Source of the DNA: Candidatus Bathyarchaeota archaeon
GTDB lineage: Archaea; Thermoproteota; Bathyarchaeia; Bathyarchaeales; Bathycorpusculaceae
NCBI GenBank assembly: GCA_003165195.1
Contig: PLSP01000105.1
Span: 1-58,233, forward strand
Direction of reading: 5' to 3'
DNA length: 58,233 nt
The notes below the pieces were generated by a model, which saw only the letters and a list, made by a program, of their open reading frames with translations, was not told the DNA's origin and made no database searches. Position numbers and translations under genes: made by a program. Position 1 is the stretch's first letter, and each line of letters opens with the position of its first letter. Shown in pieces: positions 1 through 58,233 of the stretch.

Positions 1-17
1 AATATTTATCTGATTAG

Positions 18-1475
18 CTATAAGTCGTCGTTTGCCATTCCTCGCGCAATCTCTGGGGAGTAAAAGTCAAAAACTGTTTTTCCGAAAAACTTTTCTTTAC
101 GGATTTTAAGCGCTTCAGCAAATGCTTCATTGACGCGAACGAATTTTCCTTCTTTATCTTTATAGAAAATTATGATTGGCGAAGAATCAATAATGAGGTT
201 AAGTTCCTGCTGCTCTTTTTCTAGACTTTCCTCCGTTTTCTTACGTTTAGTAATATCTATTGCCAACCCTCTAAGACCAACCATCTTGTTTCCAGAAATA
301 CGTGGCGTTGCAGTGATAAGTGCAGGAAAAGTAGTCCCATCTTTACGCACGAACGTATACTCAGCGGAAACATAACTGCCTCCGGCAAATAACCGCTGAA
401 TGTTTTTCGTTGCCCTTTCTTTATCTTTAGGGGCAATGAACTGCAGGACATTCAATCCTTTTTCCAGCTCCCCATGAGAATAGCCAGAAATCTCAAGAGA
501 CCTTTCATTGGCAAACACTACATGCCCAGTTATGTCGGTTTCAAAAACAATGTCCGGCAAACAATTTGCCAGTTCTCGGTACCTCTCCTCGCTTTCACGC
601 AGGATCTCCCCGGTCTTCTTGTTTTCAGTTACATCTAAGAACATGCCCTGCACTGCAGGCTGTCCATCATAGTAAACTCGATTTGCGAGTGAGCTCAGCC
701 AGATTATCGAGCCGTCTTTTCGCACCGCCCGAAACTCGAAACTTTTTTCCGCAGGTTCGCCCCGCAAACGGTTTTCCATGCGCTTAAAGAAAACATCCCT
801 GTCCTCAGGATATACCAAGCCCATGATTCCTGCGGGAGAAAGCGACGTTAACTCTTGAGATGAATAGCCCAAGATTTTTCCAAACGCTCCATTTGCAAAG
901 ACTATCCTTATCGGAGCTGTTAGCAGAATTGATATTCCTTGAAGTGAGTTCTCGACTAGTGCATGATACTTTGACTCTGATTTGGCAAGCAGTTCTCTTG
1001 ACTTCTTTCGTTCAACAATCTTGTTTATTGCGTCTGCTAATTCGCAGTAGACTGTTTCGGGAGAACCATTTTTGTCGAGGTAACGGTCAGCGCCAAGATT
1101 CAAAGCTTTGACTGCAACGTCTTCTCTGCCTTTTCCAGTAAACAATATAAAAGGAGTTTCTCTGTGTTGCTCTCTGAGTTCTCTTAGAAATTCTAAGCCA
1201 TTTTTCATGGGCATTTCATAATCCGAAACAATAGCATCATACGTCTGCTTTTCCAATTTTTCGAAGGCTTCATCAACGGAGGTGGCATTGTCAATCTCAA
1301 AATTGTTCTCCATCAATAGTATTTGTTTCGAAACTTCTAGAAGAGTCTGGTCATCATCAACATATAAAATACACAAAGTATCCTTTTTTTCAGAAGTTCC
1401 CACTATAAATGCTGGTTGAAAAGTAGTTTCAATTATCTTTAAATTTGAATCTTGACGAGCATTTGCTCCGCTCAT
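18..1475 (-). CDS. Response regulator receiver domain followed by PAS domains, no histidine kinase domain
   Basis: ORF track; N-terminal ILYVDDDQTLLEVSKQIL...VSDYEMPMKNGLEFL receiver motif, then PAS repeats (RKDGSIIWLSS, RKDGTTFPALITATPR); last PAS stops abruptly at ...ARGMANDDL. Confidence 0.85.
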   Translation of the reverse strand: MSGANARQDSNLKIIETTFQPAFIVGTSEKKDTLCILYVDDDQTLLEVSKQILLMENNFEIDNATSVDEAFEKLEKQTYDAIVSDYEMPMKNGLEFLRELREQHRETPFILFTGKGREDVAVKALNLGADRYLDKNGSPETVYCELADAINKIVERKKSRELLAKSESKYHALVENSLQGISILLTAPIRIVFANGAFGKILGYSSQELTSLSPAGIMGLVYPEDRDVFFKRMENRLRGEPAEKSFEFRAVRKDGSIIWLSSLANRVYYDGQPAVQGMFLDVTENKKTGEILRESEERYRELANCLPDIVFETDITGHVVFANERSLEISGYSHGELEKGLNVLQFIAPKDKERATKNIQRLFAGGSYVSAEYTFVRKDGTTFPALITATPRISGNKMVGLRGLAIDITKRKKTEESLEKEQQELNLIIDSSPIIIFYKDKEGKFVRVNEAFAEALKIRKEKFFGKTVFDFYSPEIARGMANDDL

Positions 1476-1802
1476 GGTCGAAAGTGGTTAGCGTTAAACT
1501 AAAAAGAGTTACGAATTCTACATACTTACACCAAATTCAGTACATAAAATTAAAGTTGCCAGCGCATCGCGCAAATGATTATTAGCTGAGTGCGGCAAAA
1601 CCTTCCAAGACCAACTCGGAGATGGAGCGACACAGAGATACAACGCACCATGAAACAAAAGGACATGAGAGTAACAACTAGGTTCAAACCCAACAGAATC
1701 TGCTATGTCGAATGAAATGCGAGTCACAGAGAATTTGAATGTGACTTTTCAATTTAGGCTGCTAACTCTCAGTTGACAATCCGGAAAGCTTTCTTTTTTT
1801 TA

Positions 1803-1966
1803 TCATCCGCCGGGGAATCCGTGAAAAGGCGTGTTTTCCCAGAGCAGTTTCCACCAGTCTTCCACAGTTATAGTTTCTCCGTGAACAATTATCTCTAAAA
1901 CCATCTTTAGCATAGCGTGGTGTCTGATTTCATCGGCTAACACCTTCCTAAACCAGGAAGCTGTAG
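1803..1966 (-). pseudogene. C-terminal fragment of a ferritin-like protein, 5' end missing
   Basis: Manual translation of minus strand: ASWFRKVLADEIRHHAMLKMVLEIIVHGETITVEDWWKLLWENTPFHGFPGG*; EIRHH-type helix; no start codon, abuts integrase remnant. Confidence 0.55.
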
Positions 1967-2513
1967 ACTACCTCAGAGCTTACTTTGAAAGCCGAAGAAA
2001 AGGCAGCCCAAGAGGCAGAACACCGCCAGAAAACATCAGAGATGATTCACTACTTATCCGAGACGGCCACAGCAGACACTCACGTCCAATAACACCTGCG
2101 CGCCTCTATGGCATAATTCATAACCTCTACATAGAAGCAGGATTATTGACCAGCAACCCTCTCGGAAGATGCTGCGACCTATGCGCTCACAGCATACGCA
2201 AATTCTACCGCACACAAATGGCATCTCTAGGCGCAGACCGCGACTACATCGAATACCTAAGAGGTATATACATGGCATCTGGCCTTAGCATAAAACCAAA
2301 AACCGAGTAAACAAACTTGACGCACTCAAAGAAATAATCCGCGCATGGGGACTCAACCCAGAAGAATTCTTAACTCGCGATGCAATGAGAGAACCAAACC
2401 GAACCGTAATCGATCGCTCAGAAATAGAAAACCAACAACTAAATCAACTGACTTCAGAGTTAAAGCAGCAAATGCTCAAGGAATCCGTTAAAACAAACCT
2501 GAAAAAAGGATAA
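1945..2513 (+). pseudogene. Decayed tyrosine recombinase/integrase, frameshifted and internally deleted
   Basis: Manual translation: FLNQEAVDYLRAYFESRRKGS...AHSIRKFYRTQMASLGADRDYIEYLRGIYMASGLSIKPKTE* then shifted frame VNKLDALKEIIRAWGLNPEEFLTRDAMREPNRTVIDRSEIENQQLNQL...*; HSxRKFxRT is the integrase HxxR box; expected nucleophile-Tyr segment absent. Confidence 0.75.
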
Positions 2514-2532
2514 ACTCAAGCTGGGCGAAAAG

Positions 2533-2605
2533 TAGCCCGGGAGAGATTCGAACTCTCGTCAGGGGGTCCAAAGCCCTCTATGCTTGACCACTACACCACC
2601 GGGCT
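2533..2605 (-). tRNA. tRNA-Gln(TTG)
   Basis: AGCCCGG/CCGGGCT acceptor, GAGAG-TTCGAAT-CTCTC T arm, anticodon loop CTTTGGA. Confidence 0.9.
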
Positions 2606-3053
2606 GCGAAGCTTTTTGTTTGATGCCAGTCTTTATGGACGATTTTTTTCCTAATAAGCGTTCTTGCGGAGGTGTACTAATATGTGCATTGCTTGAATCA
2701 AAAGGCAGGCGGCTGAGGCTCTAGTCTTTTAATTTTCCTCGACGGAAGCTTCAGGATAAACATTTTACGCAAAATGGATTAAAGAAGTTCTGTTTAAGTT
2801 GACATTTTTTGCATAAATTCAGTGCTAGAAAACGATTGATTTTTAAGCAGTTAGATATTGTTTCTTCCATCCCCATTTTTGCTGCATGAACTAAAATTCA
2901 AGTGTATTGTGTGCAATAACTTTATTAATACCACAAAGCTTAAATACTTAGTTAATAACTCTGCTTGTTTGCGCGGGCCGAATGTACTGTTTCTAGCCCA
3001 ACATTGGACTATGGTGACGGTTCTACGCATATCGAAATGAGGTAGAATATAAA

Positions 3054-3995
3054 GTGAGTAAAAAAGAAGTAGTCAAATCCGCACAACGTACAACAGATAA
3101 GTGCCCAGAATGCGGCGGCGAAAACTTAGTTCACGATTATGACACCGGAGAAACCGTGTGCGGCGACTGCGGATTAGTCCTCTACGAGCAAATGATGGAT
3201 AAAGGGCCAGAATGGCGCGCGTTTACCCAAGAAGAGAAAGCTTCAAGAAGCCGAGTTGGAGTACCCACATCTTACTCCGTTCACGACAAAGGATTATCCA
3301 CAGCAATTAGCCAAGTAGATCGAGACGCTTTCGGTAGAAAACTTCCACTGTCCACACGTCTGCAAATGTGGCGTCTCAGAAAATGGCAGATACGAAGCCG
3401 AGTACACTCATCCGTAGACAGAAACCTGGCTCAAGCCATGGCAGAACTCGACAGGCTCTCAGACAAAGTCTACATTCCACCGCCAATTAAAGAAAAAGCA
3501 GCTGTAGTTTACCGCAAAGCCCTCGACAAAGGCTTAGTCCGTGGAAGATCCATAGCAGCCATAGCAGCCGCAGCGCTTTACGCAGCGTGCAGAGCAAGCG
3601 GAACACCTAGAACACTACGAGAAATAGCCGAAGCAAGCCTTGTTGACAAGAAAGACGTCGCAAGATGTTACAGGCTACTGCTACGAGAACTTGACGTACA
3701 CATGCCTATTGCTGATCCATTAACGTACGTGTCTAAAATTGCTGAGAAAACTGGAATCTCCGGAAAAACCCAAGGCGCTGCCATACAAATCCTGCGGGAA
3801 GCAAGACGAAGACGCGCCGCTGCCGGAAAAGATCCGATGGGTTTAGCCGCTGCAGCCCTATACATTGCTTGCTTACAGAACAACGAGAAAAAGACGCAGA
3901 AAGACATTGCTGAAGCTGCCGGCGTAACTGAAGTAACCGTGCGCAACCGCTACAAAACACTTAAAAAACAGTTGAATTTAGAGCTGCCTGATTAA
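3054..3995 (+). CDS. tfb: Transcription initiation factor B (TFB)
   Basis: CPECGGENLVHDYDTGETVCGDCG zinc ribbon plus two cyclin repeats; GTG start. Confidence 0.97.
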   Translation: MSKKEVVKSAQRTTDKCPECGGENLVHDYDTGETVCGDCGLVLYEQMMDKGPEWRAFTQEEKASRSRVGVPTSYSVHDKGLSTAISQVDRDAFGRKLPLSTRLQMWRLRKWQIRSRVHSSVDRNLAQAMAELDRLSDKVYIPPPIKEKAAVVYRKALDKGLVRGRSIAAIAAAALYAACRASGTPRTLREIAEASLVDKKDVARCYRLLLRELDVHMPIADPLTYVSKIAEKTGISGKTQGAAIQILREARRRRAAAGKDPMGLAAAALYIACLQNNEKKTQKDIAEAAGVTEVTVRNRYKTLKKQLNLELPD

Positions 3996-4243
3996 GGCAC
4001 CTTTTTTAGTTGAGTATCAGTTTCTTCTTTTTCTTTTTCAGGTTCGTCTTCTTTTTCAAGTTCCAAAACTATAATGCCAATGTAGCCGCATTCTTCACAA
4101 TAATATTGTTTAGGAGTTAACCAGATCGCTAAGCTGCTTGCCAACCTGATTTTTGGGCTGCAACATCTTGGACAATAAATCTGAGTTATATTACGGTGCT
4201 TCACGTGCTTGAAGACGTCACGTATATCGTTTAAATTTGTCAT
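3992..4243 (-). CDS. Small zinc-ribbon protein
   Basis: CPRCCSPKI ... YYCEECGYIG two CxxC pairs. Confidence 0.7.
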   Translation of the reverse strand: MTNLNDIRDVFKHVKHRNITQIYCPRCCSPKIRLASSLAIWLTPKQYYCEECGYIGIIVLELEKEDEPEKEKEETDTQLKKVP

Positions 4244-4270
4244 TAAACGCAGCCCTACCGTAAAAGAAGC

Positions 4271-4579
4271 TTATTGCACTTCAATATTTTCGGTTGCATA
4301 ACCCATTTTGATCAAGAATTCGCGTATTCTGTCCCTATGGTCGCCCTGTAGCATGATTTGACCGTTTTTGCTGGTTCCGCCGCAAGCGCAGTAGGTTTTA
4401 AGTTTTTGTGCGACACTTGCTAAATTGATGTTTTTATCTTCCATGCCATCAATAACGGTGGTTGGTCTTCCGAATTTTCGTGTTTCAAGTCTAACGCGGA
4501 TTCTCTGTTGCTCTTTCTCGATTTCGCCGCAAACGCATAAATCCTTAGGGAGCCCGCATGTTGAACAAACTTCAGCCAT
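4271..4579 (-). CDS. Translation initiation factor aIF1 (SUI1 family)
   Basis: RKFGRPTTVIDGMEDKNINLASVAQKLKTYCACGGTSKNGQIMLQGDHRDRIREFLIKMGY. Confidence 0.95.
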   Translation of the reverse strand: MAEVCSTCGLPKDLCVCGEIEKEQQRIRVRLETRKFGRPTTVIDGMEDKNINLASVAQKLKTYCACGGTSKNGQIMLQGDHRDRIREFLIKMGYATENIEVQ

Positions 4580-5002
4580 TGATACTCACCAGTTCAATTA
4601 TCAACTGAAATATATAAAAGTTTCAAACGTAGAATTCGGATTCCAAGTATGGTTTGTAACTGGAAAGGGTTAATTAATTTCTCATCTGCCAAACCTTTTT
4701 GAAGTTGATATTTTATGGCAATCGCTGTTGAAAAACTTCAGCGTTTTGGCTTAACCAAAAACAAAGTGTAAGCTAACTTTGCATTGTTAGAAACGCGTTT
4801 ATTAACGATTGAAATTGATTTGGAGAGGTGGCCAACTCGCTCAGTCAACTTTTGCAAGCAATAGCTTTAGCGTTATTTGGGCATTCGATAAATCCCTGGC
4901 TTCTCAACTATGGAATCTAAAATAAACGCGCAAAATGCATGGCTGAATGTTGTAACGGAAGCGGCGTTACAGCCAAAAAGGGTAAGCTGCCTCTTTTATG
5001 TT

Positions 5003-5542
5003 TTAAATGTTATTCGTTGCCATATGCTTTGAGAGTTCAGCTATTTGGATTCTAAACTTGTCGTTCATTTTTGTGAAGCGCATAGCGGCTGAGGGGTGAA
5101 TAACTTCCAGATATTTTATGCCCTCTAACCTCGGAGCCTCCTTCGCTGAAGCACCAAGAAGCACAATTATTTCTGGTTTAATCATGCGTATTTGCATATT
5201 TAGGTAGGGCAAGCACGCTGCTACTTCGTCGGGGTAGGGTTTTCTGTTCTTTGGGGAGACATGCTTAACTATGTTAGTTATGAAAACATCTTCACGTTTT
5301 ATTCCATTTTCAGCTAACACTTTAGTAAGGTATTTTCCTGCCCTTCCAATGAATGGTCTTCCTGTTTCGTCTTCCTCAGCGCCTGGGTTCTGTCCCACCA
5401 GCATTATATTCGCGTTTAGTGGGCCTTCGCCGGGCACACAGTGTTTTGCTTCTTGCCAAAGCCTGCATCTTCTGCAGCCGCAGATTTGGGAGTTTAATTC
5501 TTCCAATGCCAATGTATTCGCCCTGTTGTAGGCTAGGTACAA
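5003..5542 (-). CDS. Family 4 uracil-DNA glycosylase
   Basis: CGCRRC..GEGPLNANIMLVGQNPGAEEDETGRPFIGRAGKYL; third Fe-S cysteine position is His (NIVKHVSP). Confidence 0.92.
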   Translation of the reverse strand: MYLAYNRANTLALEELNSQICGCRRCRLWQEAKHCVPGEGPLNANIMLVGQNPGAEEDETGRPFIGRAGKYLTKVLAENGIKREDVFITNIVKHVSPKNRKPYPDEVAACLPYLNMQIRMIKPEIIVLLGASAKEAPRLEGIKYLEVIHPSAAMRFTKMNDKFRIQIAELSKHMATNNI

Positions 5543-5637
5543 TCACACAACCTTAAAAAAACCACTCCATTACTAAGGATCTAGTTCTTGCCCCCGTTTT
5601 GCAAGAGTAAGCATTAGTTTTAACTGAAGGAAAAATA

Positions 5638-5940
5638 ATGACACAGGAAGAAACCATATCCGAGTCGATAGTAGAGGCCGCAGCTCGCGTTCTACTACGA
5701 GTCGCTTTCGTTTTTGAGCCACTAGCGCCAACAGCGATAAACGTTCTTATGAATCAGCAACTGCACAGGTTCAAAGAGTCGGGGGCAATTGGCAACTACA
5801 AAACTCACACAAAACGGCTAGGAAAGTTCCATTACCGTATCGAGATGAACTTGGAAGTAACTGGTATGCAAACAATTCATCTTTTGAGTAACATGTTCCC
5901 AAATCAACTAAGCAGATTCAGGAGGTGGTTCCATGACTGA
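5638..5940 (+). CDS. Hypothetical small protein
   Basis: ORF with downstream RBS-linked small ORF; no family recognised. Confidence 0.55.
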   Translation: MTQEETISESIVEAAARVLLRVAFVFEPLAPTAINVLMNQQLHRFKESGAIGNYKTHTKRLGKFHYRIEMNLEVTGMQTIHLLSNMFPNQLSRFRRWFHD

Positions 5941-6091
5941 AATGACAGAAAAGAAAGGCAAATTGAAGGTAACATTAGAGGTTGAAGTAAACGACGAATT
6001 GATGGCTTTGGCTAAAGATGCGATGGAAAAGATGCCGATGAAGATGCAGGAAATGATGCGCGGGCACGGCGAGAAGAAAGAAAGCATGTAA
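5933..6091 (+). CDS. 52-aa small protein
   Basis: Below track cut-off; GGAGGTGG just upstream of ATG; MTEMTEKKGKLKVTLEVEVNDELMALAKDAMEKMPMKMQEMMRGHGEKKESM. Confidence 0.55.
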   Translation: MTEMTEKKGKLKVTLEVEVNDELMALAKDAMEKMPMKMQEMMRGHGEKKESM

Positions 6092-6148
6092 GAAAAAACT
6101 AACGGCTATTGATGTCGTTATTCCCCCTAAAATTTTTAGGGCTTTTTA

Positions 6149-6415
6149 CTATTTTTCTAAATCAGCTTTCGATTCCTTTAAGTTGCTGATTCTCTCAAGA
6201 ACCTTCGCAATTAATTCATCCCTAATTTGGTCTCCTTCCACTTCAGCGGCCGCTGGATCATTCACTCTTAGTTTATGCGTTTCAACATGAGCTTCAATTA
6301 CCTCGCTCATAAGTTTAACATTAGGAATTAGCAAAATCCGTGCCCCACAGGAACATGTAATTACAGGCTGCTGTCTGTTGCCGCTTGTTTCGTTCTCAGA
6401 AATGTGAACGTTCAT
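6149..6415 (-). CDS. Hypothetical protein with possible metal-binding CSCGA motif
   Basis: ORF track; VITCSCGARILLIPNVKLMSEVIEAHVETHK. Confidence 0.6.
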   Translation of the reverse strand: MNVHISENETSGNRQQPVITCSCGARILLIPNVKLMSEVIEAHVETHKLRVNDPAAAEVEGDQIRDELIAKVLERISNLKESKADLEK

Positions 6416-6625
6416 TCCAATTCCTTCTTAGATTTTCTTTCATAGCTACAAGGTCTCTTTAAAAGATTATTCCAAATTTCTCAGCAATTAAGGCAAGAGA
6501 TCAAAAGCAGTTTTACACAACATTTTGCTTCAATAAACGCATTTTTACAAAAAGATTTAGTTAGCTACCTTTTAGTCTTTAGAAACATTTTATAGCTAAA
6601 ACTCAATTCTTGTTTTTGATCATGT

Positions 6626-6922
6626 ATGAAGTTTTTAATTGTTCAAAAAGTTAAACGTGAAGTGCCGATAGAGAAATGGGCTAAGTTGCTTCCGCTTCAA
6701 TTCAAATACTTCGACAAGTTGGAGAAAGAAGAGACGCTTGAGGTATACTATCACCTCATCGGTCAACAGGGAAGCATGTTAGTTGTGAATGTTGACTCAG
6801 ATGAGAAGCTCTCAAGAGTTATAGGACAAGATCCTTTGTTTTTTGAGTGCGACCGCGAAATTTATCCATTGACGACGCGCCAGACTCATGAGAAACAAAT
6901 AAAAGAACTTTTGAAGCCATAA
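6626..6922 (+). CDS. Hypothetical protein, possibly muconolactone isomerase-like fold
   Basis: ORF track; 98 aa, weak resemblance only. Confidence 0.55.
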   Translation: MKFLIVQKVKREVPIEKWAKLLPLQFKYFDKLEKEETLEVYYHLIGQQGSMLVVNVDSDEKLSRVIGQDPLFFECDREIYPLTTRQTHEKQIKELLKP

Positions 6923-6925
6923 ACG

Positions 6926-7498
6926 GTGGTCTTAAGTATGGGATGTCACGGCGGCTTCAACCTCGACGAGGCAACGAGGCGTTCATGGTATAATCCAGAT
7001 GTTATACTGCAGAATCTACACAGCGGCATGACTTTTGCAGACGTTGGCTGTGGGGACGGCTTCTTTAGCATTTTAGCAGCCAAAAAAGTAGGTGATAAAG
7101 GTGTGGTATACGCTGTCGACATTGACTCTTCAGCGATAGCAAAGTTGAAGACCAAAGCAAAAGCCGAAGGCCTAAGAAATATCGTTGCAAGAGCTGGCGC
7201 AGCTGAAGACATTGTTTTCTGCAAGGCCTGCGTTGACTTCGTCTTCTACAGCATGGTTCTCCATGACTTCACGGACCCAGAAATAGTGCTTAGAAATGCC
7301 AAACAAATGATAAAACCAAGCGGTCAACTTTTGGATTTGGACTGGAAAAAAATGGAAAATGGTTTTGGCCCACCTGCTCAGATTAGGTTCAGCGAGGATC
7401 AGGCGTCGGGATTGTTGCGCAATGCGGGCTTCCAAGTTGTGGACGTTAGGGATGCTGGAAGCTATCATTATGTTGTGTCTGCTAAGCCTCTGCCTTGA
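6926..7498 (+). CDS. Class I SAM-dependent methyltransferase
   Basis: GMTFADVGCGDGFFSILAAKKVGDKGVVYAVDIDSSAI. Confidence 0.92.
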   Translation: MVLSMGCHGGFNLDEATRRSWYNPDVILQNLHSGMTFADVGCGDGFFSILAAKKVGDKGVVYAVDIDSSAIAKLKTKAKAEGLRNIVARAGAAEDIVFCKACVDFVFYSMVLHDFTDPEIVLRNAKQMIKPSGQLLDLDWKKMENGFGPPAQIRFSEDQASGLLRNAGFQVVDVRDAGSYHYVVSAKPLP

Positions 7499-7501
7499 TT
7501 T

Positions 7502-8107
7502 TCATGCTTGTTCTGCATTAACGTAGAGTTCAAGCAGGTCCTGTTTGAAGCGTTCAGGCTGGTTGAGGTAGGCTGAATGAGACGCTCCACTATACACGAG
7601 CAGTTTGGCGTTGGGGATTTTATTGGCTAAGGTTCTCATTTCTTCTCCCGAAATGAAGTTGTCGTTTGAACCCCAAATTATGCGTACAGGAAACTTGAAT
7701 TTACTATAAACACTGATCAAATCATTATTCAATGCTCGGGCTGGAGCAATTAACAGCAGTCCCTTAACAGGCTTCTCTGATGCATACCTTAAGGCTATGT
7801 TTCCGCCTATACTAGCACCGACCAGCACAGGATCAGTTTCGCCAAAAACGTTCTTGACCGCCTCAGCCACAACCGAAACGTTAGTTTGAGGGTCTCTGGT
7901 TTTAGGTTGACAATTGCTTTTCAGTCCATACGGCATGTCCAAGGCTAAAAATGGCACATGTTTCTCAACTAACAAGTCAGTAACTCCGATGCTGTGCCAA
8001 ACATCTATTGTGTAGGATAAGCCATGCAAAAAAACAATTGGGATACCGGGCACATTTGAGTAGAAAGCTTGGCATTTATGTCCTGCCAAAGACATTGTTT
8101 TTTCCAT
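7502..8107 (-). CDS. Alpha/beta hydrolase
   Basis: VFLHGLSY, VLVGASIGGNIALRYA nucleophile elbow, GASHSAYL. Confidence 0.9.
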   Translation of the reverse strand: MEKTMSLAGHKCQAFYSNVPGIPIVFLHGLSYTIDVWHSIGVTDLLVEKHVPFLALDMPYGLKSNCQPKTRDPQTNVSVVAEAVKNVFGETDPVLVGASIGGNIALRYASEKPVKGLLLIAPARALNNDLISVYSKFKFPVRIIWGSNDNFISGEEMRTLANKIPNAKLLVYSGASHSAYLNQPERFKQDLLELYVNAEQA

Positions 8108-8208
8108 AAACTTAGGTAAAGCTTCGTTTCTAATAACTTTAACATAAAGCTTACCGTTTGCTGCGAAAAGAATAATAGCTTTCCTGAGCCACAGTAACTG
8201 GTGATTTT

Positions 8209-8685
8209 TTGTCTGTCCAAGTCGGCGATAAAGCGCCAGATTTCACGCTTCCCTCCCAAATGGGCGATAAGGTAACGCTCTCCGAGTACGTCGGCAAAAA
8301 AAACATAGTTCTTTACTTCTATCCTAAAGACGAGACTCCAGGTTGCACCCGAGAAGCTTGCAGTTTCCGCGACAGCTATCAGGAACTGGCAAATTTGGGT
8401 GCAGAAGTTTTAGGTGTAAGCGGGCAAAGCGTGGAGTCGCATAAGTCTTTTGCAACCCATCATGGCTTGCCCTTCATATTGCTAAGTGACGAAGAAAACA
8501 AAGTTCGTAAACTCTACGGCGTCCCCTCAACGATGGGTTTCCTTCCAGGAAGGACCACCTACATAATCGATAAAAAAGGTATTGTCCGCCACATTTTCAA
8601 CTCCCAAACTCAAGCGGAGCGCCATGTTGAAGAAGCAAAAAAGACGCTTGAGCAGCTGGAGAAGGAAGAGAAAGCCACCGCTTAA
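8209..8685 (+). CDS. Peroxiredoxin, Bcp/PrxQ type
   Basis: VGDKAPDFTLPSQMGDKVTLSEYVGKKNIVLYFYPKDETPGCTREACSFRD. Confidence 0.95.
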   Translation: MSVQVGDKAPDFTLPSQMGDKVTLSEYVGKKNIVLYFYPKDETPGCTREACSFRDSYQELANLGAEVLGVSGQSVESHKSFATHHGLPFILLSDEENKVRKLYGVPSTMGFLPGRTTYIIDKKGIVRHIFNSQTQAERHVEEAKKTLEQLEKEEKATA

Positions 8686-8698
8686 TGGAGAGCGCACA

Positions 8699-9928
8699 TT
8701 GCTGAATTTGTACAATACCTTAACAGGAAAAACTGAGCTGTTTAAACCTGCAGAGGGCATGAACGTTAAAATGTACACTTGTGGCCCATCTACTTATCTG
8801 CAGCCTCACATAGGAAATTACCGAACTTTTCTCTTTGAAGATACCCTTCAGCGCTACCTTGAGTATATCGGCTACAATGTAACGAGGCTAATTACCTTAA
8901 CCGACGTAGAAGACAAAGCAATAACTCAAGCAAAAAAAGAAAACCTAACCGTTGAGGAGCTGACAAAGAAAAACGAAGCCATCTTCTTCGGTGACTTCAA
9001 GCTTCTAAAAATAAAAACGCCCGACTACTCTGTCAGGGCCTCCTCAGCCGTAAACCAGGCTGCCATGTTGGTTACTCAGCTTCTCGATAAAGGATACGCT
9101 TACTGGTACAAGCATGAGGGAGCAATGAACGTTTATTTTGACCCGTTAAAGTTCAGTGGCTTTGGCAAACTAGCACACCTTGACATGAACAAATGGCCCA
9201 AGAAAAGGCGTCGTTTCCACATGGACACTTACCCGGGCACGCCGTGGAATATGGGTGATTTTATTCTTTGGCATGGCTGTGGGTTATATAATGTGTGCTA
9301 TGATACCCTCATAGGCAGCGGCAGGCCAGCTTGGAACATTCAAGACGCCGCCATTGTAACCCAGCACCTGGGCTTCCAAGTTGACGTTGCCTGCGGAGGA
9401 ATCGACAACGTAGTTAGGCATCATGATTACACTTTGGCGATTGCGGAATCCGTTAGCGGCAAACAATTCTCCCGCTACTGGCTACACGGCGGACACCTGT
9501 TTGTGAACCACAAAAAAATGAGCAAAAGCACCGGCAACGTCTACTACACAAACGACATCTTAGCAAAGGGCTTTAGCGGCGACCACCTAAGATTCTTCCT
9601 CACATACGCCCCATACAGAGAAAAACTAAACTTCACCTTCGAAAAAATCGCTGAAACCTCCAAAAAACTTGACTCACTCAAAAACATGATCAAAGACATG
9701 CAAACATCAAAAAGCGAACACTCAGATTCAAAAGCTCAAAAACTTGCCAAAACAGTATTGCCAGTTTTCGAAAGCACCATGGATAACAATTTGGACGTAA
9801 AAACCGCTTTTGACAACATTTATGGAGCAATCACTGAGTTGCAGGGAGCTGCGTTGGGTTCGGAAGACATAAAAAGTTTGGTGGCTGATTTGCGAAGAGC
9901 CGATTCAGTTCTGCAATGCATTTTCTAA
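8699..9928 (+). CDS. Cysteinyl-tRNA synthetase-like protein with divergent zinc site
   Basis: MYTCGPSTYLQPHIGNYRTFLFEDTLQRYLEYIGYNVTRL, KKMSKSTGN; start trimmed to in-frame TTG 8699 after the peroxiredoxin. Confidence 0.88.
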   Translation: MLNLYNTLTGKTELFKPAEGMNVKMYTCGPSTYLQPHIGNYRTFLFEDTLQRYLEYIGYNVTRLITLTDVEDKAITQAKKENLTVEELTKKNEAIFFGDFKLLKIKTPDYSVRASSAVNQAAMLVTQLLDKGYAYWYKHEGAMNVYFDPLKFSGFGKLAHLDMNKWPKKRRRFHMDTYPGTPWNMGDFILWHGCGLYNVCYDTLIGSGRPAWNIQDAAIVTQHLGFQVDVACGGIDNVVRHHDYTLAIAESVSGKQFSRYWLHGGHLFVNHKKMSKSTGNVYYTNDILAKGFSGDHLRFFLTYAPYREKLNFTFEKIAETSKKLDSLKNMIKDMQTSKSEHSDSKAQKLAKTVLPVFESTMDNNLDVKTAFDNIYGAITELQGAALGSEDIKSLVADLRRADSVLQCIF

Positions 9929-9935
9929 AGACAGC

Positions 9936-10175
9936 TTACACTAAAGTGCCTACGACTTTGACTCTTTGGAGGTTTTCTTCTTTATGCGGAGCCATTTCTA
10001 ATTCTTCAGTTAGATCTCTGCCTGCTTCATGCATGCCCAAATGGTCGCCTTCAATCCAGAAATTGCTCTCAGAAACGTCATAGACTTTGCCTTTGTACAC
10101 TAAGTAGGCTGGTTTTCCGTTTTTTCCGTTGTTTTCTGCGAGTTCTTTCTTTGTAATTTTTTTAAGTTCAGCCAT
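9936..10175 (-). CDS. Cytochrome b5-like heme/steroid-binding domain protein
   Basis: KKITKKELAENNGKNGKPAYLVYKGKVYDVSESNFWIEGDHLGMHEAGRDLTEEL. Confidence 0.88.
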   Translation of the reverse strand: MAELKKITKKELAENNGKNGKPAYLVYKGKVYDVSESNFWIEGDHLGMHEAGRDLTEELEMAPHKEENLQRVKVVGTLV

Positions 10176-10229
10176 AGAAACACCTTCTTTTACAACTAAA
10201 GTTGGCGATTTACTTTAAAATGTTGCGGC

Positions 10230-11306
10230 TCAATTCCTGTTGCTGCCGCCTGAATATGTCTGGTATGATGCGTTGATGTTTATGTCGCCAATGTTTGTTT
10301 GGAGATTTACATCGAAGTTGTTGATGGAGGGGTAGTTGTATGATTCGAGGGGAGATTTGCTTCCTGAAAAGCCATTGAGATTGGTGTTTATTTGTCCAGT
10401 TTGCGTTTCCGAAGTGATTTTTGCTCCAACGGTGTTATCGATGTTCATTGAAAGGTTCTCTGCCCCAGTGTTTGTGGTGGCGTTAACTTGGGTGTTTCCT
10501 TGGAGGGTTTGGTTTTCAGCTACGTTGATGTTTACGGCTCCTGTTGTGGTTTGCAGGTTAACTGTCTGGTTGCCTGAAACGTTTGCTTGGTTTATTTGGA
10601 ATGAAACCGCGCCAGTTGTTGTTTCCAAAGATACGCCGCCTGCCAGCATTGAGCCATTTTCTAAGGCTACTTGAACGGCGCCTGTTGTTGATTTCAGGGT
10701 TAGCGAATTAAAAATGACCGAGCCTTGCGTCGTTAACGTGATGGTTCCAGTCTGGGTTGTAACGTTAAGGTTGAGAGTGATGTTGGGGCTTATGTAAACC
10801 TGGCAGGTTACAGCCACTGAGTTGGATAAAGCGTTTTGACTGTTTGTTGTTAACTTTGCTGACGCAGTTAACGTGTCGCCTGCGGTTTGGTTGCTAAAAC
10901 TTACCTGGACAGGATCAGCGCGGTTAAACATGTTTGTTGAGCCCTGTGCCGAAGTAGCAAGCATCAAGGTTTGACTAGGCGAATTTTGAATTAAGAAATT
11001 TGCAACATCGCCTTGCAAACTTAGATTTATGGTGTTAATGCCTGTCTGGTTTACAGTGTTCACCTGATTAAAATTCACATTATTCATCGGCAAAAGAACC
11101 ACTGCGCCAACAATTGCCGCTACAGTTACTATCGCAATTAAGATTAGGGCGGGCAATAGAAACCGGGTTGTCTTGGTCTGTCTTGCTGGCGGCTTAGGCG
11201 GAGGTGGAGGAGGAATTGGGTGAGAGACAGCTGGGGCTCCGCACCATTGGCAGAATCTGTCGACGTCTTCAAGTTTGGCGCCGCATCTTTGACAGTAAGG
11301 CAACAC
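10230..11306 (-). CDS. Zinc-ribbon plus single TM plus DUF4097-like beta-solenoid protein
   Basis: YCQRCGAKLEDVDRFCQWCGAP, TM LLPALILIAIVTVAAIVGAVVLL, repeated TTGAVxxxxxN strands. Confidence 0.78.
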   Translation of the reverse strand: MLPYCQRCGAKLEDVDRFCQWCGAPAVSHPIPPPPPPKPPARQTKTTRFLLPALILIAIVTVAAIVGAVVLLPMNNVNFNQVNTVNQTGINTINLSLQGDVANFLIQNSPSQTLMLATSAQGSTNMFNRADPVQVSFSNQTAGDTLTASAKLTTNSQNALSNSVAVTCQVYISPNITLNLNVTTQTGTITLTTQGSVIFNSLTLKSTTGAVQVALENGSMLAGGVSLETTTGAVSFQINQANVSGNQTVNLQTTTGAVNINVAENQTLQGNTQVNATTNTGAENLSMNIDNTVGAKITSETQTGQINTNLNGFSGSKSPLESYNYPSINNFDVNLQTNIGDININASYQTYSGGSNRN

Positions 11307-11610
11307 TGAAACCTCAGGCTACAGGTGCCCTTGAAAAATTTAAGCGTTACCAAACTAAGCCTTCTTCTCCATTAGAACAGCTGGACTTCAACTGCCGTCC
11401 GCCCAGCCAGAGAGGGACGCTCAAAATCCTTTGCTACTCAAACAAAGTATTCCATAAACCAATTCAATCTCTAAACCCAACAAAAGCAACCAAACCATCT
11501 CTACCCTACAGAGTCTGCAGATAAATTAAAGCTCTCAACTAAAAACCAAAGCCTAACAGGTCAGCACACAAAAGGTCTTTTTTCGCTATTTGAATAGAAG
11601 GCAACAGTAA

Positions 11611-11743
11611 ACGCTAAGGAACGCCATTCAACGCCAAAACACGCAGGACCACGGGAAAAAACTTTTAGGCACGCTACAGCACGGGAAAACACGCCAAAAC
11701 ACGCAACCTGCCAACGCCCCAAACCCCAAACCAGAAAAGCAAC
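11611..11743 (+). repeat. 133-bp interspersed repeat, copy A
   Basis: 128/133 identical without gaps to reverse complement of 24687-24819. Confidence 0.97.
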
Positions 11744-11885
11744 GCAAAACGCAAACAAACAAAAAGCCAAAAAAAGAAAAAAGCTGTTGAAGCCCAAGCA
11801 GGATGGAGAGGTCTGCTATCTAAAACAGTTTTCAACAAACAAATAGGTGAACTCAAACCAGCCTATTCATAGAGGGAAATGGAAG

Positions 11886-11897
11886 TTATAAATTTAA
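11886..11897 (+). promoter_or_regulatory. Archaeal TATA box of EF-2-like gene
   Basis: TTATAAATTTAA about 45 nt upstream of ATG 11936. Confidence 0.6.
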
Positions 11898-11935
11898 TAG
11901 GGCGACAACATAGATGAGATTCAGTTTGGTTTGCA

Positions 11936-14044
11936 ATGTCGAGGTTCAAGCAGTTAGGACTGATTCAGCAGCTCATGGGCAGAAAAGAGCTTATTCGAAA
12001 CATAGGCATAATAGCTCATGTTGACCATGGCAAAACCACGCTTGCCGACTCTTTGCTGGCAGGTGCAGGCCTTCTTTCGACTGCGATGGCTGGCACCGCA
12101 CGTGTGCTGGATTACCTTGACGAAGAGCAAAAACGTAAAATAACCATAAAAACGGCCAATATAACCTTGCCTGTCAAAGTCAACGGCGACCAATTCCTTC
12201 TCAACCTTGTCGATACTCCGGGGCATGTGGATTTTACGGGCAAAGTTACAAGAGCCCTGCGCGTTATCGATGGAGCCGTCGTTGTAGTGGATGCTGTGGA
12301 GGAGATTATGGCTCAGACCGAAATTGTAATGCGGCAAGCGCTTGAGGAACGTGTTCGGCCGGTGCTTTTCATAAACAAAGTTGACCGCTTAATCACCGAG
12401 TTGTTGCTGAGCGAGGAGCAAATACAGGCTAAACTTGACCACATCGTCGGCGGTTTTAACGACCTGATTGACCTCTATGCTTGCGAGGCTTTCAAGAGCC
12501 AATGGAAAATCGATGCTTCAATGGGCAATGTTGCTTTCGGGGCGGCGCTTCATGGCTGGGGCTTCACCCTGAGGATGGCAAAGAAGAAAGGCATCAAATT
12601 CTCAGACATAATAAAAACCTATCAAAAAGGCGAAGAGAAAAAGCTCAAAGAAACCTTACCTGTCTACGAAGCTATTTTTGAGATGTCTGTCAACGCGCTT
12701 CCCAACCCAAAAGAAGCGCAGGCTTACCGGATTGAGGAGATTTGGGATGGACACGTGGAGTCACCCGTTGGAAAAGGCCTAACTCAATGCAGCGATGAGG
12801 CACCGACGGTTTTCTGTGTTACGAACGTGCATTCCGATGGAAACGGTAGCACAATAGTGACAGGTAGGCTGTTCTCTGGCAATATTAAGAATGGTGACCA
12901 CCTCCATCTGGTGGACGGCTTGGCAGAAACAGAGGTTGAAGAGGTGAGTGTTGATATGGGTTCTTTTAGGGAAGAAGTTGGCAACGTTCCTGCAGGCAAT
13001 TTGGCGTCGTTGACACTAACAGGCAAAGTTAAGGCGGGTGAAACTCTCGTTGACGTCGCTCATAAGGCTGAAATGGTTCCCTTTGAAGCCATAAGCTATG
13101 TTTCCGAACCTGTAGTCACCTTGGCGGTTGAACCTAAAAACCCCCAAGACATCCCCGTTTTGCTTGAGCAGCTAGAGAAGCTTTCAAGCGAAGACCCAAA
13201 CCTCAAAGTGTTGGTTGATAAGCAAACTGGTGAGTACCTGCTAAGCGGCATGGGTGAGCTGCACTTGGAAGTTACAATTAACCAATTAAAAGCTGCCAGC
13301 GGCTTAGAAGTCAGTGTTTCTTCTCCACGGGTTGTTTACATGGAGAGCGTTGAAAAAAAGGGAACCGAGGCTTTAGCCAAAAGCCCGAATAAACAAAACA
13401 GTTTTTGGGTGCGAGTTTCGCCTGACGGCGGGGAAATTGAGGAACAAGCCGAAATCCTTAGTGTTGATGAACATCGTAATGCCCTTTTGGATTGCAGCGG
13501 CAAAACTGAGCCGCTCCCAGAGGCGACTTTGGAAGCTATTATCGGCGGCTTTGAATACGCTTGCAAAGCTGGTCCGCTGTGCGGTCAACCAACAAGGCAT
13601 CTCAAATTTGAATTGATAGATTTCCAGTTAAACGGCGATTTCTCCTCAGCGGAGGTAATGCGGGGCATGGGCAAAGCAATATTCGGCTCGTTCCTCACCG
13701 CTGAACCCGTTTTGTTAGAACCCATCTACAAAATAATCGTAACAGTGGCAGCCGATCTTGCCAGCGAAATCTCAAGAATCCTCTGCAGCAGACGCGGCAA
13801 AGTTACCTTATTTGAACAGAGGGGGCTTCACACCGTTATCAGCGGCCAAATTCCAGTTGCTGAAACCTTCGGCTTCTCCAAGGAGATCCGCTCGGCAACC
13901 AGCGGCAAAGCATTTTGGCAATCATATTTTGACCATTGGGAAAAAATGCCTCAGAAACTCAGTCTGCAGGTTATAATCGATTTGCGTCAGCGCAAAGGGT
14001 TGTCGTCTGAAGTGCCTAAACCCGAAGTGTTCACGGAGTCGTAG
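11936..14044 (+). CDS. Elongation factor 2-like GTPase, divergent, no diphthamide loop
   Basis: NIGIIAHVDHGKTTLADSLLAGAG, LVDTPGHVDFTGKVTRALR, INKVDRL; C-terminal IPVAETFGFSKEIRSATSGKAFW. Confidence 0.95.
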   Translation: MSRFKQLGLIQQLMGRKELIRNIGIIAHVDHGKTTLADSLLAGAGLLSTAMAGTARVLDYLDEEQKRKITIKTANITLPVKVNGDQFLLNLVDTPGHVDFTGKVTRALRVIDGAVVVVDAVEEIMAQTEIVMRQALEERVRPVLFINKVDRLITELLLSEEQIQAKLDHIVGGFNDLIDLYACEAFKSQWKIDASMGNVAFGAALHGWGFTLRMAKKKGIKFSDIIKTYQKGEEKKLKETLPVYEAIFEMSVNALPNPKEAQAYRIEEIWDGHVESPVGKGLTQCSDEAPTVFCVTNVHSDGNGSTIVTGRLFSGNIKNGDHLHLVDGLAETEVEEVSVDMGSFREEVGNVPAGNLASLTLTGKVKAGETLVDVAHKAEMVPFEAISYVSEPVVTLAVEPKNPQDIPVLLEQLEKLSSEDPNLKVLVDKQTGEYLLSGMGELHLEVTINQLKAASGLEVSVSSPRVVYMESVEKKGTEALAKSPNKQNSFWVRVSPDGGEIEEQAEILSVDEHRNALLDCSGKTEPLPEATLEAIIGGFEYACKAGPLCGQPTRHLKFELIDFQLNGDFSSAEVMRGMGKAIFGSFLTAEPVLLEPIYKIIVTVAADLASEISRILCSRRGKVTLFEQRGLHTVISGQIPVAETFGFSKEIRSATSGKAFWQSYFDHWEKMPQKLSLQVIIDLRQRKGLSSEVPKPEVFTES

Positions 14045-14047
14045 CAG

Positions 14048-14911
14048 ATGCAGCTTGGCTTAGCATTCGATTTGGATTTTTCGCTTTGCTGCGGGCAAGT
14101 TTTCAGGTGGAAAAGAGAGAGTAACGGTTGGTGGTACGGTATCGTCGGCGACAAAGTGTTCAAGATTCGACAATGCGGAGTTGAGTTGGAGTTTGAGGGC
14201 GTTGGCGAAGACTTTGTTAGGCACTATTTTGGTTTAGGGGACGATTTGGCTGAGATTAGCTGCTGCATTGCACAGGATGATTATGTGAAGGCGGCATTGC
14301 ACACGTTTGGGGGCCTTCGGATTGTACGTCAGGACCCATGGGAATGCCTAATCAGCTTCATATGTGCAACCTACAAGAGTATAGCAGCAATCGAGCTAAT
14401 GCTGGCGAAATTATCAGCCAAGTTTGGGGCGAAGTGGGTTTTCGACGACAAAGAATTTTACCTTTTCCCCAACATTGAGCGGCTGGCCTATGCAAGCGAG
14501 AGTGGATTGATGGAATGTGGTTTAGGCTACAGGGCAAAGTATGTGCAGGCAACAGCCAAAAGAATTCATGAAGAGAAAATAGACCTTGAGAGCCTCAAAG
14601 CCTTGCCTTATCTGGAAGCCCGAAAAAGGCTCCTTGAATTTCAAGGGGTGGGCTTAAAAGTTGCCGATTGTTTGCTTCTTTTTTCGCTTGAAAAAATGGA
14701 AGCTTTCCCTGTGGATGTTTGGGTTAAACGAGTAATACTAAACCACTACGCCAGTCTGCTGCCTGAGCCCTTTGTCAGGAAACTGTCAAGCCATGATTCC
14801 CTAACAAACGGTGAATACGAAAAAATTCGGGCTTTCGCACAAACCTACTTTGGAAAGTACGCTGGCTACGCCCAAGAATATCTCTATCATTATGAACGAA
14901 CACAACGTTAA
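14048..14911 (+). CDS. 8-oxoguanine DNA glycosylase (Ogg1-like, HhH-GPD)
   Basis: CGQVFRWKRE, LISFICATYKSI, FQGVGLKVADCLLLFSLEKMEAFPVDVWVKR. Confidence 0.92.
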   Translation: MQLGLAFDLDFSLCCGQVFRWKRESNGWWYGIVGDKVFKIRQCGVELEFEGVGEDFVRHYFGLGDDLAEISCCIAQDDYVKAALHTFGGLRIVRQDPWECLISFICATYKSIAAIELMLAKLSAKFGAKWVFDDKEFYLFPNIERLAYASESGLMECGLGYRAKYVQATAKRIHEEKIDLESLKALPYLEARKRLLEFQGVGLKVADCLLLFSLEKMEAFPVDVWVKRVILNHYASLLPEPFVRKLSSHDSLTNGEYEKIRAFAQTYFGKYAGYAQEYLYHYERTQR

Positions 14912-14944
14912 AAGACCTTAAACAGCAAGTTCTATCCTAAGTGG

Positions 14945-15211
14945 ATGGATCATATAATGAGAGAAGGTAAACTTGAGCAACTAATCAAACAAAAAAGGGC
15001 TTTCTTAAGACAAGCTACCAAAGATTACTCATCAGGCGGCAACGATATGCTTGACGATGTTGAAGTAGCATTGAAAGAGGCTAAAGCAGAAATTGCTCAT
15101 CGTCTCGAAATCACAAGTTGCTTACGTGAAGACGAAGGAGAGGCGGCTTGGCGTAAAGAGTGTCTCACACTGTATGCTGAGTGGCTTGAAAAATGGTTTG
15201 GCAAAACCTAA
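14945..15211 (+). CDS. Hypothetical small protein
   Basis: ORF track only. Confidence 0.5.
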   Translation: MDHIMREGKLEQLIKQKRAFLRQATKDYSSGGNDMLDDVEVALKEAKAEIAHRLEITSCLREDEGEAAWRKECLTLYAEWLEKWFGKT

Positions 15212-15332
15212 CCCTGCATTTTTCGTTGATTTTTAGTCCTGTTTATGTTTTAATTGGTTAGTTGATTTCAAAATAACGGAAAATGTTTAAATCTAATCTA
15301 AAACAGCAATATTAAAATAGAGTGTAGTCAGC

Positions 15333-15429
15333 GGGCCCGTAGCTCAGTTAGGTAGAGCGCCAGACTCATAATCTGTCGAAAGACAGAGGAGATATCTGTT
15401 GGTCAGGTGTTCAAATCACCTCGGGCCCA
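15333..15429 (+). tRNA. tRNA with CAT anticodon (elongator Met or Ile2), 23-nt intron at 15372-15394; CCA encoded to 15432
   Basis: GGGCCCG/CGGGCCC acceptor, loop CTCATAA, intron TCTGTCGAAAGACAGAGGAGATA, T arm AGGTG-TTCAAAT-CACCT. Confidence 0.93.
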
Positions 15430-15464
15430 CCACAAAAACTTCAGAAGTTAGCACGGGTGAAGCG

Positions 15465-15974
15465 TTGCTGAATCATGCAAATCCAGCCTCAAAACTATCC
15501 ACATTTATTAGAAGTCATCAGTTGGCAATCGGCTTATGGCTGATGTTTTTCGGGGTCGCTGACTTGTGGTTAGTTGTCCCCAACCTGTATGGCACTTTGG
15601 GGAATTGGCACGTCAATTTTTACGATTGGATCCTTTTTATGCCTCAGTGGCTTTTGCTTGTCCCTGTCCTCCTATTTATGACCCTCATCGGAACCTTAAT
15701 GTTGAGCGTTTACTGCATCCGCGGCATTAAGGCGGGAAAAGTAGATGATAAAGAACACGCTGCGGTATTGGTGACGGCATTGGGATTCGCGTATCTTGTC
15801 GCAGGTGCATGGCCTCTTTGGACTCAGCTGTATCCTTGGCCCTGGCAAGAAGAAATCGCAAACTACGGAAACCTTCTAGTCCTACCTCTCTTCGTCGGCA
15901 GCGGCATCGCCTTCTTCATCGGAGCAGCTTCACTTTACCTTCATAGCAAAATCTACCACGCAGCTCTAAAGTAA
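15465..15974 (+). CDS. Multi-pass membrane protein of unknown function
   Basis: Three to four hydrophobic segments; track start at 15399 lies within the tRNA, so in-frame TTG 15465 is more likely. Confidence 0.65.
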   Translation: MLNHANPASKLSTFIRSHQLAIGLWLMFFGVADLWLVVPNLYGTLGNWHVNFYDWILFMPQWLLLVPVLLFMTLIGTLMLSVYCIRGIKAGKVDDKEHAAVLVTALGFAYLVAGAWPLWTQLYPWPWQEEIANYGNLLVLPLFVGSGIAFFIGAASLYLHSKIYHAALK

Positions 15975-16145
15975 CCCATTCCGCTTTTTCAAATCGTTTT
16001 CTCTTTCCAAAAAGCATATACCTTCTCTAGCCTTAGAGATTTCAACTCAAAATAACGTTTTGTCAAAAAAAAGCCTAGAGAGTTAAGTTTTTTGGCGAAT
16101 GCTTTTTGTTTGCCAACATTGCAATAATACATTACGTGACAATAA

Positions 16146-17012
16146 GTGCCTCTGATAACAAGCTTTGACCCCTGGCGTTCAGGCCTCTGTACATGCCCAC
16201 CAAAACTCACCTTTAACCCCTACACTGGATGCGACCACAAATGTCTCTACTGCTATGCCTCAAGCTACATCCCAAACTTTGCCGATTGCCGACCCAAAAA
16301 AGACTTGCTCGCCCAACTAAGACGAGAGGCTGCAAAACTAAACGGTGAAACCATCTCGATTGCTAACTCCTCTGATCCATACCCACGTGCTGAAGCATCT
16401 GAGGGTCTGACAAGGCGCTGCCTCGAAATCTTTGCGGGGAACAACTGTAAAATTCAAATAATCACTAAAAGCAACATCGTCGCTCGAGACGACGACTTGC
16501 TCAGCAAGGTGCCCGCAATCGTTGCGTTAACAATCACAACCGACGACGACAACCTTGCAAAGCAGCTTGAGCCAAATGCGCCGTCGCCGTCACAGCGCTT
16601 TAGAGCAGCACAGGATTTAATCAAAGCAGGCGTCCCCGTCTCCGTACGCATCGACCCAATCATACCATTGGTAAACGACCTGCCGGAGAACCTCATTGCA
16701 ACTCTTGCAAGCATCGGTGTCAAACACATTACGTGCTCAACGTACAAAGCTAAAGCCGACAATTGGAAGCGGCTCTCAGAAGCAATGCCGAAACTAGCAG
16801 AGAAAATAAAACCGTTCTATTTTGAGCAGGGTGAAAAAGTCGGCGGAAGCGTTATTTTGCCAAAAGAACTTCGCTTCAAGATTCTCAAAAATGTACGTGA
16901 CTTGGCAGATTCTTATGGACTAAAATTTGGCGTTTGCAGGGAAGGTTTACCCCAGCTCAACACAGCTGCGTGCGATGGGTCATGGATAATGCCGAAACGG
17001 GAGGCGCAGTAG
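16146..17012 (+). CDS. Radical SAM protein, SplB/Rv2578c-like
   Basis: NPYTGCDHKCLYCYASSYIPNF; ISIANSSDPYPRAE. Confidence 0.9.
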   Translation: MPLITSFDPWRSGLCTCPPKLTFNPYTGCDHKCLYCYASSYIPNFADCRPKKDLLAQLRREAAKLNGETISIANSSDPYPRAEASEGLTRRCLEIFAGNNCKIQIITKSNIVARDDDLLSKVPAIVALTITTDDDNLAKQLEPNAPSPSQRFRAAQDLIKAGVPVSVRIDPIIPLVNDLPENLIATLASIGVKHITCSTYKAKADNWKRLSEAMPKLAEKIKPFYFEQGEKVGGSVILPKELRFKILKNVRDLADSYGLKFGVCREGLPQLNTAACDGSWIMPKREAQ

Positions 17013-17017
17013 CACAG

Positions 17018-18121
17018 ATGCAGAACCGTATTGTAATGCTGGCGGATTTTGATTATTTCTTTGCCCAATGTGAGGAGCTGCGTAATCCAACGCTCAAAGA
17101 TAAGCCGGTTGTCGTTGGTGTCTACTCGGGACGCACAGCGGAAAGTGGAGCTGTGAGCACCAGCAACTATATTGCTCGAAAACTCGGGGTTAAATCAGGA
17201 TTGCCTCTGTTCCAAGCTAAGCGCAAACTCGAAGGCACAGACGCAGTTTTCCTTCCCGTTGACCACATTTACTATGAGCAAATTAGCGACCGAATTATGG
17301 ATATTTTCCGCGAGTACGCGGGCAGCTTTGAACAGGTCAGCGTTGACGAAGCTTACTTGGATGTGACCGAGCAGGTTAAAAGTAGCTTTGAGAAGGCGAA
17401 AGAATACGCGCAAAAAATTAAAGCCCATGTAAAAGCGGAAGTTGGCATCTCTTTCTCCATAGGTATCGGATCTAACAAGCTTGTGGCAAAAATCGCATGT
17501 GATAGCCAGAAACCCAACGGTTTAACAGTTGTACTCCCAGAAGAAGCTAAAGCCTTTTTTGCACCGTTGTCCATTGACCGCCTCTTAGGCGTAGGTAAAA
17601 AAACCATGGCGAAAATGGATTCGTTGGGCATAAAAACCATTAATGACCTGGCAGACTTTGATGTGCAAAAACTCATGGAGATTTGGGGCAAAGTCTTGGG
17701 AGTTTACTTTCACAAAGCCGCTAATGCCATCGACAACGAACCTGTGCATGAGTCAAGTGAAGCAGAATCAATTGGCAGAATCGGCACGCTAAAGCAGGAT
17801 AGCGGCGAGTTGGCGTTTATTTTGCAGAAAACCGACGAGCTAACCGCCGACGTTGCACGGGAAGTGGCCGAGAAAAAACTATGTTTCAAACAGGTATCAA
17901 TCTATGCAGTGCTGACCGATTTAACTTGCAAAAGCCGATCAATCACACTTGAGCAACCAGCGAAAGACGCAGAGGTAATCAAGAAAAACGTGAAAGATCT
18001 TCTAGAGAAGTTTTTAGGTGAAAGCCCCTTGGATCTTCGACGAGTCGGCGTTAAGGTTTCAGGTTTCAGCGGGGAAGAGCACCGACAAAAGCAGCTTACA
18101 AGCTTCTTCCAGTCGGGTTAG
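17018..18121 (+). CDS. dinB: Y-family DNA polymerase IV
   Basis: VMLADFDYFFAQCEELRNPTLKDKPVVVG, SVDEAYLDVT, ISFSIGIGSNKLVAKIACD; start could also be 16982. Confidence 0.96.
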   Translation: MQNRIVMLADFDYFFAQCEELRNPTLKDKPVVVGVYSGRTAESGAVSTSNYIARKLGVKSGLPLFQAKRKLEGTDAVFLPVDHIYYEQISDRIMDIFREYAGSFEQVSVDEAYLDVTEQVKSSFEKAKEYAQKIKAHVKAEVGISFSIGIGSNKLVAKIACDSQKPNGLTVVLPEEAKAFFAPLSIDRLLGVGKKTMAKMDSLGIKTINDLADFDVQKLMEIWGKVLGVYFHKAANAIDNEPVHESSEAESIGRIGTLKQDSGELAFILQKTDELTADVAREVAEKKLCFKQVSIYAVLTDLTCKSRSITLEQPAKDAEVIKKNVKDLLEKFLGESPLDLRRVGVKVSGFSGEEHRQKQLTSFFQSG

Positions 18122-18175
18122 TGGGTAAGGCAAACTTTTTCTGCATGCAGACCCATTTTTTAGAAGGGAATTATT

Positions 18176-18769
18176 TTGTCTTGTGAGCCAAAGAAAAAAA
18201 AGTTGCCGCCTGACCAGCAAGCAATAGACCGTATTTTGCGGTGGGTCGTTGACCATCCAGGAATAATCTCTACTAACCCACAACTTACACTTGAAACCTA
18301 CAAGCTTACCGTTGACGGGGAAGTGGAGAACCCTGTTGTGCTGGATTGGAACGGCTTCATGGCTTTGCATAGAACCTCCTCAACCAGCGATTTTCATTGT
18401 GTGGAAGGCTGGAGTGTGGTGAACTGCAAATGGGAAGGGGTGGCCATCCGGGAAATCGAAAAGTTGGTTAAACCAAGAGATGTTGCTAGAGCGGTGACGT
18501 TTGAGTGCGCTGACAACTATACTACTTCGCTTTTCCGAGAGGAACTAGCAGGCGACGAGGTGCTCTTAGCGTACAACCTCAACGGTGAGATGTTAGATGA
18601 GGGATTTGGTTTTCCAGTGAGGTTGATTGTGCCCAGCAAATATGCCTATAAGAGTGCACTTTGGGTGGTTCGTTTACGGTTTACACGAGGCAAAGAGCTG
18701 GGTTTTTGGGAGAGACGAGGCTATAGCGATGGAGCAGATGTTTGGAAGAACCAACGGTTTAACCACTGA
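18176..18769 (+). CDS. Molybdopterin-dependent oxidoreductase, sulfite-oxidase fold
   Basis: DFHCVEGWSVVNCKWEGVAIREI; GFGFPVRLIVPSKYAYKSALWVVRLRF. Confidence 0.9.
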   Translation: MSCEPKKKKLPPDQQAIDRILRWVVDHPGIISTNPQLTLETYKLTVDGEVENPVVLDWNGFMALHRTSSTSDFHCVEGWSVVNCKWEGVAIREIEKLVKPRDVARAVTFECADNYTTSLFREELAGDEVLLAYNLNGEMLDEGFGFPVRLIVPSKYAYKSALWVVRLRFTRGKELGFWERRGYSDGADVWKNQRFNH

Positions 18770-18902
18770 TGCACGCTGAAAACATTGTGGTTTGGAGACG
18801 CGTAGTTGCCATTTCTGATAACTTTAAAAATTGATATATTGCTAAACGGAAATAACCTTTATATGTGAGACCTTAACATTTTTCTGTTAAGGCCAAAAAA
18901 AA

Positions 18903-19073
18903 ATGTCTACTGAGAAAGAAGATTTAAGATATATTTCCAGCTCCATTGTCACTGAAGAAGTGACTCCAAAAAGTTATGCAGTTATCGCAGTGAATGGTAA
19001 ATGTTCAAACGAGCACTCGCAAAAACAACGCAAGGAAGAAGCCCAAAGAACTCTGTATCTAAACAGAATATAA
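18903..19073 (+). CDS. 56-aa small protein candidate
   Basis: Below track cut-off; MSTEKEDLRYISSSIVTEEVTPKSYAVIAVNGKCSNEHSQKQRKEEAQRTLYLNRI; CCTTTATATG about 45 nt upstream resembles a TATA box. Confidence 0.4.
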   Translation: MSTEKEDLRYISSSIVTEEVTPKSYAVIAVNGKCSNEHSQKQRKEEAQRTLYLNRI

Positions 19074-19140
19074 CTGAAATCTCGATTGATAATTAACTTT
19101 TTTGTAAGTTGAATTCTTTTATACTTGTTTCTTATCCGCA

Positions 19141-19608
19141 TTGATCGAAGAGGTATGCATTGTGGACTTTACTGAAGCTAAACTCGGCAGAATCTTTATA
19201 TTGCGGCTTCGCGAAGGCGAGGTCTTGCATGAAACAATCGAAAAGTTTGCCGCTGAACACGCGGTTTCAGGTGCGCTATGTTTCTTTTTAGGCGGAGCAG
19301 AAGACAAAAGCAAAGTCGTCGTCGGACCTAAAGACGGCAAAGCATGCACGCCTGATCCGGTGGTGACGCTTCTAAAAGGAGTACATGAATCCGTCGGGGT
19401 GGGAACAATCTTTACCAATGTTTCGGGCATTCCGAAGCTACACATGCATGCAAGCTTTGGAAGAAATGATTCAGCAGTCACTGGTTGCGTTCGTATGGGC
19501 GTTGAAGTTTGGTTAATAGGTGAAGTTGTTATTTTGGAGTTGGCAGGTTCCTTGGCAAAACGAGCCAAAGACAAAGATACCAGTTTTGAAGTACTGGAAG
19601 TCATCTAG
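19141..19608 (+). CDS. PPC/DUF296 domain protein
   Basis: FILRLREGEVLHETIEKFAAEH..ALCFFLGGAED..HMHASFGR..VTGCVRMGVEVWLIGEVVILEL. Confidence 0.9.
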   Translation: MIEEVCIVDFTEAKLGRIFILRLREGEVLHETIEKFAAEHAVSGALCFFLGGAEDKSKVVVGPKDGKACTPDPVVTLLKGVHESVGVGTIFTNVSGIPKLHMHASFGRNDSAVTGCVRMGVEVWLIGEVVILELAGSLAKRAKDKDTSFEVLEVI

Positions 19609-21167
19609 GTTTGCGTTTGGTTCCCTACAAAGCGGACTAAGAAAAGCCTGTAACCATAGTTGCCGTAAAAAGAGCCGAAGAAGGGCTGGTCTTTAGGGTC
19701 GCCGAACATGTGGGTGTTGTAAATCATGGTTTCAACCTGCGTGTAATCAAGCGTTGTGTTAAAGAAGGGCTGATGCGGTCCAAAGTCAAAGAGAATAATG
19801 TATTTGACATTGCGTTGATAACACAAGTTAACGAGTTCTGTGATGTTGAAGTTGGGTGTGTATGCATCCACGGGCAAATATGGGTACTGCCAAATCTGGT
19901 CTTGCGACATATTGCTGGGCATGTAAAACCTAAACATATCTTGATCAAGGAGATTAAAAGCGCAAATAATTACTGCTGACTGGTTTTGGTCTAGATGGCC
20001 TGCTAAGTAGGTTGTAGCTTCTTGAATTGGAATGTGTATTTCGTCTCGAGCAGTCATGTTGTAGGCGTCATAAGTGCTGTAGGCGATTGTTGAAACGGCT
20101 ATGACTATGAAAACTAGGGCGGCAAGCTTTTTCTGCCTTTCTCCGGCAATGCCCAAACGCTTTGGCTTCCAGCTGCGAAGTCTACCGTAGAGGAAGATGA
20201 GGAGGGCGGCTGCTGAAATACCTAGCAGCGGGAAAAGTACATCTACGTAACGCCATTGTTTGTCAGGGATGACGCTAAAGAACGCAAAGACGACGGCGAA
20301 CCAGGTTAACAGGAAGATGTCTTCTCGTTTTCTGCGGTAGGCAAAAAAGACTAGCCCAGAGAAGCCTAGAATCATGATGGGCAGCGAGACTGGGTGGACA
20401 GCCGCGTAGGGCCAGGTCATTTCTATGAAGTAGAACACGGGGTAAAAGAATCGGTTGCTGTATGAGGGACGGTTTTCGCCGCCGACCTGCACAACATACC
20501 CTACAGTTTGGAATTTGGTCATGCCATTAAATTGGTAAACCATCAAAAACCAAGGTGCAATGACCAAGAACGCGATTACGAGGATGATAAGAAGTTTTAT
20601 TAGGCTTATTTTCAGCCGTTTTCTTGCAAGAAGCAGTATGCTAACCGCCATGGCTATGGCTGCAACTAAAATCTGGTACTTCGCAAGGATTCCTACGCCC
20701 AAAATTAAGCCGCTGAAGATTAGCGCCTTGTTGCTGTTTTTTGTTATCCACTCATAGAAGACAAGCATCGTCAGAGTGAAGAAAAAGATGAGGATTGTTT
20801 CCAACATCGTGATTCTCGATAGCCACAGGAATCCTGGCATGACACCGAGGAGAACACTGGCGACCAAACCGATTTTTGGTCCGTACATGCGGTTACCGAG
20901 TTCAAACGCTGTCCAAAGCGCAAGCAAAGAAAAAATGACTGAAACCAGTCGTCCAGCTATTGCTGTTGCCCCTAAGACCTGTAGAAAACCTGTTGTTATA
21001 AGGTCAAAAAGTGGCGGATAATAGCCATAGGTTGTCATGTACAAGTTGGTTTGGCCTCGGGTTAAGAGCAAACCGCCCAAGAGATGAGGCATCTCGTCCC
21101 ATTGGACAGACATATAACCCAGATTTAATGTGACAAAAAAACCGTAAACAACCAGAAAAACCAGCAA
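19605..21167 (-). CDS. Glycosyltransferase family 39/ArnT-like membrane protein
   Basis: MSVQWDEMPHLLGGLLLTRG..YGYYPPLFDLITTGFLQ, many TM helices. Confidence 0.88.
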   Translation of the reverse strand: MLVFLVVYGFFVTLNLGYMSVQWDEMPHLLGGLLLTRGQTNLYMTTYGYYPPLFDLITTGFLQVLGATAIAGRLVSVIFSLLALWTAFELGNRMYGPKIGLVASVLLGVMPGFLWLSRITMLETILIFFFTLTMLVFYEWITKNSNKALIFSGLILGVGILAKYQILVAAIAMAVSILLLARKRLKISLIKLLIILVIAFLVIAPWFLMVYQFNGMTKFQTVGYVVQVGGENRPSYSNRFFYPVFYFIEMTWPYAAVHPVSLPIMILGFSGLVFFAYRRKREDIFLLTWFAVVFAFFSVIPDKQWRYVDVLFPLLGISAAALLIFLYGRLRSWKPKRLGIAGERQKKLAALVFIVIAVSTIAYSTYDAYNMTARDEIHIPIQEATTYLAGHLDQNQSAVIICAFNLLDQDMFRFYMPSNMSQDQIWQYPYLPVDAYTPNFNITELVNLCYQRNVKYIILFDFGPHQPFFNTTLDYTQVETMIYNTHMFGDPKDQPFFGSFYGNYGYRLFLVRFVGNQTQT

Positions 21168-21407
21168 AGTCAGCCTGTACCGATGCTTCTTTATGAATTC
21201 AAGTGCTGAAGTCCGGTAATCAATCGATTTGCTGTTTGGATGCTGATCGCTAGTGCCAGTTGTTGCTGTAATGTTTCAGCGTCCCCTTAAAGATACCATT
21301 TAGTGATGTGCTTCTAAAAAGAGTTTACGTTAAATTGAAAAACGTGAGGTCTGAATTGTGTAGAGACGACAAAACCATAAATCTTTTTTTTGTTCTAGCT
21401 GACTTTT

Positions 21408-22070
21408 TTAGATAGATAACATCCGTTTTATTCGTTGAAACTCCTGCTCTAAATTCATAATTGCGGGTACAGGTTGACCGAATGGTTCACAATGTCCATC
21501 CACTATTGCTTTAGTTATTGCTTCCACGTTTGGACCTGCAGCATCTATAACGGTGTAACCTGAACCTATTTGTGGACCATAATGCGCGTCGGTTCCACCC
21601 ACTCGTGAGAGACCAAGCCTCTGAGCGGTTTCCTGAGCTTTTTTTACGCTTCGGTTGAAGGGGAAAGCTCTGCCGTTTATTACTTCGATGGCGTCAAAAG
21701 TGTTGCAGACCTTGCCTTTTAGGGATCCTTTAAAGAATACAAAGGGGTGACAGGCAATTGCCACTCCGCCCGCCTTGTGAATTCGATCCACTGTTACTTC
21801 AGCGCTCAAGCCTCTGGGAACGAGCTCGGAAACGTTTAGGGCAACGATGTGGCCGTCGCTGCTGGAGACCTCCATGCCGGGGATAATGAGGAAGTCTTTG
21901 GTTTCTTTGGCTATTTTGTAGCTTCCTTCAAGAGTGTTGTGGTCAGTAACGGCGACTGCGTTCAATCCTCTTTTCTTCGCGTAGTAAACAAGGTCTTTTG
22001 GCGTAATCAACGAATCTTTAGAATAAGTCGTGTGGACGTGGAGGTCGGCTTTAATCTGCATGTTTAACAA
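21408..22070 (-). CDS. PHP-domain phosphoesterase
   Basis: KADLHVHTTYSKDSLITP, AVTDHNTLEG, IACHPFVF, GTDAHYG. Confidence 0.94.
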   Translation of the reverse strand: MLNMQIKADLHVHTTYSKDSLITPKDLVYYAKKRGLNAVAVTDHNTLEGSYKIAKETKDFLIIPGMEVSSSDGHIVALNVSELVPRGLSAEVTVDRIHKAGGVAIACHPFVFFKGSLKGKVCNTFDAIEVINGRAFPFNRSVKKAQETAQRLGLSRVGGTDAHYGPQIGSGYTVIDAAGPNVEAITKAIVDGHCEPFGQPVPAIMNLEQEFQRIKRMLSI

Positions 22071-22103
22071 TTTCCTCTATTCCAGATGCACAGTAGGATA
22101 AGT

Positions 22104-22538
22104 TTACGCATCAAAGAAATCCTCTTCATCCTTAACCTGCACTTCAGTTACTTTTTTAAAATCCGGATCATCGCTTATTATCACAGCATTATTATAAAAA
22201 GCGGTTGCTGATATGAGGGCATCTGCTATTGGGATGCTGTATTTTCCCTTAAACTCTCCTGCTTTGATTGCTATTCTTTCGTCAACACTTATTTTTTTGA
22301 GATAGGTGGCGTGCTTTAGATCTTTAACCCGTATTTCGGCTAAATCAACTCTTTTTTCATGTAAATATTTGTTATAAATTTCGGTTAAAGTGATGACGCT
22401 AATGGCTGCCTCTATATCTCCATTTTCAATTTGTAGCAGTATTTTTTGCACTTTTTCCCAACCTTGCTCTTTTGAAAATAGTTTAATGAGTGGCTCAGTA
22501 TCTATCAGCAGGCTACAGTTTTTTGGTTCTTTTATCAA
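22104..22538 (-). CDS. PIN-domain protein (VapC-like toxin)
   Basis: LLIDTEPLIKLF, VITLTEIYN, IPIADALISATAFYNNAVIISDDPDF. Confidence 0.88.
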   Translation of the reverse strand: MIKEPKNCSLLIDTEPLIKLFSKEQGWEKVQKILLQIENGDIEAAISVITLTEIYNKYLHEKRVDLAEIRVKDLKHATYLKKISVDERIAIKAGEFKGKYSIPIADALISATAFYNNAVIISDDPDFKKVTEVQVKDEEDFFDA

Positions 22539-22779
22539 ATTCTTCTGTCCACTCCTTGCGCATATTCTTTAATTCCTCAGACGGTTTTCTGTTAGCAAAT
22601 AACTCTTGGTCGACACCAGCAAGGGTGGATAGCTTGGGAACAGGAACCAGTTTGATAGTATTGTCTTCACTGACCACTAAGAGTTTTTCACCCTTGGTTA
22701 TTCTTAGTCGCTTTCTTAGTTTTGAAGGTAGAGTAACTTGACCTTTTGAAGAGACAGTAACGGTTTCCGATTCAGCCAA
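22513..22779 (-). CDS. AbrB/SpoVT-family DNA-binding antitoxin
   Basis: SETVTVSSKGQVTLPSKLRKRLRITKGEKLLV; overlaps PIN gene by 26 nt. Confidence 0.92.
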   Translation of the reverse strand: MAESETVTVSSKGQVTLPSKLRKRLRITKGEKLLVVSEDNTIKLVPVPKLSTLAGVDQELFANRKPSEELKNMRKEWTEEFDKRTKKL

Positions 22780-22880
22780 AGATTTTCACCTTACTGATAT
22801 AATGATATCTTACATTTATAATATTGTTGGATAAAATAATTACAACTTACTTCAACTAGATAACGATGAAGAAAATGAAG

Positions 22881-24599
22881 TTATTGTTTGAGCTGCATCC
22901 CCATTTTTGCCCTGGTACATGCCAGTTGCTCGTCCAACTTTGCTTCGTCGGCTTCGATTTTGTGGAACAGCGGCGTAGGCTTAGTTATCTTGTGACCTGC
23001 CTCAAGAGGGATCAAAGCTTCGCTCCATCGGCTTTCGCTTGCTTTGCCCGGTAGGTTGAGGGTTTGCCAAAGCTGCTCGGCCGTGCCAGGCATGAAGGGT
23101 GAAGAAACTATTGCCAGAGCCTTTACAACTTGAGTTGTCACGTAAAAGATAGTTCCAGCTTTTTCTTTGTCGGTTTTCATGAGGTTCCATGGTTCTTTGG
23201 TGTTGAGGTATTGGTTGCCCACTCGGCTCAACGAAATAAGCGTGGTGGCGGCTGACTGTAGCCAAGAACTTTCGATTTCCTTTGCAGCTATTTCGACCTT
23301 CTCTTTTATGGCTTGCAATACTGCCTCGTCGTCTTTGTCAAGTTTGGTCGGAGCCGGGATTTCTGCGTCAAATTTGCTGTTGATGAAGCTGAGTGTGCGG
23401 TGTATGAAGTTGCCGTAGGTGTCGTTTAGGTCGGCGTTGATTTTGTCGGCGAATGCTGCCCATGTGAAGTTGAAGTCTTTACTTTCCGGGCGTGTGGCAA
23501 TTAGGAAAAAGCGCCAATAATCCACTGGGAACATTTCAAGGGCTTCGTCTATCCATATGCCGACGCGTTGGCTTTTGGAGGCTTTCTGGCCGCGGAACTG
23601 CAGGAACTCGGTTGCAGAGACATTCCATGGGAGGTTGTAGTCTTGGCCTGAAGCCAAAAGCAAAGCAGGTAAGATTATGGTGTGGAAAGGAATGTTGTCT
23701 TTGCCAACAAAATAGAGGGTTTTGGCTTGCTTGTTAAACCAGAACTCTTTCCATTTGTCAGGTTGACCTATACGTTGGCATTGCTCAATCGTCGCTGAAA
23801 CGTAACCAAGTACGGCGTCAACCCAAACGTAGATGGTTTTACCTTCTGCACCTTTAAAGGGTGCTGGGATACCCCATTCGACATCGCGGGTTACTGCTCG
23901 AGGTTTTAGACCTTCGCGTATCCAGTTTAGGCTGAAGTTTTTGACGTTGGCTGGCAACTGCTGGTTTGTGTTGAGGTACTCGGTTAGGGGTTCAGAGAGT
24001 TTAGAGAGGTCAATGTACCAGTGGCGGGTTGTTTTTACTGTGGGTTTGTTTTTGCATATTACACAATAAGGCTCCACTAGCGTGGTTGGCTCTAATAGCC
24101 TGCCGCATAGGTCACATTGGTCACCTCGGGCTTTCTCGCAGCCACAGTAAGGACATTTACCTTCTACGAAGCGATCAGGCAAGAAACGCTGGTCGTGCTC
24201 GCAGTAGAGCATCTGGCTTTCTTGCTCGAAAATGTATCCGTTTTTTTGGATTTCAAGCAAAGTTTTCTGCACGAACTCTTTATGCACCGGGCTTTCAGTG
24301 CTCGTGTAATTGTCAAATGATGTATCCCATCGTCGGAACAGGTCGGCGACTCGGGCGTGGTTATGGTCAGTTAACGCTTTTGGGGTAATGCCTTGTTTTA
24401 TGGCTTCAACTTCGATGGGTGTGCCATGAGTGTCTGAACCGCTCACCAACATAGTGTCGTCGCCTCGCAGTCTGTAATATCGTGCGGTTACGTCGGCGGA
24501 CAGGATACTGCCGACTAGGTTGCCTAGATGGGGAGTGACGTTAATGTATGGCCAAGCAGATGTAACTAAAACCTTTTCAGGCAAACATATCTCCAACAA
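22881..24599 (-). CDS. metG: Methionyl-tRNA synthetase
   Basis: VTSAWPYINVTPHLGNLVGSILSADVTARYYRLRG, GSDTHGTPIEVEA, Zn-knuckle cysteines, KASKS; TATA inside track ORF suggests TTG start near 24596-24599. Confidence 0.96.
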   Translation of the reverse strand: MLEICLPEKVLVTSAWPYINVTPHLGNLVGSILSADVTARYYRLRGDDTMLVSGSDTHGTPIEVEAIKQGITPKALTDHNHARVADLFRRWDTSFDNYTSTESPVHKEFVQKTLLEIQKNGYIFEQESQMLYCEHDQRFLPDRFVEGKCPYCGCEKARGDQCDLCGRLLEPTTLVEPYCVICKNKPTVKTTRHWYIDLSKLSEPLTEYLNTNQQLPANVKNFSLNWIREGLKPRAVTRDVEWGIPAPFKGAEGKTIYVWVDAVLGYVSATIEQCQRIGQPDKWKEFWFNKQAKTLYFVGKDNIPFHTIILPALLLASGQDYNLPWNVSATEFLQFRGQKASKSQRVGIWIDEALEMFPVDYWRFFLIATRPESKDFNFTWAAFADKINADLNDTYGNFIHRTLSFINSKFDAEIPAPTKLDKDDEAVLQAIKEKVEIAAKEIESSWLQSAATTLISLSRVGNQYLNTKEPWNLMKTDKEKAGTIFYVTTQVVKALAIVSSPFMPGTAEQLWQTLNLPGKASESRWSEALIPLEAGHKITKPTPLFHKIEADEAKLDEQLACTRAKMGMQLKQ

Positions 24600-24615
24600 C
24601 CGTTTAGCTCCGTCC

Positions 24616-24625
24616 CTATTTAAAA
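24616..24625 (-). promoter_or_regulatory. TATA box of metG
   Basis: TTTTAAATAG on minus strand, 20-25 nt before in-frame TTG; implies a leaderless transcript. Confidence 0.5.
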
Positions 24626-24686
24626 TTACTAGCATATGTGTTTTTTAGTTGGAGCTTTGTGGCAAAAACTGTTGCTTGTGTTTCAA

Positions 24687-24819
24687 GTTGCTTTTCTGGT
24701 TTGGGGTTTGGAGCGTTGGCAGGTTGCGTGTTTTAGCGTGTTTTCCCGTGCTGTAGCGTGCCTAAAAGTTTTTTCCCGTGGTCCTGCGTGTTTTAGCGTT
24801 GAATAGCGTGCCTTAGCGT
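24687..24819 (-). repeat. 133-bp interspersed repeat, copy B
   Basis: 128/133 identical to 11611-11743 in inverted orientation. Confidence 0.97.
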
Positions 24820-24847
24820 AAACTTCAGCTCTGATTTGTTTACTGAT

Positions 24848-25054
24848 TTATGCTATTATCGTTTGTACTCTGCCGACTTTTCCGTCTGTAAGTCGCACTT
24901 TGATGCCGTGAGGGTGCGTCGAGCTGTTGGTGAGAATGTCTTTGACGGTACCTTCCGTTAAGGTGCCGCTACGTTGATGCTGCTTTAAAACGATTTTGAC
25001 ATGGGTGCCAATCTTTATTTGGCTTCGCAGTTGATTAGGTTCCATTTCATCCAT
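24848..25054 (-). CDS. YwbE/DUF2196-like small protein
   Basis: IKIGTHVKIVLKQHQRSGTLTEGTVKDILTNSSTHPHGIKVRLTDGKVGRVQ. Confidence 0.9.
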   Translation of the reverse strand: MDEMEPNQLRSQIKIGTHVKIVLKQHQRSGTLTEGTVKDILTNSSTHPHGIKVRLTDGKVGRVQTIIA

Positions 25055-25095
25055 ACATGCATCGGACGCTTAAGTGTGTTCTCAAGTAAAAAAAC

Positions 25096-25573
25096 TCAAA
25101 AAGTGGTGTTATCTGCTAGCTCTTTCGCTATTTTTTGACCGAAGTCATAACACGACGACAGGTTATCTTCATCGATGTCCTTGGATTCCAGTATTACTCC
25201 TGGGACAAATTTCATTTTTAGCGCAACTCCAAGCGCTAACTCTAACGTTCTAAGACATTCTTTTCCATCGTTGTAAGCTCCAGTAGATGTGAAGCAGCCA
25301 CACACTTTGTTTCTTAGCGAGCCCCCCTTCGCGTAGAAAGCCAGTACTGTCTCGTCGAGGAATTTCTTAATTTGCCAAGCAATATTGCTATAATACGTTG
25401 GGGAACCAATGACTAATCCGTCCACTCCAATCAAGTCCTCTAGCGTGCAGTCCTCAACTCTTTTCAAAATCGCGTAAGCACCAGCCACCTCTGCGCCTTT
25501 TATTATTTGGTCAGCCATTTTCTGAGTTTTTCCTGATTTAGAAAAATATATGATGAGAACAGTCTTAGACAAA
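25096..25573 (-). CDS. Flavodoxin/NADPH-dependent FMN reductase
   Basis: SKTVLIIYFSKSGKTQKMADQIIKGAE; VIGSPTYYSNI; upstream part of track ORF judged non-coding. Confidence 0.88.
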
Positions 25574-25688
25574 CGTCGCACCACTTGTGAATTCAGCGCT
25601 AATGGAATTATAGCTTTTGCAATTGCACCTGATATTAAATTTATAATCTTGTCAGAATAGTAGTCATTACCCAAAGAAGGACCACCAA

Positions 25689-26465
25689 GTGAAAAACCAT
25701 ATAATTGTCCCTGTCGACCAATTAAATCAAGAGCCCTATTCTTCGGTCCTTTGCTTCCCAAGACCCAACGAAGATGAAGTACAGAGCCGCATCCGAGAGC
25801 TATGTCGCCTCGGCGTTGTAGCGCTTGAGTTTTCTGGGCCAACCAGCGTGTTCGGTGTTAAAGTTCCTGTTTTGGGTAAGGGATTTGTCGGCATTGTGGT
25901 CGTTGCACATGCGAATGGGAATCGGATGGCGGTTAAAATTCTGCGGCAAGATGCTGGCAGAGCGGATCTGCTTCATGAAGCATCAATGCTTGCTCAGGCG
26001 AACGCTGCAAGAGTTGCTCCACGATTTATTGGAGCAAGCAAAAACTTTATTGTTATGCAACTGATTGAGGGAGACTTGCTGCCCAATTGGCTTAAGGCAA
26101 ACAGAGACCCAACGACAGTGAAGCGCGTTTTGAGGGACGCTTTGGAGCAATGTTGGCGGCTTGACGAGACGGGCTTAGACCATGGCGAACTGAGCAAAGC
26201 ACCAAAACATTTACTCGTGGACAAAGATGAGAAAGTGTTTATTGTTGATTTTGAAACTGCTAGTACCAAACGGCGCGTGTCGAATGTTACCGCGGTGTGC
26301 CAATACCTTTTTTTAGGGAAGAGCTCGGCAGCTGCAGTTACGACTGAAGTTTTTGGCGAGAGAAACAGAACTGTTATGCTTGACGCCCTAAAAACTTACA
26401 AAAATGACAGAAATAGAGAAAATTTTGAGACGTTGTTAAGGATTTGTTTTGCTCGATACCCTTAG
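25689..26465 (+). CDS. Archaeal COG2112-like protein kinase
   Basis: QEPYSSVLCFPRP, VLGKGFVGIVVVAHANGNRMAVKILRQDAGRADLLHEASML, DHGELSKAPKHLLVD, VFIVDFETAS. Confidence 0.87.
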   Translation: MKNHIIVPVDQLNQEPYSSVLCFPRPNEDEVQSRIRELCRLGVVALEFSGPTSVFGVKVPVLGKGFVGIVVVAHANGNRMAVKILRQDAGRADLLHEASMLAQANAARVAPRFIGASKNFIVMQLIEGDLLPNWLKANRDPTTVKRVLRDALEQCWRLDETGLDHGELSKAPKHLLVDKDEKVFIVDFETASTKRRVSNVTAVCQYLFLGKSSAAAVTTEVFGERNRTVMLDALKTYKNDRNRENFETLLRICFARYP

Positions 26466-26616
26466 AGCGAGCCTATGAAAGTTATCCAGGTGAATACTGC
26501 GAATCCGAGACTATCTTCAATTGTTATGTCGCGACTTTGGACCCGCTGACTTTAAGCGGTCATGCCGAGGCATTTATCTCGAATCGACGTTACGCTCCAA
26601 ATACAGAAAACGACGC

Positions 26617-27702
26617 TTAAGCTACAACTTCCAAGAGTCTGTTCTGCGACGTGGCTTGTTTTATCTCCAAAGCTATGCGTCTGCCCATGTACATGTTTTC
26701 GCCATATTTCAGGTAGGCGTAGGGCGAAGTGCCAATGCCAACGTTTGTTCCCGCAACTATGCGGGCGGAGATTTCAAAGGTGAAGATTTTTAGTTCGTCG
26801 GTGATTACGGTTTCAAGGCAAAAGGGCCCAATAATTCCTGGCGGCGCCAACTCGCGGGCTTTTTTATGGACGTTATCGCCCATACTCATCAGCTCAGGCA
26901 AAAGCGATTCGCGTGCAACCATAGGGAAATTGCCGACCACCGTGTAGGTGGGGTTAACATCAATCTCAAGTTGCTCGGCCGCGGGAATCTTGCCGATGGA
27001 ATCCACGGCAGACTCATAACGCCTGTCCATAGCAAGCAGTTCAACGTCGTCTTGGAGAATAGAACTAAAGTAGCTAGGGTAAACGTTAACGCCAAGCGCA
27101 TATTCTTGCAAATGAATTCCCGACAAATCATCCTCTTTAAGCATCCCTCGCTTCACGAGTTCGCCGAATTTTTTATGGAAAGTCTTAGGCGAATGGGCAA
27201 GGAAGTAGCCTCTGCCGCCTTTGGCGCCGGGCAACTTGGCGATAACTAAGCGGTCAATGTCTTCAGGGGTTTTGAAAGTTGCTGGCAAACGCAGTCCCGC
27301 TTGCCGCAACCATTCTTCTTGGGATTTGCGGTTCGCTTCCCAGTGTAGCAGCTGGCGATTACCAAACATCGGCACCATTAAGCTGTCAGTCAGCTCTTCA
27401 GTCCTTAAGTAAGCAGTAAATGACCCGTGGGGAATCAAAATGACGTTGAGTTTGCGAAGCCGTTCCTGCATCTTTTCGCTGAGTAGTTCGGTAAAGTCTT
27501 TAACGATGATTAAGTCGTCAACTAGGGGGTACTTATGGTACATTATAGCGTCTTTTTCTTTGCATAGGCATACGGTCCGGAAGCCTTCTTCTTTGGCGCC
27601 CTTGAAAATGTTGAGTGAACTATGTGAGCCCAGGGTACCGATCGCGAGTTTTTTCTGATCATAGCCTTCGACGATTTTTTTGACTTCCGCGTTGCCTATC
27701 AC
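26617..27702 (-). CDS. purP: PurP-family formate-dependent FAICAR synthetase, paralog 1
   Basis: IGTLGSHSSLNIFKGAKEEGFRTV..; VAKLPGAKGGRGYFLA; EISARIVAGTNVG. Confidence 0.92.
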   Translation of the reverse strand: MIGNAEVKKIVEGYDQKKLAIGTLGSHSSLNIFKGAKEEGFRTVCLCKEKDAIMYHKYPLVDDLIIVKDFTELLSEKMQERLRKLNVILIPHGSFTAYLRTEELTDSLMVPMFGNRQLLHWEANRKSQEEWLRQAGLRLPATFKTPEDIDRLVIAKLPGAKGGRGYFLAHSPKTFHKKFGELVKRGMLKEDDLSGIHLQEYALGVNVYPSYFSSILQDDVELLAMDRRYESAVDSIGKIPAAEQLEIDVNPTYTVVGNFPMVARESLLPELMSMGDNVHKKARELAPPGIIGPFCLETVITDELKIFTFEISARIVAGTNVGIGTSPYAYLKYGENMYMGRRIALEIKQATSQNRLLEVVA

Positions 27703-28796
27703 GTTAGCACATCCGCTAGCCTGCCTTCAGCGACTGCTCGCTTAATTTCCATGGCAACGCGTCTGCCGGGGCCAATCTCCATGCCGTATTTGTACTTCAT
27801 GTAGGGCGAGGTGGGTTCAACGCATGGGCACCCGGGGACTCGTGGACTGACGTCGAAAACGTAAAATTCCAAATCTTTAGTGATTGCGCCCTGCAACGCG
27901 AACAATCCAATCATGCCAGGAAGATACTCTTTTTTGCAAGTTTCAACGAATTTTTCGGCTGCTTCAAAGATTTTTTCAATTTGGCTCTCCCGCATGGTGG
28001 CGCCCATATGCCCGATTTCAATGTTCTGCGTTGGAATATTCAGTTCCAGCTGCTCCTGTGCAGGCAGGTCCAAGACGCCGTCTAGATCGGTTTGAATGCG
28101 CCTGTCAAAACCAAGCAGATCAATTTCATCGGTTAACGGCGACCAAAAAAGGTTAGCGTTAAACTTGGCGCCTAGAATATATTCCTCAATTACCGCATTC
28201 TTCAAAGCCTCAGCCGTAATTATGCCTTGGCTTATACGTTTCTGTGCTGTCTCCTCATACTCACCAGGAGAGGAAGCATAGAAAAACGCTCGCTCTATCG
28301 CCCGTTGCTTTTCAGGAACCTTCACAATGACAAGCCGATCAATTTCGCTGGGCGCCTGAAAGGTTTTCGGCGTTACGATTCCGGCTTTCTGAAGAAGATA
28401 CAACTGGTTTCTAGGCGTATTACGTTCTTCTGTGCGAAGCATGCTTCGGTTGCCCATCAGAGGCACAGAGAACTGGGTTTCGATCGCCTCATATCCCGCG
28501 TAGACGGCAAAGGATCGGTTGGGAACAAAAACCGTGTTCAAATCGATCAGCTGCTTGACGCATTGTGGGTTTGTTATGTCTGAGAACTTGTCTAGCATTA
28601 CAATATGGTCGAAAATGTTTCGGTAGTATTTTGCATAGGTTTTTTCTCTGCCTTTTTGGCACACAACGACGGTTTGGTAACCTTCCTGTTTGGCGCCAGA
28701 GGCTATTTCAAGCGCTGAGTGGGAGCCAAGAACGCCGATGCAGAGTTCTTTGTGATTATATTTCTCTACTACCAGCTTTATTTTGTTGTGCATCAT
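27699..28796 (-). CDS. purP: PurP-family protein, paralog 2
   Basis: IGVLGSHSALEIASGAKQEGYQTVVVCQKGREKTY; FDVSPRVPGCPCVEPTSPY; overlaps neighbour by 4 nt. Confidence 0.9.
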   Translation of the reverse strand: MMHNKIKLVVEKYNHKELCIGVLGSHSALEIASGAKQEGYQTVVVCQKGREKTYAKYYRNIFDHIVMLDKFSDITNPQCVKQLIDLNTVFVPNRSFAVYAGYEAIETQFSVPLMGNRSMLRTEERNTPRNQLYLLQKAGIVTPKTFQAPSEIDRLVIVKVPEKQRAIERAFFYASSPGEYEETAQKRISQGIITAEALKNAVIEEYILGAKFNANLFWSPLTDEIDLLGFDRRIQTDLDGVLDLPAQEQLELNIPTQNIEIGHMGATMRESQIEKIFEAAEKFVETCKKEYLPGMIGLFALQGAITKDLEFYVFDVSPRVPGCPCVEPTSPYMKYKYGMEIGPGRRVAMEIKRAVAEGRLADVLT

Positions 28797-29851
28797 GTCT
28801 GTTCCTTCGCGTATTTCTTGTAATTGCTAATTACGTCTTTTAGTTCGGGTACCTTAAATATTCCCTGGCCTGTCATCTCGTTTGCAGCCGCCATGTACAT
28901 GTTTTTGATGATTACCTTAAGTGCAGGGTCAAGTTTTGGAGCAGGTGTCTTAACCAGAGCTTTCCAGTCCGGTATGCATTTGGCTTCAGCTTCCTTCTTT
29001 GCTGCCTCAACCTCTGTGTACCAAGCAGTTTTCTTATAAAATTGTCGTGCAACCTCTTTACTAACATGTACGCCCTCGTAGGTGAATCTGCATTCGTCAA
29101 GTGTCCCCAAGACATCAACAAGCATGAGTTCTCTTTTTTCATCGAATGCTAGCTCGATTTTTCCATCTTCGTTCTTGAGCCTCGCCTTAGAAGCAACATC
29201 AGTTATAGTTTGGTCTGCAACAAGCAAAGCTGCTTTAACATTGGAAAGTTCGGTGTCAGTTAATCCAGCCATCTTCTGTGCTTCAGCCCAAGTGACATAT
29301 CTGTCGGTTTCTTCAAGTTTTGTGCTCACGTCAAAGATGGGCTTAGAAAGTTGCTCGCCTGGTTTTGGGTAGTGATCTAAGCTGAGGTCTTGGATTGTCA
29401 TTTTGCCCTGCTCCAACCGTCTAAAAATTGATGATCCCTCAGGTAAACCGTTACGATAAATGATTTCAAGCGGAATGAGGCAGCTCTTGAGCGCTGATGT
29501 GTACATGCCGTAATCATGAATTATTTTGGAGCCAACAACGCGGGTTTTAGGCTTGTACACGTTAACCAGGCTAACCTCCATGGTGTTAGAAGGTTGTTTA
29601 AGCTGGCTGAACTTGACTGTTTTGCCGTCTGCATCTACCAAACCGCGATAGTGGGTCTTGATGCCTTTTTTCTCTAGGTGTTCAAAACAGTAGGCACCCA
29701 TGAGGCATAGCGCGGCTCCTTTGCCCTCTATGAGGTCAGGCATTTCGCCCCAGTCGAAAACGCTGTAGCGATCTGAGAAGATGAATTTGCCGACGCCCAT
29801 CTGGGTAGAGGTTGGCTTTTTGATTATTTGTAGGTCTTTTACGCTGCCCAA
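28793..29851 (-). CDS. purC: SAICAR synthetase-like (PurC)
   Basis: KFIFSDRYSVFDWGEMPDLIEGKGAALCLMGAYCFEHLEKKGI; overlaps purP. Confidence 0.88.
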   Translation of the reverse strand: MGSVKDLQIIKKPTSTQMGVGKFIFSDRYSVFDWGEMPDLIEGKGAALCLMGAYCFEHLEKKGIKTHYRGLVDADGKTVKFSQLKQPSNTMEVSLVNVYKPKTRVVGSKIIHDYGMYTSALKSCLIPLEIIYRNGLPEGSSIFRRLEQGKMTIQDLSLDHYPKPGEQLSKPIFDVSTKLEETDRYVTWAEAQKMAGLTDTELSNVKAALLVADQTITDVASKARLKNEDGKIELAFDEKRELMLVDVLGTLDECRFTYEGVHVSKEVARQFYKKTAWYTEVEAAKKEAEAKCIPDWKALVKTPAPKLDPALKVIIKNMYMAAANEMTGQGIFKVPELKDVISNYKKYAKEQT

Positions 29852-30040
29852 TCTTGTTAGCCTCTGTTGTGTTGGTTATTCTGAGTTTTCGCTTATATCG
29901 TTTTATCTAACGATCGCACTGTATTAAATCGTTGGCACTTAAAACTGGTTAACCCGCAGTTTTCCAAGCTAAAGAAGAGCCATATTTATCCAAAGATTCA
30001 AAGCCTAAACTAAAAAGCAACCCAATATAGCTGTTTCAAA

Positions 30041-30062
30041 ACCCTGACCTTTAGGTCAGGGT
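30041..30062 (-). terminator. Perfect 10-bp hairpin, possible purE terminator
   Basis: ACCCTGACCTTTAGGTCAGGGT; minus-strand tail TTTTG; 37 nt beyond purE stop. Confidence 0.5.
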
Positions 30063-30098
30063 CATTTAGCGACAATAAAACAGCAACAAAAATGAAAG

Positions 30099-30590
30099 TT
30101 ATTTTAGTTTCTTTACTGATTCATTTGCTTTCTCAAGCTCTCTCTTCTTCGAGGCCTGATAATCCTTTATGCCCTCTGCAAGCGAGCTGTCCTCCAATGC
30201 CAAGATTTTTGCGACGGCGATTGCTGCTCCTTCAGGTACAATGGTAACCAGAGAGCCTATGCCACTTGGCACTCTTAGCGAAGAGTAAATGTCTGCTCCT
30301 CCATAGTTTTCAGAGTACGGTGGGCACGCGATTACGGGCTTTGATGAATTGGCGTCAACAAAAGCGCTTAAAGCATTCGAGCGACCAGCAACGGTTATGT
30401 AAACTGCTTTTTCCGCTTCAAACTCTTTGATAACTTCGAGAACTTTTTCAGGAGTTTTATGCGCCGAAGCAACCCGGAAAGTATAGGTCACACCTAGCAT
30501 TTTTAAGTATTTGGCGATTTCACGAGAAAAATCCAAGTCACGCTCAGAGCCCATGACTATAACTGCTATTCCAGTCATACTTCTGCTCAC
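30099..30590 (-). CDS. purE: AIR carboxylase, class II PurE type
   Basis: VMGSERDLDFSREIAKYL..RVASAHKTPEKV..VAGRSNALSAFVDANSSKPVIACPPYSENYGGADIYSSLRVPSGIG. Confidence 0.93.
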   Translation of the reverse strand: MSRSMTGIAVIVMGSERDLDFSREIAKYLKMLGVTYTFRVASAHKTPEKVLEVIKEFEAEKAVYITVAGRSNALSAFVDANSSKPVIACPPYSENYGGADIYSSLRVPSGIGSLVTIVPEGAAIAVAKILALEDSSLAEGIKDYQASKKRELEKANESVKKLK

Positions 30591-30634
30591 TTGTAACAGC
30601 TAACCGAAAACAGGCTAATTAAGCAACCGATCAA

Positions 30635-31189
30635 TTGTTGTTGCAGGCTGCAATCACATTTCTTTATTACGTGTTTTATACCCTTTTTCTCCAAGTTGGT
30701 TTTATGGCTGAAAGCATTCAGACTCCTAAAGAGTTAGAGTTACTCAAGCAACTGGTTGGAGATTGGTCAGTGGGGATAGCCATGAAGCTGGGAGAGGACA
30801 AGTTTGTCTCTGGCTGTGGCGATATGAATGCGGTTGAAATCAGAGACTTAGGGGTTAACTCTGAAATAGACACGCACATCGAAGGCTATGATGATTATTT
30901 TGAGAATGACCTTTGGACTTTTGATCGAGCAGCGGGTAAAGTTCATGTTTTTAGCGTTACCTCAGAGGGAGCTGTTCACGATCATGTGGGCAGCTGGAGA
31001 GACGACAGCACGATTGAACTAAGCTGGAGAGGCACATTTGAGGATCAAGAGTTAGAGGAGAAAATAGAGGCAAAATGGTTAAACAAAGACCAAATTGAAG
31101 TCAAAGAAACACATATTTCTTTAGGCAAAACAACCTTTACAACCGACTACGTTTTCAAAAGAAAAGAAAGCTCAACTCAGCAAAGTTAG
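30635..31189 (+). CDS. DUF1579-like protein of unknown function
   Basis: LLKQLVGDWSVGIAMKLGEDKFVSGCGDMNAVEI; likely start is internal Met (MAESIQT). Confidence 0.6.
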   Translation: MLLQAAITFLYYVFYTLFLQVGFMAESIQTPKELELLKQLVGDWSVGIAMKLGEDKFVSGCGDMNAVEIRDLGVNSEIDTHIEGYDDYFENDLWTFDRAAGKVHVFSVTSEGAVHDHVGSWRDDSTIELSWRGTFEDQELEEKIEAKWLNKDQIEVKETHISLGKTTFTTDYVFKRKESSTQQS

Positions 31190-31660
31190 CAGAACGCATT
31201 CTAATCGTTCTGCTGCGTCCTCAACTTCTTTCGTTAATCCTTCACCAAACTCCATACTTTTTGGCTCAACAAGAAGCAGAGCAATTTTTGCACCAGTTGC
31301 CTCCCTAACGTAATCGCAAAAAAGCCGCAACGGCAACAAATGAGTTGAAACAGCGGAATATCCTGTTATCTGGTCTGCGTTAATCAGGCTGGCTTCTCCA
31401 GGATTTAAACCTAAAAAGGCTGCATCAATTAGAAGCACATGTGACGGAGCAAACTCCTCAATATCTTGAAGATAGTTTTCAGGAACTGTCTCAGCCTCCA
31501 ACAGCAGAACCCTTTTCGGCAGTTTACCCCTCAAAACCTCAGCAATTCTTAAACCAACGTAGTCATCGGAGCGTATTGGGTTCCCAATTCCAGCAAGAAC
31601 TACATGTCCAGCATCAGAAAACCATTCTGCCAAGCTTTTCTCGATCCTATCAACCATCAA
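31172..31660 (-). CDS. [NiFe]-hydrogenase maturation protease (HycI/HyaD family)
   Basis: VLAGIGNPIRSDDYVGLRIAEVL, LIDAAFLGLNPGEASLI, STHLLPLRLF. Confidence 0.93.
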   Translation of the reverse strand: MMVDRIEKSLAEWFSDAGHVVLAGIGNPIRSDDYVGLRIAEVLRGKLPKRVLLLEAETVPENYLQDIEEFAPSHVLLIDAAFLGLNPGEASLINADQITGYSAVSTHLLPLRLFCDYVREATGAKIALLLVEPKSMEFGEGLTKEVEDAAERLECVLLTLLS

Positions 31661-31725
31661 AGCACCGTTACAAAGGAATGAGCGACAAAACTAGAAAAAG
31701 TTTGTTGAACAACCCTAAAACATAA

Positions 31726-32256
31726 TTATTTTGGGGTAAGTTTTGTGCACCATTCGATGATTTGTTTTTCCGAGCTTTCTTTATCCTCTAATGGGTTAAC
31801 TATGGATAGCGCGCCCTCGTAGTCGCAGTTAGGCATAAGGGCTTTTGTCTCCTCTATACCCTGGGGTTTCTTATTTCCCTGTGTGAAGAAGACGGCAACT
31901 CTCTTTTCAGATAAGTCAGTTTTTTTGAGGTACGCCATTATGGCAGGTGTTGGTTTGCCTCCCCAAACAGGGGTGCCGATGATGGTGAGGTCATAGTCAG
32001 CGGGCGACCTTACGATTGGGGCTATTTCGGTTTCGTGACTTTGCCACCTTATTGAGATGCCTCTTAAAACGCCAAAAACGCTTGGTTGCTTTTTTACTTC
32101 AACGACTTCTTCGACGTCAGCTCCTATTTCCGCTGCGAGTGTCTGAGCAACCCAACGGGCATTGCCAGTTTTAGAGTAATAAACGATGAGACTTCTCAAA
32201 TATGAACTACCGCTGATAGGTTCATACTCAGAATGCGGATAATAAGATTTGCCCAT
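31726..32256 (-). CDS. Flavodoxin family protein
   Basis: LIVYYSKTGNARWVAQTLAAEIGADVEEV; TIIGTPVWGGKPTPA. Confidence 0.92.
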   Translation of the reverse strand: MGKSYYPHSEYEPISGSSYLRSLIVYYSKTGNARWVAQTLAAEIGADVEEVVEVKKQPSVFGVLRGISIRWQSHETEIAPIVRSPADYDLTIIGTPVWGGKPTPAIMAYLKKTDLSEKRVAVFFTQGNKKPQGIEETKALMPNCDYEGALSIVNPLEDKESSEKQIIEWCTKLTPK

Positions 32257-32265
32257 GGTTTAACG

Positions 32266-32628
32266 CTAATTTGCTTTCTTTGCCAGTTTCGGCGCCTTTC
32301 TATGGCTATCCCAAGCATGGTGCAACGCCAACGTAGGGTGGTAGATGAGCATTCTGGGCCCGGAGTAACGCATTACCACTTTTACTTTTTCTTTCATGTC
32401 GGGACGGTAGCAGTGGATAAGGCATTTACCGCATGTGCTTTTTTTGTCTTGAAAAGGGCACTTGTCTAAGCGTATGAATGCATATTCCTCAAACTCAGAG
32501 CATTCTTTGCAGATTTCGCCGCCCTTGGTATTATGATGGTTTTTGCAGTAAATTTGAGTCATGTAGCCTATGGTTTTCTTTTCGCGTTTCATTCGTTTGT
32601 GTTGTGGGTTTGGGGGTTGTGGCAGCAT
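32266..32628 (-). CDS. YgbA_NO (nitrous oxide-stimulated promoter) family protein
   Basis: IYCKNHHNTKGGEICKECSEFEEYAFIRLDKCPFQDKKSTCGKCLIHCYRPDMKEKVKVVMRYSGPRMLIYHP. Confidence 0.85.
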   Translation of the reverse strand: MLPQPPNPQHKRMKREKKTIGYMTQIYCKNHHNTKGGEICKECSEFEEYAFIRLDKCPFQDKKSTCGKCLIHCYRPDMKEKVKVVMRYSGPRMLIYHPTLALHHAWDSHRKAPKLAKKAN

Positions 32629-32812
32629 TTTTAAACCTGTCTAATGGAAGTGTCTACCTCACATAAGGGTTTACCCTAAGGTGTTAGGGTTTTAGAAGTG
32701 GAAGAAAACAATTAAAAGATATGTATCAATGTTAACTGTTTTTTTATATGATATTGGCTAAAGATATTCGGATTGATTAACAAAAGGATGAATGCCCAAA
32801 GAAAGGGCTTAA

Positions 32813-34267
32813 CTAACGGGATACAGTGCTGATAAGTTGTTTTTGGCTGTTGAAGACTTCGACGGTTAATGGCATTTTGCCTATTGCTGCGTGTGTTGCA
32901 CATCCGAAGCATGGGTCGTAGGCGCGGAACGCCATCTCCACCTTGTTGAGGATGCCTTGGTCGACTTTTCCGCCATGGATTAAGCCTTTGGCTGCGTCGC
33001 GTATGCTCATGCAGATAGCCGGGTAATTGTTGGTTGTTGCGACGATTAGGTTGACGTCTTTGACCATTGCGTCTTTGTCGAGGGTGTAATGGTGGATAAG
33101 TGTGCCTCTTGCTGCTTCAACGATGCCAACACCTTCTCCGGGTTCACCTGGCTTGTTACGGATGTTTGTGCTGGTAATTTCTGGATCTTTAACTAACTGC
33201 ATGGTTCGTTCAGTCGCGTAAAGGAGCTCAATTAGGCGTGCCCAATGAAACGCTAATGTACTGTGAATTGGTTTGCCGCCAAGAGTGTTGTACATGACCT
33301 CGTACTCTGCCTGCGCTAATGGTGTTGCCATGCCATCTGAAGCGTTTAATCGTCCGAGAGGACCAACGCGGTAGACGCCGCTGTCTTTGCCTGGAATTTG
33401 TCCTTTCCAACCTATTGCTTTGAGGTATGGGAACTTGCTGTATGTCCATTCTTCAACGTGTTCACCAATGTGTTTGAGGTAGTCTTTTGATTCGAACTTG
33501 AGGAATTCTGTGCCCATTGGGTCGACTACGCGAACTTTGCCGTCGTAAAAGTTGACTTTGTTGTTTTCGTCAACCATACCCATATAGTAGGTAGGCATTG
33601 TGTAGGCTTGGCTTTTGATCAAATCAACGTAATTGCTGTTGCCAAGCACTATGTCATGGAAGATTTTGAGTGTGAACTGAGCGAAGTTTACGCATGAAGA
33701 AGCCATCATTTCGATTTCTTGCCTGTTAGCTTCTGAAAGGGGTTTGCTGATTCCGCCGGGTAATCCGCAGACGGGGTGAGTTGCTTTGCCGCCGATGATT
33801 TCTGTGATTTTTTGGCCGTAAGCCCGGTGTTTGATGACTTCTTTGGCTACCGGAATCCCTACTTTTTCGATAACGCCAAGGATGTTGCGTTTTTCAGGCG
33901 GTGCATCTGGTCCAACTATGAAGTCTGGGCCACCAAGGTAGTAAAAGTGCAACGTGTGGTCGTAGATGTAGTAGGCGGTGTACATGAGTTCTCGCAGTTT
34001 CTTGGCTGCTGAAGGTGGTTCAACGTTGAATGCTTGGTCAAGGGCTTTTACTGCGGCAAAGTGGTGAGCAACTGGGCAGACACCGCATATTCTTGTGGTT
34101 AGCTGCGGCATGAGCTCTGCTCGTCTGCCAATGCAGAATTTCTCGAAGCCTCTTAACTCGGGGACTTTGAGGTATGCGTTTTCTACTTCGCCTTGGTCGT
34201 TTAGGAATATGGATACGTTTCCATGTCCTTCAAGCCTTGTTATTGGATCTATAATTATTTCTTTCAT
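32813..34267 (-). CDS. [NiFe]-hydrogenase large subunit, group 3c/MvhA-like
   Basis: RICGVCPVAHH and DPCFGCATH Ni-ligand motifs; C-terminal extension for protease. Confidence 0.95.
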   Translation of the reverse strand: MKEIIIDPITRLEGHGNVSIFLNDQGEVENAYLKVPELRGFEKFCIGRRAELMPQLTTRICGVCPVAHHFAAVKALDQAFNVEPPSAAKKLRELMYTAYYIYDHTLHFYYLGGPDFIVGPDAPPEKRNILGVIEKVGIPVAKEVIKHRAYGQKITEIIGGKATHPVCGLPGGISKPLSEANRQEIEMMASSCVNFAQFTLKIFHDIVLGNSNYVDLIKSQAYTMPTYYMGMVDENNKVNFYDGKVRVVDPMGTEFLKFESKDYLKHIGEHVEEWTYSKFPYLKAIGWKGQIPGKDSGVYRVGPLGRLNASDGMATPLAQAEYEVMYNTLGGKPIHSTLAFHWARLIELLYATERTMQLVKDPEITSTNIRNKPGEPGEGVGIVEAARGTLIHHYTLDKDAMVKDVNLIVATTNNYPAICMSIRDAAKGLIHGGKVDQGILNKVEMAFRAYDPCFGCATHAAIGKMPLTVEVFNSQKQLISTVSR

Positions 34268-35253
34268 TTTTTAATCACCTTTCTTTTAAGGATTGATGCT
34301 GGTAAACCGTACATGTAGACTGTGCCAACTGGGTCTTTAACTTGGCTAAGCAAATCTTCAATTTCTTTTTCAGTATACTTTGTTTTGCCTTCAACACTGT
34401 CATAGCCCAGAATTGATGCTAATGCAGTTATCATCCCTGCGCCTTGATCTGGAACGTTGGGCGCCGGGCCACCGCAACCGGTGCAAGGCATGTCAACGTT
34501 TAAGCATTGAGCGCCACAGCCGCTTCTTGTTGCCATTCCCATACAGATTATGCCTTGCTCCATGAGGCATTTTTCTGGTTCAGGAGTTTTTTCATAGACG
34601 CGGTAGATTTTGTCGATTTTTTTGTTTTCGCGTTTGCGTGGGCATTCGTCGCATACTGCTTTGAGTGGTGCAAGGACTGAGCCTTTTGGCGGGAGGTTGC
34701 CGCTTGCAATGGCATCTACTGCCCGAGCTATTAGCTTGACTGGTGGTGGGCAGCCTGGAAGATAGTAGTCTACGTCTACTGTTTGGGCAAGGGTTTTTAC
34801 TGTGTCGTAGAACTCTGGGATTTTAAGGGTGCCTTCACTAACTTGAGTTTGAGTCTGCGGCATTGTGCCTTGCGGATTGACGTTTGACTTGTCTTTTATG
34901 TAAACTTGATCGAAAATTTCTTTTTTGTCATTTAAGTTAGCTAGTCCTGGGACGCTTCCTTGGTGGGCGCATGAGCCGAAGGCAACAAGAGTTTTAGATT
35001 TTTGCCTCAGAACTTTGGCCATGTGTTCCTGCTCTGAGTTGCGTATTGAACCGTTAAAGAAGGTTATGTCGATGTGTTTGTCAGGTAGCGCTTCAACATC
35101 TTTGTATTTTACGTCGATAGCTACTGGCCAGAAGACTATGTCGGCGATTTGGACTACGTCAAGGATTTTCTCGTTTATGTCGAGGACGGCTATTTCGCAG
35201 CCGCCGCAGCTTGCAGCCCAGTAAAAGGCTATTTTTAGCTTGTTCTTACTCAT
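34264..35253 (-). CDS. [NiFe]-hydrogenase small subunit, MvhG-like
   Basis: FYWAASCGGCEIAVLD, FGSCAHQGSVPG, YYLPGCPPP, PCTGCGGPAPN. Confidence 0.95.
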   Translation of the reverse strand: MSKNKLKIAFYWAASCGGCEIAVLDINEKILDVVQIADIVFWPVAIDVKYKDVEALPDKHIDITFFNGSIRNSEQEHMAKVLRQKSKTLVAFGSCAHQGSVPGLANLNDKKEIFDQVYIKDKSNVNPQGTMPQTQTQVSEGTLKIPEFYDTVKTLAQTVDVDYYLPGCPPPVKLIARAVDAIASGNLPPKGSVLAPLKAVCDECPRKRENKKIDKIYRVYEKTPEPEKCLMEQGIICMGMATRSGCGAQCLNVDMPCTGCGGPAPNVPDQGAGMITALASILGYDSVEGKTKYTEKEIEDLLSQVKDPVGTVYMYGLPASILKRKVIKK

Positions 35254-36146
35254 TGTTTGTTTACTCCCTCAGTTACTTGCTTTAATATTTTTGATGCGTT
35301 TACTCGGAGTTCATTGAAGGCTAATTCTTCAGGACAGAGTCCCATTGCTAACCCGAGTAGTTGTGGGTAATGGAGTATGGGAATGCCATAGGTTTCATTA
35401 AATGTTTTCTCTATGCGCAGCTCATTTGTGTCATACATAATGTGGCAGAATGGGCAGATAGTGATTAACGCTTGTGCTTCAACCATTTTGATGTGGTTTA
35501 GCTTGTCTCTTGCTAATTGCAACGCGATTTTGTCGCTGACGCCAACGCTTGGGGCACCACAGCATTCTGTTTCGTCAATGTAGTCAAGGCATGTAGCCCC
35601 AGTTGCTTCGATGAGAGTTTTGAGTGTCTGTGGGTCTTCCGGGTCATCAAAACCAATATATTGTTTAGGTCTCAGGATGTGGCAGCCGTTGTGTTCAGCG
35701 ACTTTGAGCATGGTCAACGGCTTTGTGATCGAGGCTTTGATTTTGTCAATACCGACATCTTCCTTTAGCATCTGCAACAGATGCTTTGCCTCTATTGTTC
35801 CTTTGAATTCTAACCCTACTTCTTTGAGATGAAAGTTAATTTGGTCTTTGAGAACTTTGTCTTCTTTTAGGATTTTGTTAACTTTCTTGAGCGAACCAGC
35901 GCAGCCGGGGCAAAGCGTAAGAACGTTTAAGTCCTGCTGTTCCGCTAACGCCAAGTTTTTTGCCGCCAAAATAAGCATGGTTTCATGACTAACAGGATCA
36001 AATGGTAAACCACAACAATTGAATTCTGGCATTTCAACTAGTTCAACGCCAAGTTTTGTGAGGATTTTACGGGCGGAAATTTCGTATGCTGAAACACGGT
36101 AGGGGATGGCGCATCCGAGGAAAATAAGGTACTTATTGCTGGGCAT
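35250..36146 (-). CDS. HdrB-like heterodisulfide reductase subunit
   Basis: Two CCG domains: FNCCGLPFD..CPGC and TECCGAPSVG..CPFC. Confidence 0.95.
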   Translation of the reverse strand: MPSNKYLIFLGCAIPYRVSAYEISARKILTKLGVELVEMPEFNCCGLPFDPVSHETMLILAAKNLALAEQQDLNVLTLCPGCAGSLKKVNKILKEDKVLKDQINFHLKEVGLEFKGTIEAKHLLQMLKEDVGIDKIKASITKPLTMLKVAEHNGCHILRPKQYIGFDDPEDPQTLKTLIEATGATCLDYIDETECCGAPSVGVSDKIALQLARDKLNHIKMVEAQALITICPFCHIMYDTNELRIEKTFNETYGIPILHYPQLLGLAMGLCPEELAFNELRVNASKILKQVTEGVNKQ

Positions 36147-36705
36147 TTGTTGGTTGTCCTCCAGCTTGTTTTTGGGCGTTTGAGATGAATTTTACTCCTT
36201 TTAGCGTCTTTTTGACGTTTTCTGCGTTGCCTTTTGGCAGCGGCGGGAGCCCTTGTGACTCACGTTTTTTTATTCGTAATTCAGGAATTTTGTAGGCGTA
36301 TCCTGATTCAAGCAGGCTTGCGGTTTGGTCTTTGAAAACTTGTGGGATGCAGCCGTTTTCTACCGCCAAGTTGCGGAAGACGCGTATAACGCTTGCAACT
36401 TCAACGTCTTGTGGGCAGCGGTCGGTACAAGTGAAGCAGGCTGCGCATAACCATAAGGTGTCGCTTTTTAGCACGCGGTCTTTTAAGCCAAGCTGGGCCA
36501 TATGAATCAAGGTTCTGGGGCGGTAACTGTCGCTGTATCGGGCTACTGGGCAGTCTGAGGTGCAGGTTCCACACTGGAAACATTTGAGAATTTTTTCGCT
36601 TCCGTGCATTTTAAGCAGTTGATACTTGAATTTGGGGTCAAGTTCGGAAGCTTTTATTGGCTCTTTGCTTGAGACTGTTGTTGCTGCTGGCTCAGTCACG
36701 TGCAA
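36133..36705 (-). CDS. HdrC-like heterodisulfide reductase subunit
   Basis: CFQCGTCTSDCPVARYSDSYRPRTLIHMAQLG..LWLCAACFTCTDRCPQDV. Confidence 0.95.
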   Translation of the reverse strand: MHVTEPAATTVSSKEPIKASELDPKFKYQLLKMHGSEKILKCFQCGTCTSDCPVARYSDSYRPRTLIHMAQLGLKDRVLKSDTLWLCAACFTCTDRCPQDVEVASVIRVFRNLAVENGCIPQVFKDQTASLLESGYAYKIPELRIKKRESQGLPPLPKGNAENVKKTLKGVKFISNAQKQAGGQPTNAQQ

Positions 36706-37000
36706 ACCTCTTCGATTGGTTCGATAGCACCATGCGTGCTTGTTTTATTGGAATGCCATGGTCAAATAGATAAATGTTCAGTCAAACCTATGGTGATTCC
36801 TCCATCTTTATGTATCCTTTTCCAAAATCACCGCCAAACGGATTACGCCTTTCCCATTGCGGATAACTCGTTCGGATTCGCTTTTTACCTATAGAGATCA
36901 AGTGTAAATAGTAGGGCCCTCCCCCCTATCTCAGTGAAAGGCTTGTTTTGGGCTGATTTTTCTATTTAGGGTTTGATTCTGGTTCAGGTTAGGGCGAAAA

Positions 37001-37070
37001 AAGGCATAAAAAGGCGTTAAAAGACATAAAAAGATACAGAAAGACATTAAAAGACAGAAAAAGACAGGCG
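37001..37070. repeat. Seven tandem 10-bp units, consensus AAGRCATAAA
   Basis: aaggcataaa aaggcgttaa aagacataaa aagatacaga aagacattaa aagacagaaa aagacaggcg. Confidence 0.9.
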
Positions 37071-37365
37071 AAATAGCGCCGGCACAGCAACAGCAACTAA
37101 GCAGACTTGAACTCAATATCAGTCATCCTCAATTATTGCCACGCTTTCACTTGAAACCTTTTAGTTAACTGAAAATAAAGCAAAGACAAAAAGGGATAGT
37201 AGTTTTTTCTCGTTAGAAGCCGCGCATCCTTTCGGCTGCACACCTATAGAAATCTATGGGCGACGTTTTTGGTCAGTCTGCAAAAAACTGAATTTTCGAA
37301 TATAGAAGTCATAACAAAGTTCCATAGTTAAATTTATGGAGCTTAAGCATAAGATGAAAAGAGGT

Positions 37366-37950
37366 CTATTTCTGCACGCTTTCTCGGCCCAGCTCAAAAG
37401 CTTTGAGGTTTAGGCTGATGTATTTTGCTTTTAGTCTGCCCGCGATGGCTTGCTGGAAAGAGTCCTGTTTAACCGGAACCTCGGGAAGTGTGGAGAGGGC
37501 GCCAAGCAAGATTGTGTTTACAACCAGTGGGTTGCCGAGTTTCTGGGCTATGCCTGCTCCGTCGACCTTATGGACTTTGGCTTTGTCATACAGAAGTTGC
37601 ATGAGCTCTTCTAGTTTTTTGGGTTTAACTCCTGATACTGCGCCGCTTGGGGGAATATACTTCATGTTAACTACGACGTCGCCTCCGACCTTAAGCATTG
37701 GCAACGCGCGGGCTGTTTCAAGAACTTCAAAACCCACTAGGACATCGGCTTTGCCGGTTTCAATCAGAGGCGCCTCAACCTTGTCGCCGATTCTTGCGTA
37801 AGCCACAATAGAGCCTCCCCGCTGAGCCATCCCGTGAATCTCTGCCTTAGCCACGTCAAACCCATCCAGCATAGCGGCTTCACAGTAAATGTCGCTGAGC
37901 ACTACCACACCTTGGCCGCCTACGCCGCTGAAAACCGTGTCCAACTTCAT
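37366..37950 (-). CDS. iorB: Indolepyruvate:ferredoxin oxidoreductase beta subunit
   Basis: VFSGVGGQGVVVLSDIYCEAAMLDGFDVAKAEIHGMAQRGGSIVAYARIG. Confidence 0.95.
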   Translation of the reverse strand: MKLDTVFSGVGGQGVVVLSDIYCEAAMLDGFDVAKAEIHGMAQRGGSIVAYARIGDKVEAPLIETGKADVLVGFEVLETARALPMLKVGGDVVVNMKYIPPSGAVSGVKPKKLEELMQLLYDKAKVHKVDGAGIAQKLGNPLVVNTILLGALSTLPEVPVKQDSFQQAIAGRLKAKYISLNLKAFELGRESVQK

Positions 37951-40139
37951 TTTTCACGTCTCCTCACCGCTTCGAAGGGGCAGACGCTTTCACAGACGCC
38001 GCATCCATAGCAAAGCGTAGCATCTATCTCAGCAACTCCTTTTTGTTGGCTGATGGCTGGGCAACCGAAAGCTTTTACGCATACGCCGCAGCCGCTACAT
38101 TTCTCGGTGACTTCTCTGGGTTGACCCCTGTCAATAAGAAGCGGACAAGGTCTTTGCGAAATGATAACAGATGGACCATTGTAATCCATCGTTTTGCGCA
38201 CGGCTTCAGTTGCTGCTTTGATGTCAAAGGGGTCAACAATGTCCACTTTCTCTATGCCTAACGCTTTGGCTACATCTTGGATTTTTATGATTTTAGCGTC
38301 AGCGCCCATAGCGGTTTTGCCACTGCTCGGTGTCGGCTGATGCCCCGTCATAGCCACTGTGCTGTTGTCCATGACGATGACGCAGACGTTTGCCTTGTTG
38401 TACACTATGTTTAGCAGTCCAGGCATGCCTGCGTGGAAAAAAGTTGAGTCGCCGATAACCGCGAAGATTTTGTCTTTTACGCCGGCGTGAGCCATGCCGG
38501 CAGCCTGAGATATTCCAGCTCCCATACATAGGCAAGATTGAAGTGTGTTCACTGGAGGCAGAAAACCAAGAGTGTAGCAGCCGATGTCGCCGGTGACGAT
38601 TTTGTCGTTTGATTGACCCGTCAAAGTCAACGCGCTCTCTGGGCAAAGCGGGATACATTTGGGGTCACCTCCGCATGAGTCACAGACTATGGCTTTGCGG
38701 CTGGTCGGGTTCAATGTTACTGCACCGATCTTGCAGGCTTCGATGCACCAGTCACAGCCTTTACATTTTTCCGCGGCAACCAGTATTGCTCCTGTTTCTT
38801 TTGAGCGTGTTAAGGCTTTTTCTGGGCAGGCAGTGACACATGGCGCGTCAAGACAAGCTTTGCAGGTTACCGCCTTGTTGAAAACTTGACCAATTCGTAC
38901 GCTGCGAATGCGAGACTTTAGCGGGTTGAAAACGCCTTCCTTCTCAAAGGAACAAGCGTACTCGCAGACGTCGCAGCCCACGCATTTTTCTGTGTCACAT
39001 TCAATATGCTGGTTAACCATGTTTAGCGCGTAGTAGAATGCTCTGTGAGGGCACCCAGGACAAAGCGCGGGCGGTCTCGGCGGCAAGTTCAAAGGTGCAG
39101 GCGGTTCCTCAAAGCTGGTTAACTGTAAACCCGCAAGGGCTTTGCGGACACAGTCAGGGGTGAATTCGCCAATTTCCTCCAAGCCTAACTGGTTCTTTCC
39201 CAGCACTTGCAAGCCTAACCGCTGAATGTTCTCTTCAATATACGGCCTTAGCTCCTCAACCACTATCATTTTTTTAACTTTAAACGCAAATCTCTTAACA
39301 ATTTCCTGAGGAAAAGGATGAACAAACCCCAGCTTTAGCCAAGAAAACTTTTTGGTATCGAGAACTGAACGAGCATAATAGTAGCCTACCCCACTACCAA
39401 TTATTCCGATTTCGCTTCCATTATCTTCAATCAAATTAAACTTCGAATGGTTAACAAGAGTTTTTGCCTCAGCCATCTTGACCTCTAAAACTCTATGTTG
39501 CCTAATAGCGTTGGATGGCACCATAACCCATTTTGAACCTTGCTTATCAAAGTCAGCGCGCCGATTAAGATTTTGCAGTCGCCCAAGCCGAACCCGAGCC
39601 TTTCCATGAGCCACTCTTGTCGTCAACCGCAAAATAACTGGCAAATGCAGTTTTTCACTTAATTCAAATGCCTCTCTGGCCATATCCAGAGCTTCCTGGG
39701 GGTTACCAGCATCAAGCAAGGGCAACTTTGAGTGGACAGCAAAATATCTTGTATCTTGCTCGTTTTGGCTACTGTGTAGTGCTGGGTCATCACAAACAGC
39801 AATCACCATACCGCCCTCAACACCTGTATAAGCCAATGTCATGGCGGCGTCTGCAGCGACGTTTAAACCCACATGTTTCATGGATACAATGGAGCGTACA
39901 CCTGTCATTGAAGCGCCCGCTGCAACTTCAGCAGCTACAATCTCATTTATGCTCCATTCCGCGTAAATACCGCGGTCTTTAGAAACTTCAACGATGGCTG
40001 CCAAGATTTCAGTAGCTGGCGTCCCAGGATATGAAGCAGCAACTTTAACGGTGGCTTCTACTGCGCCTCGCGCAACTGCCTCATCGCCGTTAAGCAAAGC
40101 AAAACTGCCTGGCTTATCTACTGCAATCTTAGATGTCAT
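37947..40139 (-). CDS. iorA: Indolepyruvate:ferredoxin oxidoreductase alpha subunit with internal poly-[4Fe-4S] insertion
   Basis: ASYPGTPATEIL, LCPGCPHRAFYYAL, VTGDIGCYTLGFLPP, C-terminal 2x[4Fe-4S]; extra 16-Cys segment in between. Confidence 0.95.
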   Translation of the reverse strand: MTSKIAVDKPGSFALLNGDEAVARGAVEATVKVAASYPGTPATEILAAIVEVSKDRGIYAEWSINEIVAAEVAAGASMTGVRSIVSMKHVGLNVAADAAMTLAYTGVEGGMVIAVCDDPALHSSQNEQDTRYFAVHSKLPLLDAGNPQEALDMAREAFELSEKLHLPVILRLTTRVAHGKARVRLGRLQNLNRRADFDKQGSKWVMVPSNAIRQHRVLEVKMAEAKTLVNHSKFNLIEDNGSEIGIIGSGVGYYYARSVLDTKKFSWLKLGFVHPFPQEIVKRFAFKVKKMIVVEELRPYIEENIQRLGLQVLGKNQLGLEEIGEFTPDCVRKALAGLQLTSFEEPPAPLNLPPRPPALCPGCPHRAFYYALNMVNQHIECDTEKCVGCDVCEYACSFEKEGVFNPLKSRIRSVRIGQVFNKAVTCKACLDAPCVTACPEKALTRSKETGAILVAAEKCKGCDWCIEACKIGAVTLNPTSRKAIVCDSCGGDPKCIPLCPESALTLTGQSNDKIVTGDIGCYTLGFLPPVNTLQSCLCMGAGISQAAGMAHAGVKDKIFAVIGDSTFFHAGMPGLLNIVYNKANVCVIVMDNSTVAMTGHQPTPSSGKTAMGADAKIIKIQDVAKALGIEKVDIVDPFDIKAATEAVRKTMDYNGPSVIISQRPCPLLIDRGQPREVTEKCSGCGVCVKAFGCPAISQQKGVAEIDATLCYGCGVCESVCPFEAVRRREK

Positions 40140-40149
40140 AATTTTGTCC

Positions 40150-41469
40150 TTACATTTTGCCGTTTCGCAGGTCAAGGACCCGTTTCGCTTTTCCCTCAGT
40201 TCTTGGGAGTTCGCCGGGCTTAACAATTTCCACGTCAGCTGAGATGCCTGTTACTATGTGGATTTGCTTTTGGATTTCGTTTTTCAAAATGTTCAGGTAA
40301 ACGTTCGGATCTTTGGCTGCTTTATCTGATAATTCAACTTTAACCGCAAATGTGTCTAACGCTCCGGGTCTATCAACCACTATTTGGTATTGAGTGGCAA
40401 GCTCAGAGAAACACATCACGGCGTACTCTATTTGTGATGGGAACACGTTTACTCCACGGATAATTAGCATATCGTCTGATCTGCCATGTACCCGCATCAT
40501 CCTTGCGTTGGTTCTTTCGCAAGAACATTTTTCGGTTTCAACCTTGGAGATGTCCCTTGTTCTGTAACGAAGCAGGGGAAGCCCAGTTTTTGTTAAACTT
40601 GTGAATACAAGTTCGCCTTCTTCTCCATCAGGCAATACCTCGCCTGTGTCTGGATCAATTGTTTCCACGATGAAATGGTCCTCAGCAACGTGTAAGCCGT
40701 TATGCTCTGGGCATTCGATAGCGACCCCCGGACCGCACAACTCAGTTAATCCATAGATGTCAAAGGCTTCTATACCCGTGTCTTTCTGGATTCTCTCCCG
40801 AATCTTGTCTGACCAAGGCTCAGCGCCAAACATTCCAATTTTAAGCTTCAGTTCCTTCCTTGGATCAACCCCTTCCTGCGCCATAGTTTCAGCAAGATAA
40901 AGGGCGAAGCTAGGAGTACAAGCAAGGATGGTTGCACCTAAGTCTTTCATAAGTTTAATTTGCCGCTGCGTCATTCCGCCGCTTGCAGGAACTATTTTAG
41001 CTCCAACTTTTTGGGCACCGTAGTGAAAACCCAAGCCACCGGTGAACAAACCGTAGCCAAAAGCTATGTGTATGACGTCCCGCCGTCTTCCCCCAGCTGT
41101 ATAGATTGATCTTGCCATAAGTTCTTGCCAAACGTCCATATCGTTTTTGGTGTAAGCGCCGATTATCGGGTTACCTGTTGTCCCGCTGGATGCATGAAAC
41201 TCAACTATATCTTCAGGTTTAGCTGCAACCATGCCGAACGGGTAATTATCTTTTAAATCAGTTTTAACTGTGAAAGGGATTTTTCGAAGGTCATTTAGTG
41301 AACGTATGCTTTCAGGCTTAAAGCCAACGCTGTCGAACTTTTTCCTGTAAAAGACGCTATTTTCGTAACAGTACTTTACCAGTTCCTTAAGCTTCTTAAG
41401 TTGATGCCTCTTTAGCTCTTCAGGAGGCATAGTTTCGATTTTTTCATTCCAGTATTTGCCGTCTTCCAT
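40150..41469 (-). CDS. paaK: Phenylacetate-CoA ligase
   Basis: FHASSGTTGNPIIGAYTKND; DIYGLTELCGPGVAIECPEHNGLHVAEDHFIVE; RTEGKAKRV. Confidence 0.95.
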   Translation of the reverse strand: MEDGKYWNEKIETMPPEELKRHQLKKLKELVKYCYENSVFYRKKFDSVGFKPESIRSLNDLRKIPFTVKTDLKDNYPFGMVAAKPEDIVEFHASSGTTGNPIIGAYTKNDMDVWQELMARSIYTAGGRRRDVIHIAFGYGLFTGGLGFHYGAQKVGAKIVPASGGMTQRQIKLMKDLGATILACTPSFALYLAETMAQEGVDPRKELKLKIGMFGAEPWSDKIRERIQKDTGIEAFDIYGLTELCGPGVAIECPEHNGLHVAEDHFIVETIDPDTGEVLPDGEEGELVFTSLTKTGLPLLRYRTRDISKVETEKCSCERTNARMMRVHGRSDDMLIIRGVNVFPSQIEYAVMCFSELATQYQIVVDRPGALDTFAVKVELSDKAAKDPNVYLNILKNEIQKQIHIVTGISADVEIVKPGELPRTEGKAKRVLDLRNGKM

Positions 41470-41759
41470 TTCATTGCCCTCTCCTATCAAAGCCGCAAAC
41501 ATAGATCTTTTAGACGGCTGTTAGATAAAAGTTCCCCAATTTGCTGCGGTTTTTGAGCCAAAAAACCTTCATTTAAACTGGTGCAGGCTATTTTGTTTGA
41601 GGAAAATAATAATAAATTGGCCGCTATTTTTCTTAGATTAATTCTCTTCTTAGCAATAATTGCCCGATCGCTCCAACGATTTCTAGTTTGTTGATTCACA
41701 AAAATAAAATAATAGTACTATGTTTTACTTCAATGGTTGATGTAAGGAGGCTAAATTGT

Positions 41760-44561
41760 ATGGGGACAAGAAACCTTGATAAGATATTTAATCCGCAAAG
41801 CGTAGCCATCATAGGCGCAAGCGACGTTGAAGGTTCAGTTGGATTCGCACTTGTTAAAAATTTTACGCAGCGCTATGCAGGCAAAGTTTATTTTATTAAT
41901 ATTCGCAAGCCCGAGATCCAGGGCGCTAAAACGTATAAATCCATAGAGGAAGTTCCTGAACCCGTTGATTTAGCGATAATTGCTACTCCTGCCAAAGCGG
42001 TTCAACAAGTCATGGAAGAATGCGGAAAGGCGCATGTGAAAGGGGTTATCATTGTTTCTGCAGGTTTCAGAGAGACAGGCCCTGATGGAAAAGCTTTGGA
42101 AGAAGCGATTCTTGAAGTGGCGAAGAAATATGACATTCGAGTTATCGGACCGAACTGTATTGGTATAATTCAACCCGCATTAAATCTTAACGCGACTTTC
42201 TTAGATAAGATGCCCAAAGCAGGGAACATTGCTTTTCTATCCCAAAGCGGAGCTCTGGGTTCACCGATTCTTGACTGGGCAATTCAGGAAAACATCGGTT
42301 TTAGCAATTTTGTCTCTGTTGGCTCAATGGTTGATGTTGACTTTGGCGATTTAATCGATTACTTCGGTTCTGACCCTAAAACCAAGAGCATTATCATGTA
42401 TATCGAGGGCATAACTGATGCACGGAAGTTTATGAGTGCTGCAAGGCACTTTGCAAGAACTAAACCCATAATTGTTGTCAAAGCAGGTAAATTCCCTGAA
42501 AGTGCAAAAGCGGCTGCGTCACACACTGGTTCTTTAACAGGAGAAGACGACATTTACGATGCCGCTTTCAAACGGGCTGGTATAGTTAGGGTTGAAGAAA
42601 TAAACGATTTATTCAATGCAGCTGAGGTTTTGGGGACTCAACCTTTACCCAAGGGATCCAGGCTTGCCATAATAACAAATGCTGGAGGCGCTGGGGTGAT
42701 GGCTACTGACGCTTTGATTGCTCAAGGAGGAAAACTGGCTAAGTTAAGCGACAAAACAATAGCAACACTTAACGGTGTTTTGCCAGCTTTCTGGAGCAAA
42801 GGTAACCCGATCGATGTTTTAGGTGATTCTAAATCTAACTATTACAAAGTAGCGCTTGAAGCCTGCTTAGACGACGAAACAGTCGATGGGATACTGATCA
42901 TTTTTACCCATCAGGCAGGTTCTGAAGCAGTTGAAATTGCACAAGGCGTGGTTGACCTTCTTAACAGCAAGGCTTACAAAAACAAAACAATCCTCACCTC
43001 TTTTATGGGAGTTCAAGGGGTACTCCATGCAAACAAAATCTTCAACGCAAACAATATACCAACCTACTCGACGCCCGAACAAGCAATCAAAACTTACATG
43101 TACATGTACAATTACCAGCGTAACCTTGAACTACTTTATGAAACTCCTGAAGAGTTACCCGTTGATGCTTCACCGCCTAAACGACCCATTTTGGCTATTT
43201 TAAGAAGTGTCGCAGCTGAAAATCGCGAGGTTTTAACTGAAGATGAAACCAAAAAGGTACTCAAATACTATAATTTTCCAGTCATAAAAAGCAAAGTCGC
43301 TAACAACGTTGAGGAAGCGCTGCTGTTGGCTCAAGAAATGGGTTACCCCGCTGTCCTCAAGATTCTTTCTCCACAAATTGTCAACAGAAGAGCTGCAGGC
43401 GGAGTCATCTTGAACCTAACTTCTCCAGCTGAAGTCCGAGAAGCATTTGAAGTCTTAATCCAGAGAGCTACTGCTTACAATCCAAAAGCACAGATAGTCG
43501 GTGTGACAGTACAGCACATGGTCGAAAAGAAAGGTTACGAGCTAATAATCGGCGGAAAAATCGATCCAGTTTTCGGTCCAGTGATGTGGTTTGGCATGGG
43601 CGGCATTGGTATGGAGCTTTTCAGAGATTATTCTGTTGGAATTCCTCCTTTAAACATAACGCTTATAAGGCGTATGATGGAGGAAACCAAAATTTATCAA
43701 ATTTTGAAAGGTTACCGAGACAGACCTCCTGTTGATCTTAAACGGCTCGATGAAACTCTGCTGCTCTTTTCACGTCTGCTTACTGATTTTCCCCAAATTA
43801 AAGAAATCGAGATAAATCCTTTGCTGATAAATGAGAAAGAAGCTCGCATATTAGACGCAAGAATAGTTGTCAACAAAGAAGATGTTTGCAAAAAATTCGA
43901 GCCCCATGAGCACATGGTTATCAGCCCTTACCCAAAAAAGTATGAGACATTGTGGTCTCTGAAAAACGGCAAAGAAATTCTTTTGCGACCAATAAAACCA
44001 GAGGATGAGCCACTATGGGAAGAAATGTTTCAGAGTTTTTCTGAGGAGTCGATACGCTACCGATTTTTTCAAATTCTTAGAGACACTTCGCATGAAGTTC
44101 GGGTGCGCTACTGCAACATTGACTATGACAGAGAAATAGCTATAGTAGCTGAAGCTACTGAAAACGGACAGAAAAAGATTCTCGGCGTTGCCCGCGTCAG
44201 TACAGAAGCCGATGGAAAAACAGGCGAAATGGCTTTTATCGTCAGTGACTACTGGCAAGGGTTCGGCTTAGGCACCAAAATGGTTGATTACGTGCTCGAC
44301 ATAGCCAAAGACAAAGGGATTGAAAGCGTATATTCCATAATGCTTCCCGATAACTATCGGGCTTTAACTCTGACCAAGAAAATGGGTTTCAACTTAGAAT
44401 ACTCGGACGACGATGCAGTTAAAGGCACCTTGGACTTGAAAAGCGAGGAGTCAAATCTTTGTCCTGCCAAGGAACCTCAGAAAGCTAAAAAAGAAAAATC
44501 AAACATTCAAGTTGCAAAAGAAAAAACGCAAATCCAAGAGCCGACACCACTTTCAGCTTAA
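41760..44561 (+). CDS. ADP-forming acyl-CoA synthetase (alpha+beta) fused to C-terminal GNAT acetyltransferase (PatZ/Pka-like architecture)
   Basis: NPQSVAIIGASDVEGSVG, AASHTGSLTGED, ATP-grasp YPAVLKILSPQIVNRRAAGGV, GNAT EMAFIVSDYWQGFGLGTKMVDYVLDIA. Confidence 0.94.
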   Translation: MGTRNLDKIFNPQSVAIIGASDVEGSVGFALVKNFTQRYAGKVYFINIRKPEIQGAKTYKSIEEVPEPVDLAIIATPAKAVQQVMEECGKAHVKGVIIVSAGFRETGPDGKALEEAILEVAKKYDIRVIGPNCIGIIQPALNLNATFLDKMPKAGNIAFLSQSGALGSPILDWAIQENIGFSNFVSVGSMVDVDFGDLIDYFGSDPKTKSIIMYIEGITDARKFMSAARHFARTKPIIVVKAGKFPESAKAAASHTGSLTGEDDIYDAAFKRAGIVRVEEINDLFNAAEVLGTQPLPKGSRLAIITNAGGAGVMATDALIAQGGKLAKLSDKTIATLNGVLPAFWSKGNPIDVLGDSKSNYYKVALEACLDDETVDGILIIFTHQAGSEAVEIAQGVVDLLNSKAYKNKTILTSFMGVQGVLHANKIFNANNIPTYSTPEQAIKTYMYMYNYQRNLELLYETPEELPVDASPPKRPILAILRSVAAENREVLTEDETKKVLKYYNFPVIKSKVANNVEEALLLAQEMGYPAVLKILSPQIVNRRAAGGVILNLTSPAEVREAFEVLIQRATAYNPKAQIVGVTVQHMVEKKGYELIIGGKIDPVFGPVMWFGMGGIGMELFRDYSVGIPPLNITLIRRMMEETKIYQILKGYRDRPPVDLKRLDETLLLFSRLLTDFPQIKEIEINPLLINEKEARILDARIVVNKEDVCKKFEPHEHMVISPYPKKYETLWSLKNGKEILLRPIKPEDEPLWEEMFQSFSEESIRYRFFQILRDTSHEVRVRYCNIDYDREIAIVAEATENGQKKILGVARVSTEADGKTGEMAFIVSDYWQGFGLGTKMVDYVLDIAKDKGIESVYSIMLPDNYRALTLTKKMGFNLEYSDDDAVKGTLDLKSEESNLCPAKEPQKAKKEKSNIQVAKEKTQIQEPTPLSA

Positions 44562-44658
44562 GCAATAATTACATTTTTTTTGATTAATAATTTTTCAACT
44601 TTTCAGTTATACTACGTTGTAAAATTCAAAATACAAAAAAAAGAAAAGAAAAAAGAAT

Positions 44659-46617
44659 TTATTTCGATAGTTGTTTGCGAAGGTCATTGTAGGTTGCTTT
44701 TATGTCTTCAATTGAGCCTTCGTCTTCGATTGTTGATGTGTCTCCTAGTGGTGCACCCGAGAGAACCGCTTTGAGTAGCCTACGCATGATTTTGCCGCTT
44801 CTTGTTTTTGGCAACTTGTTAACGAAGACAACTGCTTCCGGCGTGGCGATTGGCCCGATGGCAACTCTGACATGCTTTACAAGTTCTGCTCTAAGTTCTT
44901 CAGATGGTTGGAATCCACTTCGAAGGACAACGAAAGCAACTGGAACTTCACCTTTAACGGCGTCTTCTTTACCCATAACTGCAGCTTCTGAAACAGCTGG
45001 GTGCGCAACCAAAGCACTTTCAAGCTCCGTTGTACCTATGCGGTGTCCTGCAACTTTTAGAACCTCGTCTGCTCGTCCAAGGAACCAGAAGTAGCCGTCA
45101 GGGTCTCTGATTGCAAAGTCGCCTGAATAGTACAGACCGGGGAATTTACCGAAGTATGTTTGTTTAAATCGTTCTGGGTCTTTCCAGATTGTCTGCAACA
45201 TCCCTGGCCATGGCGATTTGATAACTACTACCCCTTTGGTGCCTGGCTGGACTGACTGTCCTTTCTCGTCAAAGATATCTGCGTTAACGCTTGGCAACGG
45301 CAATGTTGCACTGCCTGGCTTAAGCGGAGTGAGTTCAATACCTGCTGCTGGAGAAATCATGAATCCGCCGGTTTCTGTCTGCCACCAAGTATCGATTATG
45401 GGCAATTTTTCTTTGCCTATGACTCGGTAGTACCATTTCCACGCTTCAGGATTGATTGGTTCACCAACAGAACCTAGAAGACGTAGACTACTGAGGTCAT
45501 GTTTTGTTGCCCATTGCTCACCGAATTTCATGAACATTCTAACAGCGGTCGGTGTACCGTACAAAATGGAAACGCCATGTCTTTCTATCATTTCCCACCA
45601 TCGGTCTTGTGCAGGATAATCAGGGGTGCCTTCAAAGAGGAACGCTGTGATGCCTAAACTCAAAGGCGCATAAACGTTATACGTGTGCCCAGTGATCCAG
45701 CCTATGTCTGCAACACACCAGTAAATGTCCTCGTCTGTTGGGTTAAAAGCCCACTTAAGTGTCCAGTAAGCCCAGACTAAGTATCCGCCTGTGCCATGTT
45801 GTACACCTTTGGGTTTGCCAGTTGTTCCAGAAGTGTAAAGAATGAATAGTGGGTCGCAGGACTTCATGCTTTCAGGTTCAACATAAGCGTTAGCGCCTGC
45901 GCTCGCAAGGGCATCAGCATACCATACGTCTCTGCCTTCTTTCATTTGAATTGGTTGACCTGTGCGTTTAACTACAATTACTTTTTCGACATTAGGCATA
46001 TTTGGTAGAGCACGGTCTGCGTTGTCTTTGATGCCGACTGGTTTTCCTCTTCGGAAAGATCCGTCTGCAGTAACCAGTATTCTTGCGCCACAATCGTTTA
46101 CTCTGTCAGCTAATGCTTCAGCACTAAACCCAGAGAAAACAACTGTGTGAACTCCGCCCACTCGGGCTGTCGCAAGCAAAGTTATTGGCAACTCAGGGAT
46201 AACAGGAAGGAAAACTGCGATGCGGTCGCCTTTTTTTATGCCGTAGTCTTTGAAGACTTTAGCAAGTTTGTTGACTTCGCGGTACAGCTGATAATAAGTG
46301 TAGGTTTTTACCTCACCCATTTCGCCTTCCCAAATGTAGGCAAGCTTATTTTTGCGAACGCCTTTCATATGTCTGTCTAAAGCGTTATAGGAAATGTTTA
46401 GTTCCCCATCCGGGAACCACTGGTAAAACGGCGGGTTTGAATCATCTAGAACCTTGCTAAATGGCTTAAACCAGTCGATGGCTTTAGCTTTTTCAGACCA
46501 ATATTCCTGAGGGTTTTTTATTGATTTTTCCCAATCTTCTTTTCGCTTTTGTCCAGAAGAAATAGTTGCGGTGCTTGGGCAATATTTCTCGTCAAAAGGC
46601 AAACTATTGTCCGACAT
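44659..46617 (-). CDS. acs: Acetyl-CoA synthetase, AMP-forming
   Basis: FILYTSGTTGKPKGVQHGTGGYLV; DTWWQTETGG; PKTRSGKIMRRLLKAV. Confidence 0.97.
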   Translation of the reverse strand: MSDNSLPFDEKYCPSTATISSGQKRKEDWEKSIKNPQEYWSEKAKAIDWFKPFSKVLDDSNPPFYQWFPDGELNISYNALDRHMKGVRKNKLAYIWEGEMGEVKTYTYYQLYREVNKLAKVFKDYGIKKGDRIAVFLPVIPELPITLLATARVGGVHTVVFSGFSAEALADRVNDCGARILVTADGSFRRGKPVGIKDNADRALPNMPNVEKVIVVKRTGQPIQMKEGRDVWYADALASAGANAYVEPESMKSCDPLFILYTSGTTGKPKGVQHGTGGYLVWAYWTLKWAFNPTDEDIYWCVADIGWITGHTYNVYAPLSLGITAFLFEGTPDYPAQDRWWEMIERHGVSILYGTPTAVRMFMKFGEQWATKHDLSSLRLLGSVGEPINPEAWKWYYRVIGKEKLPIIDTWWQTETGGFMISPAAGIELTPLKPGSATLPLPSVNADIFDEKGQSVQPGTKGVVVIKSPWPGMLQTIWKDPERFKQTYFGKFPGLYYSGDFAIRDPDGYFWFLGRADEVLKVAGHRIGTTELESALVAHPAVSEAAVMGKEDAVKGEVPVAFVVLRSGFQPSEELRAELVKHVRVAIGPIATPEAVVFVNKLPKTRSGKIMRRLLKAVLSGAPLGDTSTIEDEGSIEDIKATYNDLRKQLSK

Positions 46618-46705
46618 CTTCTCAAACCTTAACTTGTGGCAATGGATTGCTCATAGAATATAAGTTTTTCTAATTTTAGAAGAAATAAAAAGAAAAAGGT
46701 TGTGT

Positions 46706-47296
46706 TTATTGAACTGGGCCTATAGGCAAAATCGTTTTTTTGTTGGACTCATTTATGATTTCTGCGACTCCAAGATAAATTGCGCTTGCTCCGCAAATAA
46801 CGCCTTCGATGCCAGTGATCGTGTTGACGGTTACTGAGCCGAACAGTACAGCATTGTTGGTGAGTTCGCGAATTGTTAGCATAGCAAACAATATTGTCAA
46901 GCTTAAGAATACGAACTGTAGAGCGCGATTGGCTTTTAGTGTTCCAAAGAACATTGCGAAGGTAAAGATTCCCCACATGATAAAGTACGCTGCGAGCGAT
47001 GACGTCGATGGTCCTGCGAAACCCGTGAATTTTGGAAGAATCAAAAGCAAGACTAAGCTCCACCAGAATAATCCATAAGATGTGAATGCGACAGTACCGA
47101 AAGTGTTGCCGTTTCTGTATTCCATGGCGCCGACGATTATCTGTGCTATGCCGCCGTAGGCTATGCCCATAGCTAAAATTACTGTATCTACTGGAATAGC
47201 ACCGGCGTTAGCCAGGTTAAGCAAAACAGTTGTTAAGCCAAAGCCCAAAAGTCCAAGCGGTGCAGGATTCGCTAGTTTAACTGCAATATTACTCAT
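46706..47296 (-). CDS. GPR1/FUN34/YaaH (SatP) family acetate transporter
   Basis: [23 protein letters not shown]; six predicted TM helices. Confidence 0.94.
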
Positions 47297-47521
47297 TTGT
47301 TCATTTTCCTCAATTTTCAATGGTTACCCCATGTATCAGCTTTTCATAATAAAAGCTTTTTTGAAATGAGACAAGCGATACTCTATTTTCAACCTTCACC
47401 AGTTTGTAATAACCTTTTTTTTCGGGGTTTTCTAATCAGTTTCCAGAAAAAGACCGCCACAGTCTTTTATACTAGTGCTAATGTAATCTGCTCAGCATTG
47501 AGTATATCTCTCAATGGATTT

Positions 47522-48025
47522 ATGGAGGATCAGTTTTTGTCCCAGAAAGATAAAAGGCGCCTATTGTTGGAAAAAGTCTTCAAAGAACATAATTATCAAG
47601 AAAGTGCACTTTTAGAAATATTACATAGTGCGCAAGAAATCTATGGTTATTTAGATAAAGACTTGCTTACCGATATTGCCGAATCGCTTAATGTACCTCC
47701 TAGTCATGTTCTTGGAGTAACAACTTTCTACAGTTTCTTTAAGTTAAGAAAGCCAGGACAGCATGTCGTAACTGGTTGCTTAGGTACTGCCTGCTACGTT
47801 AAAGGCGTCGATGACATAATGACTGAAGTCGAGAAAGAATTTGACCTCAAACGTGGCGGATCTACCGCCGATGGACGGCTTTCACTTTTAATTACCCGAT
47901 GCATTGGAGCATGTGCTATGGCACCAAACATGGTTATTGACAACGAGGTTATCGGAAAAGCAACAAAAGAACAAGTGATACAAAAAATAAAAAGCGTGCT
48001 TGACGGTGAAAAGATTGAAACCTGA
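47522..48025 (+). CDS. hoxE: NuoE/HoxE-like [2Fe-2S] subunit
   Basis: VTTFYSFFKLRKPGQHVVTGCLGTACYVKG..CIGACAMAPNMVID. Confidence 0.93.
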   Translation: MEDQFLSQKDKRRLLLEKVFKEHNYQESALLEILHSAQEIYGYLDKDLLTDIAESLNVPPSHVLGVTTFYSFFKLRKPGQHVVTGCLGTACYVKGVDDIMTEVEKEFDLKRGGSTADGRLSLLITRCIGACAMAPNMVIDNEVIGKATKEQVIQKIKSVLDGEKIET

Positions 48026-49661
48026 TGACATACAAAAAATAGCCGAACGTGAAATAGAATACGAAAGAGCCCATCAATTCAGGATAAATGTTTGTTGCTC
48101 AAGCGGTCACGAAAGATTTGGAGCTCTAAAACTTTTCAAAGCTTTTGAAGATGCAGTTAAAGAATTAGGCGTTGATAAAGAGGTTAGAGTTGCCAAGACC
48201 GGATGCATAGGGACCTGCTCATTGTGTTCAGCAGTAATAATCGAGCCGGGAGATTACCTTTATCACAGCGCCACACCCGAAAATGCACGAGAAATAGTTC
48301 GAGACCACGTTGTCTTAGGTTTACCCATGGAAGAGCAATTATACAAGGATGAGGGCTTCTTTAAAAAACAGCAACGCCACGTTCTTAAAAATGCTGGCAA
48401 GATTGACCCACACAGAATTGAAGACTACATCCATGCAGGCGGATACGCTGGATTAGTAAAATGCTTAACTCAAATGACTCCGCAAGCAGTTATTAACGAA
48501 GTACTCGCAAGCGGATTACGAGGCAGAGGAGGAGCAGGTTTCACAACAGGTCAAAAATGGAACTTGGTTGCCCGCGCTCAAGGATCACCAAAATACATTG
48601 TAGCGAACTTAGATGAAGGAGATCCAGGTGTCTTTGCTAACAGATCCTTAGCTGAAGCTGATCCACATGCTATACTCGAAGGCATGATCATAGCCGCTTA
48701 CGCAGTAGGCGCTGAAAAAGGCTTCATTTACATCAGAGCCGAATACCCACTTGCAATTCAAACCCTAAAAAATGCTCTCGGCCAAGCAAGAGCTATGACA
48801 CTACTAGGGAATAATATTCTTGAAACTGGCCTTAAATTTGATGTAGAGCTTAGGTATGGTGCCGGAGCCTTCGTTGCCGGAGAAGAAACAGCCATCCTAG
48901 CATCCGTTGATGGCCAAAGAGCTATGCCAAGACCACGACCACCGTACCCAGCAAACTCTGGTTTGTGGAAGAAACCCACGCTTATCCAAAACGTCGAAAC
49001 TCTTGGAAATATACCACAAATAATGGTCAACGGTGCAGCATGGTTTACAAAAATAGGGACGCCAAAATGTCCGGGGACAAAAATATTTTCCTTGACAGGT
49101 CAAATCAACAATCCTGGTCTAATTGAAGTCCCTATGGGCATTAGTCTGAGAGAAGTTGTTTTTGAAATCGGTGGGGGCATTCCGAACAATCGAGCATTTC
49201 GATCAGTACTAGTTGGAGGCCCTTCAGGTGGTTGCCTACCCGATTTCATGCTTGACTTACCGATAGACTACGAATCGCTGACAAAAGCAGGCGCAATTAT
49301 GGGTTCCGGAGGCATCGTTGTCCTTGACGACCAATCATGTATGGTTGATACAGCCAAATTCTTCACTGATTTTTGCGTTGACGAATCATGCGGCAAATGC
49401 ACTCCCTGCAGAATAGGATTAGCTCAAATTCTAGAAATATACGATCGAATCACCACTGGCCAAGGAAAAATGAGTGACATAGCAATCCTGGAGAAATCAA
49501 GCGGTTACATAAGAGATGCAAGCCTTTGCGGTCTAGGACAAACCGCGCCTAACCCAGTTATAACTACACTGAGGTACTACAAAGAAGACTACGTCAAGCA
49601 TATTGTCGATAAAAAATGTGATGCTGGCAAGTGCTTCAAAAAGCAGCCGGAGGAAGAGTAA
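48000..49661 (+). CDS. hoxF: NuoF/HoxF-like diaphorase subunit
   Basis: GLRGRGGAGFTTGQKWN, VANLDEGDPGVFANRSLAE, ESCGKCTPCRIG, LCGLGQTAPNP. Confidence 0.95.
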   Translation: MTVKRLKPDDIQKIAEREIEYERAHQFRINVCCSSGHERFGALKLFKAFEDAVKELGVDKEVRVAKTGCIGTCSLCSAVIIEPGDYLYHSATPENAREIVRDHVVLGLPMEEQLYKDEGFFKKQQRHVLKNAGKIDPHRIEDYIHAGGYAGLVKCLTQMTPQAVINEVLASGLRGRGGAGFTTGQKWNLVARAQGSPKYIVANLDEGDPGVFANRSLAEADPHAILEGMIIAAYAVGAEKGFIYIRAEYPLAIQTLKNALGQARAMTLLGNNILETGLKFDVELRYGAGAFVAGEETAILASVDGQRAMPRPRPPYPANSGLWKKPTLIQNVETLGNIPQIMVNGAAWFTKIGTPKCPGTKIFSLTGQINNPGLIEVPMGISLREVVFEIGGGIPNNRAFRSVLVGGPSGGCLPDFMLDLPIDYESLTKAGAIMGSGGIVVLDDQSCMVDTAKFFTDFCVDESCGKCTPCRIGLAQILEIYDRITTGQGKMSDIAILEKSSGYIRDASLCGLGQTAPNPVITTLRYYKEDYVKHIVDKKCDAGKCFKKQPEEE

Positions 49662-50434
49662 ACATGGCCGTTTCTAACCCTGTTAAAAGCAAAATTGGAA
49701 AAGAGCTCTCAATCGATGATGGCGCCATTGCCACTAACGCTTTGAGAATCAAAATTGACGGAAAAGAACTTGCGGTCCCCGAGGGCACCACAATTCTGAA
49801 AGCTGCCAAAGATAACGGAATCATTATTCCTTCTTTATGTGAGGTAGAAGGCTTAACCCCCTATGGCGGCTGCAGACTTTGCCTGGTTGAAATTAGTGGT
49901 TCCCCCAAACTTTTTCCAGCATGTACAACACCAATTGGTCCAAACATGGAAATCACAACAAAATCAGACAAATTAAAAGAATACCGCAAGATGACAGTAC
50001 AAATGCTTCTCTCTGAGCGAACCCACATATGCTCTTCCTGCGTATCTAACAACCACTGTGAACTACAAGCTCTGGCGGACGAACTTGGTGTTGACCATGT
50101 CATGTTTGAGCGCCAGTGGACCAACAAAGAAGTTGACTCCACACACGAATTCTTGGTAATCGATCGAAACCGGTGCATACTGTGTACGCGGTGCATTCGT
50201 GTCTGCGACCAAATTGAAGGAGTCCATACACTCGACCTCAAAATGCGTGGCAAAAGCACCGACGTAATTATAGACCTAGACGAGAAATGGGTGAACTCAT
50301 GTTCCTGCACTTCCTGCCGTAAATGCGCTAAAGTTTGCCCTGTAGGAGCAATTTACATCGAAAATGAACCAATCGAAAAAACTAAGCGTAAAGATATTGT
50401 CGAGTTTATCGTCCAAAGGAGGAACCGCAAGTGA
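49631..50434 (+). CDS. hoxU: HoxU/NuoG-N-like Fe-S subunit
   Basis: SLCEVEGLTPYGGCRLCLVEI, HCELQ, CILCTRCIRVCDQ, CSCTSCRKCAKVCPVGAI. Confidence 0.93.
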   Translation: MLQKAAGGRVNMAVSNPVKSKIGKELSIDDGAIATNALRIKIDGKELAVPEGTTILKAAKDNGIIIPSLCEVEGLTPYGGCRLCLVEISGSPKLFPACTTPIGPNMEITTKSDKLKEYRKMTVQMLLSERTHICSSCVSNNHCELQALADELGVDHVMFERQWTNKEVDSTHEFLVIDRNRCILCTRCIRVCDQIEGVHTLDLKMRGKSTDVIIDLDEKWVNSCSCTSCRKCAKVCPVGAIYIENEPIEKTKRKDIVEFIVQRRNRK

Positions 50435-50973
50435 CTGAGGCAACAAAAGTTAGAGTTGCAACAATGTGGCTTAGCGGCTGTAGCGGCTGTCACATGTCAT
50501 TTTTGGATCAAGACGAGCGGCTAATAGATTTGGCTCAGAAAATACAGCTAGTTTACAGCCCAATCGCTGACATCAAAAAGTTTCCTGAAAACGTTGACGT
50601 AACACTAGTTGAAGGCGCATTAGCCAACGACCACCAAGTTGAGGACGTTAAAGCTGCCCGCGCAAACAGCAAAATCCTAATTTCACTTGGCGACTGCGCC
50701 GTAACAGGCAACGTCACTGCACTGCGTAATGCGTGGCCTCACAGCGACAAAGCAATCATAGAGAAAGCTTACTTAGACAAGACGCTTTTAAACCCACAGA
50801 AACCCACTGACGTTCCCAAGCTACTTGTTAAGGCTCGTCCGCTCCACGAAGAAGTAAAAGTTGACTTTTTTATTCCAGGGTGCCCACCGTCAGCTGACCT
50901 CATTAACTACGTGTTAACTGAGCTGTTGGCTGGCAGAACACCGAAGATGGAGGGAAGATCCAGATATGGATAA
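50431..50973 (+). CDS. hoxY: HoxY-like [NiFe]-hydrogenase small subunit
   Basis: MWLSGCSGCHMSFLDQDERLIDLAQ; ISLGDCAVTGNVTALRN; FFIPGCPPSADLI. Confidence 0.94.
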   Translation: MTEATKVRVATMWLSGCSGCHMSFLDQDERLIDLAQKIQLVYSPIADIKKFPENVDVTLVEGALANDHQVEDVKAARANSKILISLGDCAVTGNVTALRNAWPHSDKAIIEKAYLDKTLLNPQKPTDVPKLLVKARPLHEEVKVDFFIPGCPPSADLINYVLTELLAGRTPKMEGRSRYG

Positions 50974-52405
50974 AGAAAACGATAAAAAAATCATAATTAG
51001 CCCAGTAACAAGAATTGAAGGGCACGCTCGAGTAACCATTTTCCTAGACAACGAAGACAACGTAAAAGACGCAAGATTCCAAGTTACTGATTTTCGAGGC
51101 TTTGAAAAATTCACTGAAGGCAGACCATACTATGAAATGCCAGCTATAACTTCACGTTCCTGCGGCATTTGCCCAGTAAGCCACCTGCTTGCTTCAGCCA
51201 AAGCATGCGATGCAATCGTCGGAGTTACCCCGCCAAAAACCGCCATAAACCTACGACGGCTTATGCATATGGGGCAGCTTATCCAGTCTCACGCGTTAAA
51301 CTTCTACCACCTATCATCGCCAGATCTAATCTTAGGCATGGACTCTGACCCCGCAGTTAGAAACATTTTCGGAATAATAGCCAAGGACCCTGATCTTGCA
51401 CGCCAAGGCATTAGACTGAGAAAGTTCGGCCAAGAAATCATCGCCAACGTCGCCGGCAAACGCATTCACTCTGCTGAGTGGATTATGCCAGGTGGAGCAA
51501 AGTGGCCCCTGACCAAAGAAAGAGCCGACTACCTCAAAGAAGGCTTACCTGAAGCAGAAGAAAGCGCAGTTAACACCCTCAACCTCTTCAAAGGCATGCT
51601 AGGGCAATTCGGTGACGAGGTGGAAAACTTCGGCAATTTCCCAAGCTACTACATGGGCTTAGTCACTGCTGACGGGGCACTGGAACTCTACGACGGCACT
51701 CTCACCATAGTTGACAACAGCGGAACTGCGGTTGGACAATGTGTTGATCCTACCACATACCAAGAGTTCATAGGTGAAGCAGTTGAACCTTGGAGCTACA
51801 TGAAGTTCCCATACTTCAAAGCCGTAGGGTACCCACAGGGCGCCTACCGCGTCGGTCCATTGGCAAGACTCAACGTTGCCTCCCACTGCGACACACCGCT
51901 TGCAGACCAAGAACTAAAGGAGTTTAAGAAACTTGGCAAAAACGGCATTGTCCAGAGCACGTTCCACTATCACTACGCAAGACTGATTGAATTACTATTC
52001 TGCGTTGAAAGCGCCAAAAAACTTCTAAGCGACCCAGAAATCCTCTCCGAACACGTCACCTCCAAAGCCATGGTAAACAACTATGAAGGCGTCGGGTTCG
52101 CTGAAGCACCAAGAGGCACATTGATTCACCACTACAAAGTTGACAAAGAAGGCTTAATCACCTCAAACAACATGATCATCGCCACAGAACACAACAACAT
52201 CGCCTACAACATGGCAGTCACACAAGTCGCCAAAAAATACGTCAAAAACAAAACCCTCCAAGAAGGCATGCTAAACCGCGTTGAAGCTGTAATTCGAGCT
52301 TTTGACCCATGCCTCAGCTGTGCAACACACGCAGTCGGCCAAATGCCCCTCGACATAAAACTAGTTGACGCAGAAGGCAGACTGTTAGACCGCAAAATAA
52401 GATAA
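50966..52405 (+). CDS. hoxH: HoxH-like [NiFe]-hydrogenase large subunit
   Basis: [36 protein letters not shown]-terminal extension. Confidence 0.95.
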
Positions 52406-52494
52406 CCCTTTTTTCTTTTTTGGGCATCATCAACCGTTTATAACCAGCTAGTTTTATTAGCCCTCAACCTAGCACAATTAAGCAGGCAAAAACC

Positions 52495-52857
52495 ATGAAA
52501 GGCATAGACCACTTCGCAGAGGCACTAGGCATTCAACTTCTCGACGCCAAAGACGGCTACGCAAAAGTCTCCATGAAAGTGCAGAAAACCCACACCAACG
52601 CATTGGGCTTCACACATGGCGGCGCCATCTTCTCGCTGGCAGACTACGCCTTCGCACAGGCATGCAACTACGGCGACAACGTCGCCGTCGCAGTGCAAGT
52701 CAGCATAAACTACCTAAAACCCAGCGCCGAAGGCGACACCTTAATAGCCGAGGCAACACGCGTCAGCGACGGCAAAACCGCGGGCCTATACCACGTAACC
52801 GTTAAAAACGGCGAAAAAACAGTGGCGTTCTTCTCAGGGTTAGCCTTCAAAAAATAG
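52495..52857 (+). CDS. PaaI-type hotdog thioesterase
   Basis: NALGFTHGGAIFSLADYAFAQACNYG. Confidence 0.93.
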   Translation: MKGIDHFAEALGIQLLDAKDGYAKVSMKVQKTHTNALGFTHGGAIFSLADYAFAQACNYGDNVAVAVQVSINYLKPSAEGDTLIAEATRVSDGKTAGLYHVTVKNGEKTVAFFSGLAFKK

Positions 52858-52936
52858 GCTACAACCCCTAAATAGGCATATAAAAAACATATAGAGCAAA
52901 CAACGTTTTTATGTGGGTCTCAACCTAGAATTCAAT

Positions 52937-53009
52937 GCTGGGGTGGCCGAATGGTTCAGGCGACAGCCTGCAGAGCTGTTATATATGGGTTCAATTCCCA
53001 TCCCCAGCT
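52937..53009 (+). tRNA. tRNA-Cys(GCA); CCA encoded to 53012
   Basis: GCTGGGG/CCCCAGC acceptor, ACAGC-CTGCAGA-GCTGT anticodon arm, U73, ATGGG-TTCAATT-CCCAT. Confidence 0.94.
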
Positions 53010-53103
53010 CCAATGATTCCTTGATTCCCAGTAAGTTATATTTGATGCGTTCTCCTAAGGATTTACGATGGCAAGAGCTTGATAGGGACAAGGTGCGGTC
53101 GCT

Positions 53104-54156
53104 TTGGAAAATGAACCCATCATTGTTGTCGTGGGGGCAGGCGCAATAGGTTTGAGCTTGACAGGCTGGATTTCCTCTCAAAATAGAGACTTGTTCTTGT
53201 TAGCTAGAGGCAACAGTGTTCCAGAAATTAGAAGTCACGGCATACAGCTTCACCAAACAGACCAAAAAACTGTCCCTTCAATACGGGTGAACGTAATTGA
53301 ATCGTTGGAGGAAATACCGTCTCCAGACATCATGATATTCACCGTTAAAAACTATGACTTGGACGTAACAGCAGAGACACTTAGGCGCCAGCTTGGGAAC
53401 CGGCAACCTATAATTGCGAGCCTCCAAAATGGAGTCGAAAACCAGCGGATAATGCCAAAATATTTTTCTAAACCCATATTTGGTGTGATATGCTATAATG
53501 CATGGCGCGAGAGTGCGTCAAAAGTCTCTTATGTAAAACCTGGGCACGTAGTTATTGGAGCAATGCAGGAGGAGCTGCAACCCGAACTTCAAAGTGTTGC
53601 AAACGTCCTAAACCCCGGATTAACCTGCTTCGTGACGGACCGTCTGCAAGATGCAGTTCACTGCAAACTGGCCATCAACCTCATAAACGCGGAAATGGCG
53701 CTAGTGGGATTTCGAAAACGGTCGATTGAATCTGAAAAGATTCTCGTGCACATCACAACTAGGTTACTAGAGGAGGGTGTTAACGTCCTCCAAGCAGCAG
53801 GCGTTAAGGAGCATTATCTTGGGCTCCTGCCTTCCTGGACCGAAATAAGATCTGCCGTTAACAACCCAGAATCACCGACAAATCCACTTTATGACTTTAT
53901 TGTTAATAGAGTTGGACCAACTAGCATGACTCAGGACGTCTTTTGCGGGAAGACAAACACGGAACTAGAGTCGTTGAACGGCTATATGCTAGGCTTGGCG
54001 CATAGATCAGGAGTCCCGATGCCAATTAATCAGGCTATTTATGAGATTGCCAAAGAACGCTTCTGTTCTGGATTTAGGCCAATAGAGGAAATTGAACTTT
54101 GGGAAATGATAAACGAAAGAGTTCTCAACCACTCCCTTGAGCTTCGCCGTAAGTAA
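53104..54156 (+). CDS. Ketopantoate reductase family protein (PanE/ApbA)
   Basis: EPIIVVVGAGAIGLSLTGWIS; KNYDLDVTAETLRRQL; ASLQNGVEN. Confidence 0.9.
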   Translation: MENEPIIVVVGAGAIGLSLTGWISSQNRDLFLLARGNSVPEIRSHGIQLHQTDQKTVPSIRVNVIESLEEIPSPDIMIFTVKNYDLDVTAETLRRQLGNRQPIIASLQNGVENQRIMPKYFSKPIFGVICYNAWRESASKVSYVKPGHVVIGAMQEELQPELQSVANVLNPGLTCFVTDRLQDAVHCKLAINLINAEMALVGFRKRSIESEKILVHITTRLLEEGVNVLQAAGVKEHYLGLLPSWTEIRSAVNNPESPTNPLYDFIVNRVGPTSMTQDVFCGKTNTELESLNGYMLGLAHRSGVPMPINQAIYEIAKERFCSGFRPIEEIELWEMINERVLNHSLELRRK

Positions 54157-54275
54157 CACGAAATCCCAAGATTCTTCGCCCACCCCGAGTTATTTGGTAT
54201 AGCTTGAAAAGTTCTTCAGCTCTAAAAAGAATTTTAAGAGGTAACTAACGTCACTTGAAGCTCATTTAACGTTCA

Positions 54276-57200
54276 TCACTTGAAGGGCAAACGTATGATG
54301 AAGGTTGTTCCTTTACCTTCTTGGCTTTTGAAGATTACGGTGCCGCCTAACGCTTCGGTCATCCGCTTAATTACAGGTAAGCCGAATCCTTGACCTTTTG
54401 CTTTTGTCGTGAACATTGGAGTGAACAATTTGCTTTTTATAGCTTCAGGAATACCAACGCCATTATCCTTCACAGATATGACGACACCTTTTTCTTCTTT
54501 GTAGGCATGTATGGTTAGTTTGCCACCTTTCGGCATAGCTTGAACAGCATTATTAACCAAATTGTACATAATACGATTTATGAAAGTGGAGTCAGCTACA
54601 ACTTTTCTAGCCTCAGCTTCAACTTTAACGGTTACCTTAACGTTATCTGGCAAACCGTTCTTTGCCAATAACTCGTCAATTATGAGTTTTAGGTCGGTTT
54701 CTTCTACGTTTGGTTTAAGAGGTCTGGCAAAGTCTTGCAGGTCCGCCACAATCTTGTTAATGTAATCTATGTTCTTCTCGATACCTTCCAAACTTTCTTT
54801 TGCACTACTTTTTTCTTCGCCTTCAGGCATGGCTTTTAGCTCTTCCTTTAACAAATATACATCACCCGCAATAGCCTGCAGTGGATTACGAATATCATGA
54901 CCAACCATACCCGCAGTTGTTCCTATAGCGGCTAAACGCTCAGAATCCTTAAGCTGCTTGGTTCGATCTTCAACCAAATTTTCTAAGTGTTTACTGTATT
55001 CTTCAAGCTCAGCTTCCATTTTCTTTCGATTGGAAATATCCTCAAACATTGCGACAAAATACTCTTTTCTTGGACTATAAACAGAAACATGCAGCCACAA
55101 AGCTAAAGGCTTGAAAAATACTTCAAAATTCTCGCTTTTTCCAGTTAGAGCAACTCTACCATAGATTTCAAATAGTTCAGGATTAGCTTTTTCAGTTCCA
55201 GGTATCGCCTCGGTAACTTTTTTCCCGATAACTAGGTCTCTTTTTAGCCCTGTTATTTTCTCAAAAGCATCATTAATCTGAAGATAAACAAAGTCAACTG
55301 GTTTAACTTTGTCACTAAATATCATTCGGCAATAAGCAAAGCCATCCACCATATTTGCAAACAAAGAACGAAATTCTTCCTCACTCTCCCTCAGAGCCTG
55401 CTCCGCTTTCTTGCTTTCGGTAACGTCGCGGATGATAGCCATTATTGCTTTGGGTTCATGAGCTTGATTATATATTACTGTGGATTTAGCAAACCTGTAA
55501 ACCCAACTGCCATCTTTGTGGCGGACACGATATTCACTCGTAGCTGACCCTTGCGTTAGCAACTCGCCCATTTTAGCTCTAACTTCGGGTATATCATCTG
55601 GGTGAACATTTGCAAAACCATCTGAGTCAATCTCTTCTCCGACTTCATAACCTAAACTTGTGAAGTAAGCTTTATTTCTGAAAATGTGCCCTCCCTTCAG
55701 ATCAGTCAACAATATTACATCATCTGCAGTTTCGACCAATGCACGATATTTTTCTTCCGATTCTACTAGTTGTTCTTCAGCTTTCTTGCGCTCAGTTATG
55801 TCTGTAAAAGATACGACTGCACCATCAATCTTCTTCGTTTCAGTTAAGTACGGTCGAACCTGCATTTCACATAAACGATCTTCAGCGCATTCAACTTCTT
55901 GGGTGATAGCATTTAATTTGGTGGTAACATTCGAGATTGTCTTTCCTAAATCTACGGCATGAACTCCCTGATTGAAATCGGTGATTGACCTTCCAACATC
56001 GGATGGCGAAATCTTCAAAAGTTTTTGAGCTGAAACAGTAAAACGCCTAATCTTCAGCTCGTTATCGACAATAACCACTGGAAGGTCAACGTTTGTTTGC
56101 AGGTTAGTTAAGTCATCATTTAGGCGACCAAGAACCTGATTGCGATTCTTAAGCTCATCGTTAAGAGTCTGCAACTCCTCATTGCCCGACTGCAACTCCT
56201 CTTTTGCCGTTTCCAACTCCTCGTTTGTACTCTGAAGCTCCTCATTGCTCGACTGAACCTCCTCCATAGACGACCGCAACTCCTCATTAGTTGCCTGCTG
56301 CCCCTCAACAAGACTCTGTAAAGACCGCTTAGTTGCCTCCAAATCCTCCCTAAGCTCACGAATCTGACGATCCTTAAGACTCTCCACCCCACCAGGCAAA
56401 ACAACAGATTCAACTTCCTTAGCCAAAGAAGTACGATCAGATGTTTCTTCGGTAAATAATACAAGTTGGAAAGGTTCTTCGTACTGCGTTGTTTCTAATG
56501 GTCTTATCTCGATGTTAATTATTTTTTGGTTGCCTTTTTGTTTGAAGAACACCGTTTCCTTGATGGCGGTTTTTTCTTTTTTTGCCCTATACAAAGCAGT
56601 CTGAACTTGTGACCTCAACTCTTTCCGAATAATTCTGGTTATGTTAAAACTCGCAACTCCCGATTCAGGAGAAAGAAAAGGGGCAACATCTCCACGAAAC
56701 ACAATTATGTCCAAGTTATTGTTAACTAACAAAGTCGCTGGACCATACTCTGATGTTATAAGATGATCAACTTTCTCGCCCAAAACCGTGAGCAAGTCTG
56801 TTTTTCCAAGCGGTTCAGCAGTTTTCTTCGCTACATTAGGAGCAAAGACTTCATTTATCAATACGTGTGGTTGGGCTTGCTTTTTCCTGTAAATTAGGCA
56901 TCCTGGAGTAATTGGTTCAAACAGATACTGGAACTTGCCAACGCTTTCAGATTCACCCAAAACTAGAAAACCATTTTCTTTTAGGCCATAATGGAAAATG
57001 TGTAATACTCTTTCATGAAGGTAAGAATCAAAATAGATGAGTACGTTTCGGCACATAATGAGGTCTATGTTGGAGAAAGGCGGATCAGTTGTTATGTCCT
57101 GTTTTGCAAATATGCACATGTCACGGATTGATTTTGTTATAATGTAATGGCCGCTGGAGAAAGTGAAGAATCGTTTTAGCCTGTTTTCGGAGACGTTGTC

Positions 57201-58233
57201 TTCTATGTTCTTTGGGTATGTTCCTTGGCGAGATTTCTCAATATTTTTCTCATTTGCATCCGTGCCAAAAATTTGAACCCGTATCTCGGGTATAGCTTTT
57301 TCTTCTAGGAATTCTTGAATTGTTATAGCGAAAGAATAGACTTCTTCTCCTGTTGAACAGCCTGGAATCCAAACTCGTATGGATTCGTTGGGCGAGCGGC
57401 TCTTGACGAGTTCTGGAAAAACTTTGCCTTTCAACACCGCAAAAGTGTCAGGTTCTCTAAAGAAATTTGTTACGCCGATTAGCAGGTCATCAAATAATGA
57501 TTGTAGCTCATTTGGGTGCTTCCGCAAATACTCAACGTATTCCTTCATGTTTTCTGTCTTGTTTATGACCATGCGTCGTGTGATGCGACGGTCAATTGTT
57601 GTTTCTCTGTAATGGGCAAAATCAACGCCAAAAGAAGTCTTGAGCAACAGGATAATTTTTTTCAAGTCAGTTTCGACTTTTTCTTGCTCGGGCACTTTCT
57701 TTGTTTCAGAATGAATGGGTTGAGGGTGTTTACCGATTCTTAATAGTTCCCTGGCTATTTGTTCTGCGGAAAGAATAAAATCGGGGATTTCTGCGGCTAT
57801 GGCGTTCTTGGGCATGTCGGGATATTGCGCTGTATCTGGGTCTTGTGCAAAGGTTATTCCGCCTTCGACTTTGATTACTTTTAGCCCTTCGGTTCCGTCA
57901 TTGCCCGTTCCAGACAACACAATTCCGATTGCCAGAGTTTTCTTTTCTGAAGCTAAAGAAATCAAAAAGTCGTTGATGGGTTTGAGAGCTAAGCCTTTTG
58001 GAACAAGCCTGAGTTGACCGTTTTTCAACGTCATGGTTGTTCCTGGCGTAATTACGTAGACGTTATCTTGTTCAACTTGCATGCCATCTTGGACTTGCTG
58101 AACCTTCATCTGGGTGGATCTCGATAAGATTTCAGGCAGCAAACTATCTTGTCCTGGAGCCAGATGCTGGATAACAACAAACGCCATACCCGAATCAACG
58201 GGAAGGTCTCTAGCAGTTTTGTGATTGGGTCTA
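54276..58233 (-). CDS. CheB-CheR-coiled coil-PAS-HisKA-HATPase fusion kinase; 5' end off window
   Basis: CheB LAIGIVLSGTGNDGTEGLKVIK; CheR IRVWIPGCSTGEEVYSFAI; EELQSTNEELETAKEELQSGNEELQTLNDELKNRN; HATPase VKDNGVGIPEAIKSKLFTPMFTTKAKGQGFGL. Confidence 0.94.
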   Translation of the reverse strand, partial: RPNHKTARDLPVDSGMAFVVIQHLAPGQDSLLPEILSRSTQMKVQQVQDGMQVEQDNVYVITPGTTMTLKNGQLRLVPKGLALKPINDFLISLASEKKTLAIGIVLSGTGNDGTEGLKVIKVEGGITFAQDPDTAQYPDMPKNAIAAEIPDFILSAEQIARELLRIGKHPQPIHSETKKVPEQEKVETDLKKIILLLKTSFGVDFAHYRETTIDRRITRRMVINKTENMKEYVEYLRKHPNELQSLFDDLLIGVTNFFREPDTFAVLKGKVFPELVKSRSPNESIRVWIPGCSTGEEVYSFAITIQEFLEEKAIPEIRVQIFGTDANEKNIEKSRQGTYPKNIEDNVSENRLKRFFTFSSGHYIITKSIRDMCIFAKQDITTDPPFSNIDLIMCRNVLIYFDSYLHERVLHIFHYGLKENGFLVLGESESVGKFQYLFEPITPGCLIYRKKQAQPHVLINEVFAPNVAKKTAEPLGKTDLLTVLGEKVDHLITSEYGPATLLVNNNLDIIVFRGDVAPFLSPESGVASFNITRIIRKELRSQVQTALYRAKKEKTAIKETVFFKQKGNQKIINIEIRPLETTQYEEPFQLVLFTEETSDRTSLAKEVESVVLPGGVESLKDRQIRELREDLEATKRSLQSLVEGQQATNEELRSSMEEVQSSNEELQSTNEELETAKEELQSGNEELQTLNDELKNRNQVLGRLNDDLTNLQTNVDLPVVIVDNELKIRRFTVSAQKLLKISPSDVGRSITDFNQGVHAVDLGKTISNVTTKLNAITQEVECAEDRLCEMQVRPYLTETKKIDGAVVSFTDITERKKAEEQLVESEEKYRALVETADDVILLTDLKGGHIFRNKAYFTSLGYEVGEEIDSDGFANVHPDDIPEVRAKMGELLTQGSATSEYRVRHKDGSWVYRFAKSTVIYNQAHEPKAIMAIIRDVTESKKAEQALRESEEEFRSLFANMVDGFAYCRMIFSDKVKPVDFVYLQINDAFEKITGLKRDLVIGKKVTEAIPGTEKANPELFEIYGRVALTGKSENFEVFFKPLALWLHVSVYSPRKEYFVAMFEDISNRKKMEAELEEYSKHLENLVEDRTKQLKDSERLAAIGTTAGMVGHDIRNPLQAIAGDVYLLKEELKAMPEGEEKSSAKESLEGIEKNIDYINKIVADLQDFARPLKPNVEETDLKLIIDELLAKNGLPDNVKVTVKVEAEARKVVADSTFINRIMYNLVNNAVQAMPKGGKLTIHAYKEEKGVVISVKDNGVGIPEAIKSKLFTPMFTTKAKGQGFGLPVIKRMTEALGGTVIFKSQEGKGTTFIIRLPFK

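Follow-up and report, generated by a model that had tools for sequence, protein, structure and literature searches.

The locus considered here lies in a 58,233-nucleotide stretch of DNA from a Candidatus Bathyarchaeota archaeon (the whole of it being referred to below as the window), and it raises the question of what a run of ferredoxin-type cysteine motifs is doing inside the TPP-binding half of an indolepyruvate oxidoreductase alpha subunit (IorA). Bathyarchaeia, most of them uncultured, abound in anoxic sediments. The original prediction held that a ferredoxin module is embedded in IorA at 38605-39012, and these coordinates prove to be correct within 1 nt. Every motif that it quoted is found, on translation, in one open frame on the minus strand (ORF 37947-40226), and the module matches four-cluster subunits at E = 3e-26, which bears out the embedding itself.

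The reading frame and the proximal cluster

The longest ORF begins at a TTG at 40226, with the probable start being the ATG at 40139. This corresponds to the MTSKI-type start position used by most relatives, and residues are therefore numbered from it. The protein passes the curated cut-off of the TIGR03336 IorA model (692 bits, against 650.9), being matched as two stretches that flank the insert. It shares with that family the POR_N and TPP halves, the proximal cysteines, the C-terminal 2x[4Fe-4S] domain (all eight of its cysteines being invariant across the insert-bearing set) and an adjoining iorB, for which the top NCBIfam matches are IorB models, every one of them under its cut-off. What sets it apart is a four-cluster module of about 132 residues that separates the second proximal-cluster ligand from the third, together with a core that belongs to a clade of its own. 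The features are collected in Table 1.

Table 1. Features of the ior locus in the window, with the basis for each assignment.
Feature	Position	Strand	Basis
iorB, beta subunit, POR gamma-type domain, adjoins iorA	37366..37950	-	PF01558, E = 3e-36
iorA, predicted arylpyruvate (indolepyruvate):ferredoxin oxidoreductase alpha subunit, with embedded ferredoxin module	37947..40139	-	TIGR03336
C-terminal 2x[4Fe-4S] ferredoxin domain, Cys681-Cys720, like canonical IorA	37980..38099	-	PF12838, E = 2e-11
Cys665 (SQRPC), fourth proximal-cluster ligand	38145..38147	-	conservation and alignment to 5b46_B
Cys521 (GDIGC), third proximal-cluster ligand, just past the module	38577..38579	-	conservation and alignment to 5b46_B
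Embedded module, residues 377-512, 16 cluster cysteines Cys386-Cys499 (nt 38643-38984)	38604..39011	-	phmmer and Cys conservation
CPGC, Cys360 and Cys363, first two proximal [4Fe-4S] ligands	39051..39062	-	aligned to CPGC of Sulfolobus OFOR beta, 5b46_B
POR_N domain, pyrimidine-binding half of TPP site	39573..40067	-	PF01855, E = 5e-17
paaK, AMP-forming phenylacetate-CoA ligase family	40150..41502	-	TIGR02155, E = 1e-168, 561 bits (cut-off 646)
paaI-like hotdog thioesterase	52495..52857	+	TIGR02286, 118.7 bits (cut-off 118.9)

It had been assumed that canonical IorA carries only the C-terminal 2x[4Fe-4S] domain. In fact the four ligands of a proximal [4Fe-4S] cluster are also present, Cys360, Cys363, Cys521 and Cys665 being aligned with the cysteines of the sole cluster of the two-subunit OFOR of Sulfolobus tokodaii (5b46), an enzyme that differs in having no ferredoxin domain whatsoever (PMC5020499). 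All four are invariant in 39 insert-bearing and in 16 archaeal and 8 bacterial insert-free IorA rows. The insertion falls after the second of them and before the third, in the loop that follows the CPGC helix within the TPP-binding half. Because the ordinary proximal ligands are thus also present, split by the insertion, one chain may hold up to seven clusters (1 proximal, 4 in the module and 2 at the C-terminus) in place of the six first proposed, where the proximal cluster had been missed. AlphaFold predictions of the full IorA and of the module, made with a shallow alignment, gave no confident model (pLDDT 31 and 47). By our own estimate the insertion point, past a helix of about 15 residues, may lie some 20 A from the proximal cluster.

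Identity and origin of the embedded module

The extra block covers about 132 residues (381-512) between CPGCPHR...NQ and KIVTGDIGCY, so that the spacing from CPGC to GDIGC is 157 residues, compared to 27-33 in the insert-free IorAs of archaea and bacteria. The expectation that its 16 cysteines would suffice for four clusters holds up well, all of them being 100% conserved in 39 full-length insert-bearing copies, which go down to 64-65% identity with the window protein over their length. A search of the module against solved structures using phmmer identified 6x6u_B/6x1o_B (3e-26), 9mqx_E (2.5e-25) and 8c0z_C (2.8e-24). We take 6x6u/6x1o to be the WOR/ASOR enzyme of P. furiosus, and 8c0z the AOR of Aromatoleum. 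Given the invariant cysteines in 39 relatives and the match at E = 3e-26 to four-cluster subunits, the module is not a product of chance. The spacing had originally been likened to HycB/DmsB-type subunits; HycB-type matches are far weaker than those to AOR-type Fe-S subunits, and the E-values put WorS/AorA nearest.

Judged by these matches, the module is a WorS/AorA-type protein, the Fe-S subunit found in tungsten aldehyde oxidoreductases, without the C-terminal helix. It has the 16-Cys spacing of that double-ferredoxin family (E ~1e-24 to 3e-26), whose WorS members hold four [4Fe-4S] clusters (PMC13328260). Normally, however, this is a separate subunit of about 165 residues encoded beside the tungsten subunit, whereas here it is nested in IorA. 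The source genome itself has three stand-alone homologues of the module (48-55% identical), and across the order 20 of the 25 stand-alone homologues examined directly adjoin a gene of one cluster (c5), whose representative is AFOR_N plus AFOR_C, the domain pair of a tungsten AOR large subunit. In most stand-alone subunits the ferredoxin fold is followed by a conserved, helix-like C-terminal tail (LAQKARIxAVKKLFQE), but the insert has no such tail and runs straight back into IorA. Filament formation of Aromatoleum AorA needs a C-terminal helix (PMC10413684), and the embedded module, lacking it, is therefore probably not filament-forming. The insert retains Lys408, Arg410 and Ile411 (the NPxKSRI region), which are common to AOR Fe-S subunits, and has drifted at several positions conserved in the stand-alone subunits.

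It is worth adding that the embedded module also matches the N-terminal 140 or so positions of PadI, the phenylglyoxylate dehydrogenase beta subunit (NF045766), which is likewise part of a 2-oxoacid oxidoreductase. In PadI the module is N-terminal, by the model coordinates, in a separate subunit of 443 residues, and not within a TPP half. IorA scores 75 bits against NF045766, well below its cut-off of 700. By profile, PadI is the nearest precedent for such a module being combined with an OFOR.

Two observations concern cysteines outside the sixteen. Cys381 (38997-38999) is an invariant seventeenth cysteine directly before the cluster motifs, absent both from stand-alone AOR subunits and from insert-free IorAs. 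Cys536 and Cys538 are common to the insert-bearing proteins and most bacterial IorAs. A further observation concerns a second IorA copy in one genome (L043:10064-11995, G017:C54), which has lost about 76 residues in frame (425-500, in TTG-start numbering). Both middle cysteine motifs of its module are gone and it has no PaaK or Liv neighbours. Its reading frame is open, from which it follows that not every copy needs four clusters.

In the tree of modules a single branch, with support of 100/97, parts all of the inserts from all of the stand-alone subunits, with the rooting on distant PDB chains being unreliable owing to long branches. In trees of the IorA core, from which the insert was cut out, the insert-bearing proteins again form one clade (100/100). 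With few bacterial sequences in the set, this clade groups with IorAs of Chloroflexota and Peptoclostridium, not with those of Thermoproteota, and an AU test on the same set rejects joining it to the archaeal IorAs (p = 0.008). These trees are most simply read as a single capture, by a bacterial-type IorA, of a Bathyarchaeial AOR subunit. In the core tree G173, a carrier belonging to family f1, is placed within the carriers of family f6, which suggests a later transfer.

Distribution and gene neighbourhood

Of 260 Bathyarchaeia genomes, 42 have the insert, two of these being single-contig assemblies (G103 and G151), and mis-assembly was rejected for this reason. The carriers comprise 29 of the 32 genomes in the genus of the window, so that the insert is far from absent in close relatives, together with 10 from other genera of the same family and 3 from family f6 (genus g16). 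An insert-free IorA is present in addition in at least three of the carriers (G125, G128, G168). The search took in Bathyarchaeia, other Thermoproteota, Chloroflexota and plasmid records. Among 301 Thermoproteota genomes drawn, the IorA matches listed outside Bathyarchaeia all end at the insertion point, and among 251 Chloroflexota genomes the insert was not found in the 30 that are IorA-positive; full-length matches would stand at the top of both match lists. One Dehalococcoidia match (L046) was considered as a further carrier and rejected, there being no IorA with an insert there. Plasmid records gave no place covering 80% of the query, and the viral contigs scanned for IorA yielded two partial loci.

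The gene order in most relatives is LivG-LivF-PaaK-IorA-IorB-LivK-LivH-LivM-PaaI, with a divergent ACT-pair gene. In the window paaI is displaced and no homologues of the Liv genes in the operon turned up; PaaK and IorB still adjoin iorA, the paaK stop being 10 nt upstream of the iorA start, as paaK adjoins insert-bearing iorA in most carriers. IorAB with PaaK, with PaaK and ACT, or with Liv genes is also present in bacteria with insert-free IorA. Since parts of the neighbourhood are shared in this way, there is nothing unusual in the operon, and what is new is the embedded module. No AOR gene was found in the insert-IorA operon in the neighbourhoods examined, and there is no electron partner whose gene is part of the operon in all carriers.

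The original prediction also drew attention to two hydrogenases within about 15 kb. An Hdr/Vhu flank and a Hox/Vhu-type cluster are indeed in the window, but they are not conserved neighbours of iorA. The Hox/Vhu-type cluster is near iorA in a few genomes of the genus, most carriers having instead PaaK, the Liv transporter, PaaI and the ACT protein, and functional coupling to the neighbouring hydrogenases was rejected because the proximity is not conserved among carriers. The flank, at 32813-36705, is a run of HdrC, HdrB, VhuG and VhuA without an adjoining HdrA, after a gap of about 660 bases downstream of iorB, and is local to the window; HdrBC and VhuGA are also together near AOR genes in L092 and L095. 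At 47297-52405 there is one run of HoxE/HoxF/HoxU-like and VhuG/VhuA-like genes, resembling an NAD(P)-linked [NiFe] hydrogenase, and portions of it also adjoin the ior operon in L040, L042 and L122. Divergent from paaK, at 41688-44561, is an acyl-CoA synthetase of the ADP-forming type that has a GNAT acetyltransferase domain fused at its C-terminus, and a similar synthetase/Hox arrangement neighbours the ior operon in L040, in L042 and, partly, in L122. At 54276-58187 there is a fusion of CheB, CheR, PAS and histidine kinase domains, of 1303 residues.

Possible functions of the module

As far as sequence comparison goes, the picture is of a fully conserved module of single origin, in a protein whose TPP, proximal-cluster and C-terminal ferredoxin parts are intact. 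The explanation that we favour, with a probability of about 0.5 for the whole, is that the product of 37947-40139 is the alpha subunit of an arylpyruvate (indolepyruvate-type) oxidoreductase, predicted to form a distinct Bathyarchaeial subfamily, in which an AOR four-[4Fe-4S] subunit nested in the catalytic chain provides a second electron port. Electrons exchanged with TPP through the proximal cluster would have two routes, the C-terminal 2x[4Fe-4S] domain or the embedded chain, the latter serving as a built-in port for a partner besides or instead of free ferredoxin. This electron role is suggested by the conserved cluster ligands and by the role of AorA in AOR. Methanogens are known to activate arylacetates and carboxylate them to arylpyruvates. 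PaaK is AMP-forming, and PaaK with IorAB could therefore do likewise; together with the Liv-type importer, the ACT-domain protein and PaaI, the system would interconvert arylacetyl-CoA and arylpyruvate, most likely reversibly, and perhaps mainly in the reductive direction, for the salvage of aryl acids or amino acids. More tentatively, having two built-in ports on one TPP site might allow the enzyme to serve partners of different potential, or to join an AOR in a larger assembly.

The distribution of chorismate synthase has a bearing on direction. Within family f1 but outside the genus it is encoded by 9 of 10 carriers, compared with 9 of the 32 genomes whose only IorA is insert-free (Fisher p = 8e-4, with no correction for kinship, and possibly a reflection of shared ancestry). 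This association is more in keeping with an anabolic or salvage role than with obligate peptide fermentation, though it is no proof of direction. Because carriers mostly have chorismate synthase, the idea that insert-bearing IorA is chiefly a peptide-fermentation enzyme of auxotrophs is disfavoured; obligate scavenging in aromatic auxotrophs was considered and is unsupported, chorismate synthase being present in 39 of 42 carriers. The same contrast tells against an ordinary catabolic arylpyruvate:ferredoxin oxidoreductase for the fermentation of aromatic amino acids, in which the module would be an exit to hydrogenase or Hdr-type partners and the acyl-CoA would yield ATP through an acyl-CoA synthetase. 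Such an enzyme is a possibility, if a doubtful one. The synthetase, HdrBC with VhuGA and the HoxEFU/VhuGA-type hydrogenase do all lie within 15 kb in the window, three further loci have the similar arrangement noted above, in one of them partly, and oxidation of 2-oxo acids by Ior has been proposed for termite-gut Bathyarchaeia (PMC7886697). However, most carriers with long flanks have no hydrogenase neighbourhood, and the constant neighbour, PaaK, consumes ATP.

The descent of the module from AOR Fe-S subunits, with Lys408, Arg410 and Ile411 retained, could also mean that it serves to dock WorL, the catalytic subunit of a tungsten aldehyde oxidoreductase, onto IorAB; released aldehydes (from non-oxidative decarboxylation) or acids (for reduction) would then be handled in one complex with their electrons pooled. 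An AFOR_C protein is encoded in 61 of the 61 relatives searched, and OFORs do release aldehydes through a CoA-independent side reaction (PMC5020499). Set against this are the lack of an AOR gene in the operon, the missing C-terminal helix and the drift at otherwise conserved positions, and we consider such docking unlikely. Less likely again is a structural or vestigial module that holds clusters for stability or oligomerisation with no electronic contact with TPP: the L043 paralogue tolerates the loss of residues 425-500, but the invariance of 16 cluster cysteines in 39 full-length copies, at identities as low as 64-65%, is difficult to explain in this way.

We found no account of an IorA with an embedded module, or of an IorA subfamily so defined, in literature on extra domains of IorA, Bathyarchaeial Ior, AOR subunits and phenylglyoxylate dehydrogenase, drawn largely from papers available without subscription. 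The work on termite-gut Bathyarchaeia treats Ior as an oxidative enzyme only (PMC7886697). The insert-bearing IorA is a clear case in which the whole redox-wire module of one enzyme family is nested in the catalytic domain of another with all of its cluster ligands kept. If the module is wired to TPP, it would offer a natural test of what sets the choice of electron acceptor in 2-oxoacid oxidoreductases, and of what sets their direction, oxidative decarboxylation versus reductive carboxylation, and it would suggest how Bathyarchaeia handle aromatic acids.
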